Positions 1 to 58,551 of a stretch of 58,551 nt of DNA are shown here, piece after piece; the stretch's first letter is position 1, and each line of letters begins with the position of its first letter. The notes under the pieces are model-generated. The model saw only the letters and a list, made by a program, of their open reading frames with translations. It ran no database searches and had not been told where the DNA came from. The translations under genes and the position numbers were made by a program. The DNA comes from Cellulosimicrobium cellulans (GTDB lineage Bacteria; Actinomycetota; Actinomycetes; Actinomycetales; Cellulomonadaceae): assembly GCF_016921195.1 (NCBI RefSeq), contig NZ_JAFGYF010000016.1:1-58551 (forward strand), in the 5' to 3' direction.

Positions 1-120
1 GGTGGTGCCGCGTCGTGGTCGGGCCTGGCGGGAGCCGCGAGGAACGAGCGGCGGATGGTAGACGCGGCACCACCACCCACCCCGCCCACCCAGGGCAACC
101 ACACGCCGTCGAGCACAAGA

Positions 121-158
121 ACCACGGCTCTACCTCGCGCGACCACGGCTCTACCTCG
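121..158. repeat. 17-bp tandem direct repeat
   Basis: Two perfect copies of ACCACGGCTCTACCTCG occupy 121-137 and 142-158, 21 bases apart. They lie in the 200 bases at the window start, where I see no convincing gene. Function unknown; probably the decayed 3' flank of the oxidoreductase gene. Confidence 0.6.
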
Positions 159-185
159 GCCGACCGAGGTTCTCCCTCGGTCGGC
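159..185 (-). terminator. Hairpin terminator of the oxidoreductase gene
   Basis: A perfect 10-bp inverted repeat (159-168 and 176-185, 7-base loop) sits 16 bases past the stop codon of the minus-strand oxidoreductase. There is no clear U tract, as is usual for GC-rich actinobacteria. Confidence 0.55.
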
Positions 186-201
186 TCAGCCCTCGGGTGG
201 G

Positions 202-1242
202 TCAGACGTCGAGGAGCCTGCCCTCGCGGGCGCTGCGGCGGGCGGCGTCGAGGACCTCGGCGGTCCGCACGGCGTCGCGCGGGTCGACGGGCACGGGACC
301 GCCGTCGAGGAGCCAGGCGGCGACGGCGCGGTAGAAGTCGGCGTGCCCGCCGGGCGCCTGCGGGACGGGCTCGCGGTCGCGACCACGCGTGACCCAGCCG
401 AGGGTGCCGTCCGGTGCCGCGTCGTCGAACACCTCGAAGGGAGACGCGTCGTTCTCGAAGGTCGTCACGACGTACGCGCCGGCGGTCCCGAGCACGCGCG
501 TGCGCGGCCCCGGGGCACCGACGACGGAGCCGGCCCAGAGGCGGCTCACGACGGCGTTCCCGTCGGCGTCGGGCTCGTGGTGCAGCACGAGGAACACGTC
601 GTCCTCGGTGGGCGTGGTGTGCGAGCGCAGCTCGGCCCACACGCCGGTGACGCGACCGAAGAGCTGGGTCGCGGAGTCGACGAGGTGCGGCCCGAGGTCG
701 AGGAGCAGGCCGCCTCCGACGAGGTCGTTCTCCTTCCAGCGCTGCTGCGGCACGGGACGCCACCGCTCCCACCGGCGCTCGAACGTGTGGACGCGCCCGA
801 TCTCTCCGCGGTCGAGCACGGAGCGCAGCGTGAGCTGCTCGGGGTCCCAGCGCCGGTTCTGGAAGACGGTGAGGGGCGTCCCGGTCTCCTCGGCCACGTC
901 CACGACGGCGCGGGACGCCGCGGCGCCGAGCGCGAGCGGCTTGTCGACGACGACCGGCACGCCGGCTCGGGCGAGCGCGGTGGCGTGGTCGGCGTGCAGG
1001 GCCGACGGGCTCGCGACGACGACGACGTCGTAGGCGGCACGGTCGGCGAGGAGCGCGTCGAGGTCGTCGTGCAGGTGCGCGTCGGGCCAGTCCTCGACCG
1101 CGGCGGCGCGGCGCTCGGGCGACCGGACGACGACCGCCGTGACGACGTGCCCGGCCTCGCGGACCAGGCGCGCGTGGATGCCGCGACCCGCCCCTCCGTA
1201 CCCGACGATCCCGACCCTGAGCGTGTGCGCGGCGGTGTCCAT
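202..1242 (-). CDS. Gfo/Idh/MocA family oxidoreductase
   Basis: Predicted 346-residue NAD(P)-dependent sugar or inositol dehydrogenase-like enzyme of the Gfo/Idh/MocA family. The N-terminal Rossmann fold carries the glycine motif GYGGAG at residues 14-19. The family lysine lies in DKPLAL (K101), which in known members helps position cofactor and substrate. The C-terminal half is the alpha/beta substrate domain; the length is normal for the family. The ATG at 1242 is chosen because TAGATT ends 7 bases upstream, which suits a leaderless transcript. The gene is monocistronic and divergent from the HNH gene. The substrate cannot be told from the sequence. Confidence 0.85.
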   Translation of the reverse strand: MDTAAHTLRVGIVGYGGAGRGIHARLVREAGHVVTAVVVRSPERRAAAVEDWPDAHLHDDLDALLADRAAYDVVVVASPSALHADHATALARAGVPVVVDKPLALGAAASRAVVDVAEETGTPLTVFQNRRWDPEQLTLRSVLDRGEIGRVHTFERRWERWRPVPQQRWKENDLVGGGLLLDLGPHLVDSATQLFGRVTGVWAELRSHTTPTEDDVFLVLHHEPDADGNAVVSRLWAGSVVGAPGPRTRVLGTAGAYVVTTFENDASPFEVFDDAAPDGTLGWVTRGRDREPVPQAPGGHADFYRAVAAWLLDGGPVPVDPRDAVRTAEVLDAARRSAREGRLLDV

Positions 1243-1249
1243 GCCGCCC

Positions 1250-1255
1250 AATCTA
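1250..1255 (-). promoter_or_regulatory. Leaderless -10 element of the oxidoreductase
   Basis: TAGATT on the minus strand ends 7 bases before the ATG. No Shine-Dalgarno fits in the gap, so transcription probably starts at the start codon. Confidence 0.6.
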
Positions 1256-1393
1256 GCCTCGACCGGAGCGGTCCTGCGGAGTGGTCCGAGCACGCTCTGG
1301 GACCTGGCAGAATGTGCGCGTTGGTCCGGTATGGAACGCTGCGTACCGCCTCGCGCGGGTCGGGCCGAGAATCGGTTTCGGGAAGGTCGTCCC

Positions 1394-2107
1394 TTGAGCA
1401 CCACGAGCCGCCGCGTCCCTCGTCGGAGCGTCCTGCGCTACGTCCTCATCGCCCTCGCGGTCGCCATCGTCGTTGCGAACGTCATCAACCAGCGGTCCGT
1501 CGCCGCCGACGACGAGCCGGCCCCTGCTCCCGGGAGCGCGCTCGAGGCGCTGGCCCGGCTCGAGGTCAAGGGGCCCGGCCCGGACACGGGCTACGAGCGC
1601 GGGCTCTTCGGTCCCGCGTGGGCGGACGTCGACGGCAACGGGTGCGACACCCGCAACGACATCCTCGCGCGCGACCTCACCGACCTCACCTTCTCGACGC
1701 GGGGCGAGGTCTGCGAGGTGCGCACGGGCACCTTCCAGGACCCGTACACCGGCGAGACCATCGACTTCCGCCGCGGCAACGCGACCAGCATGGCCGTCCA
1801 GATCGACCACGTGGTCCCGCTGCTCGACGCGTGGCGCAAGGGCGCGCGCGCCTGGGACGACGAGACGCGCCGGCAGTTCGCCAACGACCCGCTCAACCTG
1901 CTCGCGTCCGACGGCCCCGCGAACCAGTCCAAGGGCGCGCGCGACGCGTCCGCGTGGCTGCCCCCGAACCACGCGTTCCGCTGCCCGTACGTCGCGCGGC
2001 AGATCGCTGTGAAGACGGCCTACGAGCTCTCCGTGACGCCGTCGGAGTCGGAGGCGATGGCACGCGTGCTCGAGGACTGCCCGGCAGAGCCCGTCCCCGC
2101 GGGCTGA
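1394..2107 (+). CDS. Membrane-anchored HNH nuclease-like protein (DUF1524/GmrSD C-terminal type)
   Basis: 237-residue protein with a basic N-terminus and one hydrophobic segment (about residues 14-31), then a domain facing outside the cytoplasm. The HNH core is seen as IDHVVP (D138, H139), a central NDPLNLL and a later N/K-rich NQSKG block. This is the arrangement of the small actinobacterial HNH proteins related to the C-terminal nuclease domain of GmrSD. Four cysteines (84, 107, 197, 229) could form disulfides outside the membrane. I chose TTG at 1394 because GGAAGG lies 7 bases upstream; an in-frame ATG at 1331 has no such signal and would put a polar stretch before the membrane segment. 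Its substrate, possibly extracellular DNA, is inference. Its 3' end overlaps the convergent MMPL gene by 88 bases. Confidence 0.75.
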   Translation: MSTTSRRVPRRSVLRYVLIALAVAIVVANVINQRSVAADDEPAPAPGSALEALARLEVKGPGPDTGYERGLFGPAWADVDGNGCDTRNDILARDLTDLTFSTRGEVCEVRTGTFQDPYTGETIDFRRGNATSMAVQIDHVVPLLDAWRKGARAWDDETRRQFANDPLNLLASDGPANQSKGARDASAWLPPNHAFRCPYVARQIAVKTAYELSVTPSESEAMARVLEDCPAEPVPAG

Positions 2108-4407
2108 GCCGGCTCCCCCGGCCCCCGGTCCGTGCGCCCGAGCGCGCTCGGCCACCAGGCCCGACGGCCGACGTCGTGCACGAGCGCGGGCACCAGCAGC
2201 GACCGCACGACGAGCGTGTCGACGAGCACCCCGAACGCGACGATGAACGCGAGCTGGGCGAGGAACAGCAGCGGGATGATGCCGAGCGCGGCGAACGTCG
2301 TCGCGAGCACCACGCCCGCGGAGGTGATGACGGACCCGGTGACCGCGAGACCGCGCAGCACGCCGCGCCGTGTCCCGACCCGCAGGCTCTCCTCGCGCAC
2401 GCGCGTCATGAGGAAGATCGAGTAGTCGACCCCGAGCGCGACGAGGAAGCAGAAAGCGTAGAGCGGGACGGCCGGGTCGGCGCCCGGGAAGTCGAGCACG
2501 TGGTTGAAGACGATCGCGGCGACGCCGAGCGCGGCGCCGAACGACAGCACGTTCGCGAGCATGAGCAGCACCGGCGCGACGACCGAGCGCAGCAGCAGGA
2601 CGAGGATGAGGAGGATCACGGCGAGGACGACCGGCACGATGATGCGCAGGTCGCGCTGTCCCGCGAGCTGGGTGTCGAGGCGCTCGGCGGCCGCGCCGCC
2701 GACGACGGCCTCGGGCGAGACGTCGTGCACGGCGCCGCGGAGCGCCGCGACGGTCTCCACGGCCTCCTGGCTGTCGGACGGCGCGTCCGTGGTGACGTCG
2801 ACGCGCACCTGCCCGTCGACGACGAGCGGGTCGCCCTGGGCGGGCGCACCAGGGGCGACGGCGGGCTGGTCGGTGACGGGGGTCGCCGCGGCGACGCCGT
2901 CCGTGCCCTCGGCCGCCGCGACGACGGCGTCGAGGTCCGCCTCCGGGGCGACGACCGTCGCGGGCTGGGCGGAGACGCCCTCGAAGTGCTCGGTGAGCGA
3001 CTCCTCGCCGGCCACCGAGTCGACGTCCGCGAGGAACACCTCGGAGTCGCCGGTGCCCTCGGCGTCGAGCGTCGGGACGAACGCCGCGCACGCGGCGAGC
3101 ACGAGCGCCGTGACGACCCACACGCGCCGGTCGTGCCGTCCGACGAAGCTGGCGACGCGCGACCACACGCCGTGGCCCTCGATGCTCACCGCGTCGTCGC
3201 TCGCGGCGGTCGCGGCCTGCGTGTCCGCCGCTCCGCCGTCGTGCGCGGCGTGGGCGCCCTCGTACCGGGGCATGCGCGGCCAGAACAGCCCGCGCGAGCG
3301 CTGCCCGGCGACGAGCAGGAGGGCCGGCAGGAGCGTGAGCGCGGCGACGAACGCCGCGGCGATGCCGATCGCGGCGACCGGACCCAGGCTGCGGTTCGAC
3401 GACAGGTCGGACAGCAGGAGGCACAGCAGGCCCGCGATCACCGTCCCGGCGCTCGCGGCGATGGGCTCGACCGAGGCGCGCACGGCGCGGCGCAGCGCGG
3501 TCGTGGTCGAGCGGACGAGGCGCAGCTCCTCCCGGTACCGCGCGACGACGAGCAACGAGTAGTCGACGGCGGCGCCGACGACGAGGATCGAGAGGATGCC
3601 CTGCGACTGCCCGTTGAGCGTGAGGACGTCGGCCGCCGCGAGGTGGTAGACGACGAGCCCCGCGAGCGTCAGCGCGAGCACGGCCGTGAGGATGACGATG
3701 AAGGGCAGGATCGGCGACCGGTAGACGATCGCGAGGATCACGAGCACCGCCCCGAGCGCGACGAGCAGGAGGACCGTGTCGATCCCGCCGAACGCGGTCA
3801 CGAGGTCGGCGACGAACCCGGCGGGGCCGGTGACCCACACGTCGAGCGATGTCCCGGCGAGCCCTCCGTCGGCCGCGTCGGCGGCGGCGAGGTCGCGCAG
3901 CGCGCCCACCGCGAGCTCGCTCACGCTGTCCTCCTCGGCCCCGATCCGGTCGGACGCGACGGCGGCGTCGAGCGAGACGACGACGAGCGCGGCCTCGCCG
4001 TCCTCGGACGGCACGACGACGGGGTCGGCGACGGAGACGTCGCCCACGGTGGCGGGCTCGTCGCCCGACGTGCCCTCGAGCGGGGCGTCGGGCACGGCCT
4101 GCGCGTAGGCGTCGAGCGCGGCGAGACCGTCGGGCGTGAGGGCGCTGCCGTCCCCTGTGGTGGCGACGACGAGCGCGGGGAGCGTCTCGGAGTCGGTGAA
4201 CTCCTGCGCCACCTCGGCGGCGCGCGTCGACTCGGCGCTCGCGGGGAGGAACGCCGCGGCGTCGTTGGTCTGCACGCTGCTCAGGCGACCCTGCGCCTGT
4301 CCGCCCAGTGCGCCGATGGCCATCCACAGACCGATGACTGCGACAATGACCAGTCCGCGGAGGAACCCGCCCGTCCGATTGCTCAGCATGCTGAGGAATG
4401 GTGCCAT
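2020..4407 (-). CDS. MMPL/RND family transporter
   Basis: About 795-residue RND-superfamily exporter of the MMPL type. It has an N-terminal membrane segment, a large periplasm-like loop, a five- to six-helix bundle (about residues 200-370), a second extracytoplasmic domain and a second helix bundle near the C-terminus. Conserved acidic residues lie in AVDYSLLVVARYREE and the matching GVDYSIFLMTRVREE of the second half, where the family proton relay sits. Such proteins export lipids, drugs or siderophores in other actinobacteria; the cargo here is unknown. The start is uncertain: ATG at 4407 is used, but ATG at 4389 is also plausible. It is divergent from a MarR gene 20 bases away, so control by that regulator is likely. 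Confidence 0.85.
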   Translation of the reverse strand: MAPFLSMLSNRTGGFLRGLVIVAVIGLWMAIGALGGQAQGRLSSVQTNDAAAFLPASAESTRAAEVAQEFTDSETLPALVVATTGDGSALTPDGLAALDAYAQAVPDAPLEGTSGDEPATVGDVSVADPVVVPSEDGEAALVVVSLDAAVASDRIGAEEDSVSELAVGALRDLAAADAADGGLAGTSLDVWVTGPAGFVADLVTAFGGIDTVLLLVALGAVLVILAIVYRSPILPFIVILTAVLALTLAGLVVYHLAAADVLTLNGQSQGILSILVVGAAVDYSLLVVARYREELRLVRSTTTALRRAVRASVEPIAASAGTVIAGLLCLLLSDLSSNRSLGPVAAIGIAAAFVAALTLLPALLLVAGQRSRGLFWPRMPRYEGAHAAHDGGAADTQAATAASDDAVSIEGHGVWSRVASFVGRHDRRVWVVTALVLAACAAFVPTLDAEGTGDSEVFLADVDSVAGEESLTEHFEGVSAQPATVVAPEADLDAVVAAAEGTDGVAAATPVTDQPAVAPGAPAQGDPLVVDGQVRVDVTTDAPSDSQEAVETVAALRGAVHDVSPEAVVGGAAAERLDTQLAGQRDLRIIVPVVLAVILLILVLLLRSVVAPVLLMLANVLSFGAALGVAAIVFNHVLDFPGADPAVPLYAFCFLVALGVDYSIFLMTRVREESLRVGTRRGVLRGLAVTGSVITSAGVVLATTFAALGIIPLLFLAQLAFIVAFGVLVDTLVVRSLLVPALVHDVGRRAWWPSALGRTDRGPGEPAQPAGTGSAGQSSSTRAIASDSDGVTESS
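4382..4395. promoter_or_regulatory. Palindrome at the MMPL start, possible MarR operator
   Basis: CTCAGCATGCTGAG is a perfect 14-bp palindrome. It contains the alternative MMPL start codon (4387-4389, minus strand) and lies 33 bases from the marR start. MarR dimers bind palindromes of this size, but the site is partly coding, so assignment is tentative. Confidence 0.35.
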
Positions 4408-4427
4408 GGTGGAGGGAGGAACGCACG

Positions 4428-4931
4428 TTGGAGCTGTCACCGAGGGACCGCACCGGGCCGTACGCCGACCCGGACGTCGGGGACCCCACGCCCACCGAGC
4501 CCCAGGAGTGGGCCACCGGCCGCCTCCTGTTCGCCGTCGCGCGCCGGATCGAGCGGGAGTGGAACGCCCACCTCGGGAAGTGGGACCTCAACCACGCGGG
4601 CTTCCCGGTGCTGATGCACCTGCTCGGCGGTCCTCGCTCACAGCGGGTGCTCGCCGACGAGTCGGGGGTGACCGAGCAGACCATGAGCCGGATCGTCGCC
4701 CGGCTCGAACGCTCGGGCTACGTCACCCGCACCGACGACCCCACCGACCGGCGCCGTCGCGCCGTCGCGATCACCCCGGCCGGGCGAGAGGCCGGCCTGG
4801 CGGCCGCCCGGAGGCGCCCCGCGGAGGAGCTCGCGACGCGCGGGCTCGACGACGTCCAGGTGGCAGCGCTGCGCGAGGCGCTGCTCACGCTCCTCAAGAC
4901 CCTTCCCCGCTCACCCCTGGACGAGGGTTAG
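4428..4931 (+). CDS. MarR family transcriptional regulator
   Basis: 167-residue winged-helix regulator. The core reads from the dimerisation helix through ESGVTEQTMSRIVARLERSG (recognition helix) to the wing DDPTDRRRRAVAITPAGR, the classic MarR wing with its D-R contacts. Start TTG at 4428 is supported by a strong purine run, GGAGGGAGGA at 4411-4420, 7 bases upstream. It is divergent from the MMPL exporter and is probably its local repressor, released by a small ligand. The stop codon TAG at 4929-4931 is also the first half of the lipB -10 hexamer. Confidence 0.9.
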   Translation: MELSPRDRTGPYADPDVGDPTPTEPQEWATGRLLFAVARRIEREWNAHLGKWDLNHAGFPVLMHLLGGPRSQRVLADESGVTEQTMSRIVARLERSGYVTRTDDPTDRRRRAVAITPAGREAGLAAARRRPAEELATRGLDDVQVAALREALLTLLKTLPRSPLDEG

Positions 4932-4934
4932 CCT
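4929..4934 (+). promoter_or_regulatory. Leaderless -10 element of lipB
   Basis: TAGCCT, sharing its TAG with the marR stop codon, ends 6 bases before the lipB ATG. Confidence 0.6.
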
Positions 4935-4940
4935 GGGCCG

Positions 4941-5627
4941 ATGGAGCTGCTCTCGCTGCCCGGTCTCACGGAGTACCACGAGGCCTGGGACCTCCAGCGC
5001 GCGGTGCACGACGACGTCGTCGCCGGCGCCCGGCCGGACACCCTGATCCTCGTCGAGCACCCCGACGTCTACACCGCCGGGCGCCGGACCAACCGCTCGG
5101 AGCGGCCCGACGACGGCACGCCCGTCGTCGACGTCGACCGCGGCGGGAAGATCACCTGGCACGGCCCCGGCCAGCAGGTCGCGTACCCGATCGTGCGGCT
5201 CGCCGAGCCGGTCGACGTCGTCGCGTACGTGCGCGCGCTCGAGGAGGCCGTGATGGCGGTGTGCGCGCGGCTCGGCCTCGCGACGATGCGCGTCGAGGGC
5301 CGCAGCGGGGTCTGGGTCGCGACGGACGAGACCCGGCGCGACCGCAAGGTGTGCGCGATCGGCGTGCGGGTCGCCAAGGGCGTGACGATGCACGGCCTCG
5401 CCCTCAACTGCGTCCCCGACCTGTCGCGCTTCGACCGGATCGTCCCGTGCGGGATCGAGGACGCCGACGTGACGTCGCTCACCGCCGAGCTCGGGCGCGA
5501 GGTCACGCTGGCGGAGGTCGCGCCGCTGCTCGTCGCCGCGCTGGAGGACACGCTCGCCCCGCTGCTCGCCGCGACGGCGACCGACGACACGCAGCGCACC
5601 TCCCCGCAGGACGCTCTCGCGGGCTAG
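4941..5627 (+). CDS. lipB: Lipoyl(octanoyl) transferase LipB
   Basis: 228-residue cytosolic octanoyltransferase that moves octanoyl from acyl carrier protein to the lipoyl domains of pyruvate and 2-oxoglutarate dehydrogenase complexes and to GcvH. Diagnostic features are HGPGQ at 74-78, the catalytic lysine K136 in KVCAIGV and the acyl-accepting cysteine C170 in PCGIED. These correspond to K135 and C169 of the E. coli enzyme. It lies 1.5 kb upstream of lipA, which inserts the sulfurs, with an MFS transporter between them. The start is fixed by the -10 hexamer just upstream, and no Shine-Dalgarno is present. Confidence 0.96.
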
Positions 5628-5630
5628 GCT
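5625..5630 (+). promoter_or_regulatory. Candidate -10 element for the MFS gene
   Basis: TAGGCT just after the lipB stop would give a leader of about 75 bases before the MFS start. The -35 is not obvious. Confidence 0.4.
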
Positions 5631-5710
5631 GGGGACTCCAGGGAATCCTCGCGCGCCGGAGTACGGGTGGGTCGGCGCGCGGCAGGACGTACCCCGAGGA
5701 CCTGGACCGC

Positions 5711-7063
5711 ATGACCACCACCCCCGCGCGCCCGACGTCGCGCCCCCGCACCGCCCCCCACCCCCCTGAACGACCTGACGCGCCCGCGCGCACGGGCTAC
5801 GCCCGGCTGCCGCAGCTCGCCGGACGCACGTTCCTCCCCGTGGCGTTCCTCGCCCGGCTCCCGTTCTCGATGCTCACGATCGGGACCCTGCTCCTCGTGT
5901 CGTCGACGACGTCGTCCGTCGCGCTCGGCGGCCTCGCGTCGGCCGCGACGGCGCTCGGCACCGCCCTCGGCGGCCCGACCCAGGGCGCGCTCGCCGACCG
6001 CGTCGGGCAGCGCCGGGTCCTGCTCGTCGCCGTCCCCGTCGCGACGCTCGCCGTGCTCGGCCTCGTGCTCGCCGCCGCCACGCCCGGCGCGACGGCAGCG
6101 GTCCTCGCCGCCGCAGCGGTCACCGGGGCGAGCGCACCCCAGGTCGGCCCGCTCGCGCGCGTGCGCTGGCTCCGCCTCGCGGCCGACGAGCCGCGCACCG
6201 TCGAGGCCGCGATGAGCTACGAGAGCACCGCCGACGAGGTGAGCTTCGTGCTCGGCCCCGCCCTCGTCGGGGTCCTCGCGTCGGCCGGCTCGCCCCAGGT
6301 CGCGGTCCTCGTCGCCGCGGGCGGGATCGCCGTCTTCGGCACCGCGTTCGCGCTCCACCCCACCGCGCGTGCGGCCGCCCCGCGGGCGACGTCCGACGAC
6401 GCCGCGCCCCGGGGCGAGACGACGGCGGGCGGGCGCTCGGTCGGGATCGCGACGCTCGTGCGGCGCGAGGCCGTCGTGCTCGTCGGCATGCTCGCGATGG
6501 GCCTGCTGTTCGGCGGGACCCAGGCCGCGCTCACCGCGCTGACGCGCGACGCCGGGGTGCCCGGGAGCGCGGGACTCGTCTACGCCGTGATGGGCGTGGG
6601 CTCGGCCGTCACGGCGTTGTCGGTCGTCGCGCTCCCCCGCCGCTGGGGCCCGCGCAGCCGGTGGATCACGTTCGCCGTCGGGCTCGTGGCCGGCACTCTC
6701 GGCCTCGTCCTCGCCGCCTCCCTCGCCGCCTCGAGCGGCTCGCTGGCGGCCGTCGTCGTCGCGGTCGCCGCGACCGGCCTGTTCGTCGGGCCCGTCATGG
6801 TCACGGTGTTCACCGTCGCGGGCGACCGCGCGCCCGCCGGGCGGACGGCATCGGCCATGACGCTCGTGGCGAGCGCGAACGTCGTCGGCGTCGCGATCGG
6901 CGCGTCCGGGGGCGGCGCGCTCGCCGATGCCGTCTCGACGACGACCGCCTTCTCGCTGCCCGTCGTCGCGGCAGTCCTGCTCGTCGTGACCGGGGTGTCG
7001 CTGACGTCACGTCCACAGGGTGAGCGACGCGCGGGAGACGACGAGCGCGAGCGCGTAGTCTGA
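5711..7063 (+). CDS. MFS transporter
   Basis: 450-residue major facilitator. The first 35 residues are a polar, proline-rich extension, followed by about 12 hydrophobic helices. The cytoplasmic loop between helices 2 and 3 carries the motif A-like GALADRVGQRR. The sequence most resembles the drug/metabolite exporters often placed near lipB in Micrococcales. Its position between lipB and lipA suggests only co-location; a role in lipoate transport is not shown. GAGG lies 11 bases before the ATG, a long spacing, so the start is moderately sure. Confidence 0.85.
   Translation: MTTTPARPTSRPRTAPHPPERPDAPARTGYARLPQLAGRTFLPVAFLARLPFSMLTIGTLLLVSSTTSSVALGGLASAATALGTALGGPTQGALADRVGQRRVLLVAVPVATLAVLGLVLAAATPGATAAVLAAAAVTGASAPQVGPLARVRWLRLAADEPRTVEAAMSYESTADEVSFVLGPALVGVLASAGSPQVAVLVAAGGIAVFGTAFALHPTARAAAPRATSDDAAPRGETTAGGRSVGIATLVRREAVVLVGMLAMGLLFGGTQAALTALTRDAGVPGSAGLVYAVMGVGSAVTALSVVALPRRWGPRSRWITFAVGLVAGTLGLVLAASLAASSGSLAAVVVAVAATGLFVGPVMVTVFTVAGDRAPAGRTASAMTLVASANVVGVAIGASGGGALADAVSTTTAFSLPVVAAVLLVVTGVSLTSRPQGERRAGDDERERVV
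7056..7061 (+). promoter_or_regulatory. Candidate -10 element of lipA
   Basis: TAGTCT overlaps the MFS stop codon and would give lipA a leader of about 105 bases. No known riboswitch fold was recognised in that leader. Confidence 0.4.
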
Positions 7064-7171
7064 CCGGAGTCCGGCGTCGTACCAGGGCGCGCGCACCCGA
7101 ACGGTGGGCCGCCCGCCTGCCTGCTCGGCGCGACGTCGGCGCTCACTCGCCACGACGACCGGGAGACACCC

Positions 7172-8182
7172 GTGACGATCGCACCTGAAGGACGGCGCAT
7201 GCTGCGGGTCGAGGCCCGCAACGCCGCGACGCCGATCGAGAAGAAGCCCGAGTGGATCAAGACCCGCGCGACGATGGGTCCTGAGTACTCCGAGCTCAAG
7301 GGCCTCGTGAAGCGCGAGGGCCTGCACACGGTCTGCGAGGAGGCGGGCTGTCCCAACATCTTCGAGTGCTGGGAGGACCGCGAGGCGACGTTCCTCATCG
7401 GCGGCGACCAGTGCACGCGGCGCTGCGACTTCTGCCAGATCGACACGGGCAAGCCAGCGGACTTCGACGCCGACGAGCCGCGCCGCGTCGCGGAGTCCGT
7501 CCAGGCGATGGGCCTGCGCTACTCGACGATAACGGGCGTCGCGCGCGACGACCTCCCCGACGGCGGTGCCTGGCTGTACGCGGAGACCGTCCGCCAGATC
7601 CACCAGCTCAACCCGGGCACCGGCGTCGAGCTGCTCATCCCCGACTTCAACGCGATCCCCGAGCTGCTCGACGAGGTGAACGCGTCGCGCCCCGAGGTGC
7701 TCGCGCACAACCTCGAGACCGTGCCCCGCATCTTCAAGCAGATCCGCCCGGGCTTCCGCTACGAGCGCTCGCTGTCCGTGCTCACGCGGGCGCGCGAGGC
7801 CGGGCTCGTGACCAAGTCGAACATCATCCTCGGCATGGGCGAGACGATCGACGAGGCCAAGGAGGCGCTGCAGGACCTGCACGACGCCGGCTGCGACCTC
7901 GTGACGATCACGCAGTACCTGCGCCCGTCGCTGCGCCACCACCCGGTGGACCGGTGGGTCAAGCCTGAGGAGTTCGTCGAGCTGTCCGACGCCGCGGAGG
8001 AGATCGGCTTCCTCGGCGTCATGTCCGGCCCGCTCGTGCGGTCGTCGTACCGCGCGGGACGCCTGTGGGGGCAGGCCATGACGCGCCGCGGCATGGAGAT
8101 CCCCGCGGCGCTCGCGCACCTCGCCGAGCCGACGACGTCCCGCCAGGAGGCCGCGAGCCTGCTGGCCCGCTCGCCCCACTAG
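7172..8182 (+). CDS. lipA: Lipoyl synthase LipA
   Basis: 336-residue radical SAM enzyme that inserts two sulfur atoms into octanoyl groups on lipoyl domains. The auxiliary 4Fe-4S cluster ligands are C55, C60 and C66 ([12 protein letters not shown]). The radical SAM cluster ligands are C81, C85 and C88 (CTRRCDFC). The C-terminal RSSYRA contains the serine that in characterised LipA ligates the sacrificial auxiliary cluster. Length is normal. The start is GTG at 7172, with GGGAGA 5 bases upstream. It is followed by the DUF4191 gene after 10 bases. Confidence 0.97.
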
Positions 8183-8185
8183 ACT
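8180..8185 (+). promoter_or_regulatory. Leaderless -10 element of the DUF4191 gene
   Basis: TAGACT, whose TAG is the lipA stop codon, ends 7 bases before the DUF4191 ATG. Confidence 0.6.
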
Positions 8186-8192
8186 GACCCGC

Positions 8193-8936
8193 ATGGCCCG
8201 CAAGAACTCGGACAGCACCGGCGCGCCCGCCGCCGGCGAGCAGGTCGCGAAGCAGAAGAAGCCCAAGAAGCAGCGCTGGTACCACCAGGTGTGGGCCGCC
8301 TACCAGATGACGCGCAAGCAGGACCCCGCGGTCACGTGGGTCATGCTCGGCGTGTTCGTCGGCATCCTCGCCGTCGCGCTCGGCATCGGCCTGTGGTGGG
8401 GCCAGTGGGTCTACACGCTCATCGTCGGCATCCCGTTCGCGGCACTCGGCGCGATGTTCGTCCTCACGCGCCGCGCGGAGCGTGCGGCGTACCGGCAGAT
8501 CGAGGGCCAGCCCGGCGCGGCGCGCGCCGCGCTCGGGACGATCCGCCGCGGCTGGACCTTCGACGAGGAGCCCGTCGCGATCGACCCGCGCACGCAGGAC
8601 CTCGTGTTCCGCGGCGTCGGCCGGGCCGGCGTCGTCCTGGTGAGCGAGGGCCCGGCGCACCGCGCGAAGCGTCAGCTCGACGCCGAGCGCAAGCGGGTCG
8701 CCCGCGTGCTGCCGAACGTGCCGATCACGACGATCCAGGTGGGCAACGAGGAGGGCCAGGTCGCGCTCCCCAAGCTCCCCCGTGCGGTGCAGAAGCTCAA
8801 GCCGTCGCTGACCAAGCCGGAGACGGCCGAGGTGTCCAAGCGACTGCGCGCCCTGGGCGTCTCGCGCCTGCCGATCCCCAAGGGCATCGACCCGACGCGC
8901 GCGCGCCCCGACCGCAAGGGCCTCAAGGGTCGCTGA
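8193..8936 (+). CDS. DUF4191 family membrane protein
   Basis: 247-residue actinobacterial protein of unknown function. A lysine-rich N-terminus (residues 20-28) is followed by two adjacent membrane helices (about 48-68 and 72-92). A charged cytoplasmic tail follows, with the family block GVGRAGVVLVSEGP and a basic C-terminus. DUF4191 proteins are very often found directly after lipA in actinobacteria, as here. That argues for a conserved partnership, but no activity is established. The local promoter can transcribe it without lipA. Confidence 0.9.
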   Translation: MARKNSDSTGAPAAGEQVAKQKKPKKQRWYHQVWAAYQMTRKQDPAVTWVMLGVFVGILAVALGIGLWWGQWVYTLIVGIPFAALGAMFVLTRRAERAAYRQIEGQPGAARAALGTIRRGWTFDEEPVAIDPRTQDLVFRGVGRAGVVLVSEGPAHRAKRQLDAERKRVARVLPNVPITTIQVGNEEGQVALPKLPRAVQKLKPSLTKPETAEVSKRLRALGVSRLPIPKGIDPTRARPDRKGLKGR

Positions 8937-8956
8937 CGGATCTCTTCTCCTGCTGC

Positions 8957-9009
8957 ACGACGACGCCCGGCCGGGCGAGGATCGCTCCTCACCGGCCGGG
9001 CGTCGTCGT
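8957..9009. terminator. Strong bidirectional terminator
   Basis: An 18-bp perfect stem (8957-8974 with 8992-9009) encloses a second small GAGGA/TCCTC stem. It sits between the converging DUF4191 and RDD genes and can serve both strands. Confidence 0.8.
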
Positions 9010-9066
9010 CCGGAGGACTCTGCGGCGGGACGCTGGTCGTGGACCAGCCGTGGTTCGGGCCAGCCG

Positions 9067-9543
9067 TCAGGTGCGCACCAGGACGGTGCCCGCCGCACGG
9101 TCGTGGAGCCCGCGCCCGTCCGCGTCCCACACGACGGCGGGGATGACGAGGCACAGCAGCACGGTGCGCAGCAGACCGCGGCCGACGCCGACCATGCGCG
9201 CGGGCTCGGCCAGGCGGCGGACCCGCATGCCCATGACCCGGTGCCCGACCGTGAAGCCGAGCGTGCTCACGAGCAGGACGTTCTCGATCGCGAAGACCAG
9301 CGGCTGCGACCAGACCGGCAGCGCGGAGATGCCCTCGAAGAAGCCCGGCGCGGCAGGCCGGAAGAACAGGAACGCGACGAGCGTCGCGAGCACCCAGTCG
9401 ATGACGAGCGCGACGACGCGCCGCCCCAGGGTCGCGAGCGAGCCCGGTCCGTCCGGCGGGAGACCGAGCCGCGCGCCGCGACCGTCGTGCTGACCGCCCG
9501 GGGTGCCCTCGAGCCACGAACCCATGTCCTCGCGTGAAACCAC
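9067..9543 (-). CDS. RDD family membrane protein
   Basis: 158-residue RDD-domain protein. After a polar start with [10 protein letters not shown] come the hallmark [15 protein letters not shown] (arginine and aspartate in the first helix), further helices with [13 protein letters not shown], and the final [15 protein letters not shown]. The final aspartate block completes the R-D-D signature. The function of such proteins is unsettled; some act as Na+/H+ antiporters. I place the start at GTG 9543 because TACCCT ends 6 bases upstream (leaderless pattern). The ATG at 9525 has only a poorly spaced GAGG. It is divergent from glnA. Confidence 0.88.
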
Positions 9544-9549
9544 GGGACC

Positions 9550-9555
9550 AGGGTA
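9550..9555 (-). promoter_or_regulatory. Leaderless -10 element of the RDD gene
   Basis: TACCCT on the minus strand ends 6 bases before the GTG at 9543. This decides the start over the internal ATG. Confidence 0.55.
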
Positions 9556-9681
9556 CGTGCCGGTCGGTGGACGACCTCGGCGGTTCGGTCGCGCACGGCG
9601 GTATCGTGCCGAACGGCACACCGCCGCCGGCGGCTGCCGCGCGCCCTCGTGTAGCACGAACGTCACACGGGGACGCCGGAC

Positions 9682-9719
9682 GTAACACGACCGAAACAAT
9701 GGGTACACGGCGGGGAAAC
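9682..9719 (+). promoter_or_regulatory. GlnR-type operator upstream of glnA
   Basis: Four half-sites at exact 11-base intervals: GTAAC (9682), GAAAC (9693), TACAC (9704), GAAAC (9715). This fits the actinobacterial GlnR box (gTnAC-N6-GAAAC repeated), with three good half-sites and one weaker. It ends 10 bases before the glnA -10 hexamer, so bound GlnR would touch the -35 region and should make glnA nitrogen-responsive. Confidence 0.75.
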
Positions 9720-9729
9720 CGCCTCGGCC

Positions 9730-9735
9730 TAGGTT
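9730..9735 (+). promoter_or_regulatory. glnA -10 element
   Basis: TAGGTT gives a predicted start near 9742 and a leader of about 60 bases with a strong AAGGAG ribosome site at 9792-9797. Confidence 0.55.
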
Positions 9736-9803
9736 CGTGGGCGCCACGTCAGCGGCGGGTACGCCGCGCAGCCCGACGGCACCACCCGATCAAGGAGCAA
9801 CGG

Positions 9804-11228
9804 ATGTTCAACAACGCGGAGGAGGCAATCGCCTTCACGCGGAACGAGGGCGTCGAGTTCGTCGACGTCCGGTTCTGCGACCTGCCCGGCATCATGCAGC
9901 ACTTCAACATCCCCGTCTCGCAGTTCGACGAGTCGGCGTTCGAGGACGGCCTGATGTTCGACGGGTCGTCGATCCGCGGCTTCCAGGCGATCCACGAGTC
10001 GGACATGAAGCTCGTGCCGGACGTCAAGACCGCGTTCGTGGACCCGTTCCGCAAGCGCAAGACGCTCGTCGTGAACTTCTCCATCGTCGACCCGTTCACG
10101 GGTGAGCCGTACTCGCGCGACCCCCGCAACATCGCGGCCAAGGCCGAGGCGTACCTGCGCTCCACCGGCATCGCCGACACCGCGTTCTTCGCGCCCGAGG
10201 CCGAATTCTACCTCTTCGACGAGGCACGCTTCGCGACGAACCAGCACTCGAGCTTCTACTACCTCGACTCGATCGAGGCCGCGTGGAACACGGGCCGCGA
10301 GGAGGAGGGTGGCAACCTCGCGTACAAGACGCGCTACAAGGGCGGCTACTTCCCCGTCTCCCCGTCCGACCGCTTCGCGGACCTGCGCGACGACATGTGC
10401 GCGACGCTGGAGCAGGTCGGCCTCGAGGTCGAGCGCGCGCACCACGAGGTGGGCACCGCCGGCCAGCAGGAGATCAACTACCGCTTCAACACGCTGCTGC
10501 ACGCGGCCGACGACCTGATGAAGTTCAAGTACGTCATCCGCAACGAGGCGTTCGAGGCCGGCAAGTCCGTCACGTTCATGCCGAAGCCGATCTTCGGCGA
10601 CAACGGCTCGGGCATGCACTCGCACCAGTCCCTCTGGAAGGACGGCAAGCCGCTGTTCTTCGACGAGAAGGGCTACGGCGGTCTCTCCGACCTCGCGCGC
10701 TGGTACATCGGTGGTCTGCTCAAGCACGCGCCGTCGCTCCTCGCGTTCACGAACCCGTCGGTGAACTCCTACCACCGCCTCGTCCCGGGCTACGAGGCCC
10801 CGGTCAACCTGGTCTACTCGGCCCGCAACCGCTCCGCGTGCATCCGCATCCCGGTGACCGGCTCGTCCGCCGCCGCGAAGCGCGTCGAGTTCCGCGTGCC
10901 GGACCCGTCGGCCAACCCGTACCTCGCGTTCGCCGCGCAGCTCCTCGCCGGCATCGACGGCATCAAGAACCGCATCGAGCCGCCGGAGCCGATCGACAAG
11001 GACCTTTACGAGCTCCCGCCCGAGGAGCACGCGCAGATCCAGCAGGTCCCCGGCTCGCTCGCCGAGGCGCTGGACAACCTCGAGGCTGACCACGAGTTCC
11101 TCACGCAGGGCGACGTGTTCACGCCGGACCTCATCCAGACGTGGATCGACTACAAGCGCACCAACGAGATCGACCCGATCCGCCTGCGCCCGCACCCCCA
11201 CGAGTTCGAGCTCTACTACGACATCTGA
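9804..11228 (+). CDS. glnA: Type I glutamine synthetase GlnA
   Basis: 474-residue glutamine synthetase of the dodecameric GSI-beta type, making glutamine from glutamate, ammonia and ATP. Signatures include [10 protein letters not shown], the metal-binding glutamates in [10 protein letters not shown], the ATP site [15 protein letters not shown] and NRSACIRIP. The adenylylation site is present: Y402 in DLYELPPEE, matching Y397 of enterobacterial enzymes. GlnE encoded at 16.9-20.1 kb should therefore be able to modify it. The ATG has AAGGAG 6 bases upstream. GlnR-type operator and promoter lie upstream, and a hairpin terminator follows. Confidence 0.98.
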
Positions 11229-11252
11229 TCGGTCACGCCGACAGGTCTCACT

Positions 11253-11283
11253 GCGGCCCGCCACCCTCCCGGTGGCGGGCCGC
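11253..11283 (+). terminator. glnA terminator
   Basis: 13-bp perfect stem (11253-11265 with 11271-11283), 5-base loop, 24 bases after the glnA stop; followed by a T-containing stretch. Confidence 0.8.
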
Positions 11284-11386
11284 CGTCGTCTCTCTGATCG
11301 ATACTGCTGATCCCTTGCCCGAACGTGAACCCCTCGCTAGGTTTGTGAGCGGCGGTAACGATGCCGCCACGAGAGCAGGGGGATTC

Positions 11387-12298
11387 ATGAGCACACGCTT
11401 CCGGCGCGCCCTCACGGCCGTCGCGTCCGCGCTGGTGTCGACCGTCGTCGTCGCGTCGTTCCCCGCCCCGGCGAGCGCATCCCCGTCCGCCGCGAGCGCC
11501 GACCCGTCCGCGAGCGCCGTCGCGTGCGCCGCGACGTGGTCGGCCACGACGGCGTACTCGGGCGACCAGACGGCGTCGCACCACGGCCGGAACTGGACGG
11601 CCCGCTGGTGGACCCAGCGCGAGACGCCCGGGTCGACGAGCGTCTGGGTGGACGCCGGCCGGTGCGTCGGGGGCGGCGACGACTTCGTCGTGAGCCGCGC
11701 GGAGTTCGACGCGATCTTCCCGAACCGGCACCCGTTCTACACGTACGACGGGTTCGTCGACGTGCTGGGCTCCTACCCCGCGTTCGCGAGCACGGGCACG
11801 TCCGAGACGCGGACCCGCGAGGTCGCCGCGTTCCTCACCCACGCGGACTTCGAGTCGGTCGGGCTGCGGTACGTGAAGGAGATCAACGAGGCCAACTACT
11901 GGATCAAGTGTGACGACGAGCAGCCGTTCGGCTGCCCCGCCGGCCAGACGGCGTACTACGGTCGCGGGCCGATCATGTTCAGCTGGAACGTCAACTACAA
12001 GGCCGCGGGCGACGCGCTCGGGATCGACCTGCTGAACGACCCCTGGCTCGTCGAGGAGGACCCCTCCGTCGCCTGGCAGACGGCGCTGTGGTACTGGAAC
12101 ACGCAGAACGGCCCGGGGGTGATGACATCGCACCAGGCGATGGTCTCGGGCGCTGGGTTCGGCCAGACGATCAACTCGCTCAACGGTGCGCTCGAGTGCG
12201 AGGGCGGCAACCCGGCGTCCGTGCAGTCGCGGGTGGACCGGTACGTGCGCATCACCGAGGTCCTGGGCGTGGCCCCGGGCTCGGGCCTGTACTGCTGA
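11387..12298 (+). CDS. Secreted GH19 chitinase with N-terminal chitin-binding module
   Basis: 303-residue secreted enzyme. A signal peptide with basic RFRR and a hydrophobic core ends near the ASA repeat (about residue 32). A CBM5/12-type module (about 49-93) has the aromatic pattern WSATTAYSG...WTARWWTQ...VWVD, bounded by C48 and C93. The catalytic GH19 domain follows. The two expected acids are E156 (AAFLTHADFES) and E165 (YVKEIN), and the family motif YYGRGP is at 190-195. E156 and E165 are only nine residues apart, so several loops of plant-type GH19 enzymes are missing, as in compact bacterial forms. It is predicted to hydrolyse chitin in the medium. A purine-rich GGGGGA lies 4 bases before the ATG. 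Confidence 0.9.
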   Translation: MSTRFRRALTAVASALVSTVVVASFPAPASASPSAASADPSASAVACAATWSATTAYSGDQTASHHGRNWTARWWTQRETPGSTSVWVDAGRCVGGGDDFVVSRAEFDAIFPNRHPFYTYDGFVDVLGSYPAFASTGTSETRTREVAAFLTHADFESVGLRYVKEINEANYWIKCDDEQPFGCPAGQTAYYGRGPIMFSWNVNYKAAGDALGIDLLNDPWLVEEDPSVAWQTALWYWNTQNGPGVMTSHQAMVSGAGFGQTINSLNGALECEGGNPASVQSRVDRYVRITEVLGVAPGSGLYC

Positions 12299-12321
12299 CC
12301 GGGCTGTCCCGCGTGCAGCGA

Positions 12322-12360
12322 GGCGGGTGCGGTGCGCGCAGGGGGCGCACCACACCCGCC
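12322..12360. terminator. Bidirectional terminator between chitinase and monooxygenase
   Basis: 16-bp stem with one mismatch (12322-12337 with 12345-12360), 7-base loop, between two convergent genes. Confidence 0.75.
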
Positions 12361-12362
12361 GG

Positions 12363-14051
12363 TCAGCCTGCCGCAGGAACCGCAGCGGTCTCGGTCGCGG
12401 CGGCGGGCACGTGGGCCGTCGGCAGCCCGGAGCCCGGGCGGAACCCGGCGTACTGCTCGGCCGCGGCCCGTGCGCACTCGTCCTGGTAGACGGGTCCCCC
12501 GCCGAGGTACACCGCCATCTCCTCGCGCTTGCCGGGGACGTTCCCGCCGACGAACCAGGCGCCGGCCTTCTTGCCCTCCTCGTACATGACCGTGGCTCGC
12601 CCCGCGCGCTCGGTCTCCTCGTACCACCACTCCTCGGCCTCGCGCGTCGCCTCGAGCTGCGCGACGCCGTTCTCCCGCGCGAACGTGAGCGCACGCTGCA
12701 GCCACTGCGCGCCGCGCTGGACCGGCACGGTGAGGTTGGACAGCGGCGTCTGCGGGCCGAGGGACAGGAAGAAGTTGGGGAACCCGTGGACGGAGATCCC
12801 CAGGTAGGTCCGCAGCCCGTCCCGCTCCCACCGCTCGCGCAGCGTGATGCCCTCGCGCCCGACGACGTCGAACGCGGTGAGCGCCCCCGTCATGGCGTCG
12901 AAGCCCGTCGCGAGCACGAGCACGTCGAGCTCGTGCTCGACGTCGCCGACGACGACACCGCGCGGCGTGACCTGCGTGATCGGGGTCGTGAGGACGTTGA
13001 CGAGCTCGACGTTCTCCCGGTTGTACGCGGCGTAGTAGCCGTGCCCGGTGGGCGGGCGCTTGCCCATGAACGTGTAGGTGGTGGGGCAGAGCGCCTCGGC
13101 GGTCCGGGGGTCGGTGACGATCTCCCGGATCTTGCCGCGGAGGAACTCGGACGCGAGCGCGCTCGCCTCGGGGCTCGAGACGAGGTCGGTGAAGCACTCG
13201 TTGGCGAACCGGAAGCCCCCCGCCTCCCAGCGGGACTCGAACACCCGGCGGCGCTCGTCGTCGTCCACCTCGAGCGCGGACCGCGTCGGGATCTCCATCG
13301 GCACGCCGAAGGGATGCTGGGCCGCGCGCTCGAAGACGGCGTCGTAGTCCTCGCGCAGGGCGGCGAGCTCGTCTGCGGTGACCGCGGGGCTGGTGGTCTC
13401 CAGGACGTAGTTCGGGGTGCGCTGGAAGACGGTGACGTGGGCCGCCTGGGCGGCGAGCTCGGGCAGCATCTGGATCCCCGACGCCCCGACGCCGATCAGC
13501 CCGACACGCTTGCCGGTCAGGTCCACCCCCTCGTGCGGCCACCGGGCCGAGTGGTACGCGGGCCCGCCGAACGTGTCCAGGCCGGGGAGGTCCGGGTACA
13601 GGGGACGAGAGAGCAGCCCCGTCGCCGAGACGAGGTAGGTGGCGCGCAGCGTCGACCCGTCGGCGAGGGTGAGCGTCCACAGGTTCGTGGCGTCCGAGTG
13701 CTCGGCCCGTTCGACGGTCGTGCTCAGCCGGATGTCGCGCCGCAGGTCGAGCCGGACGGCGACGAACTCCAGGTACGCGCGGATCTCCTCACCGCGCGGA
13801 TACCGCTCGCTCCAGTCCCACTCGTCGCGCACCTCGCGGGAGAACGAGAACGCGTACGCGAGGTACTCCGAGTCGGTGCGCACGCCCGGGTACCGGTTGG
13901 CCCACCACGTCCCGCCGACTCCCCCGGCGCCGTCGACCACGAGGACGGAGAGACCGGCCTCTCGCAGGTGGTGCAGCATCGCCAGGCCGGAGAAACCCGC
14001 CCCGATGACGACCGCGTCGTAGGTCTCGCCGCTGCTCTCCGAATCCCCCAT
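12363..14051 (-). CDS. FAD/NADPH-dependent Baeyer-Villiger-type monooxygenase
   Basis: 562-residue class B flavin monooxygenase. The FAD fingerprint GAGFSG is at 17-22 and GGVGGTWW at 43-50. The Baeyer-Villiger fingerprint F-x-G-x3-H-x3-W-P is intact at 161-172 (FGG...HSARWP). The second dinucleotide site for NADPH is GVGASG at 187-192. It closely follows the layout of cyclohexanone/phenylacetone-type monooxygenases, which turn ketones into esters or lactones; the substrate here is unknown. The start ATG has GGGGGAG about 6 bases upstream. It stands alone, so it is probably an accessory catabolic gene. Confidence 0.88.
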   Translation of the reverse strand: MGDSESSGETYDAVVIGAGFSGLAMLHHLREAGLSVLVVDGAGGVGGTWWANRYPGVRTDSEYLAYAFSFSREVRDEWDWSERYPRGEEIRAYLEFVAVRLDLRRDIRLSTTVERAEHSDATNLWTLTLADGSTLRATYLVSATGLLSRPLYPDLPGLDTFGGPAYHSARWPHEGVDLTGKRVGLIGVGASGIQMLPELAAQAAHVTVFQRTPNYVLETTSPAVTADELAALREDYDAVFERAAQHPFGVPMEIPTRSALEVDDDERRRVFESRWEAGGFRFANECFTDLVSSPEASALASEFLRGKIREIVTDPRTAEALCPTTYTFMGKRPPTGHGYYAAYNRENVELVNVLTTPITQVTPRGVVVGDVEHELDVLVLATGFDAMTGALTAFDVVGREGITLRERWERDGLRTYLGISVHGFPNFFLSLGPQTPLSNLTVPVQRGAQWLQRALTFARENGVAQLEATREAEEWWYEETERAGRATVMYEEGKKAGAWFVGGNVPGKREEMAVYLGGGPVYQDECARAAAEQYAGFRPGSGLPTAHVPAAATETAAVPAAG

Positions 14052-14109
14052 GTACCGCTCCCCCGTTCCAGCTCCGTCAGGACGTCACGTGCGCGCTGCC
14101 CTCGCGACG

Positions 14110-14119
14110 CGGTATACCG
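14110..14119 (-). promoter_or_regulatory. Candidate monooxygenase promoter
   Basis: CGGTATACCG is a 10-bp palindrome containing TATACC on the minus strand, about 60 bases before the monooxygenase start. It could be a -10 element or a small operator. Confidence 0.3.
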
Positions 14120-14173
14120 TCCCACGCGCCGGTGCTTCGTGCCAGAGCGAGCCGGCACGTCCTGGAGGCCGGC

Positions 14174-15769
14174 TCAGAACGGCCAGACGAGCGGCACGTA
14201 CAGGACCGCGGCGGCGACGAACACCAGCGCCAGCGGCAGACCCAGGCGCCAGTAGTCACCGAACCGGTAACCACCCGGCTGCAGGACCATGAGGTTGACC
14301 GGGGTCGCGATCGGCGTGAGGAAGGCCGCGGCCCCGGCGACCGTGAGCGCCATCATGAACGGCTGCACGCTCACGCCCAGGGTCTGGGCGAACGACACCG
14401 CGACCGGAGCCATCACGAGGACGGTCGCGACGTTCGAGATGAACTGGCCGAGCACGAGCGTGAGCAGGCACACGACGAGGAGCGCGAGGTGCGGTGACCC
14501 GCCACCGGTGACCCGGAGCACGACGTCCGCGATCGCGTCGGCTGCGCCCGAGGAGACGAACGCCGCGGACAGCGGGATGAGGGCCGCGATGAGCACGACG
14601 GTGTCCCACGAGATCGCGCGGAACGACTGCGGCACGGTCACGACCCGCAGGAGCACGAGGGCGCCCGCCGCGAGCAGGCCCGCGATGACCGGCGGCACGA
14701 CCCCGGTCGCGAGCAGCACGATCGTCGCGACCAGCACCCCGAGGCAGCGCCGCCAGCCGCGTCCGAGCGGGACGCCGCGCTGCAGGCTCTTCGGGGAGTC
14801 GACGGCGATGACGTCGGGCGACTGGGTGTACCGGTGGAGCGCGTCCCAGGGTCCGCGCACGAGCACGGCGTCGCCCGGCTGGAGCGTCATCGGGCCCGAC
14901 GGGGCCTCGCTGTCCGGCCCGGTCGAGCTGCCGTCGCCACGGCGGATGGCGAGGACGACGAGGTCCTCGTCCCGCGTGGTCATGCCGGGGCTCACCCGGC
15001 GCCCCACGAGCGTCGAGCGAGGCGCGATGAGCACCTCGACGACCCCCGTGCCGCCCGTGAACAGGCGACCCGTGTCGAGCTCGGCGGGGTAGCTCTCGCG
15101 CCACGAACGCACGCGCTCGCGCGGGTCGGTGGCCGTGTCGGCGAGGTGCTCGGGGACGCGCTCGGGGAGCAGCCGGTCGCCCAGCGTCACGACGAGCACG
15201 GCCGTGGCGAGGACGAGCGGGATCCCCACCAGCGCGAACTCGAAGTAGCCGAACTCCTGACCGCCCGCCTCGGCCGCCGCCTCGGACACGATGATGTTCA
15301 CGGGCGTGCCGGTCAGCGTGAGCAGGGAGCCGGCGCCCGCGGCGAACGCGAGCGGGATGAGCATGCGCGAGGGCACGATGCCGGCCCGCGCGGCGGCCAC
15401 GACGGCGACCGGGAGGAGCGCCGCGACCGCGCCGTTGATGCTGATGACGGCCGCGAGCAGGGCGGCGACCCCGACCATCAGCGCGAGCAGCCCCGCCCGG
15501 CCGAGGGACGCGCGCCGCTCGAGCCACTGGCCGATCCACGCGGTGATCCCCGTGGAGTCCAGCGCGTCGCTGAGCACGAACAGGGTCGCGATGAACAGCA
15601 CGATCGGGTCGCTGAAACCGCCCAGCGCCTCGTCGAGCGCGAGCACACCGGTGGCCCACAGGGCGACCGGCACGAAGAGCGCGACGACCACGAGCGGGAG
15701 CCGGTTCGTCATGAAGCCCACGACCGCCAGCGCCAGGATGACGAAGGTCGCGACCAGCGGATCGATCAT
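14174..15769 (-). CDS. SLC13/DASS-type anion transporter with TrkA-C domain
   Basis: About 531-residue sodium/anion symporter-like protein. Two blocks of hydrophobic helices flank a soluble segment (about residues 235-320). That segment has TrkA-C features, including VEVLIAPRSTLVGRRV and LQPGDAVLVRGP. The helix blocks carry the paired signature TGTPVNIIVSEAA and the later TPIATPVNLMVLQP, which are the substrate- and sodium-binding SNT-like motifs of this superfamily. Likely substrates are sulfate or dicarboxylates; not resolvable here. ATG at 15769 is preferred because AGGGGG lies about 7 bases upstream. It is divergent from the reductase-like gene. Confidence 0.85.
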   Translation of the reverse strand: MIDPLVATFVILALAVVGFMTNRLPLVVVALFVPVALWATGVLALDEALGGFSDPIVLFIATLFVLSDALDSTGITAWIGQWLERRASLGRAGLLALMVGVAALLAAVISINGAVAALLPVAVVAAARAGIVPSRMLIPLAFAAGAGSLLTLTGTPVNIIVSEAAAEAGGQEFGYFEFALVGIPLVLATAVLVVTLGDRLLPERVPEHLADTATDPRERVRSWRESYPAELDTGRLFTGGTGVVEVLIAPRSTLVGRRVSPGMTTRDEDLVVLAIRRGDGSSTGPDSEAPSGPMTLQPGDAVLVRGPWDALHRYTQSPDVIAVDSPKSLQRGVPLGRGWRRCLGVLVATIVLLATGVVPPVIAGLLAAGALVLLRVVTVPQSFRAISWDTVVLIAALIPLSAAFVSSGAADAIADVVLRVTGGGSPHLALLVVCLLTLVLGQFISNVATVLVMAPVAVSFAQTLGVSVQPFMMALTVAGAAAFLTPIATPVNLMVLQPGGYRFGDYWRLGLPLALVFVAAAVLYVPLVWPF

Positions 15770-15849
15770 GGGCACCCCCTGGGACGTCAGGATGCCACAG
15801 GTCGTCGCGTCCGGGAGGTCGGAATAGCGAGCGCGCCGGTGCGTTGTCG

Positions 15850-16497
15850 ATGACCATGACGACTCTCGGGATCATCGGCGCAGGCAACATCGGCTCACAG
15901 GTCGCCCGGGCGGCGATCGCTCACGGCTACGACGTGGTCATCGCGAACTCGCGCGACCCTCGGACGCTCGACGACCTCGTCGCCGAGCTGGGTCCGCGGG
16001 CACGCGCGGCGACCCCCGAGGAGGCGGCACGCGCGGCGGACGTCGCCCTCGTGGCGGTGCCCTTCGGGGCGTACCGCGAGGTCCCCGTCGAGCCGCTCGA
16101 CGGCAAGATCGTGCTCGACGCGAACAACTACTACTGGGAGCGCGACGGGCACGTCGAGGCGCTCGACCGGGGCGAGGCCACGTCGTCGGGCCTGCTCCAG
16201 GAGCACCTGGCCGGGTCCAAGGTGGCCAAGGCGTTCAACCACATCCGGGCGGCGGAGATCACGACCGACGGCTCCCCTGCGGGAACCCCGGGGCGCCGCG
16301 CGCTCGCGACCGCGAGCGACTTCCCCGAGGCCGCCGCGTGGGTCGTGCAGTTCTACGACGAGCTGGGGTTCGACGCCGTCGACACGAGCCCGCTCGCGGA
16401 GTCCTGGCGCGTCGAGCGCGACCGCCCGGCGTACGTCGCACGCCAGGACGCGGACGAGCTGCGCGAGAACCTCGCCCGCGCGCCTCGTACCCTCTGA
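15850..16497 (+). CDS. NADPH-dependent F420 reductase-like protein
   Basis: 215-residue Rossmann-fold protein of the F420-dependent NADP oxidoreductase family. The N-terminus has GIIGAGNIGSQVARAA and then IANSRDPRTLDDL, typical of NADP-preferring members where the serine/arginine pair binds the phosphate. A later KAFNHI block is also typical. In relatives it moves hydride between NADPH and F420, but many members are annotated only by fold. ATG at 15850 or 15856 could be the start; neither has a good Shine-Dalgarno. I see no other F420 genes in the window. Confidence 0.75.
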   Translation: MTMTTLGIIGAGNIGSQVARAAIAHGYDVVIANSRDPRTLDDLVAELGPRARAATPEEAARAADVALVAVPFGAYREVPVEPLDGKIVLDANNYYWERDGHVEALDRGEATSSGLLQEHLAGSKVAKAFNHIRAAEITTDGSPAGTPGRRALATASDFPEAAAWVVQFYDELGFDAVDTSPLAESWRVERDRPAYVARQDADELRENLARAPRTL

Positions 16498-16506
16498 CCT
16501 GCTCGT

Positions 16507-16539
16507 CCGGGGCGGGCCCGTCAGGCGCGCTCGCCCCGG
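16507..16539. terminator. Possible shared terminator hairpin
   Basis: 8-bp stem (16507-16514 with 16532-16539) between convergent genes; the right arm enters the 3' end of the membrane protein gene. Confidence 0.35.
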
Positions 16540-16910
16540 GCGACGAGGGCCGCGCCCAGGATCAGCAGCACGAGGAGAGCGACCACCAGGCCGAGGAGCG
16601 CGAGCGCGCGGGCCGGTCCGAGCGGGCCCTCCACGAGACGCGCTGAGCCTCGGCAGCTGGCGCCGGCCAGGCCCCACAAGACTGCGGCGCCGAGGGGCTC
16701 GGGGCGCTGCCACACGACGGTCAGCACGACCGCGAACGCCGCGAGCGCCCAGGCGATCCACCCCGCCCAGCGCAGTCGAGATCCGTGGAACGACCCGCCC
16801 GGCCGGCCACCGCGCTCCGGCGCCGTGCGTCGGTCGCCCGCACCGCCGAGAACGCGAGGCTCACGTCGATCGAGCAGGCCCGGGACGGGCGGCTCGTCGC
16901 GCCGGGCCAC
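16521..16910 (-). CDS. Small membrane protein downstream of glnE
   Basis: 129-residue protein of unknown function. A polar, arginine-rich N-terminus (to about residue 50) is followed by three hydrophobic segments, ending in LGLVVALLVLLILGAALVARG. GTG at 16910 lies two bases after the glnE stop codon, with GAGG inside the glnE tail. It is therefore almost certainly translated from the glnA2-glnE message. The low sequence complexity of the helices gives no family clue. A role in nitrogen control is only suggested by position. Confidence 0.65.
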   Translation of the reverse strand: MARRDEPPVPGLLDRREPRVLGGAGDRRTAPERGGRPGGSFHGSRLRWAGWIAWALAAFAVVLTVVWQRPEPLGAAVLWGLAGASCRGSARLVEGPLGPARALALLGLVVALLVLLILGAALVARGERA

Positions 16911-16912
16911 GG

Positions 16913-19900
16913 TCAGTCCTCGCCGTAGAAGACGCGCTCCATGACGGTCCGGGCACGCCGCGCGGTCCGCAGGAAGTGCTCCTCGAGCTCGGCGCCCGTG
17001 CCGACGTCCGGAAGGTCGAGCACGCGCGCGAGACCGTTGAGGGCGAACCGGTCGTGCGGGAGCACGTCCACGGTCGTGCCGGTCGTCCGGCCGGACCAGA
17101 GCACGAGGGCGCTGCGCAGGCGGGAGGCGAGATGCCACGCCTCGCCGAGCACCGCGGCGTCGTCGGTGTCGACGAGGCCCGCCGCGACGGCGGCCCCGAG
17201 CGCGTCCACCGTCGAGGTCGTCCGCAGCCCGGCCACGTCGTGGGCATGCTGGAGCTGGAGGAGCTGGACGGTCCACTCGACGTCGGACACTCCTCCGCGG
17301 CCGAGCTTGAGGTGGCGCGACGCCTCGACGCCGCGCGGCAACCGCTCGGACTCGACGCGCGCCTTGATGCGCCGCACCTCGCGCACCTCCGCGTGGTCGA
17401 GGCCGCCCTGCGGGTAGCGCCGACCGTCGACGACCCGGGTGAACGCCTCGCCGAGACCGTCGAGGTCACCCGCGACCGGACGCGCGCGCAGGAGCGCCTG
17501 CGCCTCCCAGACGCTCGACCACCGCTCGTAGTACTCCGTGTACGAGGCGAGCGAGCGCACGAGCGGGCCGTTGCGCCCCTCGGGCCGCAGGTCGGCGTCG
17601 ACCGGGAGCGTGGGCTCCGGTCCGACGGCGGACAGGAGCTGGCGCAGCCGCGTCGCCACCGCGAGCGCGTACGCCTGGGCGTCGGCGCCCTCGGCGCCGG
17701 GCGCGGGGTCGTGCACGAACATCACGTCGGCGTCCGAGCCGTAGCCCATCTCACGCCCGCCGAGGCGACCCATCGCGACGACGAGCAGACGCGCCGGGGC
17801 GGAGCCGGGGTCCTGGGCGTCGTACCCGAGCTCGCCGCGCGCGACGAACTCCGCGACGCGGAGCGCACCCGCGAGCACGACGTCCGCGGCGTCGGAGATG
17901 CTCCGAGCGGCGTCGACCGCGTCGACGACGCCCAGCAGCTCGGCGGCACCGGTGCGCGCGAGCTCGCGGCGGCGCACCGCGCGCAGGCTCACCGTGGCGG
18001 GCTCGACCTCGTCGGCACGCGTGAGGATGGCGTCGGTCTCGGACGTGAGCCGCTGGATGCCGCGCGGTGCGAGGTCGGCGTCGTCCGCGAGCCACCGGAC
18101 GGACTCGGGCGACCGGGCGAGGGCGTCCGCCATGTAGCGGGAGTTCGAGAGCAGGTGCGCGAGCCGCTGCGCCGCGGAGCCGGAGTCGCGCAGCAGCTTG
18201 AGGTACCAGTGGGTCGCGCCGAGCGTCTCGGAGAGCGTGCGGAACGCGAGCAGGCCGGCGTCGGGGTCCGCGCCCTCGGCGAACCAGCCGAGCATGACCG
18301 GCAGGAGCTGGCGCTGGATCGCCGCGCGCCGGCTCACGCCCTCGGTGAGCGCGGTGACGTGGCGCATCGCGCCCGCGGGGTCGCGGTAGCCGATCGCCGC
18401 GAAGCGTGCCTTCGCGGCCTCCGGCGCGAGGCTCACCTCGTCCGGGGAGAGCTGCGCGACGGCGGGCAGGAGCGGGCGGTAGAAGATCTCCTCGTGCAGG
18501 CCCCGCACCTCGCGGCGCGTCGCGCGCCAGCGCTCGGTGAGGCCCTCGGCGCCCTCGGCGCGCATGCCGAGCGAGCGCGCGAGACGGCGCAGCTCGTCCT
18601 CGGCGGTCGGCACGAGGTGGGTGCGCCGGAGCCGGAAGAGCTGGATGCGGTGCTCGAGCGAGCGCAGGAACCGGTAGCAGACGCCGAGCCGGGCCGCGTG
18701 CTCGCGGCCCACGTACCCGGCCGCGGCGAGCTCGGCGAGCGCCGTGAGAGTCCCACGGCTGCGGATCGACTCGTCCGCCCGGCCGTGCACGAGCTGGAGG
18801 AGCTGGACGGTGAACTCGACGTCGCGCAGGCCGCCCTTGCCGAGCTTGAGCTGGCGGTCGGCCTCGGCCACGGGCACGTGGTCCTCGACGCGCCGGCGCA
18901 TCGCCTGGGAGTCCTCGACGAAGTTCTCGCGGCCCGCGGCGGACCACACGAACGGGGCGATCGCCTCCTCGTACGCGCGACCCAGGTCCCGGTCCCCCGC
19001 GACCGTGCGCGCCTTGAGCAGCGCCTGGAACTCCCAGGTCTTGGCCCAGCGCTCGTAGTACGCGACGTGGCTCGCGAGCGTGCGCACGAGCGGGCCCTGC
19101 TTGCCCTCGGGGCGCAGCGCGGCGTCGACCTGCCACAGCGCGGGCTCGCCCGACGTGCCCCAGCACACGCGCGCCAGCCCCGTCGCGAGCCGCGCACCCA
19201 CGCTCGTCGCGTACGCCTCGTCGTACCCCTCGACGGGCTCGACCACGTAGACGACGTCGACGTCGGAGATGTAGTTGAGCTCGCGCGCCCCGCACTTGCC
19301 CATGCCGATGACGGCGAGCCGCACGCCAGCGCCCCGGTCGTCGAGCCCCGCGCGGGCGATCGCGAGCGCCCCCTCGAGCGCGGCGGCGGCGAGGTCCGCG
19401 AGCGCCGCCCCGACCGCGGGCATGCGGGTCAGCGGGTCGGTCACCGTGAGATCGGTCGCGGCGATGCGCAGGATCCGCTCCCGGTAGGCGCGGCGCAGCG
19501 CGTCGACGCGCTCCGGCCCGGCCTGGTCGACGACGGGCACGGCGGCCTCGGGATCCGCGCCGACGGCGCGCAGCAGCTCCGCCCGGACGTCGCGCACGTC
19601 CACGCCCGTCCCGGGCGTCGGGTCGGCGACGACCTCGAGCAGCTCGGGGCGACGCACGACGTCGTCGCCGAGCGCGACCGAGGCTCCGAGCACCGCCAGC
19701 AGGCGGTCGCGCGCCTCGCCGGGCAGCAGGGCGCGCCGAGCGAGCTCGGCGAGCGGGCCCCGCGCCTCGACGTCAGGACGCAGGGCGCCCGCGAGCCGTA
19801 CGACCTGGAGCAGCGCGAGGTCGGGGTCGGCCGCCGCCCCGAACGCGGCGAGCAGCTCGTCGTCGACGACGGACGCCGGGTCGACGCCACCCTCCGCGAC

Positions 19901-20062
19901 GACCGCTCCCTGGCCCCGCGCGCCGTCGAGCAGGAGCGCGAGGTCCGGGTCGGCGAGCAGGCTCGCGGAGCGCGAGATGTCGGCGAAGCCGACGCGCGCG
20001 AGCCGGCCGGTGAGCGTCGGCCGGCGGGAGCCGCCGGACCGACCGGACGTCGTCGCGCTCAC
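16913..20062 (-). CDS. glnE: Bifunctional glutamine synthetase adenylyltransferase/deadenylase GlnE
   Basis: 1049-residue enzyme that adds or removes AMP on glutamine synthetase. It has two nucleotidyltransferase-fold halves, each followed by a helical GlnD-type linker domain. The N-terminal half carries GARELNYISDVDVVYV and the C-terminal half GGREMGYGSDADVMFV. Both keep the paired acidic metal ligands (D-V-D and D-A-D), so both the removal and the addition activities look intact. The GTG start at 20062 overlaps the glnA2 stop by two bases, so the genes are translationally coupled. The likely target is Y402 of GlnA. Confidence 0.96.
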   Translation of the reverse strand: MSATTSGRSGGSRRPTLTGRLARVGFADISRSASLLADPDLALLLDGARGQGAVVAEGGVDPASVVDDELLAAFGAAADPDLALLQVVRLAGALRPDVEARGPLAELARRALLPGEARDRLLAVLGASVALGDDVVRRPELLEVVADPTPGTGVDVRDVRAELLRAVGADPEAAVPVVDQAGPERVDALRRAYRERILRIAATDLTVTDPLTRMPAVGAALADLAAAALEGALAIARAGLDDRGAGVRLAVIGMGKCGARELNYISDVDVVYVVEPVEGYDEAYATSVGARLATGLARVCWGTSGEPALWQVDAALRPEGKQGPLVRTLASHVAYYERWAKTWEFQALLKARTVAGDRDLGRAYEEAIAPFVWSAAGRENFVEDSQAMRRRVEDHVPVAEADRQLKLGKGGLRDVEFTVQLLQLVHGRADESIRSRGTLTALAELAAAGYVGREHAARLGVCYRFLRSLEHRIQLFRLRRTHLVPTAEDELRRLARSLGMRAEGAEGLTERWRATRREVRGLHEEIFYRPLLPAVAQLSPDEVSLAPEAAKARFAAIGYRDPAGAMRHVTALTEGVSRRAAIQRQLLPVMLGWFAEGADPDAGLLAFRTLSETLGATHWYLKLLRDSGSAAQRLAHLLSNSRYMADALARSPESVRWLADDADLAPRGIQRLTSETDAILTRADEVEPATVSLRAVRRRELARTGAAELLGVVDAVDAARSISDAADVVLAGALRVAEFVARGELGYDAQDPGSAPARLLVVAMGRLGGREMGYGSDADVMFVHDPAPGAEGADAQAYALAVATRLRQLLSAVGPEPTLPVDADLRPEGRNGPLVRSLASYTEYYERWSSVWEAQALLRARPVAGDLDGLGEAFTRVVDGRRYPQGGLDHAEVREVRRIKARVESERLPRGVEASRHLKLGRGGVSDVEWTVQLLQLQHAHDVAGLRTTSTVDALGAAVAAGLVDTDDAAVLGEAWHLASRLRSALVLWSGRTTGTTVDVLPHDRFALNGLARVLDLPDVGTGAELEEHFLRTARRARTVMERVFYGED

Positions 20063-21396
20063 AGGACCTGGAGGAACCGCTTCAGCTCGAACGGCGTGAC
20101 CTGCGCGCGGTAGCCGTCCCACTCCTGGCGCTTGTTGCGCAGCACGAAGTCGAAGACGTGCTCCCCGAGCGTCTCCGCCACGAGCTCCGACTTCTCCATG
20201 ACCGCGATCGCCTCGTCGAGCGACTGCGGGAGCGGCTTGATGCCCAGGGCACGACGCTCGGCGTCGGTGAGCTCCCAGACGTCGTCCTCGGTGGCCTCGG
20301 GGAGCTCGTAGCCCTCCTCGATGCCCTTGAGGCCCGCGGCGAGCATGACGGCGAACGCGAGGTACGGGTTCGTGGCCGAGTCGAGCGCGCGGTACTCGAC
20401 GCGGCTCGAGTTGCCCTTGCCCGGCTTGTACATGGGCACGCGCACGAGCGCGGAGCGGTTGTTGTGGCCCCAGCACACGTAGCTCGGCGCCTCGGCGCCG
20501 CCCCACAGGCGCTTGTAGGAGTTCACGTACTGGTTGGTGATCGCCGTGATCTCCGCGGCGTGGACCAGGAGACCCGCGATGAACTGGCGCGCCGTCTTGG
20601 ACAGCTCGAACTGGGCGCCGGGCTCGTGGAACGCGTTGCGGTCACCCTCGAAGAGCGACAGGTGCGTGTGCATGCCGGAGCCGGGGTGCTCGGCCATGGG
20701 CTTGGGCATGAACGAGGCGAACACGCCCTGCTCGAGCGCGACCTCCTTGACGACCGTGCGGAACGTCATGAGGTTGTCGGCCGTGGTCAGCGCGTCGGCG
20801 TAGCGCAGGTCGATCTCGTTCTGGCCGGGTCCCGCCTCGTGGTGGGAGAACTCGACCGAGATCCCCATGGACTCGAGCATCGTGATCGCGGCGCGGCGGA
20901 AGTCGTGCGTCGATCCCCGCGCGAGGTGGTCGAAGTACCCGCCCTGGTCGACCGGCACGAGGCCGTGCTCGGCGTCGGCCGGCTGGTTGAACAGGTAGAA
21001 CTCGACCTCGGGGTGCGTGTAGAACGTGAACCCCTTGTCGCTCGCCTTGGCGAGGGCGCGCTTGAGCACGTTGCGGCTGTCCGCGAGGGACGGCTCGCCG
21101 TCGGGGGTGAGGATGTCGCAGAACATGCGCGCGGTGCCGTGCCGCTCGCCGCGCCACGGGAGCACCTGGAACGTGGTGGGGTCCGGCTTGGCGATCATGT
21201 CGGCCTCGTACACGCGCGTGAGGCCCTCGATCGAGCTGCCGTCGAACCCGATGCCCTCGGCGAACGCCGACTCGAGCTCCGCCGGCGCGATCGCCACCGA
21301 CTTGAGCATGCCGAGCACGTCGGTGAACCAGAGCCGGATGAAGCGGATGTCGCGCTCCTCGACCGTGCGGAGCACGAACTCCTGCTGCCTGTCCAT
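20059..21396 (-). CDS. glnA2: Glutamine synthetase paralogue GlnA2
   Basis: 445-residue GSI-type protein matching mycobacterial GlnA2 in length and N-terminus (MDRQQEFVLRTVEERDIRF). It keeps the GS hallmarks FDGSSIEG, HPEVEFYLF, PKPMAEHPGSGMHTH and NNRSALVRVP. The adenylylation tyrosine is replaced by W374 (DDVWELTD), so it cannot be controlled by the GlnE encoded next to it. GlnA2 may be a true glutamine synthetase or a specialised glutamylation enzyme. ATG at 21396 is chosen over 21405 to match the family start; CAGGAT lies 7 bases upstream, a near-consensus leaderless -10. Confidence 0.94.
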   Translation of the reverse strand: MDRQQEFVLRTVEERDIRFIRLWFTDVLGMLKSVAIAPAELESAFAEGIGFDGSSIEGLTRVYEADMIAKPDPTTFQVLPWRGERHGTARMFCDILTPDGEPSLADSRNVLKRALAKASDKGFTFYTHPEVEFYLFNQPADAEHGLVPVDQGGYFDHLARGSTHDFRRAAITMLESMGISVEFSHHEAGPGQNEIDLRYADALTTADNLMTFRTVVKEVALEQGVFASFMPKPMAEHPGSGMHTHLSLFEGDRNAFHEPGAQFELSKTARQFIAGLLVHAAEITAITNQYVNSYKRLWGGAEAPSYVCWGHNNRSALVRVPMYKPGKGNSSRVEYRALDSATNPYLAFAVMLAAGLKGIEEGYELPEATEDDVWELTDAERRALGIKPLPQSLDEAIAVMEKSELVAETLGEHVFDFVLRNKRQEWDGYRAQVTPFELKRFLQVL

Positions 21397-21501
21397 GCGG
21401 TACATCCTGCCTGATCCGTGTGACGAACGGGTGACACGGTCGTGTGGCGGACGTCGCGCGTCGGGACGGGCCCCCGGACCGGCCGCGACGCCCCGCTCGT
21501 C

Positions 21502-21507
21502 TAGGCT
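21502..21507 (+). promoter_or_regulatory. Leaderless -10 element of nadE
   Basis: TAGGCT ends 6 bases before the nadE ATG, with no Shine-Dalgarno in between. Confidence 0.65.
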
Positions 21508-21513
21508 GGCGCC

Positions 21514-23217
21514 ATGGCTGATCTGCGCGTCGCGCTGGCACAGGTCGACACGTGCGTGGGGGACCTCGACGGCAACGCCGCCCTCGTCCTCGAGCGCACC
21601 CGGGAGGCCGCGACGGCGGGCGCGCAGCTCGTCGCGTTCCCGGAGATGACCCTCACCGGCTACCCGATCGAGGACCTCGCCCTGCGCGCGTCGTTCCGCC
21701 GCGCGGCGTGGGACGCCGCCGCGGACATCGCGGCGCGGCTCGCCGCCGACGGCCTGGGCGGGATCACCGTGGTGCTCGGCACCGTCGGGACCTCGGGCGC
21801 CCCGCGCGGCGCGGGCGCGGCGGAGCGCGAGGCCTCGGGCTCGCCCGCGGACCTCCCGACGAACCGTGCGGTCGTGCTACGCGACGGCGTCGTGCAGGCC
21901 GCGTACGACAAGCACCACCTGCCCAACTACGGCGTGTTCGACGAGTTCCGCATCTTCGCGCCGGGCGAGACCACGACGGTCGTCGAGGTCGAGGGCCGCC
22001 GCGTGGGCATCGCGATCTGCGAGGACATCTGGCAGGACGGCGGCCCGGTCGCCGAGATGGCGACGCTCGACGAGGCGGGGAACGGGCTCGACCTGCTGCT
22101 CGTGCTCAACGGCTCCCCGTACGAGGAGGGCAAGGGCCACGTCCGCACCGACCTCGCAGCGCGGCGCGCGCGCGAGGTGAGCGCCCCCGTCGCGTACGTC
22201 AACCTCGTCGGCGGCCAGGACGACCTCGTGTTCGACGGCGGCTCGTTCGTCACCGACGCGACGGGCGCCGTCGTGGCGGCCTCCCCGCAGTTCGTCGAGG
22301 ACCTGCTCGTGTGGGACCTGCCGGCCGACGGCGCGCCGCGCGGCCCGCGCGCGCCCGAGCTGCACCCCGACGAGGAGGTCTACCGCGCGTGCGTCACGGG
22401 CCTCGCCGGGTACGTGCGCAAGAACGGCTTCCGGTCCGTGATCCTCGGCGTCTCGGGCGGCATCGACTCCGCGCTCACCGCGGCGATCGCCGCCGACGCG
22501 ATCGGCGGCGAGAACGTCGTCGGCGTCTCGATGCCCTCGCAGTACTCGTCCGACCACAGCAAGGACGACGCCGCGGACCTCGCCAAGCGGCTCGGCGCCG
22601 ACTACCGCGTCCAGCCCATCGCGCCGATGGTCGAGGCGTTCCAGGGCGAGCTCGCGCTCGAGGGCGTCGCCGAGGAGAACCTCCAGGCGCGCGTGCGCGG
22701 CGTGATCCTCATGGCGATCTCCAACCGCGAGGGCCACCTCGTCATCGCGCCCGGCAACAAGTCCGAGCTCGCGACGGGGTACGCGACGATCTACGACGCC
22801 GGCAGCATCGGCGGCTTCGCGCCACTCAAGGACGTCGACAAGTCGCGCGTGTGGCAGCTCGCGCGCTGGCGCAACGACCAGGCGGTCGACCGGGGCGAGA
22901 TCCCGCCGATCCCCGAGTCGTCCATCACCAAGCCGCCGTCGGCGGAGCTGCGCCCGGGCCAGACCGACCAGGACTCGCTGCCCCCCTACGATCTCCTCGA
23001 CGAGGTGCTCGACGCCTACATCGAGCATGCCGAGGGCCGAGCCGAGCTGCTCGCGCGCGGGTTCGACCCCGAGGTCGTCGACAAGGTGGTCACGCTCGTC
23101 GACCGCGCCGAGTGGAAGCGTCGTCAGTACCCGCCGGGCCCCAAGGTCACCGCCCTCGCGTTCGGCCGCGACCGTCGCCTGCCCATCACCAACCGCTGGC
23201 GCGAGCCGCTCGACTGA
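21514..23217 (+). CDS. nadE: Glutamine-dependent NAD+ synthetase
   Basis: 567-residue two-domain enzyme making NAD+ from nicotinate adenine dinucleotide with ammonia from glutamine. The N-terminal nitrilase-type glutaminase has the catalytic triad E44 ([11 protein letters not shown]), K133 (DKHHLPNYG) and C169 (AICEDIW). The C-terminal synthetase has the ATP PP-loop SGGIDS at 314-319. At 567 residues it is shorter than the roughly 680-residue mycobacterial enzyme and closer to the compact form. The start follows a leaderless-type promoter. panB follows after 58 bases. Confidence 0.96.
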
Positions 23218-23275
23218 CGCCGCCGGCCACCCCGCGCGCCGTCCGACCCGTACCCCGCACCCAGGAAAGGCCGTC

Positions 23276-24124
23276 ATGTCTGCTCACACCGCACCCGAGC
23301 CCGCCCCCGCAGGCGGCACGGGATCGCGCCGCGTCCGCGTGCACCACCTCGCCGAGGCGAAGGCGCGCGGCGAGAAGATCACGATGCTCACGGCGTACGA
23401 CGCGGTGACCGCGCGCATCTTCGACGACGCCGGGATCGACATGCTGCTGGTCGGCGACTCGATCGGCAACACGATGCACGGGCACGCGACGACGCTCCCG
23501 GTCACGGTCGACGACCTGATCCCCCCGGCCCGCGCCGTCGCGCGCGCCGCGCGGCGCGCGTTCACGGTCGTCGACCTGCCCTTCGGCTCGTACGAGGCGA
23601 GCGCGGAGCAGGCGCTCGCCACGGGCGTCCGGTTCCTCAAGGAGACCGGCGTGAACGCGGTCAAGCTCGAGGGCGGGCGCCGCATCGCCGCGCAGATCCG
23701 CGCGCTGACCGACGCGGGCATCCCCGTCGTGGGCCACCTCGGCTTCACGCCCCAGTCCGAGAACGCGCTCGGCGGGCCCCGTGTCCAGGGCCGGGGCGAC
23801 GACGCCGCGGAGCGCCTCAGCGAGGACGCGCTCGCGGTCGCCGAGGCGGGCGCGGTCGCCGTCGTGCTCGAGATGGTGCCGGTCGAGGTCGCCGCGCGGA
23901 TCACCGAGATCCTGCGCATCCCCACGATCGGCATCGGCGCGGGCGCCGCGTGCGACGGCCAGGTGCTCGTCTGGACGGACATGGCCGGCATGACGGACTG
24001 GTCGCCGCGCTTCGCCAAGCGGTACGCCGAGGTCGGCGCCGCGCTCGGCCAGGCCGCCGCCGACTACGCCGCGGACGTGCGCGGCGGGACGTTCCCCGAC
24101 GAGGCGCACAGCTTCGCGCGCTGA
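23276..24124 (+). CDS. panB: 3-methyl-2-oxobutanoate hydroxymethyltransferase
   Basis: 282-residue first enzyme of pantothenate synthesis, transferring a hydroxymethyl group from methylene-tetrahydrofolate to 2-oxoisovalerate. The beta/alpha barrel shows the family blocks [29 protein letters not shown] (metal-binding aspartate), [18 protein letters not shown] and [15 protein letters not shown]. The ATG at 23276 has AGGAAAGG upstream. No panC or panD is adjacent. It may be co-transcribed with nadE, which would link two cofactor pathways. Confidence 0.96.
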
Positions 24125-24125
24125 C

Positions 24126-24141
24126 CTCCCGCGGCCGGGAG
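24126..24141. terminator. Short hairpin between panB and the amidase gene
   Basis: CTCCCG/CGGGAG, 6-bp stem with 4-base loop, in the 26-base gap between convergent genes. Weak on its own. Confidence 0.4.
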
Positions 24142-24150
24142 CGGCGGCGC

Positions 24151-25068
24151 TCAGCCGGCGTCCGCTCCGCCGTCGGCCACCCAGGCGGCGAGGCCCGCGG
24201 CGAGGGCGTCGGCGTAGCGCTGACGACCCTCCTCGGACTCCATGACAGCGGCCTCGTCGGGGTTGCGCATCTCCCCCAGCTCGAGCATGACCGCGGGGCG
24301 CTCGGCGTGGTTGAGCGTCGCGAGGTCGGCGCGCCGCTGGATCGGGCCGTCGTCCCCGGCGACCGACGACGACGGAGCGAACCCGGCCTCGGTCAGCGCC
24401 GCCACGAGCTCGTGGGCGAGCGCGACGCTGGGCGTGCCCTGGGCCTCGACGACGGGCGGGTCCGAGACGATCGCGAAGAACCCGTGCGCGCTCCGGTCCT
24501 CCGTGCCGTTGGCGTGGATCGAGACGAGGACGTCGGCGTCGTTCTCCTGGGGGAAGCGACCCCGCGCGTCGACGCACGGACCCACGCCCGCGTCGTCGGG
24601 ACGCGTGAGCACGACGACGGCGCCGAGCTCGGTGAGCCCCTCCGCGAGGCGGCTGCTCACGTCCCACGTGAACGCGTGCTCCGGGTAGCCCGCGTCCGTG
24701 GACGCGCCCACGGTGTTGCACGCCTTGGTGTCGCCCCGCCCGTCGGGGACGGGCGCGTTGACCGTGAGCGGGTTCGCCCCGTTGCCGCCGTTGTGCCCGG
24801 GGTCGACGGCGACCGTGACGCCCGCGAGCGGGGGCGGCGGCCCGGTCTCCGTGACGGTCGGGGCCGGGGACGCGGTCGTCGCCTCCGGTGCGGGGGTCGA
24901 GGCGAAGGCCTCGTCGGACGGGGTGACCGTCGTCGGGCCCGCACCGGACCCCGCCCGGACCTGGAGCGCGACGAGGAACGTCAGCGCGCCGACGGCGAGC
25001 CCTGCGAGGAGCAGGCCGAGGCGTCCCGACCAGACGCGTCGCGGGCCGGGCGGAGGGGCGTGGGTCAC
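24151..25068 (-). CDS. N-acetylmuramoyl-L-alanine amidase (Amidase_3)
   Basis: 305-residue membrane-anchored or secreted zinc amidase cleaving the bond between muramic acid and the stem peptide. One hydrophobic segment (about 17-36) is followed by a Thr/Pro-rich linker (40-80). The catalytic domain has zinc ligands H92 (DPGHNGG), E130 (YPEHAF) and H185 (SIHANG), with the catalytic glutamate E263 in MLELGEMRN. GTG at 25068 overlaps the stop of the upstream small gene by two bases, so the pair is coupled. Probably a cell-wall remodelling enzyme for division or spore-like processes. Confidence 0.9.
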   Translation of the reverse strand: MTHAPPPGPRRVWSGRLGLLLAGLAVGALTFLVALQVRAGSGAGPTTVTPSDEAFASTPAPEATTASPAPTVTETGPPPPLAGVTVAVDPGHNGGNGANPLTVNAPVPDGRGDTKACNTVGASTDAGYPEHAFTWDVSSRLAEGLTELGAVVVLTRPDDAGVGPCVDARGRFPQENDADVLVSIHANGTEDRSAHGFFAIVSDPPVVEAQGTPSVALAHELVAALTEAGFAPSSSVAGDDGPIQRRADLATLNHAERPAVMLELGEMRNPDEAAVMESEEGRQRYADALAAGLAAWVADGGADAG

Positions 25069-25286
25069 TCGCCGCGCTCGCGGTGGTCTTCCTCGTCCCA
25101 CGCGTCGGACCGCTCGCGCGCGGTCTCCAGCGCCTTCTGCGCGGCCTCACGGGTCGGGTACGGGCCCATGCGGTGCGACCACGAGCCGCTTGGGCCGCGG
25201 TGCACCTCCCCCGTGCGGGTGTCGAAGTAGTACTCGTCCTCGGCCGCGGGCTCGCCGTCGTCGGTGAAGCGTGATCCGGTGCTCAT
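25065..25286 (-). CDS. Small SPOR-like protein
   Basis: 73-residue acidic protein. It has EYYFDTRTGEVHRGP, then MGPYPTREAAQKALETARER, which resembles the last half of a SPOR peptidoglycan-binding repeat. Such short actinobacterial proteins are often annotated only as hypothetical. GGGGAGG lies 8 bases before the ATG. It is the first gene of a pair with the amidase, and the stop/start overlap suggests equal production. I infer that it is a cytoplasmic or wall-associated partner; there is no signal peptide. Confidence 0.75.
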   Translation of the reverse strand: MSTGSRFTDDGEPAAEDEYYFDTRTGEVHRGPSGSWSHRMGPYPTREAAQKALETARERSDAWDEEDHRERGE

Positions 25287-25341
25287 GAACCGATCCTCCC
25301 CCATCTCGGCCCGCCCGGCCGTCCACGACGCCGCACGTTCG

Positions 25342-25347
25342 TAGACT
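25342..25347 (+). promoter_or_regulatory. Leaderless -10 element of map
   Basis: TAGACT ends 7 bases before the map ATG. Confidence 0.6.
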
Positions 25348-25354
25348 GGCCGCC

Positions 25355-26266
25355 ATGAGCCCCACCCCGTCCCCGACCTCGCCCGACGCCGTCGCTCCCC
25401 CGCCCTGGGGGCGTCGCGGGCCGCTCGTGCCCGGCGTCGTCGGACCGCCGCGCGCGGTTCCGGCCTCGATCGAGCGTCCCGAGTACGTCGGGCGACCCGG
25501 CCCACGGCCGTTCACCGGGAGCGAGGTCAACGACACGGAGACGATCGAGCGGATCCGTGCCGCGTCGCGCGTCGCGGCGCAGGCGCTCGTGGAGGTCGGG
25601 CGGCACGTCGCGCCGGGCGTGACGACCGACGAGCTCGACCGCGTCGGGCACGAGTTCCTCCTCGACCGCGGCGCGTACCCGTCGACCCTGGGCTACCGCG
25701 GGTTCCCCAAGTCGCTGTGCACGTCGCTCAACGAGGTCGTGTGCCACGGGATCCCCGACTCGACCGCGCTCGTCGAGGGCGACATCGTCAACGTCGACAT
25801 CACCGCGTACGTCGGCGGCGTCCACGGCGACACCAACGCGACGTTCACGGTCGGCGAGGTCGACGAGGAGTCCGCGCTGCTCGTCGAGCGCACGCGCGAG
25901 GCGCTCGCCCGCGGGATCAAGGCCGTCGCCCCCGGCCGCCAGATCAACGTGGTCGGCCGCGTCATCGAGCGCTACGCGGCCCGGTTCGGGTACGGGGTCG
26001 TGCGCGAGTACACGGGGCACGGCGTCGGGCGCGCGTTCCACTCGGGCCTCGTCGTGCCCCACTACGACGCCGCGCCCGACCACGCGACGGTCATCGAGCC
26101 CGGGATGGTCTTCACCATCGAGCCCATGCTCACGCTCGGGACGTCCGAGTGGCGGATGTGGGACGACGGGTGGACGGTAGTCACCGCGGACGCCTCGCGG
26201 ACCGCGCAGTTCGAGCACACGCTGCTGGTGACCGACGACGGAGCGGAGATCCTCACACTGCCATGA
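25355..26266 (+). CDS. map: Type I methionine aminopeptidase
   Basis: 303-residue dinuclear-metal enzyme removing the initiator methionine. Metal and catalytic residues lie in VCHGIPDS (His), [17 protein letters not shown] (two Asp), [11 protein letters not shown] (two His), TIEPM and FEHTLLV (two Glu). The first 40 residues are a proline-rich extension (PPPW and PxxP patterns). Such extensions mark the 1c subtype known from Mycobacterium, thought to help ribosome docking. The stop overlaps the ppgK start in ATGA, so the pair is translationally coupled. Confidence 0.96.
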
Positions 26267-27060
26267 ACGTTCACCAGGACTCTCACGCCGCGCCCCCGGC
26301 GCAGATCGACCGCCCCCGCACCGCGTTCGGCATCGACGTCGGCGGCAGCGGCATCAAGGGCGCTCCCGTCGACCTCGCCACCGGCGAGTTCGCGCAGGAG
26401 CGCCACCGGATCCCGACGCCGCAGCCGTCGACGCCCCAGGCCGTCGCCGAGGTGATCGCCGAGCTCGTGGGCGAGTACGACCTCCCGCCGGACGTGCCGA
26501 TCGGCGTCGCGTTTCCCGCGCCGCTGCAGCACGGCGTCGTCCGGTTCATCGCGAACCTCGACAAGTCGTGGACCGGAGTCGACCTCCCGGCCCTCGTGGC
26601 GCGCGAGACCGGGCGTCACGTCGTCGCGGTGAACGACGCGGACGCCGCCGGGGTCGGCGAGGTCCGGTACGGCGCCGCCCGCGAGGCGGACGGGGTCGTG
26701 CTCGTCGCGACGCTCGGGACCGGCATCGGCAGCGCGATCCTCGTCGAGGGCCACCTGCTGCCGAACACCGAGCTCGGGCACCTCGAGATCGACGGGTACG
26801 ACGCCGAGACGCGCGCGTCCGACGCCGCGCGCGACCGCGAGGACCTGGACTGGGCGCAGTGGGCCGAGCGGCTGCAGCGCTACTTCGGTGTGGTGGAGGA
26901 CCTGTTCTCGCCCGACCTCATCGTCGTGGGCGGAGGCGTGAGCAAGAAGCACGAGCACTTCCTGCCGCTGCTGCACCTGCGGGCCCCGATCGTCCCGGCC
27001 CGGCTCCGCAACGCCGCCGGCATCGTGGGCGCGGCGTCGCTCGCGGCGGACGCGCGCTGA
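26263..27060 (+). CDS. ppgK: Polyphosphate glucokinase
   Basis: 265-residue ROK-type kinase phosphorylating glucose with inorganic polyphosphate or ATP. It has the phosphate motif [17 protein letters not shown] near residue 22, [11 protein letters not shown], and the C-terminal [16 protein letters not shown]. All are diagnostic for actinobacterial PpgK. The N-terminus has a short polar extension. ATG overlaps the map stop by four bases. A GC hairpin (27061-27078) directly follows. Confidence 0.95.
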
Positions 27061-27078
27061 CCGGCGCGGGCGCGCCGG
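27061..27078. terminator. Hairpin after ppgK
   Basis: 7-bp stem CCGGCGC/GCGCCGG with 4-base loop, immediately after the ppgK stop and between convergent genes. Confidence 0.55.
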
Positions 27079-27112
27079 GCGGCCGCCCCGCCGTCGGACC
27101 CCCGACCGGAGG

Positions 27113-27478
27113 TCAGCTCGTCGTGACCTCGTGGCGGTCCGTGCCGAAGATGTCGATGACGCCGAGCATCTCGAGGACGTCGGTGACGACCGTCGGCGGG
27201 TTGCGCAGCGTCACGGACAGCCCCTCCTCGGAGCCGATCGTGTAGAACTGCACGAGGAACGCGATGCCCGTGGAGTCCATGAACGTCACCTTGGACGTGT
27301 CGATCACCACGGGGACGTCCCGTTCGAGCGCGTTCGCGAGCGCGGCGCTCGCCTCGCTGCGGAGGGCGACGTCGATCTCGCCCCACATGTCCACGACGCT
27401 CGCCTCGGGCTCCTCGAGCAGCCGGATGCCGCCCGTTCCCGTCTCGGCGTCGCTCCGCTCCAGCTCCTGCACCAACAC
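27113..27478 (-). CDS. STAS domain anti-sigma factor antagonist
   Basis: 121-residue single STAS domain. The conserved segment [22 protein letters not shown] carries S69, the serine phosphorylated by partner kinases in SpoIIAA/RsbV proteins. Unphosphorylated forms capture an anti-sigma factor and so release a sigma factor. No anti-sigma kinase, phosphatase or sigma gene is adjacent, so its partner must be elsewhere. GTG at 27478 is used; a second GTG 6 bases later is possible. About 260 bases upstream of it hold no gene, and I found no confident promoter there. Confidence 0.85.
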
Positions 27479-27740
27479 TGCCCCGCCCTTCGTCCTGCCC
27501 CTGCCTCGCCCACCCCGACGAGTACGCGCCACCTGCCTGACGCTGTCGATCGGTCGAGGCCTGCTGTCGTACGTCATCGGGCGACGAGAAGGCTCCGGCG
27601 TGATCGGACGTCGCCAGCGTACCCCACGGATGCCGCTGGCTGGTAGGCCTCTGGCGAAGACTTTACCCAGGGCCGTTTCGACATCGTTCCCCGGAGCGAT
27701 CGTTGAGGATTCATTCAACAGTTGGACGGGTGTCCAGACG

Positions 27741-27789
27741 ACGACGGCCGCCACGGACCCGGGTGCCGGGTCGGCGTGGCGGCCGTCGT
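27741..27789 (-). terminator. ppc terminator
   Basis: A 15-bp perfect outer stem (27741-27755 with 27775-27789) plus a 7-bp inner stem with a 3-base loop, 17 bases past the ppc stop. It separates ppc from the STAS gene. Confidence 0.8.
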
Positions 27790-27806
27790 GACGGGACCGC
27801 GGGGCG

Positions 27807-30551
27807 TCAGCCCGTGTTCTGCAGACCAGCGGCGACCCCGTTCACGGTGAGCAGCAGGAGGTGCTGCAGCTCGTCCTTGACCGGACCCTCCGCGCCGGAG
27901 CGCAGACCGCGCAGCGCGCGGACCTGCAGCAGCGACAGCGCGTCCACGTACGGGCTGCGGAGCTGGACCGCGCGGCCGAGGACCCGGCGGCCGGCGAGCG
28001 GCCACGCGTTCCCCGTGACCGCGAGGACCTGCTCGCGCGTGAGGCGCAGCTCGTCGAGGACCGCCTGCGCGAGGTCGTCACGCTCGCCGAGCGCGAGGTA
28101 GCGCTCCGCGATGCGCTCGTCCGTCTTGGCGAGCGACATCTCGACGTTGTCGAGGAGAGTCGCGAAGAGCGGCCACTCGCGGTGCGCATCGCGCAGCAGC
28201 TCGACGTCGCCGAACTCCTTGAGCGCCGTCCCGAGCCCGTACCAGCCCGCGAGGTTGATGCGCGCCTGGGACCAGGAGAACACCCACGGGATCGCGCGCA
28301 GGTCGTCGAGCGAGGAGACGGACAGGCCGCGGCGTGCCGGGCGCGAGCCGATCGGCAGCAGGCCGACCTCCTCGAGCGGGGTCACCTGGGAGAACCACTG
28401 CGGGAAGCCGTCCGCGCGCACGAGCTCGTGGAACCGCCGGCGCGACGACTCGTCCAGCGCGGCCGCCAGGTCGCGGTAGCGGTCGGTCGCCTCGGCGTTG
28501 CGCTTCTCGGTCGACGGTGCCGACGCGAGCAGGGTCGCCGCGGCGACCTGCTCGATGTGGCGCGACGCGATGGTCGGGTCGCCGTAGCGCGCGAGGATGA
28601 CCTCGCCCTGCTCCGTGAGCTTGAACCGGCCGTCCACCGAGCCCGGGGGCTGGGCGAGCACGGCGCGGTTCGCCGGGCCGCCGCCACGGCCGAGCGCGCC
28701 GCCGCGGCCGTGGAACAGCGTGAGCGTGATGTCGTGGCGCTCGGCCCACTGCGCGATGCGGCTCTGCGCGTCGTGGAGGGCGAGCGTCGCGGACACGGGC
28801 CCGACGTCCTTGGACGAGTCCGAGTAGCCGAGCATGACCTCGACGCGGCGCCCGTTCTCGGCGAGCCGACGCTGCACCTGGGGCAGCGTGAGCATCGACT
28901 CCAGGATGTCGACGCTCGCGCGGAGGTCCGCGAACGTCTCGAACAGCGGGATCGCGTCCACGACCGGCGCCTCGTCGGAACCCTCGAACGCGAGCTCCGC
29001 GAGCTCGTACACCGCGGCGAGGTGCTCCGGCTTCTGCGTGAACGACACGATGTAACGGCGCGCGGCACGGATGCCGTACCGCTGCTGGACCGCGCCCAGC
29101 GCGCGGAACGTGTCGAGCACCTCGCGCGTGCGGTCGGAGAGGTCGCCGTGCAGGCCCTTCTCCGCGATCTCGGCGAGCGCACCCTCGTGGACCTGGGAGT
29201 GCTGGCGCACCTCGAGCTCCGCGAGGTGGAACCCGAAGGTCTCGACCTGCCACACGAGCTGCTGCAGGTCCCCGTACGCCGCACGGGGCGCGCCCGCAGC
29301 GACGAGGGACTCCTGGACGACGCGCAGGTCGGACTCGAGCTGCTCGGCGGACGAGTACGCGAGGTCCGCGTTGCGGGCGCGCGTCGCGGCGATGCGGTCC
29401 GCGACGACGAGCAGCACCGCGCGGTGCGGCTCGCGCGGGGACGCCTCCGACGCGGCGACGGTCACGGCCTCCGAGAGCCGGCGCTGGCGCTCCCACAGGG
29501 CGCGCAGCCCGTCCGACGGCGGCGTGCCGTCCTGGTCGAGCGTGAGCTTGCGCCCCACGAGGCGCGTCTGCTGCTCGAGCGCGGCGAGCGCGTGGTCCGC
29601 GGCGATCGCGGCGGCCTGGCGCGTGACCTCGGCCGTGACGTTCGGGTTGCCGTCGCGGTCGCCCCCGATCCAGGTGCCGAGGCTGACGAACGGCCGCACG
29701 AGCGGCTCCTCGCGGCCGGCCTCGTCGCCGAGCAGCCAGTCGTCGAGGCGGCGGTAGACGGTCGGGAACGTGTCGAACATCGTCGCGTCGAACACGCCGA
29801 GCGCCGTCTTGACCTCGTCCAGGACGGACGGCTTGTGCTCGCGGATGGGGGCCGTGCGCCACATCGTGTCGATCTCGGCGAGCAGGCGACGCTCGTTCTC
29901 CGCGAGCGACGTGCCACCGAGGCGCTGGGCGTCGCGCTCGTCGAGCAGCGTCGCGATGCGGCGCACGGCGCCCGACACCGCACGACGGCGGGCCTCGGTC
30001 GGGTGCGCCGTCAGCACCGGGCGGAACTCCAGGCCGCGCAGACGTCGCAGCGCCTCCTCGCGGCCCACCTCCGCGACGAGCTGCTCGAACGCCTCCGGGA
30101 GGGAGTCGTCGGGCGTCGTCGCGCGGGTCGCGAACTCGGCCTCGCGCTCACGCAGGACTCGTACGCGGTGGTACTCCTCCGCGAGGTTCGCGAGGTGGAA
30201 GTAGCACGTGAAGGCCCGGGCGACCTGCTCGGCGCGGGCCATGGAGAGGCCCTCGACGAGGGTCTCCGCCTCGGCCAGCACGGCGCCGGACGGGTCGTCG
30301 TACGCGCGGATGGACAGCTCGCGCAGGCGCTCGACGTCGTCGAGGAGGTCCTGGCCGCCCGTCTCGCGGAGCACGGTGCCGAGCAGGCCACCGAGCAGGC
30401 GGACGTCGTCGCGCAGCGGGGCGGGCACGTCGTGGCGGGCGAGGCCGCGCCCCGCGTGCCCGGTGTCGTCGGAGACGTCGGCGGCGGCCCGGTCGGGGCC
30501 GTCGGCAGCACCCGGCGACGGGGACAGTTCCGAAGGGGAGAGGTCGTTCAC
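27807..30551 (-). CDS. ppc: Phosphoenolpyruvate carboxylase
   Basis: 914-residue anaplerotic enzyme forming oxaloacetate from phosphoenolpyruvate and bicarbonate. The catalytic histidine is H183 in VLTAHPTEARRR. The second signature GYSDSSKD and the glycine loop FHGRGGALGRGGGP are intact, and the C-terminus ends with the usual NTG. The first 35 residues are an acidic, low-complexity extension. Start GTG at 30551 lacks a Shine-Dalgarno but has TACTCT ending 7 bases upstream, so a leaderless message is likely. A strong terminator follows. Confidence 0.97.
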   Translation of the reverse strand: MNDLSPSELSPSPGAADGPDRAAADVSDDTGHAGRGLARHDVPAPLRDDVRLLGGLLGTVLRETGGQDLLDDVERLRELSIRAYDDPSGAVLAEAETLVEGLSMARAEQVARAFTCYFHLANLAEEYHRVRVLREREAEFATRATTPDDSLPEAFEQLVAEVGREEALRRLRGLEFRPVLTAHPTEARRRAVSGAVRRIATLLDERDAQRLGGTSLAENERRLLAEIDTMWRTAPIREHKPSVLDEVKTALGVFDATMFDTFPTVYRRLDDWLLGDEAGREEPLVRPFVSLGTWIGGDRDGNPNVTAEVTRQAAAIAADHALAALEQQTRLVGRKLTLDQDGTPPSDGLRALWERQRRLSEAVTVAASEASPREPHRAVLLVVADRIAATRARNADLAYSSAEQLESDLRVVQESLVAAGAPRAAYGDLQQLVWQVETFGFHLAELEVRQHSQVHEGALAEIAEKGLHGDLSDRTREVLDTFRALGAVQQRYGIRAARRYIVSFTQKPEHLAAVYELAELAFEGSDEAPVVDAIPLFETFADLRASVDILESMLTLPQVQRRLAENGRRVEVMLGYSDSSKDVGPVSATLALHDAQSRIAQWAERHDITLTLFHGRGGALGRGGGPANRAVLAQPPGSVDGRFKLTEQGEVILARYGDPTIASRHIEQVAAATLLASAPSTEKRNAEATDRYRDLAAALDESSRRRFHELVRADGFPQWFSQVTPLEEVGLLPIGSRPARRGLSVSSLDDLRAIPWVFSWSQARINLAGWYGLGTALKEFGDVELLRDAHREWPLFATLLDNVEMSLAKTDERIAERYLALGERDDLAQAVLDELRLTREQVLAVTGNAWPLAGRRVLGRAVQLRSPYVDALSLLQVRALRGLRSGAEGPVKDELQHLLLLTVNGVAAGLQNTG

Positions 30552-30558
30552 GGTGACG

Positions 30559-30564
30559 AGAGTA
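30559..30564 (-). promoter_or_regulatory. Leaderless -10 element of ppc
   Basis: TACTCT on the minus strand ends 7 bases before the GTG at 30551. Confidence 0.5.
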
Positions 30565-30665
30565 TTCCTTGACCGTCAGGGGACGTGCAGGCGTCCGAGG
30601 GGTGATCGTCGGTCGAGCGCCGGTCGACCGGGGGTCGCAGCCCGCGCCCCCGGGACCGGTCGCCG

Positions 30666-31484
30666 TCAGCGGCGCGCGCCGACGCGGACGGCGTCGAACG
30701 GCGCGTTCGACGCCACGCGGTCCTCGATCGAGGCCGTGACGACGTCCTTGGCGACGCGCGCGGCGTCCAGCACCGACGCGCCCTTGGCGAGCTCCGCGGT
30801 GATCGCGGCGGCGAACGTGCAGCCCGCGCCGCTCACGCGCTCCTCGCCGATCTTCGGCGTGCGCAGCACGTGCACCTCGTCGCCGTCGACCAGCACGTCG
30901 ACCGCGTCCGGGCCGGGCAGCTCGACGCCGCCCTTCGCGACGACGGCGCGCGGGCCGAGCGCCTGGACCTTGCGCGCGGCGTCGACGAGCTCCTCGACCG
31001 TCTCGATCGTCTCCACCCCCGCGAGCGTGCGGGTCTCGAAGAGGTTGGGCGTGACGACGGTCGCGAGGGGGAGGACCTGCGCACGGAGCGCGGTGTCCGT
31101 GTCGAGGGCGGCGCCAGGCTCCTGGCCCTTGCAGATGAGCACCGGGTCGAGCACCACGTGCTCCCACGTGCGCGAGCGCAGCGACTTCGCCACGACGTCG
31201 ATCGTCGCGGGCGTGCCGAGCATGCCGATCTTCACGACCGACGGCTCGTGCGTGACGGTCGCCGCCTCGAACTGGTCGGCGATCACCTGCGGGTCGACGG
31301 GGACGAACCGGTGGCCCCAGTCGTTCTTCGGGTCGAACGAGACGATGCACGTGAGCGTGCCGACGCCGTACGCACCCAGCTCCTGGAACGTCTTGAGGTC
31401 GGCCTGGATCCCGGCGCCGCCGGTCGCCTCGGACCCGGCGATGACGTAGGCGAGCGGAGGCGTGTGCGAGTCGTGGTGCGACAT
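30666..31484 (-). CDS. pdxK: Pyridoxal/hydroxymethylpyrimidine kinase of the dual-cysteine type
   Basis: 272-residue ribokinase-fold enzyme. IAGSEATGGAGIQADLKTF and the C-terminal GAGCTFAAAITAEL place it in the ThiD/PdxK group. Two cysteines, C118 in the lid (LICKG) and C222 in GAGC, match the pair described in Bacillus/Staphylococcus pyridoxal kinases that bind pyridoxal as a hemithioacetal. Ordinary ThiD proteins lack the lid cysteine. I therefore favour vitamin B6 salvage over thiamine synthesis, though annotation as thiD is common. GAGGAG lies 4 bases before the ATG. No TPP riboswitch is seen upstream and no thi gene is adjacent. Confidence 0.85.
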   Translation of the reverse strand: MSHHDSHTPPLAYVIAGSEATGGAGIQADLKTFQELGAYGVGTLTCIVSFDPKNDWGHRFVPVDPQVIADQFEAATVTHEPSVVKIGMLGTPATIDVVAKSLRSRTWEHVVLDPVLICKGQEPGAALDTDTALRAQVLPLATVVTPNLFETRTLAGVETIETVEELVDAARKVQALGPRAVVAKGGVELPGPDAVDVLVDGDEVHVLRTPKIGEERVSGAGCTFAAAITAELAKGASVLDAARVAKDVVTASIEDRVASNAPFDAVRVGARR

Positions 31485-31577
31485 GGTGCTCCTCGGCACG
31501 AGTAGGACGGGGTCCGTCCTCCCGGTCGTACCGGGAGCGGCGGGCGGACGGGCCGGCGGACCGGCTGCTCTCCGCGG

Positions 31578-31608
31578 CGGATCGGCATGCAAGCCTACCG
31601 CCGATCCG
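31578..31608. other. Hairpin in the pdxK leader/intergenic region
   Basis: 9-bp perfect inverted repeat CGGATCGGC/GCCGATCCG (31578-31586, 31600-31608) with a 13-base loop, about 95 bases upstream of pdxK. On the minus strand the loop holds TAGGCT, which would be a good -10. The rest of the 309-base gap (31485-31793) shows no gene. Confidence 0.4.
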
Positions 31609-31781
31609 TGAGGCTCGTGCCCTGCTCCCCGGGACCGGGGTCGCCGTGCTCCGCGGCCGTCGGACCGGCGGTGAGCCCCGCCGCCGCACCCGGACCGCGG
31701 GAGGCGGTACGTCATCGCAGCGCCCGCCGGGACCTCCCCGACCACGCACGCCCGGACCGTCGTGACCGCGAGCGTCGCCGA

Positions 31782-31787
31782 TAGGAT
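31782..31787 (+). promoter_or_regulatory. Leaderless -10 element of the four-gene cassette
   Basis: TAGGAT ends 6 bases before the GTG of the first gene. It is the only promoter signal I find for the whole 31.8-33.3 kb cassette. Confidence 0.55.
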
Positions 31788-31793
31788 GGCGCC

Positions 31794-31997
31794 GTGCCCG
31801 GGGGATCGCGTCCGCAGAAGCTCACCATCGAGCTCGACGCCGAGCGTGCTCGGGCGTTGGACGCCCTGTCGGAGCTCTACCACGCGACGCCCGAACGGAT
31901 GGTCACGTCCTGGGCCGAGTACCACATCGACCGCCTGAGGGCAGGACGGACGCCGGACAGCGTCCCCTCCGGGTGGCGGCCCGACACCGGCGCATGA
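31794..31997 (+). CDS. Small ribbon-helix-helix-like protein, cassette gene 1
   Basis: 67-residue protein. KLTIELDAERARALDALSEL followed by a helix (TPERMVTSWAEYHIDRLR) gives the strand-helix-helix pattern of CopG/Arc-type DNA-binding proteins. This class often acts as antitoxin or autoregulator. It is the first gene of a coupled four-gene set, and its stop is one base before the next start. Autoregulation of the cassette is a natural inference but unproven. GTG start is set by the leaderless promoter. Confidence 0.7.
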   Translation: MPGGSRPQKLTIELDAERARALDALSELYHATPERMVTSWAEYHIDRLRAGRTPDSVPSGWRPDTGA

Positions 31998-31998
31998 C

Positions 31999-32220
31999 AT
32001 GACCGAGCTGCATGCTCGCGGGGCCGTCGGCAGGCTGCGGCCGAGGCCGCCGCTCGACGCGGTGGTGCGGGCGGACCGATCCCTGCCGTACGGCCTGGGC
32101 GGCCAGCTCCTGGCGCTGTACACGCGCTGTGACGGGTTGGGATCGCGCGACGCGCGCCTGAACCCCGACGACCTCGCGGCGTCGATCGCGGGCGTCGCTT
32201 CTTCCCGGGAGCATTCATGA
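31999..32220 (+). CDS. Unknown protein, cassette gene 2
   Basis: 73-residue protein that I do not recognise. The first 30 residues are arginine-rich. The segment LPYGLGGQLLALYTRCDGLG is faintly like the start of SUKH/SMI1-type immunity domains, but too short to call. It starts one base after gene 1 without a Shine-Dalgarno and its stop overlaps gene 3 in ATGA. Codon use is GC-ending like its neighbours, supporting a real gene. Confidence 0.6.
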   Translation: MTELHARGAVGRLRPRPPLDAVVRADRSLPYGLGGQLLALYTRCDGLGSRDARLNPDDLAASIAGVASSREHS

Positions 32221-32579
32221 GCGAGGAGCCGTCGGGTCGGCGTTCCCGGGCGGCTCGGCGGCGGATCCGGGCGGCGAAGCGGTGGATGGGCATCGACATC
32301 ACGGTGGATGACGGCGGCCGCGTCCGCATCGCCGACACGGAGGCGGAGCGGGAAGGCGCGATGGAGGCCTACGACCGCACGATCGCGATGGAAGCGCGCG
32401 GACACGTCCTCTCCGGCGGACGGACGTGGAACCAGCGGTGGTTGAACGCGTTCCGCAACATCCGCTCCAGCAGTGAGAACCCCGAACCGCGCATCGCGTA
32501 CATCGTCCGCCGCCGCCGGGAGGCAGGGCTGCCCGACCTGACGGACGGCGATGGCGCACCCGGACGGGAGCAGGCTTGA
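32217..32579 (+). CDS. Unknown protein, cassette gene 3
   Basis: 120-residue basic protein with no family I can name. The N-terminus RRSRAARRRIRAAKRW is strongly cationic. A central stretch VRIADTEAEREGAMEAYDRTIAMEA is probably helical, and it ends WNQRWLNAFRNIRSS...IAYIVRRRREAGLPDL. It has a clear ribosome site, GGGAG at 32207-32211, and starts within the gene 2 stop. The stop overlaps gene 4 as TTGA. The basic helices suggest binding to nucleic acid or an acidic partner, which is inference. Confidence 0.65.
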   Translation: MSEEPSGRRSRAARRRIRAAKRWMGIDITVDDGGRVRIADTEAEREGAMEAYDRTIAMEARGHVLSGGRTWNQRWLNAFRNIRSSSENPEPRIAYIVRRRREAGLPDLTDGDGAPGREQA

Positions 32580-33271
32580 GCGGGGCTCTCCCGGCCGTCG
32601 AGGTGGTGACCTACGACGGCCTGCCCGCCGCCTCCGGCGGTGCTCATGGCCTGCGGACGAGGAAGCCCCGCGTGGCTTGGGAGGCCGTGCAGTCCTTCCT
32701 CGACGTGTGCGTCGTGCCGGTCGAGGATCCCACCGTGACCCTGGTCGTGCGGAAGGGAGGCGCGCCCGCGCCGTCGGAGCGGCTGCGCGCGTTCGCGACG
32801 GGTTCCCTGGGCGGCCCGCGTCTGCAGGACCGGACGCGCTCGGAGTGGCGCGTCCGGCCCGAGGCTGTCGACGCCGTCCTGGCGGCCCTCGAGGACGCGG
32901 GCGGTGACGCGGTGGCAGAGCACGGGCACCCACTGGCATCCCTGGTGTGGGATGCCGAGGTCCGCCTTCGCGATCCGTGCACGGGCGAGCCGCAGCAGGG
33001 CGTGTCGCCCGAGACGTTCGCCCGGTTCCCGGTGGACGGGTACGGCCGCGTCCTCGGCGGGTCGGGCGTGCGTGCGTCCATCGGGACGACAGCGTCGTCG
33101 ATCTCGCTGTGGCTCAGTCTCCCGGCCGACGATCGCCTGCCGGGCGCGGCGCGGCATCTCCAGCGCCACCTCCCGGTCCGCCTGTCGACCAAGCACTGGC
33201 GACGGTGGCGGCCGACCCGCGACGGGACCTCGTACCGCTCGACGAAGATCCCGTCGCCGCTCGCCGGCTGA
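32576..33271 (+). CDS. Unknown protein, cassette gene 4
   Basis: 231-residue protein, the largest of the cassette, with no recognised domain. It is predicted mixed alpha/beta with no membrane segment. Distinct blocks are VVTYDGLPAASGGAHGLRT near the start, FLDVCVVPVEDPTVTLVVRK, and GTTASSISLWLSLPADDRLPG. The tail LSTKHWRRWRPTRDGTSYRS is rich in basic and aromatic residues. TTG at 32576 overlaps the gene 3 stop by three bases with GGGAG upstream. A hairpin directly after the stop closes the operon. It could be an effector, enzyme or immunity-type protein; not resolvable. Confidence 0.65.
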   Translation: MSGALPAVEVVTYDGLPAASGGAHGLRTRKPRVAWEAVQSFLDVCVVPVEDPTVTLVVRKGGAPAPSERLRAFATGSLGGPRLQDRTRSEWRVRPEAVDAVLAALEDAGGDAVAEHGHPLASLVWDAEVRLRDPCTGEPQQGVSPETFARFPVDGYGRVLGGSGVRASIGTTASSISLWLSLPADDRLPGAARHLQRHLPVRLSTKHWRRWRPTRDGTSYRSTKIPSPLAG

Positions 33272-33297
33272 GCTCGCCCGCGCGACGACAGGCGAGC
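33272..33297 (+). terminator. Hairpin closing the four-gene cassette
   Basis: 7-bp stem GCTCGCC/GGCGAGC (33272-33278, 33291-33297) beginning at the base after the stop of gene 4. Confidence 0.5.
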
Positions 33298-33381
33298 CGA
33301 CGCCCCGGTGCACGCGTCCCCTCCGCGCGACTCCGGGCAACCGACACCGTCCGCCGGGGTTCGCGCCTGACGGCCGGCACC

Positions 33382-33978
33382 CTATCGATCGGGGCCGAGG
33401 GAGACGAGCGATGCCAGGAGATCGAGGAGGAAGGGCTCGGCATCGACCTCGTACCGCAGCTGTCCGCTCCCGGTCTCGGCGACGATGACGCCGTCGCTGA
33501 TCACGAGGCTGCGCAGCCGGACCCGCTCGTGCGGAGCGGCGCGCACGAGGAACATGCCCGCGTCGCGGAACACCACCGTGACGTACTCGTCCGGGTCGCC
33601 TTCCTCGTACCGACCCACGTGCAGCGAGTCCAGCCGCCCCTGCTCGAACAGCACCTCGATCCGGTCCCGACCGTCGTGCCGCAGCGGGCGGTCACGGGAG
33701 GCGAGATCGACCGCCGCGGCGAAGAGGAGCCGGTCGTGACGCGCGGTGCTACGGACCTCGTACCGCTCTCCCGCCGCACGGAAGGCCAACGCGTCGCCGT
33801 CGTCGGACAGCCAGACCTCTTCGGCCGGCACCAGCTCAGGGTCGCCGAACGGTGCGATGTCCAGCTTCAGCCCGGCGTGCCTGCCCTGGACCAGCGCGAC
33901 CCCCGTCACCAGCGCGAGCTCGGGTGTGCGGGGCACGTAGGTCAACGCCGAGTGCTCCGGCGTGTCGATCACCTGCAT
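33382..33978 (-). CDS. Hypothetical protein next to rnpB
   Basis: 198-residue soluble, acidic protein without a recognised domain and predicted rich in beta strands. Examples are VTGVALVQGRHAGLKLDIAP, RYEVRSTARHDRLLFAAAVD and EYVTVVFRDAGMFLVRA. ATG at 33978 is well supported by GGGAGGAG 5 bases upstream. It is downstream of rnpB on the same strand and convergent with the four-gene cassette. No membrane segment or signal peptide is present. Confidence 0.75.
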   Translation of the reverse strand: MQVIDTPEHSALTYVPRTPELALVTGVALVQGRHAGLKLDIAPFGDPELVPAEEVWLSDDGDALAFRAAGERYEVRSTARHDRLLFAAAVDLASRDRPLRHDGRDRIEVLFEQGRLDSLHVGRYEEGDPDEYVTVVFRDAGMFLVRAAPHERVRLRSLVISDGVIVAETGSGQLRYEVDAEPFLLDLLASLVSLGPDR

Positions 33979-34173
33979 GCGATCTCCTCCCACGGTCGAT
34001 CCTTCCACGACGCCGGACGTCGCTCGGGTCGCTGCGATCGCTCGGTGAGAATCGAGCCGACACACCACAGGGTCGAGCGAAGGCGAAGGCATGGCGAAAG
34101 TCGTGCTGCGACAAGAGCTGTGACGGGTCCACCGCCGATCTGGGCCGTTCGCACCGGTCAGATGGGGCGATGC

Positions 34174-34588
34174 GGACGAGCCGGTCTGTACGCCGGGTTC
34201 TGTTCCCGCGCGAGGTCACCCTCGCGCGGGCGACGGTCATCCATCTAGGCCCTGCGTCGCCGCAGGGCTCGAGCGGTCTACCCGACTGTGCTTCTCCGTG
34301 GAGAATCGGGCGGGCAGCCCTCAGACACAGTCTGTCTGACCTTGCTCCAGGTGGGGTTTACCGAGCCGGACCGGTCACCCGGTCCGCTGGTGGTCTCTTA
34401 CACCACCGTTTCACCCTTACCGCACCGGGTCAGGCCGAAGCCCTTCCCGACGCGGCGGTCTGTTCTCTGTGGCACTGTCCCGCGGGTCTCCCCGGGTGGG
34501 CGTTACCCACCACCTTGCCCTTCGGAGCCCGGACGTTCCTCGGCGAGGGACCGAGGCCCCTCGACGCGACCGTCCGACCGACTCGTCC
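34174..34588 (-). ncRNA. rnpB: RNase P RNA, bacterial class A
   Basis: RNA subunit of RNase P, which matures tRNA 5' ends. The RNA strand shows the conserved 5' core GAGGAACGTCCGGGCTCC (near 34540-34520), GGTAACGCCC, the central ACAGAGAACAGACCGCCG, and the 3' AGAACCCGGCGTACAG. The termini GGACGAGTCGGTC (5') and GACCGGCTCGTCC (3') pair as helix P1 with one G-U wobble, which fixes the ends at about 34588 and 34174 (415 nt). A TAATCT -10 sits 9 bases upstream of the 5' end. It is divergent from the HelR-like gene. Confidence 0.93.
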
Positions 34589-34597
34589 GCGCCAGCA

Positions 34598-34603
34598 AGA
34601 TTA
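34598..34603 (-). promoter_or_regulatory. rnpB -10 element
   Basis: TAATCT on the minus strand, the closest to consensus in the window, placed correctly for transcription from about 34588; TCCGAC 18 bases further upstream may be the -35. Confidence 0.6.
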
Positions 34604-34644
34604 CCGCTCCCGGGCGACTCGTCGGACCAGCGACCGGTCCATCG

Positions 34645-34666
34645 GGGGCGTGCTGCCCCGTAGGAT
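34645..34666 (+). promoter_or_regulatory. helR-like promoter with inverted repeat in the spacer
   Basis: TAGGAT (34661-34666) is a good -10. Directly before it lies GGGGC-N5-GCCCC (34645-34659), in the spacer where a regulator could block or aid polymerase. helR genes elsewhere are induced through a rifamycin-associated palindrome; I cannot confirm that this is the same element. Confidence 0.45.
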
Positions 34667-34703
34667 GGCCCACCCCCTCGAAGCCGGCTCCCGGAGGTCT
34701 GTC

Positions 34704-36782
34704 GTGCCCGCCACCGCCGTACCGTCCACCCTCGACGCCGCGACCGAGGCACCCGCCGGGGACGCCTCGGACGAGCTCGCCCGGGAGCAGGAATTCCTCG
34801 AGAACGCCCGCACGCAGCTCGCCCGCATGCGCGAGCAGGCCGGGTCGCTCAACGCCCTCGCCGGGGACCGGGTCAGCGCCGAGCATCTCGAGGCGGCACT
34901 CGCCCGTCGGCTCGCCCAGCTCGCCGACGACCCCGAGGTCCCGCTCTTCTTCGGACGCATCGACCTCGACAGCGCGGGCGACGAGCCCGCCGAGGTCTTC
35001 CACATCGGCCGCCGGCACGTCTCCGACCCCGAGGGCGACCCGCTCGTCGTCGACTGGCGCGCCCCGGTGAGCACGCCCTTCTACCGCGCCACCCGCACCG
35101 AGCCGATGGGCGTCGCCGTCCGCCGACGCTACGGCTTCCAGCGAGGCGCTCTCACCGGCTTCGAGGACGAGGCGCTCACCGCCCCGGAACCCGGTGCGGC
35201 GCCCTCCGCGATCCTCGAGGCCGAGATCGAGCGCCCCCGCACCGGGCCGATGCGCGACATCGTCGCCACCATCCAGCCCGAGCAGGACGTCATCGTGCGC
35301 GGCGGGCTCGACCGGACCGTCGTCGTGCAGGGGGCGCCCGGCACGGGCAAGACCGCCGTCGGGCTGCACCGCGCCGCGTACCTGCTCTACGCCCACCGGG
35401 AGCGGGTGAGCCGCGCCGGGATGACCGTCGTCGGGCCCAACGCGAGCTTCTTGCGGTACATCCGCGACGTCCTGCCCGCCCTCGGTGAGGTCGACGCGAC
35501 CCAGACCACCGTCGAGGCGATCGTCGCGGCGCACGGCCGCCTGCGCGGGACGGAGCCCGCCGACGTCGCCCGGCTCAAGGGCGACGCACGCATGGCCGAG
35601 GTGCTCCGACGCGCCGTGTGGTCGCACCTCGCCGAGCCGTCCGACGCGCTCGTGGTGCCGCGCGGTGCGCGCCGCTGGCGCGTCGCCGCGCACGAGGCAC
35701 GGGAGCTGGTGGCGCAGGTGGTCGACCGGGAGCCGCGCTTCGACGCCGGTCGCGACCACCTGCGCCACGCGCTCGCGCACCGGATCCTCGTGCAGATCGA
35801 GGAGTCCGGGGAGGCGCTCGACGAGCGGGCCTGGGACGCGCTCGCGCGCACCCGCCCGGTGCGGGACTACACCGCCGCGGTGTGGCCGAAGGTCACGCCG
35901 ACGGCGCTGCTGCACCGGCTCCTCGTCGACCCCGCGTTCCTCGCCGCGAGCGCCGACGGCGTCCTCACCGCCGCCGAGCAGGAGCAGCTGCGCCCGGCGC
36001 GACCTTCCCGGACGCCCGGCACGGCCCGCTGGACGCTGGCCGACCTCGTCCTGCTCGACGAGGTCGCGGACCTGCTCGCGCGCGGCGCGTCGGTCGCGCA
36101 CGTCGTGGTGGACGAGGCGCAGGACCTGTCGCCGATGATGCTGCGCGCCCTCGGACGCCGGGCGCGCACCGGCTCGCTGACGGTGCTGGGCGACCTGGCC
36201 CAGGCGACGACGCCGTGGGGGGTCTCCTCGTGGACCGACGCGCTGACGCACCTCGGCAAGCCCGACGGCCACGTCGAGCAGCTCACCGCCGGGTTCCGCG
36301 TCCCCGGTGACGTCATCGAGCTCGCGGCGCGTCTGCTGCCGTCGATCGCGCCGGACCTCGACCCGCCGGTCGCCGTCCGCCGCGCCCGGGGCGAGCTGGT
36401 CCTCACCACGGACCCGCTGGTGGACCTGGTCCGCACGGCGCTCGCCCGGGAGGGCTCGGTCGGGCTCATCGTGCCCGACGGCGGCGCGGAGGCCGCGCGC
36501 AGGGCGCTCACCCAGGCCGGCCTCCCCTTCGCGGACGTCGGCGAGGCGGCGGACGACGAGGGCGCGGTCGAGTTCGACGCGCGCCTCGACCTCGTGCCCG
36601 CGTCGCTCGCGAAGGGGCTCGAGTTCGACCACGTCGTGCTGGACGACCCGGAGGGCGTCGTCCGGGGCGAGCCCGACCGGGTCACGGGGCTGCGGCGGCT
36701 GTACGTCTGCCTGACCCGCGCGGTGACGTCCCTCGCCGTCCGCCACCGCGGCGACCTGCCCGCCGAGCTCCGTCGTCCGTGA
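34704..36782 (+). CDS. helR: HelD/HelR-like RNA polymerase recycling ATPase
   Basis: 692-residue UvrD-like superfamily 1 ATPase. An N-terminal helical coiled region (about 15-60) is followed by Walker A GAPGTGKT near residue 210, Walker B VVVDEAQDLSP near 470, LTAGFRVPGD, and the late SLAKGLEFDHVVLDDPEGV and LYVCLTRA motifs. This is the layout of HelD-class factors that pull RNA polymerase off DNA. The actinobacterial HelR branch gives rifamycin tolerance by displacing the drug. Start GTG at 34704 has GGAGG 6 bases upstream and a TAGGAT promoter; the in-frame ATG at 34665 overlaps the -10. Assignment to HelR rather than another HelD class is likely, not certain. Confidence 0.82.
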   Translation: MPATAVPSTLDAATEAPAGDASDELAREQEFLENARTQLARMREQAGSLNALAGDRVSAEHLEAALARRLAQLADDPEVPLFFGRIDLDSAGDEPAEVFHIGRRHVSDPEGDPLVVDWRAPVSTPFYRATRTEPMGVAVRRRYGFQRGALTGFEDEALTAPEPGAAPSAILEAEIERPRTGPMRDIVATIQPEQDVIVRGGLDRTVVVQGAPGTGKTAVGLHRAAYLLYAHRERVSRAGMTVVGPNASFLRYIRDVLPALGEVDATQTTVEAIVAAHGRLRGTEPADVARLKGDARMAEVLRRAVWSHLAEPSDALVVPRGARRWRVAAHEARELVAQVVDREPRFDAGRDHLRHALAHRILVQIEESGEALDERAWDALARTRPVRDYTAAVWPKVTPTALLHRLLVDPAFLAASADGVLTAAEQEQLRPARPSRTPGTARWTLADLVLLDEVADLLARGASVAHVVVDEAQDLSPMMLRALGRRARTGSLTVLGDLAQATTPWGVSSWTDALTHLGKPDGHVEQLTAGFRVPGDVIELAARLLPSIAPDLDPPVAVRRARGELVLTTDPLVDLVRTALAREGSVGLIVPDGGAEAARRALTQAGLPFADVGEAADDEGAVEFDARLDLVPASLAKGLEFDHVVLDDPEGVVRGEPDRVTGLRRLYVCLTRAVTSLAVRHRGDLPAELRRP

Positions 36783-36837
36783 CGGGCGCCTCCGCGTGGC
36801 ACGGACGCGCGGGACGCGCCGTGTCGGACCTCGTCGG

Positions 36838-36843
36838 TAGGGT
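36838..36843 (+). promoter_or_regulatory. Leaderless -10 element of recQ
   Basis: TAGGGT ends 6 bases before the recQ GTG. Confidence 0.6.
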
Positions 36844-36849
36844 GCCCAG

Positions 36850-38679
<1,830 letters not shown>

Positions 38680-38745
38680 GCCGCCGCACACCGGGCTCGG
38701 GCCGTCCCCCCGTCGCCTGAAGCCGGAGAAGTCCTGGGGTCGGTG

Positions 38746-39129
38746 TCAGACGTCGACGCGGTAGGACAGCGCGAGCTCGTCGCCGCTGACCCCGCGGATG
38801 CCCCAGTTCTCGCGCGGCGCCTCGAGCACCACGAGCTCCACGTCGTCCGCGGTCAGGCCCAGGGCGGGCACGACGTCGTCGTACAGGGCCGCGACCAGCG
38901 CGCGCTTGGCGTCGCGCGTGCGGCCCGTGAAGCAGACGACCTCGACGACGAGGTACGCGTCCGAGCGCGGGGCGACCAGGTCGTCGTCGTCCAGGAGCAG
39001 GAACCGGTGGAACCGCTTGTCCGGCGGGAGCCGCCAGGTGCGCACGAGCGCGTCGTGCAGCGCGTCGGACACCTCCGCCCGCCGCTCGCCCCACACGCTG
39101 CGCCGTCCGTAGATCTTCACCTGGGCCAT
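38746..39129 (-). CDS. Tautomerase-family protein lacking proline-1
   Basis: 127-residue protein of the 4-oxalocrotonate tautomerase superfamily, of the longer type with LPPDKRFHRFLLL and the C-terminal RENWGIRGVSGDE. The family uses an N-terminal proline exposed by methionine removal as catalytic base. Here the start reads Met-Ala-Gln-Val, so that proline is missing. The start is fixed by TACGCT ending 6 bases before the ATG, leaving no room for another start close by. Tautomerase activity is therefore doubtful. Confidence 0.85.
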   Translation of the reverse strand: MAQVKIYGRRSVWGERRAEVSDALHDALVRTWRLPPDKRFHRFLLLDDDDLVAPRSDAYLVVEVVCFTGRTRDAKRALVAALYDDVVPALGLTADDVELVVLEAPRENWGIRGVSGDELALSYRVDV

Positions 39130-39135
39130 CGGGCG

Positions 39136-39141
39136 AGCGTA
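39136..39141 (-). promoter_or_regulatory. Leaderless -10 element of the tautomerase-like gene
   Basis: TACGCT on the minus strand ends 6 bases before the ATG at 39129. Confidence 0.6.
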
Positions 39142-39203
39142 GCCGTGACGCACCCCACGCCGTCGGCCCCGGTCACCCGCGGCGGGGACGTCGCGCGCGC
39201 TCG

Positions 39204-39209
39204 TAGAGT
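39204..39209 (+). promoter_or_regulatory. Leaderless -10 element of yaaA
   Basis: TAGAGT ends 6 bases before the yaaA GTG. Confidence 0.6.
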
Positions 39210-39215
39210 GACCCG

Positions 39216-40058
39216 GTGCTCGTGCTGCTCCCCCCGTCCGAGGGCAAGACCCCCGCGCCCGACGGCGCCGCGCCCGTCGACCTCGGCTCGCTCAGCTCTC
39301 CCGCCCTCACCGCGCACCGCGCGCAGGTGCTCGACGCGCTCGCCTCCGCGAGCGCGCGTCCGGACGCGCACGACGTCCTGGGCACGACGCCCGGGCTGGC
39401 CGAGGAGGTGCGGCGCAACACGTCCCTGCGCACCGCACCCGCGGGTCCCGCGGCCGACGTGTACACGGGCGTGCTCTACGGCGCCGCCGACCTCGCGGGC
39501 GCGCTCGCGTCCGGCGGCGAGGCGGCGCGGCGAGCGCGCGAGGACGTCCGGGTCGTGTCGGCGCTGTGGGGGGCGCTCTCCCCCGCCGACCGGGTTCCCG
39601 CGTACCGGCTCTCCATGGCGGTGGACCTGCCGGGTGTCGGGAGGCTCGCCGCCGCGTGGCGCCCGCACCTCGCCCCCGTGCTCGGCGAGCGCGCGACCGG
39701 CGACGTCGTCGTCGACTGCCGGTCCGCGACGTACGTGGGCGCGTGGAAGCCCGCGACCTCCGGGCCGCGCTCCGCCGACTGGGTCGCGGTGCGCGTGGTG
39801 CGCGAGCACGCCGGGAAGCGCACCGTCGTCTCGCACAACGCCAAGCACACGCGCGGTGTGCTCGCCGGGCACCTGCTGCGCCGGACCGGAGAACCGCCGT
39901 CGTCGGCCGACGGACTGCTCGACGCCGCGGGCGAGCTCGTCGGCACGGTGATCGGCACGGAGGTGGGATCCGGCCTGAGCTACCGCCTCCTGGAGACGAC
40001 CCTCCACGACGCGACCACCCGGAGCGGGCCGCTCACGCTCGAGCTCGTCATCTCCTGA
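39216..40058 (+). CDS. yaaA: Peroxide stress protein YaaA
   Basis: 280-residue member of the YaaA/DUF328 family. The N-terminal LPPSEGKTPAP, the central VYTGVLYGAADLAG and ALWGALSPADRVPAYRLSM, and the C-terminal VVSHNAKHTRGVLAGHLL are the family landmarks. In E. coli YaaA lowers free iron during hydrogen peroxide stress and binds DNA. Here it stands alone with its own leaderless promoter and no OxyR-like gene nearby. Confidence 0.92.
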   Translation: MLVLLPPSEGKTPAPDGAAPVDLGSLSSPALTAHRAQVLDALASASARPDAHDVLGTTPGLAEEVRRNTSLRTAPAGPAADVYTGVLYGAADLAGALASGGEAARRAREDVRVVSALWGALSPADRVPAYRLSMAVDLPGVGRLAAAWRPHLAPVLGERATGDVVVDCRSATYVGAWKPATSGPRSADWVAVRVVREHAGKRTVVSHNAKHTRGVLAGHLLRRTGEPPSSADGLLDAAGELVGTVIGTEVGSGLSYRLLETTLHDATTRSGPLTLELVIS

Positions 40059-40075
40059 GCGGTCGACCGAGCGAT

Positions 40076-40112
40076 CGCCCGGACCCGGGCTTGCACCCGC
40101 TGCGGCCGGGCG
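40076..40112 (+). terminator. Possible yaaA terminator
   Basis: 7-bp stem CGCCCGG/CCGGGCG (40076-40082, 40106-40112) with a long GC-rich loop, 18 bases after yaaA. Confidence 0.35.
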
Positions 40113-40134
40113 GGACGAGGTACACAGTGGACCC

Positions 40135-40481
40135 ATGGTCTACAGCGAGGGCCTCGCCGAGCGGATCCGCGCCGCCCTGGGACCGCGCGCCCCGTTCGAC
40201 GAGCGGAAGATGTTCGGTGGGATCGCGTTCCTCGTCAACACGCACATGGCGCTCGGCGTCACCCGGGACGACCTCATGTGCGGGTCGGCAAGGAGGGCAC
40301 GGACGCGGCGCTGGAACGGGGCGGGGCTGTCATGGAGATGGGTGGTCGCCCGATGACGGGGATGATCCTCGTCGACGGCGCACGAGTCGCCGACCCCGAC
40401 GAGCTCGACGCCTGGGTCGCGACGGCCGTCGAGCACGCCCTCGCAGAGCCACCAACAATGAAAAAGCCCCGAAAGGGGTGA
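40135..40481 (+). pseudogene. Frameshifted TfoX/Sxy N-terminal domain protein
   Basis: The first reading frame (40135-40278) gives MVYSEGLAERIRA ... KMFGGIAFLVNTHMA ... DDLM, the start of a TfoX_N domain. A second frame from 40278 continues exactly where the family should, with RVGKEGTDAALE, GGRPMTGMILVDG and DELDAWVATAVEHAL. One base appears to be missing at about 40278 (ATG-TG instead of ATG-GTG). The gene would otherwise encode about 115 residues, normal for this family. It may be a true pseudogene or a sequencing error. TfoX_N proteins regulate competence in Haemophilus; the short actinobacterial forms are uncharacterised. Confidence 0.8.
40457..40480 (-). terminator. Intrinsic terminator with U tract
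   Basis: On the minus strand CCCCTTTCGGGG is followed by CTTTTTC, a textbook rho-independent terminator for the nif3-rnhA operon. It lies inside the 3' end of the frameshifted TfoX gene. The 124 bases between it and the rnhA stop hold no gene; they contain one 8-bp hairpin CTTCGCGA/TCGCGAAG. Confidence 0.75.
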
Positions 40482-40605
40482 ACCTGCCCCGCGCCGCCGA
40501 GCGCCGAGCACCGGCCGCGAGGTCGAACCCGCTGCCCTCAGGTAGACGGCGCGGCGCTCTGCTTCGCGACCGGGGGGTTCTACCTCGCGAAGGACGTCCG
40601 CAGCC

Positions 40606-41844
40606 TCAGAGGTCGCTCGGGACGCCCTGTGCGGTGAGCTCGCTCGTGCCGTCCGCCCACAGGCGCAGGATGCTCACCGACGCCGGCGGCACGCGCACGC
40701 GCGACCACTGCGACGGCGGCGCGCCGATCGCCGTCCCGATCGCGGCACGCACCTGCACCGCGTGGCCCACGACGACCGCCGTCCGGCCCGCCGGTCCCGC
40801 ACCCGGCAGGAGCGTCTCGACGAGGTCCTGGAGCCCATGCCAGACGCGCGCCCCGACGTCGGCGTACGACTCGCCGCCCGGGGCCGCGGTCGTGCCGGTC
40901 GTGTGCCACGCGAGCAGGCGGCCCGGCCACGCGGCGTCGACCTCCGCGGCGGTGAGCCCCTCCCACTCCCCGAAGTCGACCTCGGCGAACCGGTCGTCCG
41001 TCGTGACGTGGACGCCGAGCCGGCGGCCGACCGCGCGCGCCGTCTCCTGCGCGCGCACCATGGGCGAGGCGACGATCGCGGTCGGCCGGGGCAGGTCGGG
41101 CCACGCCTGGCGCCCGACCCGGAACACGAGGTCGGCCGCCTGCGCCGCCTGCGTGCGACCGCGCGCCGTCAGCGACGGGCCCGGCACGGACGACCCGCTG
41201 AACGCGCCCGCGACGGTGAGCGGCGTCTGCCCGTGCCGCACGAGGACGACCGTGAGAGCGGGAGCGTCGTCGAACCGGACGGCGGCGCCGGACGGGCGGG
41301 CGGGGGTGTCGAACGCGACCGACTCGCCCGGGACGTCGGCGGGCGCGTCCGCCGCCCGGTCCGGCTCGTCGTCGCCGGCACCCGGCGCGACGTCGACACC
41401 CTGGGGGGAGTCGCGCACGACCGTCCCCGCCGTGTCCATCGCCTCGTTCGCGAGCGCGTCCGCCGCGGAGTTCTGCGCGCGCGGCACCCACTCGTACGCG
41501 ACCTGCCCCGCGGGCAGCACCGACGCCGCCTCGGCCGCGAGGCGGCGCATGTCGTCGTGCTTGATCTGCCAGCGACCGGACATCTGCTCGACGACGAGCC
41601 GCGAGTCCATCCGCACGGTCACCCGGGCGCCCGGGTCGATCTCGGCCGCGGCGCGCAGCCCGGCGACGAGGCCTGAGTACTCGGCGACGTTGTTCGTCGT
41701 CGTCCCGAGGTACGCGGCGCGCTCGGCGAGGACCTGACCGCTCTCCCCGTCGCGCACGAGCGCACCGAAGCCCGCCGGGCCCGGGTTCCCCCGCGACCCG
41801 CCGTCGGCCTCGACGACGAGGTGCCGCGGACCTGCCGCGCTCAC
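40606..41844 (-). CDS. Bifunctional RNase HI / CobC-like acid phosphatase
   Basis: 412-residue fusion. The N-terminal RNase HI domain (1-140) has catalytic acids in VEADGGSRGNPG (Asp), NNVAEYSGL (Glu), RMDSRLVVEQM (Asp) and NSAADALANEA (Asp). A linker of about 60 residues leads to a histidine-phosphatase domain with the catalytic VLVRHGQT near residue 203 and VVVGHAVQVRA. The same fusion in Mycobacterium (Rv2228c) shows RNase H and alpha-ribazole phosphatase activity. GTG at 41844 overlaps the stop of the upstream gene, so it is the last gene of a three-gene operon with nif3. Confidence 0.93.
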   Translation of the reverse strand: MSAAGPRHLVVEADGGSRGNPGPAGFGALVRDGESGQVLAERAAYLGTTTNNVAEYSGLVAGLRAAAEIDPGARVTVRMDSRLVVEQMSGRWQIKHDDMRRLAAEAASVLPAGQVAYEWVPRAQNSAADALANEAMDTAGTVVRDSPQGVDVAPGAGDDEPDRAADAPADVPGESVAFDTPARPSGAAVRFDDAPALTVVLVRHGQTPLTVAGAFSGSSVPGPSLTARGRTQAAQAADLVFRVGRQAWPDLPRPTAIVASPMVRAQETARAVGRRLGVHVTTDDRFAEVDFGEWEGLTAAEVDAAWPGRLLAWHTTGTTAAPGGESYADVGARVWHGLQDLVETLLPGAGPAGRTAVVVGHAVQVRAAIGTAIGAPPSQWSRVRVPPASVSILRLWADGTSELTAQGVPSDL

Positions 41845-42584
41845 GCGCCGGCGCCCTCCGGCCGCACGACGATGTGGCCGTAGTCCTCGAGCCGCACCAC
41901 CTGGTCGGGCGCCGCGGACGTGATCGCCGCGAGCTCGGCCGGGCTCAGCGAGACGTTGAGCCCGTCGACGTGCTGGCCGCGCAGCGCGACCACGCCACGG
42001 CCGCCGTTCTGGTCGCGCACGCGCTCGTAGAGGGCGAGGAGCGCGGCATCGAGGCCCGCGACCGCGTCGGTGCGCTTGGCCGCGACCTGGCCCGCCTCGG
42101 CGTCGAGCTCGGCATAGCGCGCGTCGCGCGCAGCCACGACCTCGGCCCTCGCGGCCTCCAGCTCGGCGTTCGCCGACTCGAGCTTCGCGAGCGCCTCCTC
42201 GTGCGCCTCGAGGCGCTCCATGACGTCGAGCTCCACCTCCTCGAGCACTCCCTGGCGCCGTGCGAGGGACTCGAGCTCCGCGACGAGCGCCTGCGCGTCC
42301 TTGGCACCGACCTGCCCCGAGTCGAGCCGCGACTGGTCGCGCGCGGCGCGCGTGCGCACCTGCTCGACGTCGGTCTCCGCCTTGGTGAGCTCGCGCTTGA
42401 GGTCGCTCACCGCGGTGCGGGACTCGACGAGCTTGCCGCGCAGGTCCGCGATCTGGGCGTCGAGCTCGGCGATGCGCGCGTGCTCGGGCAGGTTCTTGCG
42501 CTGGTGCGCGAGCTGCTGCGCCCGCGTGTCGAGCTCCTGGACGTCGAGCAGGCGGAGCTGGTCGGCGGACGGTGCAGTGGCCAC
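41841..42584 (-). CDS. Zinc-ribbon family coiled-coil protein that has lost its cysteines
   Basis: 247-residue protein of the CT398/zf-RING_7 family, always found beside nif3 and rnhA in actinobacteria. Residues 10-185 form a long coiled coil (RTAVSDLKRELTKAETDVEQ and similar). The C-terminus should carry a four-cysteine zinc ribbon. Here the aligned positions read LRGQHVDGLNVSLSPAEL and VRLEDYGHIVVR, with no cysteine in the whole protein. The fold may persist without metal. In relatives it is thought to be a chaperone-like adaptor; the function is not established. The ATG at 42584 follows nif3 by about 50 bases. Confidence 0.88.
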   Translation of the reverse strand: MATAPSADQLRLLDVQELDTRAQQLAHQRKNLPEHARIAELDAQIADLRGKLVESRTAVSDLKRELTKAETDVEQVRTRAARDQSRLDSGQVGAKDAQALVAELESLARRQGVLEEVELDVMERLEAHEEALAKLESANAELEAARAEVVAARDARYAELDAEAGQVAAKRTDAVAGLDAALLALYERVRDQNGGRGVVALRGQHVDGLNVSLSPAELAAITSAAPDQVVRLEDYGHIVVRPEGAGA

Positions 42585-42636
42585 AGGTGGTTCCTTTCGT
42601 GGGCCCCGTGCGGGGCCGGCGTGCAGGGTCGGGGCG

Positions 42637-43647
42637 TCAGGCGGACGGGGCGTCGGGGTCGGGCCGGTCGGGGCGCGGGTCCGCGGGCGGCTCGGCGGGC
42701 GCCGACGAGATCCGTGCGGTCCACGGGTCCGTGACGAGCGTGCTCACGCGCGTCTCGACGCTCGTGCCGGGGTGCGCGCGCGCGAGGGCGCGCGCGAGGT
42801 CCTCGGCAGCGTAGCGGAGCCAGGGCCACTCGGAGGCGTAGTGCGGCACGTCGACGAGGAAGGGCGTCCCCGCGTCGCCGTCGCCCTCGAGCCGGGCTCG
42901 CTCGCGCAGCTCCGAGACCGGGTGGTGGCGCAGGTCGGACGTGAGGTAGACGTCGGCGCCGCTCGCGCGGACGGCGTCGAACAGCGAGTCGCCCGAGCCA
43001 CCCACGACGGCGACCGACTCGACGGTCGCGTCGAGGTCGCCCGCGACACGCACGCCCTGGACCGTGGGCGGGAGCACCTCCGCGACGCGCTGCGCGAAGC
43101 CGCGCAGCGTCGTCGGCTCCGCGAGGCGGCCCACGCGACCGGTGCCGGTGCGCGGCGCCTCGCGCGGCGACAGCGCCGGGTGCGCGACGAGCGGCACGCG
43201 GTGCAGCAGGTCGAGGGCGTCCGCGAGCGCGTCGGCGACGCCGCGCTCCGCCGCGTCGGCGTTCGTGTGCGCGACGTACAGACCGCACCCGCCCCGGATG
43301 AGCCGGTGCACGAGCGAGCCCTTGAACGTCGTGGCCGCGACCGAGTGCACGGGGCGCAGGAACAGCGGGTGGTGCGTGACCAGGAGGTCCGCACCCCAGG
43401 CGAGCGCCTCGTCCGCGACCTCCTCGACCGGGTCGACGGCGAACAGCACCTTGCGCACGGGCGCGCTCGGGTCCCCGGCCACGAGCCCGACGGCGTCCCA
43501 GGCCTCGGCCGTCGACGGCGGGTACAGCTCGTCCAGCGTCCGCACGACGCGACCGAGCGTCGGGGGCACGGCGCCGTCGGCCGCCGGGTCAGTGCGAGGC
43601 GTGTCGGTGGACGACGTGTCGGTGCTCGGGTCGGGCGCGACGGTCAT
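42637..43647 (-). CDS. Nif3-like dinuclear metal centre protein
   Basis: 336-residue Nif3/YbgI-family protein (often annotated GTP cyclohydrolase I type 2-like). Metal ligands are visible in LVTHHPLFLRP (two His), VAHTNAD (His, Asp) and the C-terminal DVPHYASEWPW (His, Glu). An N-terminal 30-residue Thr/Asp/Pro-rich extension and an acidic proline-rich C-terminal tail are extra. The biochemical role is unsettled. It is the first gene of the nif3 - zinc-ribbon - rnhA operon. The start follows a TAGCCT leaderless promoter. Confidence 0.92.
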   Translation of the reverse strand: MTVAPDPSTDTSSTDTPRTDPAADGAVPPTLGRVVRTLDELYPPSTAEAWDAVGLVAGDPSAPVRKVLFAVDPVEEVADEALAWGADLLVTHHPLFLRPVHSVAATTFKGSLVHRLIRGGCGLYVAHTNADAAERGVADALADALDLLHRVPLVAHPALSPREAPRTGTGRVGRLAEPTTLRGFAQRVAEVLPPTVQGVRVAGDLDATVESVAVVGGSGDSLFDAVRASGADVYLTSDLRHHPVSELRERARLEGDGDAGTPFLVDVPHYASEWPWLRYAAEDLARALARAHPGTSVETRVSTLVTDPWTARISSAPAEPPADPRPDRPDPDAPSA

Positions 43648-43653
43648 GGCGGC

Positions 43654-43659
43654 AGGCTA
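43654..43659 (-). promoter_or_regulatory. Leaderless -10 element of the nif3 operon
   Basis: TAGCCT on the minus strand ends 6 bases before the ATG at 43647. Confidence 0.65.
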
Positions 43660-43729
43660 TCCCGCCGGAGGGTCGCGCCACCTCCGGATGGCAGCGCCCG
43701 CTCGCGCTGTGTGCCGTGCGCGCACCGCT

Positions 43730-43735
43730 TAGCGT
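43730..43735 (+). promoter_or_regulatory. Leaderless -10 element of the AraC gene
   Basis: TAGCGT ends 6 bases before the GTG at 43742. It lies back to back with the nif3 promoter, about 70 bases away. Confidence 0.6.
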
Positions 43736-43741
43736 GGGGTC

Positions 43742-44650
43742 GTGCACGAGTTCGTGCGAGCCCAGCCCGCCGCGCTGCCGAGCGGCATCGTGTCGATGGT
43801 CGGTTACCGCCTGCGCACCGAGACGACGGACGGCATGCCGTCCGTCCACCGCGGCCTGCCGTCGCCGTGGCTCACGCTCGTGGTGAGCACCGCGGGGGCC
43901 GTCCCGACGTCCCCCGCGCCGGACGCCGACCCCCTGCGCTACGAGTCGCTGGTCGGCGGTCTGCACACGCGCCCGGCGTACATTCACCAGCCGGCGCGGC
44001 AGGCGGGCGTCCAGCTCGGGCTCGACCCCCTCGCGTGCCGGGAGCTGACGGGCGTCCGGGCGGGCGACCTCGGGCTGGTCGAGGACGCCGACGCGGTCCT
44101 CGGCCCCGTCGCCGGACGGCTGCGCGAGCAGGTCGCCGAGGCCGCGTCGTGGCCGGACGCGTTCGCGGCCGTGCTCGCCGCCTTCGCGGACCGCGACGGC
44201 CCGCCCCGCGGACGCGGTGCCCCGCCCGTCCGCACAGAGGTGCGCGTCGAGGTCGCGGAAGCCTGGCGCCTGCTCGTCCGCAGCCGGGGCCGGGCGCGCG
44301 TGCGCGACGTCGCGCGACACGTCGCCCTCGGCGAGCGGCAGCTCGAGACGCTGTTCCGGGCCGAGCTCGGCGTCACGCCCCGATCTGCGCGCGGCCTGGT
44401 GCGGTTCGACGCCGCTCGACGCCAGGTGCAGCGCGTCGCCCTCGGCCAGGACGCCCGGACGCTCGCCGACGTCGCCGCGCAGACCGGGTACGCCGACCAC
44501 TCCCACCTGGTGCGCGACTTCCGCCGGTTCGCCGGCACGAGTCCGACCACCTGGGTACGCGAAGAGCTCGGGAACATCCAAGCCGGCGGACACACCGACG
44601 GGCCAGGGTGGGGTCATGAGCATCCAACAGAGCACCCGCACGACCGCTGA
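43742..44650 (+). CDS. AraC family transcriptional regulator
   Basis: 302-residue regulator. The C-terminal DNA-binding domain has two helix-turn-helix units, VRDVARHVALGERQLETLFR and LADVAAQTGYADHSHLVRDFRRFAGTSPTTW, the standard AraC signature. The N-terminal part is a ligand or dimer domain of the type with PSPWLTLVV and QAGVQLGLDPLA. The last 12 residues overlap the start of the VOC gene by 35 bases, which suggests that the pair is transcribed together and that the regulator may act on a VOC substrate. Confidence 0.9.
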   Translation: MHEFVRAQPAALPSGIVSMVGYRLRTETTDGMPSVHRGLPSPWLTLVVSTAGAVPTSPAPDADPLRYESLVGGLHTRPAYIHQPARQAGVQLGLDPLACRELTGVRAGDLGLVEDADAVLGPVAGRLREQVAEAASWPDAFAAVLAAFADRDGPPRGRGAPPVRTEVRVEVAEAWRLLVRSRGRARVRDVARHVALGERQLETLFRAELGVTPRSARGLVRFDAARRQVQRVALGQDARTLADVAAQTGYADHSHLVRDFRRFAGTSPTTWVREELGNIQAGGHTDGPGWGHEHPTEHPHDR

Positions 44651-45080
44651 CACCTCCGACATCGGCGCGGCTCCGACGCAGCACGTCTGGCCGACGCTCC
44701 AGGCGCGCGACGCCCGCGGCCTCGTCGCGTTCCTCACCGACGTCGTCGGGTTCGTCGCGACGACCGTCATGGCGGGCGAGGACCGCGACGTCGCCCACGC
44801 GCAGCTCGACTGGCCGCACGGCGGCGCGATCATGCTCGGCAGCCACTCCCCGGAGCGGGAGTGGTCGCGCGAGCCCGGGACCTGCGGCACGTACGTCGTC
44901 GTCCCCGACGAGGAGATCGAGGCGCTCGACGCCCGGCTCCGCGAGCGAGCGCCGGGAGCCGGGGGACGCGTCGTCGTCCCGCTCCGGGACACGGACTACG
45001 GGAGCCGCGAGCTCGTGCTCCAGGACCCCGAGGGCAACCTGTGGTCGTTCGGCACCTACCGCGGCGAGCCGCGGCGCTGA
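44616..45080 (+). CDS. VOC/glyoxalase-like family protein
   Basis: 154-residue vicinal oxygen chelate fold protein. The pattern LQARDARGLVAFLTDVVGF ... HAQLDWPHGGAIMLG ... GTYVVVPD ... ELVLQDPEGNLWSFGTYRG is that of actinobacterial glyoxalase/bleomycin-resistance-like proteins. The terminal E-x-LWSFG block is conserved, but metal ligands are not obvious enough to assign an enzyme activity. The ATG lies inside the end of the AraC gene. A terminator shared with the polymerase gene follows. Confidence 0.85.
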   Translation: MSIQQSTRTTADTSDIGAAPTQHVWPTLQARDARGLVAFLTDVVGFVATTVMAGEDRDVAHAQLDWPHGGAIMLGSHSPEREWSREPGTCGTYVVVPDEEIEALDARLRERAPGAGGRVVVPLRDTDYGSRELVLQDPEGNLWSFGTYRGEPRR

Positions 45081-45102
45081 CGCCGAGGGCGACGGCGCGA
45101 CC

Positions 45103-45132
45103 GGGCGACGGGCCCGCTGCAGCCCGTCGCCC
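45103..45132. terminator. Bidirectional terminator between VOC and polymerase genes
   Basis: 11-bp perfect stem (45103-45113 with 45122-45132), 8-base loop, between convergent genes. Confidence 0.75.
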
Positions 45133-45137
45133 GTCCC

Positions 45138-46835
45138 TCACTTCGCCTCGGCGTAATGGTCGACGACCGCGACGGTGAGCGGGAAGTCGACCGGGAACTC
45201 CCCGAAGAGGAGGCGCCCCGCCTCCGCCGCGGCCGCACGGACTTCGTCGGCCACCGCCTCGGCGAGCTCGGCCGGCGCGTGCACGACGACCTCGTCGTGG
45301 AGGAAGAACACGAGGTGCGCCCGGTCGGCGAACGGCGCGGGCGCGGCGCCCGGGTTCGACGCGACGGGCAGGTCCCACAGCCGCCGGCGGATCGAGGCGA
45401 GCCAGCACAGCGCCCACTCGGCCGCCGTGCCCTGCACGACGAAGTTCCGCGTGAATCGGCCCCACGCGCGGGTGTACGACCGGGCGCGGGCCTGCGCGTC
45501 CGCGCCCGTCCGGCTGCTTCCGACGTCGTCCGCGCCGCCCTCCTCGACCGCGTAGGCGCCCTCCTGGGCCGCCTGCCACGACTCGCCGGGCCGTGGGGAG
45601 CTGCGACCGAGGAGGGTCGACACCACCTCGCCGCGCTCGCCCGCCTGCGCGGCGCGCTCCACGAGGCCGATCGCGTCGGGGAACGCCTTCGCGAGCCGCG
45701 GCAGGACGAGCGCGCTGTCGCCCGTCGTGCCTCCGTACATCGCGCCGAGCATCCCGACCTTCGCGTGGTCGCGGGTCGCGACCGCTCCCGAGGCGACGAT
45801 GCCCGCGTACATGTCGCCCCCGCGTCCCGCCGCCGCCATGCGCTCGTCGTGGGCGAGCCCAGCCAGCACGCGCGGCTCGAGCTGCGCGGCGTCCGCGACG
45901 ACGAGCTTCCAGCCCGGGTCGGCGACGACCGCGCGGCGCACCTGCTGGGGGAGCTGCAGCGCCCCGCCGCCGCTCGACGACCATCGGCCGGTGACGACGC
46001 CACCCACGACGTACTCGGTGCGGAACCGCCCGTCGCGGACCCAGGCGTCGAGCCAGGACCAGCCGTTCGCGGTGAGGAGCCGCGAGAGCTTCTTGTACTC
46101 GAGCAGGGGCTCGACGACGGGGTGGTCCGTGCGCTCGAGCTCCCACTTGCGCAGCGAGCGCACGCCGACGCCCGCATACTGCAACGCCTTGAGCAGGTCC
46201 GGGTGCGAGTCCGGGTTGAGGCTCGGCGGCGCGTCGAGCGCCGTGCGGATGCGCGCGACGAGGTCCTCCATGAGCGCGGGGCGCTCGCCGGGACGCGGGC
46301 GCGGGCCGAGCGCGTCCGTGAGGATCGCGTCGTGCACGTCGACGCGCCACGGGACGCCCGCGTGGTGCATCTCCGCCGCGACGAGCGCCCCCGCCGACTC
46401 GGCGGCGAGGAGCATCCGGAGCCGCCCTGGTCCGTCGGGACCGTCGGCGCCCGCGACCGCGGCGAGCTGGTCGCGCAGCTCCGCCACCGTGTCGAGCTCG
46501 ACAGGCGGCGCGTCCTGCGGCCCGAGCTCGAACAGACCGACGGGACGCGGCGCGGACGTCGGCTCGCGGCCCGCGGGCACCGCGGCGAGCGCGTCCCACG
46601 GCCCCGGGTCGCGCCGCGCGAGCACCGATCCCGCGGCGAGCTGCGAGCGACGCAGCACCACGTGGCACAGGCGCAGGTCGTGCGAGCGCTCGACGCGCCG
46701 GCCCTCGGCGAGGAGGCGCGGGTACCACCGGTTCGTGTCGTCCCATGTCTCGCGGAAGGGCTCCGCGGGGCCGTCGACGACGTGCTCGACCCGGCCGTGC
46801 TCGGGCGACCCGACGTGGACGGCGTAGGTGCTCAT
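45138..46835 (-). CDS. Family A DNA polymerase-like protein without a recognisable exonuclease site
   Basis: 565-residue protein of the group annotated as bifunctional 3'-5' exonuclease/DNA polymerase. The C-terminal half keeps all Pol I catalytic motifs. Motif A is DAAQLE (D315, E320), motif B R355-K359-L363-Y367 in RDHAKVGMLGAMYG, and motif C HDE at 513-515. The residue equivalent to E. coli F762 is leucine. I find no D-x-E exonuclease motif in the first 200 residues, so proofreading is doubtful, and no 5' nuclease domain is present. The ATG overlaps the SWIM gene stop by four bases, making it the last gene of the MoxR-DUF5682-VWA-SWIM operon. Confidence 0.88.
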   Translation of the reverse strand: MSTYAVHVGSPEHGRVEHVVDGPAEPFRETWDDTNRWYPRLLAEGRRVERSHDLRLCHVVLRRSQLAAGSVLARRDPGPWDALAAVPAGREPTSAPRPVGLFELGPQDAPPVELDTVAELRDQLAAVAGADGPDGPGRLRMLLAAESAGALVAAEMHHAGVPWRVDVHDAILTDALGPRPRPGERPALMEDLVARIRTALDAPPSLNPDSHPDLLKALQYAGVGVRSLRKWELERTDHPVVEPLLEYKKLSRLLTANGWSWLDAWVRDGRFRTEYVVGGVVTGRWSSSGGGALQLPQQVRRAVVADPGWKLVVADAAQLEPRVLAGLAHDERMAAAGRGGDMYAGIVASGAVATRDHAKVGMLGAMYGGTTGDSALVLPRLAKAFPDAIGLVERAAQAGERGEVVSTLLGRSSPRPGESWQAAQEGAYAVEEGGADDVGSSRTGADAQARARSYTRAWGRFTRNFVVQGTAAEWALCWLASIRRRLWDLPVASNPGAAPAPFADRAHLVFFLHDEVVVHAPAELAEAVADEVRAAAAEAGRLLFGEFPVDFPLTVAVVDHYAEAK

Positions 46836-49000
46836 GCGCGCACCGCCCGCTGGTCCGACCGGGGCTCGCGGGACGAGGCCACGGCCCGCGCCAGGGCGCG
46901 ACCCCGCGAGGCGACGAGCGCCGCGCGCAGGAGGCGCGCGGCGTCAGGCTCGTGGGTGACGAGCGCGACCGCACCCGCGAGGGTCGGCGCCCCGAGGTCG
47001 TCCGCGGTCCGCGCCGCGCGGTCGAGCGCGGCCCGCTGGTGAGGGCTGAGGTGTCGGCGGCCGGTCGCCGCGAGCGCCACGGCGGTGTCGAGCACCGTGG
47101 CGCAGACGTCCTCGACGGGGGGCGGCGCCGCGACCTCGTGCACCTGGGTCGCGGCTCGCCCGCGCAGCGCGCGGACGCGAGCACGCAGCCTGGTCCACGC
47201 GCTCGACCAGGCGCGATGGTCGTAGGCCGGCGTGAGCGTCGGCACGACGAGCCCGAGCGCTCCCCCGGGGCCCTGGACGAACAGGCCGATCGCCTGGGAC
47301 CCACGCGTCTCGAGGTCGTGCTCGACCGCGACGGCGACAAGTCGGCGGCTCCCCGCTGCGACCCCGAGCAGGGCGTCGCAGGCCGCCTCGTCCGACGCAT
47401 CGACGCGCACGACGGTCGGCGTGCCGTCCGCCGCGACGAGGGTCCAGGTGATCTCCTGCGCGACCTCGTCGACGCCGACGGGGCCCGCGTCCCGGACCAT
47501 GACGACTCGCACCACGGCCGGCCGGCGGCCGAAGCCCACCTCGGCCCGTGCGTCGGTCCCCGCGGTCCGCTCGGCGACGTCGCGCAGCGCATCGGCGGTC
47601 AGCGTCCCGAGCGGTTCCACGACCGGGCCCTCGCCGGGGCGCAGCACCCCGGCCCGCTCGGTCGCCCCGCGCAGAGCGAACGGGCCGCGGCACAACGCCT
47701 CGACGGAGCGGCCCCAGACGAGCGGGAGGTCCCACGAGCGGCGGAACGTCGGGTCGGCGCCGGGCGGCCGTCCGGTGGTGACCGCCCGTGTCGCCCCGGC
47801 GACGGCGTCCCACAGGTGCACGGTGACGCCCCGTGCGCCCGACGCCGCGACCCACCAGCGCGCCCCGAGAGGGACGAGGTGCGGGAGGTCCGTCACGCGC
47901 TCGTCGGGCGCCGCAGCGTCCGGCGCGGGCTCGGCCCGCACGAACGCCCAGAGCTCTGCCAGCGCGAGCAGGCACTCCTCCTCGTCCACGGCGTCGCGAC
48001 GGTCGGCGAGCGCCTCGAGCCGCCCGAGCGCGGACGTGACGAGCCGTTGCACCGCGGGCCGGCGACCCAGCCGGGCGACCACGCCGGCGCCCCGCAGCTC
48101 CTCCAGGTCGTCGCGGCCGAGGTGCGAGAGCCCGACGTCGAGCACCCGCTCGACCGCGCCCGCGACCTCGTCCGCGACCGTCCTGGCGTCCGGCACCCCG
48201 GCGGCGCGCGGCGCGGGGGCAGTCGTCTCCTCGGGCCACGGCCAGGAACGGCCGTGCGCATCCCAGACCCGGGCGAGCGCCTCCAGACGCCACCGCCGGT
48301 CGTCCGACGCGCGCCCCGTCGGGGACGTGACGCCGGTGCGCTCGCGCTCGACCAACATCCCGGCGAACCCGGCCCCCGCGACGTACGTGACGCGCGGGGC
48401 GTCGGGCCAGGAGACCACCACGCGGGGACCGTCCACCGTGACGTCCGTCGGGCCGCCGCGCGTCGTCGCCTCAGCCTGCTCCCGCTCCTGCGCGACCGCG
48501 CGCACGACGGCGGTCCCGGCAGCGCGGTGTACCCCGCGCGGGTCGAGCGCGAGGACCTCGCCCAGCGGGTCGGCCCGCAACCCGGTGCCGGGACCGGCAT
48601 CGGCATCGGCATCGGCGAGAGTGCCCGCTGGCCCTCGCGTCACCGCCGGGTCGCCGCGGACCGCCGCGACCGGCTCCACGTGTCCGGTCACCGCCTCTAC
48701 CACCGACTCGGCCGCCGTGTCGCGCGCCCACAGGCACGCGGCCACGACGTGCTGGCACGCGCCCGGCGTCGGGCACGCGCATCGCGCACCGGCCGGGCCG
48801 CGCGCGTCGAGCTCGACGCGTGCGCCCCCGACCGACAGCACCGCCCCGTCCGCGCGCTGCTCCACCACCGCGACCTTGCCCGCGGCGACGTCCTTGCGCG
48901 CGCGACGGACCAGGCCGGCGTTGGCGAGCGTGGCGAGCCCGGCGTCGTCGTACCCCGCGTACACCGCCGCCCACGGGCCGAGCCCCGGGGTGTCGCTCAC
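46832..49000 (-). CDS. SWIM zinc finger protein (YehQ-like)
   Basis: 722-residue protein. The SWIM motif C-x-C-x5-C-x-H is at residues 74-84 (C74, C76, C82, H84), inside RCACPTPGACQHVVAA. SWIM fingers bind DNA or proteins. The remaining 600 residues form a large alpha/beta region without another named domain; a repeated aspartate tract (ADADADAG) lies near 135. GTG at 49000 overlaps the VWA gene stop by two bases, and its own stop overlaps the polymerase start. The equivalent gene of E. coli is yehQ. Confidence 0.85.
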   Translation of the reverse strand: MSDTPGLGPWAAVYAGYDDAGLATLANAGLVRRARKDVAAGKVAVVEQRADGAVLSVGGARVELDARGPAGARCACPTPGACQHVVAACLWARDTAAESVVEAVTGHVEPVAAVRGDPAVTRGPAGTLADADADAGPGTGLRADPLGEVLALDPRGVHRAAGTAVVRAVAQEREQAEATTRGGPTDVTVDGPRVVVSWPDAPRVTYVAGAGFAGMLVERERTGVTSPTGRASDDRRWRLEALARVWDAHGRSWPWPEETTAPAPRAAGVPDARTVADEVAGAVERVLDVGLSHLGRDDLEELRGAGVVARLGRRPAVQRLVTSALGRLEALADRRDAVDEEECLLALAELWAFVRAEPAPDAAAPDERVTDLPHLVPLGARWWVAASGARGVTVHLWDAVAGATRAVTTGRPPGADPTFRRSWDLPLVWGRSVEALCRGPFALRGATERAGVLRPGEGPVVEPLGTLTADALRDVAERTAGTDARAEVGFGRRPAVVRVVMVRDAGPVGVDEVAQEITWTLVAADGTPTVVRVDASDEAACDALLGVAAGSRRLVAVAVEHDLETRGSQAIGLFVQGPGGALGLVVPTLTPAYDHRAWSSAWTRLRARVRALRGRAATQVHEVAAPPPVEDVCATVLDTAVALAATGRRHLSPHQRAALDRAARTADDLGAPTLAGAVALVTHEPDAARLLRAALVASRGRALARAVASSREPRSDQRAVRA

Positions 49001-50241
49001 GGGAGCACCTCCCCCAGCCACTCGGCGAACCGCTCCGGCGTGAGAGCCGCGATCTCCATGCCCTGCTCCGCGAGCCGACGGGCGACGCCGCGGTCGTACG
49101 CGGGGTTCGCCTGACCGTCGAGCGCAGCGAGGCCGAGCAGCCGCACGCCGGACGTGTGCAGCCGCCCGACGCTCGCCACGAGCTGCGACACCGAGCCGCC
49201 CTCCTCGAAGTCGGTGACGAGCGCCACGACGGTCCGGCGCGGGTCGCGCACGTGCTGCTCGGCGTAGCGCACCGCACGGGCGATGTCAGTGCCGCCGCCG
49301 AGCTGCGCCGTGAGGAGCACCGTCACGGGGTCGTGCGCGAGGTGCGACATGTCGACGACGGACGTGTCGAACAGCACCAGCCGCACCGTGATGCCGGGCA
49401 GCCCCGCGAGGATGCCGGCGCTCACCGCGCTGTACAGCACGGACGAGGCCATCGAGCCGGACTGGTCGACGAGCAGGACCACGTCGTACGACAGCGCGCG
49501 CCGTCGCCGGGCCGAGAACCGGAGGTCCGTGACGAGCAGGCGGCGCCGCTCCGGGTCCCAGCGTCCGAGGTTCGCGCGCACGGTCGCGGCCGCGTCGAAC
49601 GTGCGGCTCGAGCGCACGAACGAGCGGCGCGTCCGGTCGCGACGCCCGTCCACGGCGGTCTCGAAGCGCGGGCGCAGGCGCCGCACGACGTCCTCCACGA
49701 CGCGCGCGACGAGCCGCTTGAGGCCGTCCTGCACGCCGGGCCCGAGCCGACCCCGGGCGCGCAGCAGCGCAGAGGCCAGCTCCGTGCTGGGCTCGACCGC
49801 GTCGACGGCGCGCGGGTCCGCGAGCAGCTCCGTCATCCCGTACCGGCCCACGGCCTCGACCTGCATGCGCTCGAACGTCTCGCGCGGGAACAGCTCACGT
49901 GCCGACTCGAGCCAGTCCAGGCCCGCCACGACCGAGCCCCCTCGCCCGCCGCCGCCGCGCCCGGCGCGGGAGTCGTCGCCGTCGCCGTGCCGGTGCCCAC
50001 GGGCGGTGTACTCGCGGTCGTACAGGTGGCCGAGCGTCCGGTCGAGGCGCTGGTCCTGCGGCGAGACGGGCAACGCGTCGCCCGCGTAGCGGCCGAGCAC
50101 GAGCCGCCACCGGCGCGCGACCTCGTCGTCGTCCGCGCGGCTCCGGGCAGGCCCTCCCACGGCAGGCCCGAGCCCGTGGCGCGGGGTCCCGCTCGACGTC
50201 GCGGCCGGCTGGTCCGCCGTGCCGGCACTCGCGGCCGTCAC
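48997..50241 (-). CDS. VWA domain protein (YehP-like)
   Basis: 414-residue protein. The C-terminal von Willebrand A domain has a complete MIDAS metal site: DQSGS at 259-263, T318 in GGGTDIARA and D344 in VTDFEEGG. The N-terminal 240 residues are helical with a glycine/arginine-rich, low-complexity insert (82-103). VWA proteins of this kind pair with MoxR ATPases, which act on them or their targets to assemble complexes. GTG at 50241 overlaps the DUF5682 stop. Confidence 0.9.
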   Translation of the reverse strand: MTAASAGTADQPAATSSGTPRHGLGPAVGGPARSRADDDEVARRWRLVLGRYAGDALPVSPQDQRLDRTLGHLYDREYTARGHRHGDGDDSRAGRGGGGRGGSVVAGLDWLESARELFPRETFERMQVEAVGRYGMTELLADPRAVDAVEPSTELASALLRARGRLGPGVQDGLKRLVARVVEDVVRRLRPRFETAVDGRRDRTRRSFVRSSRTFDAAATVRANLGRWDPERRRLLVTDLRFSARRRRALSYDVVLLVDQSGSMASSVLYSAVSAGILAGLPGITVRLVLFDTSVVDMSHLAHDPVTVLLTAQLGGGTDIARAVRYAEQHVRDPRRTVVALVTDFEEGGSVSQLVASVGRLHTSGVRLLGLAALDGQANPAYDRGVARRLAEQGMEIAALTPERFAEWLGEVLP

Positions 50242-52748
50242 GACGCTCCCCCGCGCGCCCAGGCCCCGAGGCCGTCGCGCTCCAGCACCGCGACGAGCTC
50301 GCGCTCGACGAGCAGCCCCGCGCGCAGGTCGTCCTCGGTCACGTCGACGTGCCGGTCCAGCGCGGCGGCGCTCGTCCCCGTCCGTGCCGCGACGCGCTCC
50401 GCGAGCCGGTGCGTCTCCGTCGACCGCAGCCATGTGAACGCCCGCCGCAGGTCCGGCAGCACGGCACGGAACGCGGCCTCGTCCAGGCCGCGGAGCCCGT
50501 CGTCGACCGCGTCGAACATCTCGGGGGTGTGGAGCAGGAGGTCGGGCGCGGCACGCATCACGCCGCCGAGGAACGCCGTCGCCGCCACCGGGTCCGCGCC
50601 CGGCGCGAGGTGCGCCCGAATACGCGTGACGAGGCCGTCGCTGCCCGGCTCGTCGTCGAGCTCGCCGTCGACGGCGGCGAACGCCGTGAGCGCGCCGCGC
50701 ACCGCGGGCGACGCGTCCTCGTCCTCGCGGACCTGCACGAGCGCCCGGGCGACGGACTCCGCCGCCGAGCCGGCTCCGTCACGACCTGCGTCGCGCAGGT
50801 CTCGGACCAGGGAGCGCAGCGCGACGAGGTTCGACAGCGCGTCGTCCTGCGTCGCCTCGTCGGCGGCCGCGAGGTCGGGCACGAGGTAGGCCGCGGTGGC
50901 GAGGCCCTGCTCCGCGAGGTCGAGCAGGGCCACGGAGTGCTCGCCGAGCTCGAGCTCGGCGCGGGCGCGCCAGAGCCCCACGAGGCGCCGCATGCCGCCC
51001 ACCACCGAGGCGAGGGACGGGTCGACGTCGAGCGTGGAGCGGACGAGCGCGACGAGCGGGGGCAGCCGGTCGGGCAGGCCCACGACGACGCACTGCGCGA
51101 CGAGCCGCGCCACCGCGTCGCTCGACCGCTCCTCGCGCGCCCGGTCGCGCGCGTCGTCGAGCAGCGCCACGGCGACCGCCTCGAGCGTCGCGCCACGGTG
51201 CGACAGCTCGACGAGCCGCGCCTCGACGAGCGGCGTCCACGCGTACTCCCACTCCTCGAGGACGAGGCCGAGCCCGCGCCCGGCGACGTGGTCGGGGCCG
51301 GAGACGCGGCGCGCGAAGCCAAGATCGAGGAACGCGCACAGCGCGAGGAACCGGCGGCGATCGCGGTGCGCGGACCTGCGTCGCGCATGGAGCCGCGCGG
51401 TGCGCGGCACGGAGTCGGACACCTCCAGGCGCAGCGCCCGCGCGCGCGAGCGTGCCTCCTCCACGAGCGGCGGGGCCGCGCCACCGGGCGGCACGTCGCC
51501 GAGCGCGTGCCCGGCGAACACCTCCGCGACCGCGAGCCCGAGCGGCCGGTCACCCGCGGCGTCGAGGTCGTCGGGGTCCCTGACGTAGCAGGACGTGATC
51601 GCGTCGAGCAGGTCCGTGCGGCACGGCCACGGCCGTCCACGCAGCGCCGCGAGCCGGTGGGCGTGCTCGACGGCGGCCTGGGACTGCGCGACGCTCACGA
51701 GCGCACCACGCGCGCTCGCCCCACGCCCGACGTCCACGAGGACGCCGTTCGCCGCGCCCGCGGGACCGCCCGCGTCGTGGTGGGCGGCCCAGAGCCGGTC
51801 GTAGTACCCCGGGGTCGGCATGCCGGCGCCGTACCCACGCAGCGCGTCGAGCCGCTCGTCGTCGTACCGCACGAGCCACGCGGGGGCGTCGGCCAGGCCT
51901 CCGTAGCCGCCGGCCGGGCGACGCGCGACGACCGCCTCGCCGTGCGCGCTCCCGGTGAGCGCCTCGACGAGGGGCAGCGTGTGGAACGCGCCCGTCACGA
52001 CGACGACCGGCCCGTCCGCGCGCGCCGCGTGCTCGGCGACGCGCGCCGACATGCGCGCCTCCCGGTCGAGGGACCCGTCCGCGACGAGCACCTCGTCCTC
52101 GTAGTCCAGGCGCGCGAGCGCCGCCCACGCGAACACGTCGTCGGTGAGCTCGCGCCAGTCGCGCAGGCGCGCGGTGTCCCGCGCCTCGAACAGGTGGTCC
52201 CACAGCTCGTCGTGGTCGCGGCACCCGAGGCGCTCCGCGAGGCGGGCGACGGTGCGCGAGTGCGCGAGGTGCCGCTCGGCGAGGACGGTACGCGCGGTCG
52301 GGTCGTCGGGCCCGTCCTCCTCCCCCGAGGCCCGCGCCGCCCACGGCGAGTCGACGAACGCGAGCTCGGCGCCGAGAGCGTGCCCCGCCCGGAGCGCGAC
52401 CCACTCGGGCGAGTACCGCGCGAGCGGGTAGAACCCGGCGCCGCGCGTGCCGCCTCTCGCCGCGCCCGTGGGATCGCCGGCGAGGCTGAGGACGGCGACC
52501 GGCGGGACCGTGCGCTCGTCGAGCAGCGCGGGCAGGAGCCGCGTGTACTCCTCCGGCCCCTCGACGAGCACGACGGCGGGCCAGACCTCCTCGATCAGGG
52601 CGGCCACGGCGACCGCGCACGCCGGGCTGTGGTGGCGCACGCCGACCAGGTGCACGCCGTCGCGCTCGCGGAGGGTGACCAGGTCCTGCACCGCCTGCCG
52701 CAGCCGGGGCGGCGCGGCGTCCCACGCCGCGCGCAGGCCTAGCGCCAC
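50238..52748 (-). CDS. DUF5682 family protein (YehM-like)
   Basis: 836-residue cytosolic protein. The N-terminus VHLVGVRHHSPACAVAVAAL with LVEGPEEYTRLLPAL resembles the TraB/ChaN-type start of DUF5682, where the GxRHHSP block is invariant. The rest is a long helical region ending RLAERVAARTGTSAAALDRH. No enzymatic activity is proven for DUF5682; the histidine pair suggests metal binding. GTG at 52748 lies inside the end of the AAA gene (10-base overlap). Confidence 0.85.
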   Translation of the reverse strand: MALGLRAAWDAAPPRLRQAVQDLVTLRERDGVHLVGVRHHSPACAVAVAALIEEVWPAVVLVEGPEEYTRLLPALLDERTVPPVAVLSLAGDPTGAARGGTRGAGFYPLARYSPEWVALRAGHALGAELAFVDSPWAARASGEEDGPDDPTARTVLAERHLAHSRTVARLAERLGCRDHDELWDHLFEARDTARLRDWRELTDDVFAWAALARLDYEDEVLVADGSLDREARMSARVAEHAARADGPVVVVTGAFHTLPLVEALTGSAHGEAVVARRPAGGYGGLADAPAWLVRYDDERLDALRGYGAGMPTPGYYDRLWAAHHDAGGPAGAANGVLVDVGRGASARGALVSVAQSQAAVEHAHRLAALRGRPWPCRTDLLDAITSCYVRDPDDLDAAGDRPLGLAVAEVFAGHALGDVPPGGAAPPLVEEARSRARALRLEVSDSVPRTARLHARRRSAHRDRRRFLALCAFLDLGFARRVSGPDHVAGRGLGLVLEEWEYAWTPLVEARLVELSHRGATLEAVAVALLDDARDRAREERSSDAVARLVAQCVVVGLPDRLPPLVALVRSTLDVDPSLASVVGGMRRLVGLWRARAELELGEHSVALLDLAEQGLATAAYLVPDLAAADEATQDDALSNLVALRSLVRDLRDAGRDGAGSAAESVARALVQVREDEDASPAVRGALTAFAAVDGELDDEPGSDGLVTRIRAHLAPGADPVAATAFLGGVMRAAPDLLLHTPEMFDAVDDGLRGLDEAAFRAVLPDLRRAFTWLRSTETHRLAERVAARTGTSAAALDRHVDVTEDDLRAGLLVERELVAVLERDGLGAWARGGAS

Positions 52749-53875
52749 AGGTCGCCCGCCGCGGTGAGGAAGTCCTTCCAGCGCGCGTCGGACCGCGCGC
52801 GCTCACGCACGACGTTGTCGACGTAGTGCCGCAGCCGGCGCGCGTCCTCCTCGTCGCCCTTGAGCGCGACGCCGCCCACCTGGCGCGCGACCTGGCCCGC
52901 GGTGACCGTGCCGTCGCCCAGGTACCGCGCCTCGAGCGACGCCGCGACCGCGACGTTCACGGCCTCGGCCGTCGACATCACCGTCTCGGGCCGCTTGACC
53001 GGGGCGCCGCTCGCCGTCGTGCCCGTGCGCAGGTCCTGGAAGACCGTGACGAGCACCTCGAGCACGTCGCGGTCGAGCCGCGGACGCTCCGAGGCCGGGC
53101 CGAGCTCGGCCGTGAGCCGGCTCTCGACGAGCTCCATCTCGAACGCGCGGTCCCGGATGGGCCCGACGGTCTCGAAGTTGAAGCGACGCTTGAGCGCCGC
53201 CGACATCTCGTGGACGCCGCGGTCGCGCAGGTTCGCCGTCGCGAGCACGTTGAAGCCGGGACGGGCCGCGACGCGCGCGTCGGCGCCGAGCTCGGGGACC
53301 ATGAGCTGCTTCTCCGAGAGCACGGACACGAGGGTGTCCTGGATCTCGGGCGCACAGCGCGTGATCTCCTCGAACCGCGCGATCCGCCCGCTCTCCATCG
53401 CCCGGTAGACCGGCGAGGGGACGAGCGAGCGCTCGCTCGGTCCCTCGGCGATGAGCAGGGCGTAGTTCCACGAGTAGCGCACGTGGTCCTCGCTCGTGCC
53501 CGCGGTGCCCTGGACCGTGAGGGTCGAGGTGCCGCTCGCGGCGGCGGCGAGCAGCTCGGACAGGAGCGACTTCGCGGTGCCCGGCTCGCCGACGAGCATG
53601 AGTCCCTGGCGGCCCAGCAGCGACACGACCGCGCGGTCGACGAGCGGGTCGTCGCCGAAGAACTTGCGGCTCACGCCCAGCTCGGCGTCGCCCACGACGA
53701 ACGCGCGGACCGCGCGGGGGCTCAGGCGCCATCCGGGCGGGACGTCGGCGCCGCGCCGCGCGTCCGCCTCGGCGAGCGCCGCGAGCTCGTCGGCGTACCG
53801 GACCTCGGCGGGCGGCCGCAGCTCGCCCGGTCCTCCGGCCGCGACCTGCGCATCACCGGTCGTCGTGCTCGTCAC
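52739..53875 (-). CDS. MoxR-type AAA+ ATPase (YehL-like)
   Basis: 378-residue AAA+ ATPase. Walker A is GEPGTAKS at 96-103. The Walker B position reads ARFEEITRC, with the usual Asp-Glu replaced by Glu-Glu (169-170). Sensor 1 is in FNVLATANLRDRGVHEMS, and ALKRRFNFETV holds the arginine finger region. This is the MoxR layout, remodelling partner VWA proteins. It is the first gene of a five-gene overlapping operon. GGAGGAG lies 5 bases before the GTG, and TACGCT about 55 bases upstream is a likely promoter. Confidence 0.92.
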   Translation of the reverse strand: MTSTTTGDAQVAAGGPGELRPPAEVRYADELAALAEADARRGADVPPGWRLSPRAVRAFVVGDAELGVSRKFFGDDPLVDRAVVSLLGRQGLMLVGEPGTAKSLLSELLAAAASGTSTLTVQGTAGTSEDHVRYSWNYALLIAEGPSERSLVPSPVYRAMESGRIARFEEITRCAPEIQDTLVSVLSEKQLMVPELGADARVAARPGFNVLATANLRDRGVHEMSAALKRRFNFETVGPIRDRAFEMELVESRLTAELGPASERPRLDRDVLEVLVTVFQDLRTGTTASGAPVKRPETVMSTAEAVNVAVAASLEARYLGDGTVTAGQVARQVGGVALKGDEEDARRLRHYVDNVVRERARSDARWKDFLTAAGDLWR

Positions 53876-53928
53876 CCGGGCTCCTCCTTCGTCGGGTCGC
53901 GGGCGCCGTGCCCGTGGTCCTGCAGGTC

Positions 53929-53934
53929 AGCGTA
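53929..53934 (-). promoter_or_regulatory. Candidate -10 element of the MoxR-VWA-SWIM-polymerase operon
   Basis: TACGCT on the minus strand, about 55 bases before the ATPase start and downstream of the two hairpins that end DUF4132. Confidence 0.45.
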
Positions 53935-53956
53935 GGAGCCGCGTCCCACACGACGG

Positions 53957-54025
53957 GCGGTGCGGGCGCCGCCACCCGGCGCCCGCACCGCGCCGTACCG
54001 GTCGGCCCTGGTGCGGGCCGACCGG
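53957..54025. terminator. Tandem hairpins between DUF4132 and the MoxR gene
   Basis: This gap separates DUF4132 from the downstream ATPase on the same strand, before which two stems form: 14 bp (53957-53970 with 53978-53991) and 11 bp (53998-54008 with 54015-54025). They probably end or attenuate DUF4132 transcription, so the operon may be under separate control. Confidence 0.65.
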
Positions 54026-54030
54026 GACGG

Positions 54031-57000
54031 TCAGTACTGGCTCTTGCGCTCCCAGTCGGGGTCGAAGGCGCCCGCCTCGGCGACGGCGACGTAGTCGCGG
54101 TACGCCTCCGCGACGAGCACGGGCGGGAGGTCCGCGATCCGCGCGGTCCCGCGACCCGACCCGCGGCCGGTCCGCTCGAACGTCAGCGCGGTCACCGCGG
54201 CCGCGATGTTCTCCTCCGGGACGAACGACCCCGTGAACTCGATCTGCACGACGATCCCCGCGCTCGCGAACGACTTCGTGTACGCGCTGAACCACCCGGC
54301 GTCCTCCGCCTGCGAGCGCGTGTAGCCGCGCTTGGTGGCGCGCCCCCGGATGGAGAAGCTGTCGGAGAACCAGCCCTTGTGGTCGTCGATCGCCGTCGCG
54401 CCCGCCGGGACGTCCGGCGTCGCGACGTCGAGCTGCGCGAAGAGCGGGGTGACCTCGTAGTCCGTGAGGTGTGCCGCCCACGCGGCCGTGGCTTCCGGAC
54501 CGAGCAGCACCGCGTGGGCGAGACCGACCGTCGAACCCTCGCCGAGCTCGACGTCCTCGTCGTCCGCGTCGACGAGCGCGCCGCCGTCGGGACGGAACGG
54601 GCGAGCCTCGTCCGTGCCAGGGTTCTCGACCCACACGAGCCGCTCGACGAGCCGCGACATCACCGGGTGACCGAGCAGGTACTCCTGCCACTCCTGCGCG
54701 GTCCAGGTGCGGCCCACGCACATCGCCTCGTAGAGCCGCTGCGTCTGGAGCGTGACGACCGCCTTGAGCTCTCTGCGGCTCGCGGTGAGCTGCTTCTTCG
54801 CGGCCGCGACGAGCTCGGGGTCGTCCTGCGCCCGCGCGGCCGGGAGCGCCTTGACGACCTTGCCCGCGTCGCTCGTGAGCTCGAGCGTGAACGCGGGCGT
54901 GATGCGCCCTACGTACTCGCGCGACCCGAGGTCGAGGTGGAGCAGGCCGTCGTCCTCGAAGCCCGCCGTCTGCACGGTCCGGTCCGCGAGCTGGTCGGCG
55001 GTCCAGCCGCGCCGGTCCGCGAGCTCGGCCGCGAGGCGCTGCGCCGTCTCCTGCACCGTCGCCTGCCGGAAGCGGCGCGAGACCGCCAGGAGCTCCTGGA
55101 TCGCCGCAGGCTGCCCGTTCGCCGCGAGCGCGTGGACGAGCGCCTCGGTCTGCGCCCGGCGACCGACGTGCGCCTTCGCGTAGCGCTGGAACGTCGCGGC
55201 GAGCTCGCCGCCCGGCATCGCGACGGTGAGCGCGAGCATGCCCTTGTCCTTGACCGCCGAGCCGAGGTAGGTCGCCTGGTGCTCCCGGTAGAGGTCGCGG
55301 TGGTGGTCCTCGACCGTCTTGGATGCCTCGACCGAGTAGTACTCCGGCGAACGCTTGGCCCACGCCTGGTACTGGTCGTAGCGCAGCTGTGCCCCCGCGG
55401 CGGCGTACGCGTCGCTCTCCTGCGGCGACGGGTTGCGCGTGTCCTGCGCGACCCAGGAGCTGAGGACGTGCGCACCGAGCCGAGCGCGGTCCTCCTCCTG
55501 GAGGAGGGAGAGGTACCGCTCGAGGAGCCCGGCACCGCTCGGGTCCTTGAGCTTGACCGCGAGCACGACCCACCAGCGCAGGATCGCGGGGTCCACCGGT
55601 GAACCGTCCGCGGCCCAGCGCGCGTCGGGCAGGGAGCCCAGGTCGAACCACGCCATGCTCACCGGGGCCTTGGCGCGCAGGCCCTTGGTCGCCTCGGCGA
55701 GCAGCGCCGCCGGTGCGAGGTCGACCGAGATGTCCTCGCCGAGGCTCTCGAGGGAGGTGAGGAGCGCCGCCCGGACGACCTCGCTGCGCTCCTTCGCGAG
55801 AGCGGCCCGCAGTGCGGGGACCGCGCCCGCGTCACCGAGCCGGGCGAGCCACTCCGCCGCGGTCCGGCGCACCTCCGACCGGCCGTTCGCGAGCCCCTGC
55901 TCGGCCAGTCCCCGCACGCCGGGGTGGGTGCTCAGCGCCTCCTGCGCCGTTGCGCGGTAGGTGCGGCCCTCGCCGAGCGCGAGCTCGGTCAGTCGCGGCA
56001 GGAACCGGCGCGGGACGTGCGGGAGCTGCGCGAGGACCGCGAGCGCCCGGGCAGGTTTGGTGGTGCCGTAGGTGCGCTCACGGTCGTCGAGCGCCGCGGC
56101 GAGCCGGTCGAGCCGACCCGCGTAGTACGGCCACGCGTTCTCGGGCGTCACCGTGTCGGTCGCCCACCACGACGAGAAGTACAGCTGGTCGATCAGCGCC
56201 TCGGCGTCGTCGCGACCGATGCGCCGCAGCGCCTCGTCGAGGACGCGCAGGTCGACGTCGAGCATGTCGCCCTCGTTGAGCCGGTGCCAGCCGAACCGCT
56301 CGCTGTGGCCGCGCGCCTCGTTCGCCTGCAGCCGCAGCCGGTGCAGCAGGGTGACGCCAGGGAGGCGCGAGAAGACGCCCGGTGCCGACAGCCGGCGCAT
56401 CGCGACGCCGCCGGGACGACGGGTGCTCGTCCCGGACAGGAACGCCGCGAAGACCCGGAGGTCCTCGTCGGTGATGCCGGGCAGCTCCTTGAGGTCCTGC
56501 TCGACGGCCAGGCGCCGCCACCGCGGCCACCCGTCGTCGTCCTTCCTGCCGGGGTGTGCCGCCTGCTCGGCTCGGGCCCGTTCGAGGGCGGTGTCGATCG
56601 CGGCCCGCGCGGCCTGCACGAACTCGTCGCCGAGAACCGTCTCCGGCAGCGGCTCGAAGGGCGGCACGTCGATCTCGGGCTCGTCGTCCCGCGCGGCGTC
56701 GAGCACGCGGGCGCGCTCGACCGTGTCGCGCAGGAGCGTTGCGCGTGCCCCGGTCGACTGCTCGGCGGCCTGCTCGAGGTCGGCCAGCCCGCCGTCGACC
56801 TCCGCGAGACGCGTCACGACCGCCCCGAGCCGGGCCGGCGCGAGGACCGTGAGGAGCGGGGTGAGGATCTCGCGCTGGCGCTCACCGGGGAGCTGCGCGA
56901 CTGCGGCGACCGCCGCCTCGCGGACCCCCTTGCTCGTGTCCGCCGCAAGCCGCGCCAACAGCGGGGCGAGCGCGTCCGTCGCTTCCGCGTCGCCCGCGAC

Positions 57001-57759
57001 GAGCTCGACCAGCTCCGTCCGGCCGGCCGCGCTCACGCCCGGCAGCGCCTGCGTCGCGACGTCGACGTGCGCGACCACGAACTCGCGCGCCGGGGCGCCG
57101 AGGAGCGCCGGGCCGAGGTGCCGCGAAGCCCAGCCCGCCGACGTCGGGCGCTCGAAGAGCTCGCGCAGCACGACCGCCGTCGCGTCCGCCTCCGGTACGC
57201 CGCCCTCGACCGCGAGCGCCAGCAGCAGGTCCGGCGTCCAGCGGTCCGGCGCGCCCTTCCCATTCTTGCCCCTGCGGCGGTCGCTCGCGCGCCGCGACAT
57301 GTCGTTGACCAGCACCGTGAGCCAGCGGGGGTCGGTGGTGCGCTCGCGGTCGACCTCCGACGACACGGCGCTGAGCACCCGGCCGAGCCGCACGAGCTCG
57401 GGGATCGTCACCGAGTCGCTCAGCGTGTAGAGGTTGGACCGGGCCGTGACGGCCTTCGCGGACGTCCAGCCCGGCACCGCGGCCTTGAGCCGGTCGTCCT
57501 GCGCGGGCGTCGTCCACGAGTAGACGCCCGACTGACCCGGCCGCCCCAGCAGCGCCTCGACGTCACCGCCGCGCAGCGCCTCGAGCTCCAACAGGACCTC
57601 CGGCCTCTCGCCCCGGTGCACGTAGGCGACCGCGCGGTCCGCGAGCCCGGGCGACTCGACGGCGAGCACCTTCAGCGCGTCGACGAGCCGAGCGCTCGGG
57701 CGGCCACCTCCCGCCTGCTCCTCGTCACGCCGGAACAGACCCTTGACCTTCTCGAGCAC
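54031..57759 (-). CDS. DUF4132 / HEAT-repeat protein (YehI-like)
   Basis: 1242-residue cytosolic protein. The N-terminal two thirds are helical repeats of HEAT type, clearest at about 590-720 (VLAQLPHVPRRFLPRLTELAL; TAAEWLARLGDAGAVPALRAAL). The C-terminal third is DUF4132, with GWTADQLADRTVQTAGF, EAMCVGRTWTAQEWQEYLLGHPVM and a closing DPDWERKSQY. E. coli YehI is a similar-sized DUF4132 protein upstream of yehL, but it also has an N-terminal WGR domain that I do not see here. GTG at 57759 is used, with GAGG 6 bases before it. Function unknown, probably a scaffold. Confidence 0.88.
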   Translation of the reverse strand: MLEKVKGLFRRDEEQAGGGRPSARLVDALKVLAVESPGLADRAVAYVHRGERPEVLLELEALRGGDVEALLGRPGQSGVYSWTTPAQDDRLKAAVPGWTSAKAVTARSNLYTLSDSVTIPELVRLGRVLSAVSSEVDRERTTDPRWLTVLVNDMSRRASDRRRGKNGKGAPDRWTPDLLLALAVEGGVPEADATAVVLRELFERPTSAGWASRHLGPALLGAPAREFVVAHVDVATQALPGVSAAGRTELVELVAGDAEATDALAPLLARLAADTSKGVREAAVAAVAQLPGERQREILTPLLTVLAPARLGAVVTRLAEVDGGLADLEQAAEQSTGARATLLRDTVERARVLDAARDDEPEIDVPPFEPLPETVLGDEFVQAARAAIDTALERARAEQAAHPGRKDDDGWPRWRRLAVEQDLKELPGITDEDLRVFAAFLSGTSTRRPGGVAMRRLSAPGVFSRLPGVTLLHRLRLQANEARGHSERFGWHRLNEGDMLDVDLRVLDEALRRIGRDDAEALIDQLYFSSWWATDTVTPENAWPYYAGRLDRLAAALDDRERTYGTTKPARALAVLAQLPHVPRRFLPRLTELALGEGRTYRATAQEALSTHPGVRGLAEQGLANGRSEVRRTAAEWLARLGDAGAVPALRAALAKERSEVVRAALLTSLESLGEDISVDLAPAALLAEATKGLRAKAPVSMAWFDLGSLPDARWAADGSPVDPAILRWWVVLAVKLKDPSGAGLLERYLSLLQEEDRARLGAHVLSSWVAQDTRNPSPQESDAYAAAGAQLRYDQYQAWAKRSPEYYSVEASKTVEDHHRDLYREHQATYLGSAVKDKGMLALTVAMPGGELAATFQRYAKAHVGRRAQTEALVHALAANGQPAAIQELLAVSRRFRQATVQETAQRLAAELADRRGWTADQLADRTVQTAGFEDDGLLHLDLGSREYVGRITPAFTLELTSDAGKVVKALPAARAQDDPELVAAAKKQLTASRRELKAVVTLQTQRLYEAMCVGRTWTAQEWQEYLLGHPVMSRLVERLVWVENPGTDEARPFRPDGGALVDADDEDVELGEGSTVGLAHAVLLGPEATAAWAAHLTDYEVTPLFAQLDVATPDVPAGATAIDDHKGWFSDSFSIRGRATKRGYTRSQAEDAGWFSAYTKSFASAGIVVQIEFTGSFVPEENIAAAVTALTFERTGRGSGRGTARIADLPPVLVAEAYRDYVAVAEAGAFDPDWERKSQY

Positions 57760-57762
57760 CCT

Positions 57763-58156
57763 CTACCTCGCCGTCACGTCGTCGCTGCTGGTGGGGCCGA
57801 TGCTAGGGGCGGGCGCCGACACGCCGTCGCCGCTGCTCAGGGGCAGGTCATCCGACGGGACGGCGTCCGGGTCGTCCAGGGGGAACCGAAAGCACTTCTG
57901 GCCCACGTTCCCGGGTGTCGGCACCAAGAAGTCGAGCCCCGGTCGCGTGTCGCACGACCACCGAGTCATCGTCAACCGCGACGACCCCCCTTCTCGACGT
58001 CGTCAACCCCGCCGAGGTGCAGCTCGTACCGGTCCAGGTCCGCGAGCTTCCACGACCAGCGCGGACCGTTCTGCCAGATGCCGCGGACCAGACCTGCCGC
58101 CGCACCGCGACGAGCACCGCCACGATCACGACGCCGTACCACTTCCTGTGGGCCAC
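57763..58156 (-). pseudogene. Decayed small membrane protein gene
   Basis: The coding signal moves through all three minus-strand frames. A hydrophobic start MAHRKWYGVVIVAVLVA (from GTG 58156) is followed in a second frame by IWQNGPRWSWKLADLDRYEL. A third frame then has CDTRPGLDFLVP and QKCFRFPLDDPDAVPSDD, ending at 57763. Each piece has natural composition and GC-ending codons, so at least two frameshifts have occurred. The hexamer before the start is CAGCCT, a leaderless -10 with its first base changed. Function unknown. Confidence 0.45.
57800..57805 (-). promoter_or_regulatory. Candidate -10 element of the DUF4132 gene
   Basis: TAGCAT on the minus strand, giving a leader of about 35 bases; it lies within the decayed gene. 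Confidence 0.35.
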
Positions 58157-58163
58157 GGCGTCA

Positions 58164-58186
58164 GGCTGATCGGTCGCAGATCAGCC
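58164..58186. other. 8-bp inverted repeat GGCTGATC/GATCAGCC
   Basis: A perfect stem with a 7-base loop directly upstream of the decayed gene. It may be an operator or a terminator remnant. The stretch from here to 58338 shows no gene but is locally AT-richer (about 58230-58260), a possible promoter zone for the DUF2510 gene. Confidence 0.35.
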
Positions 58187-58338
58187 GGCCTTGCGGAGTT
58201 CAGGACGTCGTCGTCACCCACCCGTCGGGCCATCGTGAGAAATCAAAGATCACCCATAAGAACGCGCAGCAAGACCGCGCAAAGGTGCGAGGATTACTGC
58301 ACTCGATCACGCGGCGACGCCCGAGCTCGGAGGTCACG

Positions 58339-58463
58339 TTGGACTCTGAACGATCCGACGCCACGCCGGCCGGGTGGTACCCCGGACCCGACGGGGTCGA
58401 GCGCTACTGGGACGGGACGGCATGGCTGGCGATCCCGCCGCCGCCGTCGGTACCTGCTCTAGC
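58339..58463 (+). pseudogene. DUF2510 protein gene cut by an insertion sequence
   Basis: TTG at 58339 has GGAGG 5 bases upstream and opens a frame with AGWYPGPDGVERYWDGTAWL, the DUF2510 motif found at the N-terminus of many actinobacterial membrane proteins. About 41 codons remain. At 58464 the frame enters the end of an IS481-type element. The rest of the gene, expected to be a membrane protein, is either beyond the element outside this window or lost. Confidence 0.7.
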
Positions 58464-58551
58464 TGTACTGACCGGACAGGTTGGTCAAGCGTGTGATGGG
58501 TGGCTTGTTCCCGCAGGCGGTGTGGGGACGGTGGTGGTTGTACTCGTGGAG
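58458..58551 (-). mobile_element. Left end of an IS481-family element with CTAG target
   Basis: The element appears to start with TGTACTGACC at 58464, next to TCTAGC (58458-58463). Bordetella IS481 inserts at NCTAGN and begins with TGT, so the junction fits. The other end and the target duplication are beyond the window. Confidence 0.65.
58459..58551 (-). CDS. IS481-type transposase, C-terminal fragment at the window edge
   Basis: The last 30 residues of a DDE integrase-type transposase: YNHHRPHTACGNKPPITRL followed by TNLSGQYS. The YN..RPH motif lies after the catalytic glutamate of the IS3/IS481 core, which is outside the window. The stop codon TAG is part of the CTAG target sequence at 58459-58462, outside the element end. 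Confidence 0.8.
   Translation of the reverse strand, partial: LHEYNHHRPHTACGNKPPITRLTNLSGQYS

Follow-up and report, generated by a model that had tools for sequence, protein, structure and literature searches.

A YehL-type five-gene cassette with a predicted TIKI-fold protein lies next to a PRK14975-family DNA polymerase in Cellulosimicrobium cellulans

Introduction

CoxD-CoxE, like NorQ-NorD, serves as a maturation chaperone. The MoxR ATPases comprise seven subfamilies, one of which is YehL, and no function is given for it in the passages available from that paper (PMC3893208). MoxR-VWA pairs also form the core of predicted conflict systems, the MoxR-vWA ternary systems, according to the available part of PMC7159879. 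The TIKI superfamily, as listed in an excerpt of PMC6254334, contains ChaN, HopBA1, BcR135/Ere and RRSP. In E. coli K-12 a locus with the order yehI-yehK-yehL-yehM-yehP-yehQ stands amid ordinary chromosomal genes. Its first gene, yehI, is presumably the same as molR. In our literature search, in which subscription journals were thinly covered, nothing was found on the function of this cassette, nor on an assignment of DUF5682/YehM to the TIKI superfamily. Here we describe a locus of the same type in C. cellulans, where a DNA polymerase gene follows the cassette.

Results

Gene layout and comparison with the yeh locus

The window, that is, the whole stretch of 58,551 nucleotides that was analysed, carries six genes of interest on the minus strand, all at the positions given by the sequence-only reading, and a further block lies downstream of them:

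54031..57759, minus strand: DUF4132 protein, 1242 aa, with a HEAT_2 match; yehI equivalent and first gene of the cassette (PF13569, 1.7e-37, 129.5 bits; PF13646, 5.7e-07)
52739..53875, minus strand: MoxR AAA+ ATPase, 378 aa; yehL equivalent (AAA_5, PF07728, 1.6e-37)
50238..52748, minus strand: DUF5682 protein, 836 aa; yehM equivalent (PF18934, 3.3e-98, 330 bits)
48997..50241, minus strand: VWA (CoxE-like) protein, 414 aa from the GTG start at 50241; yehP equivalent (PF05762, 7e-45)
46832..49000 (listed ORF start 49021), minus strand: SWIM zinc-finger protein; yehQ equivalent (motif CACPTPGACQH; PF04434, E 0.045, below cut-off)
45138..46835, minus strand: PRK14975-family, family A DNA polymerase without exonuclease residues (NF011538, 2.6e-211)
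42637..43647, minus strand: DUF34/NIF3 protein, next downstream of the polymerase on the same strand (PF01784, 8.1e-68)
41841-42584 and 40606-41844, minus strand: two genes extending the polymerase-NIF3 block, in an order conserved in relatives; we take them to be a C4 zinc ribbon protein and an RNase HI-phosphoglycerate mutase fusion

The claimed stop/start overlaps of the last five genes were found, with lengths of 4-10 bases: 10 for MoxR/DUF5682, 4 (GTGA) for DUF5682/VWA, 4 for VWA/SWIM when counted from the GTG at 49000 (25 from the upstream GTG) and 4 (ATGA) for SWIM/polymerase, and 155 bases lie between the end of DUF4132 and MoxR. The VWA protein has a MIDAS-like DxSGS, as judged by eye. 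The SWIM call turned out weaker than claimed, with a Pfam score of 13.8 bits that falls short of the cut-off of 19.6, but the motif CxCx(n)CxH is present, as it is in locus L139. Sequence searches of solved structures gave no match at E<=1 for the DUF5682 and SWIM proteins and only midasin chains (E<=0.001) for MoxR.

The E. coli genes yehI, yehL, yehM, yehP and yehQ represent the five families of the window cassette, likewise on one strand and in an identical order, as had been proposed, with the small gene yehK intervening between yehI and yehL. The differences are that yehK is present and a polymerase after yehQ is absent in E. coli, while the reverse holds in the window. Since the window MoxR holds the YehL position in a yeh-type locus, it is placed in the YehL subfamily by locus and homology. 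Moreover, the proposed conservation across phyla was borne out by a set of 80 named DUF5682 loci that spans several phyla. In tblastn searches with the proteins of the window (E<=1e-4), MoxR (79/80), VWA (76/80), DUF4132 (75/80) and SWIM (74/80) were found near DUF5682, although some contigs stop inside the cassette. The SWIM count accepts either a tblastn match (72) or a stricter motif (71); a looser motif sought downstream of VWA or DUF5682 gave 66/80, which missed the loci where VWA and SWIM come first and counted one or more hits that are probably due to chance (L168). DUF4132 matches are present in multiple in some loci. Thus, the window holds a widespread bacterial five-gene cassette of the yehI-L-M-P-Q type.

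DUF5682 as a predicted TIKI-fold protein

Because a full-length DUF5682 search of the PDB returned mostly helical repeats, the N-terminal domain was folded alone. The models have mean pLDDT values of 87.8 and 87.7, and in the alignment against the PDB with VIA-align the N-terminal domain (about residues 1-270) is predicted to adopt the TIKI/Ere/ChaN fold with the parallel beta-sheet core of that superfamily, while the C-terminal half is predicted to consist of helical repeats. All 140 rows, that of YehM among them, share an invariant His-His pair (H39/H40), a Glu (E63) and a Gly-x-x-His (with H256); some rows are the same gene entered under two locus ids. DUF5682 resembles the TIKI superfamily in its predicted fold, and its invariant His, Glu and second His may correspond to catalytic residues there. 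It is unlike the superfamily in lacking one Glu of the 2His/2Glu set (V37/R38 stand where that set has a Glu two residues before the first His), in its long helical-repeat C-terminal half and in its MoxR-VWA gene context. On these models DUF5682 very probably has a TIKI fold, and its invariant residues look catalytic in the alignment. A more useful lead than the polymerase is that one cassette protein seems to be an enzyme that folds like the members of an established hydrolase superfamily. We lean only slightly towards its being active as a hydrolase.

These residues also bear on another explanation, in which the cassette is a NorQ-NorD-like maturation chaperone that inserts metal into, or activates, a dedicated enzyme, with DUF5682 as a non-catalytic accessory scaffold. 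The CoxE type of the window VWA (PF05762) fits this explanation, as do the insertion of iron into nitric oxide reductase by NorQ-NorD, described in the available part of PMC9976466, and the report that molR is necessary for molybdate use, seen as a title cited in PMC8533742. However, no recurrent metalloenzyme client gene was noticed in the loci that were inspected by reading, and the catalytic appearance of the invariant DUF5682 residues argues against a mere scaffold, so that we regard a maturation chaperone as unlikely.

Mobility and relation to conflict systems

Without the polymerase, the five genes could instead make up a mobile system of conflict or phage defence that is not yet catalogued, where a signal would cause MoxR-VWA to unleash the DUF5682 enzyme. 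In common with the ternary conflict systems, as far as the available text of PMC7159879 describes them, the window has a MoxR and VWA core with further components. Furthermore, the block is present or absent at one site within a genus, some loci have more than one DUF4132 match as mentioned above, and cassettes were found on plasmids, namely a mobilizable one, where IS elements and type I restriction-modification genes adjoin, and a conjugative one. On the other hand, no VMAP, iSTAND, FtsH or beta-propeller domain typical of the ternary systems was found in the cassette proteins (Pfam, E<=0.001 and over cut-off), and bpMoxR (PF20030) reaches 22.8 bits on MoxR, under the cut-off of 27. SWIM, YehL, YehM and DUF4132 are not named in the main text of PMC7159879. 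A catalogued defence system was rejected, as PADLOC models matched none of the five cassette proteins. In addition, the surroundings in E. coli are ordinary chromosomal genes, the window cassette adjoins genes conserved in relatives, and DUF5682 is present in only 35 of 72,556 records of a plasmid collection, several of them chromosome-sized, and in only 1 of 50,697 phage records. We therefore consider a mobile conflict system somewhat improbable. For the five genes taken by themselves, a role in DNA damage or in defence is possible.

The polymerase is a neighbour of the cassette

The polymerase belongs to the PRK14975 family (NCBIfam NF011538), scoring 702.9 bits where the cut-off is 389, and its motifs A, B and C are intact. 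As the sequence-only reading held, its polymerase motifs are complete: all 66 rows of the family have the equivalents of E. coli D705, Q708, E710, R754, K758, Y766, D882 and E883. These rows include some genes entered twice under different locus ids, and one row (L030) is the window's own gene. The epithet 'exonuclease-less' also looks right, since none of these rows has Glu at the E357 position (T in 60, A in 4, G in 1 and a gap in 1) and no aligned Asp stands at D424 or D501. The absence of the exonuclease residues, which is less firm because the N-terminal alignment is poor, is at variance with the NCBIfam name, bifunctional 3'-5' exonuclease/DNA polymerase. PADLOC matched the polymerase to RTasPolA at 39.6 bits, which is taken as generic PolA likeness.

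The overlap with the SWIM gene had been read as a sign of a DNA-directed role, and on that reading the cassette and polymerase would be a repair or damage-response machine in which MoxR-VWA-SWIM remodels a DNA-bound complex and passes the end on to the exonuclease-less polymerase, which fills the gap. The intact polymerase residues are in keeping with it, and the 4-base SWIM/polymerase overlap is fixed in 10 of 10 Cellulosimicrobium loci, against 0 of 12 in Oerskovia, Promicromonospora and Antribacter, with the SWIM stop of L114 uncertain (ORF end 10305 vs 10821). However, the polymerase was found near DUF5682 in only 8 of the 80 named loci, all from these four genera of one family, and was not found in the other 72, and in some sister-genus loci other genes stand between SWIM and polymerase. 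In a family sample, it lies near class-B DUF5682 in 29 of 41 genomes and near class-A DUF5682 in 0 of 17, where class B includes genes reported in pieces and classed from the pieces. In nine of the 12 remaining class-B genomes the DUF5682 contig is without the polymerase (two of them, G341 and G344, have no polymerase above cut-off), and in the other three the distances are 52, 83 and 118 kb. In a class sample, which includes draft genomes, the two genes are near each other in 1 of the 23 genomes having both. Some of these 23 have them on separate contigs, and as the DUF5682 contigs in G037 and that of one G131 copy are shorter than 8 kb, adjacency may have been missed there.

Moreover, the polymerase is retained without the cassette. 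Seven of 17 members of the genus are without DUF5682 and still keep the polymerase. In five of six such loci, the sequence upstream of the polymerase is the same as the one upstream of DUF4132 in the bearers, so that the cassette is a block which a genome either has or lacks, next to a polymerase that is resident. The NIF3 gene after the polymerase is likewise found in genomes without the operon. No shared polymerase neighbour was seen in eight loci without an adjacent cassette, using a home-made gene caller and inspection by eye. SOS control was rejected, since no site within two mismatches of CGAACNNNNGTTCG, which we take to be a LexA-type box, occurs in the stretches upstream of MoxR and DUF4132 (53876-54030 and 57760-58551). 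In the whole window there are 77 such sites, a number that none of 100 shuffles reached, and the best five of them have one mismatch. In a further check of SOS control, 2 of 228 loci contained an exact TCGAACNNNNGTTCGA. Taken together, the repair explanation is quite improbable. The limitation to close relatives is also the outcome that the sequence-only reading itself had named as showing the coupling to be incidental. Given the adjacency in four genera only and its retention without the cassette, the polymerase seems to be a bystander already in place, not a functional part, and it is very probably not a component of the system. In Cellulosimicrobium the space between SWIM and polymerase has shrunk to an ATGA/GTGA overlap, which makes co-translation of the two likely in this genus.

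Discussion

We favour the reading, with a probability of roughly 0.6, that two things lie side by side in the window, a YehL-type five-gene cassette with a TIKI-fold hydrolase and an unrelated resident PRK14975-family polymerase. Like other MoxR proteins paired with a VWA protein, the MoxR ATPase ring would use the CoxE-type VWA protein as its adaptor, and the two might remodel or gate DUF5682, in which a putative N-terminal hydrolase fold of the TIKI superfamily is joined to a C-terminal helical scaffold; that MoxR-VWA acts on DUF5682 at all is an even bet. Recognition of a target or signal could come from the SWIM and HEAT-like DUF4132 proteins, and the output would be a regulated hydrolysis of peptide or ester bonds under some stress. 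The polymerase would come from an older polymerase-NIF3 block and follow SWIM by chance. A bolder version is doubtful, namely that a HEAT protein (DUF4132 or DUF5691) with MoxR, DUF5682, VWA and SWIM makes up a single uncatalogued, horizontally moving system of two types, whose MoxR-VWA motor gates the TIKI-fold hydrolase against proteins of the cell or an invader on a stress or infection signal, and that Cellulosimicrobium is starting to co-translate its resident exonuclease-less polymerase with it.

The step from a gene overlap to a DNA role is a tempting case of guilt by association, which was corrected here by means of the operon-less relatives. For the favoured reading, the yehI-yehQ locus of E. 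coli gains a concrete biochemical hypothesis, that of a TIKI-fold hydrolase which would be served by a MoxR-VWA machine.

Gene set in the window

The genes were proposed by the sequence-only reading to form a group on one strand, the last five with overlapping ends, which is borne out by their coordinates:

54031-57759, minus strand, DUF4132 gene
52739-53875, minus strand, MoxR gene
50238-52748, minus strand, DUF5682 gene
48997-50241, minus strand, VWA gene
46832-49000 or 49021, minus strand, SWIM gene
45138-46835, minus strand, family A DNA polymerase gene (NCBIfam NF011538, PRK14975)

The overlaps in the order MoxR-DUF5682-VWA-SWIM-polymerase are 10, 4, 4 and 4 bases. The window is the entire contig G000:C8 within a 4.58-Mb draft genome, and its polymerase scores 702.9 bits against NF011538 (cut-off 389); a second, stronger DNA_pol_A match is the host's own PolA, located on a different contig of the same genome. 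At the position of F762 in the E. coli O-helix, the PRK14975 polymerases have Leu in 65 of 66 rows and Ile in one, residues that are unusual there among family A polymerases. The DUF5682 protein shares 94% identity with P0001, a Cellulosimicrobium cellulans protein. Moreover, the window carries a bacterial RNase P class A RNA (34173-34585, minus strand, 283.5 bits) and, at the contig end upstream of DUF4132 (58462-58551, minus strand), an open frame, HRPHTACGNKPPI, which we take to resemble the C-terminus of an IS transposase.

Distribution of the cassette and the polymerase

In the class sample of 148 genomes, PRK14975 is over the cut-off in 42, DUF5682 is present in 31 and both in 23, and the co-occurrence is above chance (polymerase in 23 of 31 DUF5682 genomes versus 19 of 117 others, p 1.8e-9), a result that speaks against a polymerase unconnected with the cassette. 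This is mostly a family effect, because the counts split family by family: both genes are found in 10/10 genomes of family f22 and 9/10 of f20, while f23 has the polymerase in 9/10 and DUF5682 in 0/10, and f21 has DUF5682 in 5/10 and the polymerase over the cut-off in none. Within the window's family the polymerase occurs in 52 of 54 DUF5682 genomes versus 130 of 146 others (p 0.16). As read from the coordinates, the two genes lie side by side in one of the 23 co-bearing class-sample genomes, the window's own, and the next-closest pairs on the same contig are about 80-93 kb apart (G016, G087 and G141).

In the family sample of 200 genomes, DUF5682 was found in 54 and the polymerase over the cut-off in 182. 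DUF5682 was split here by HMM score into two classes, A with high scores and B, which includes the window's protein. The polymerase is no more than 10 kb away from class B genes in 29 of 41 genomes and from class A genes in 0 of 17. These class B cases come from Cellulosimicrobium (g1, 10/10), Oerskovia (g104, 7/7), Promicromonospora (g88, 10/10) and Antribacter (g84, 2/2), and from no other genus (g95 denotes Myceligenerans and g97 the genus containing Cellulomonas cellasea). Among the best 80 of 554 named loci, MoxR is present in 79, VWA in 76, DUF4132 in 75 and SWIM in 74; just 8 carry the polymerase, again from the four genera alone (Cellulosimicrobium 1, Oerskovia 2, Promicromonospora 4, Antribacter 1).

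The junction and the relatives without the cassette

SWIM and polymerase overlap by ATGA/GTGA in the window and 9/9 further Cellulosimicrobium loci, versus 0/12 loci elsewhere (Oerskovia 5, Promicromonospora 5, Antribacter 2), where a script placed the polymerase homology 231 to 4290 bases from the SWIM stop. Nothing but a short stretch of 231-435 bases separates the two in three Oerskovia and two Promicromonospora loci, and the interval holds a carbonic anhydrase gene in L108, a GNAT acetyltransferase gene in L112 and several ORFs in an Antribacter locus (L114). Thus the overlap is the state of one genus and the adjacency a matter of four genera. The overlap is kept in all 10 Cellulosimicrobium loci and may yet have a role in co-expression there.

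DUF5682 has no match in 7 of 17 sampled Cellulosimicrobium members, all seven of which keep the polymerase. In the six operon-less loci read (L102-L107; G289 was left out), NIF3 follows the polymerase, with an AraC gene between them in L107 as in the window, and beyond NIF3 come the same two genes as in the window, where the contig extends that far. Upstream of the polymerase, L102-L106 share a flank, matching at about 72-87%, with bearers of the cassette, in which it lies upstream of DUF4132; no such match was found for L107. The flank is matched in 6 of 8 bearers (Cellulosimicrobium G235, G276, G253 and G196; Oerskovia G251 and G206). In G196 (L221, L246) it is separated from DUF4132 by other DNA of about 30 kb, and it was not found within about 39 kb in the Promicromonospora bearers G258 and G195. 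Three other genera lacking the cassette at this position were compared: the flank is present in two (L124, L125) and absent in the third (L128). Thus one block, the cassette, is found in some genomes and missing from others, next to a polymerase-NIF3 block that is resident. A gene for a BrkB-type membrane protein lies between DUF4132 and MoxR in bearer L099 (4437-5903), while in operon-less L103 (10968-12269) such a gene immediately precedes the polymerase, so the cassette may have been either gained or lost. The distribution, the junction and the operon-less relatives alike speak against the polymerase as a part of the cassette, and the DNA-directed role drawn from its coupling by the sequence-only reading fails the test which that reading itself set.

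The wider family and mobile elements

A second cassette type, in which DUF5691 replaces DUF4132, occurs in Streptomyces, Deinococcus and Hymenobacter (L133, L230, L243), on plasmids in the latter two, and SWIM was seen in the Streptomyces (L133) and Deinococcus plasmid cassettes. The order of genes is not uniform across the best 80 of 554 loci: VWA-SWIM can stand before DUF4132 (e.g. L155, L168), or DUF4132 after SWIM (e.g. L161, L188). In L143, L146, L176, L178, L179 and L198, the DUF4132 matches are about 6-9 kb long or in two stretches, which suggests tandem copies. In precomputed annotation, DUF5682 and VWA_CoxE domains occur within single proteins, P0015 (from Nocardioides albus) and P0016.

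DUF5682 matches were found in 35 of 72,556 plasmid-collection records, some of them chromosome-sized. A mobilizable Iodobacter plasmid (L229) carries the complete cassette, with IS elements nearby and type I restriction-modification genes adjoining it, a conjugative Sinorhizobium plasmid also bears the cassette, and an E. coli IncF plasmid has the chromosomal yeh block near IS26. No polymerase annotation was present in the cassette stretches of the 7 plasmid-collection records examined, but gene tables in PLSDB are incomplete.

Possible stress role and comparison with E. coli

Upstream of DUF4132 and of MoxR in the window, no LexA-type box was found. DRA0166 of Deinococcus radiodurans, which has DUF4132, is reported to be strongly upregulated upon DdrO depletion (PMC8533742), so DUF4132 may have a stress role, independent of the polymerase.

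The likeness to the yeh order asserted by the sequence-only reading agrees with the annotation of E. coli K-12 MG1655, which runs yehI (DUF4132), yehK, yehL (MoxR), yehM, yehP (VWA), yehQ (SWIM) and yehR. The two differ in that yehQ is followed by yehR, with no polymerase, whereas SWIM is followed by the polymerase in the window. The conserved cassette is real and was already known by its content, and its main interest is the predicted TIKI-fold lead, in the N-terminal domain of DUF5682, for a yeh-type locus that has long been without explanation.
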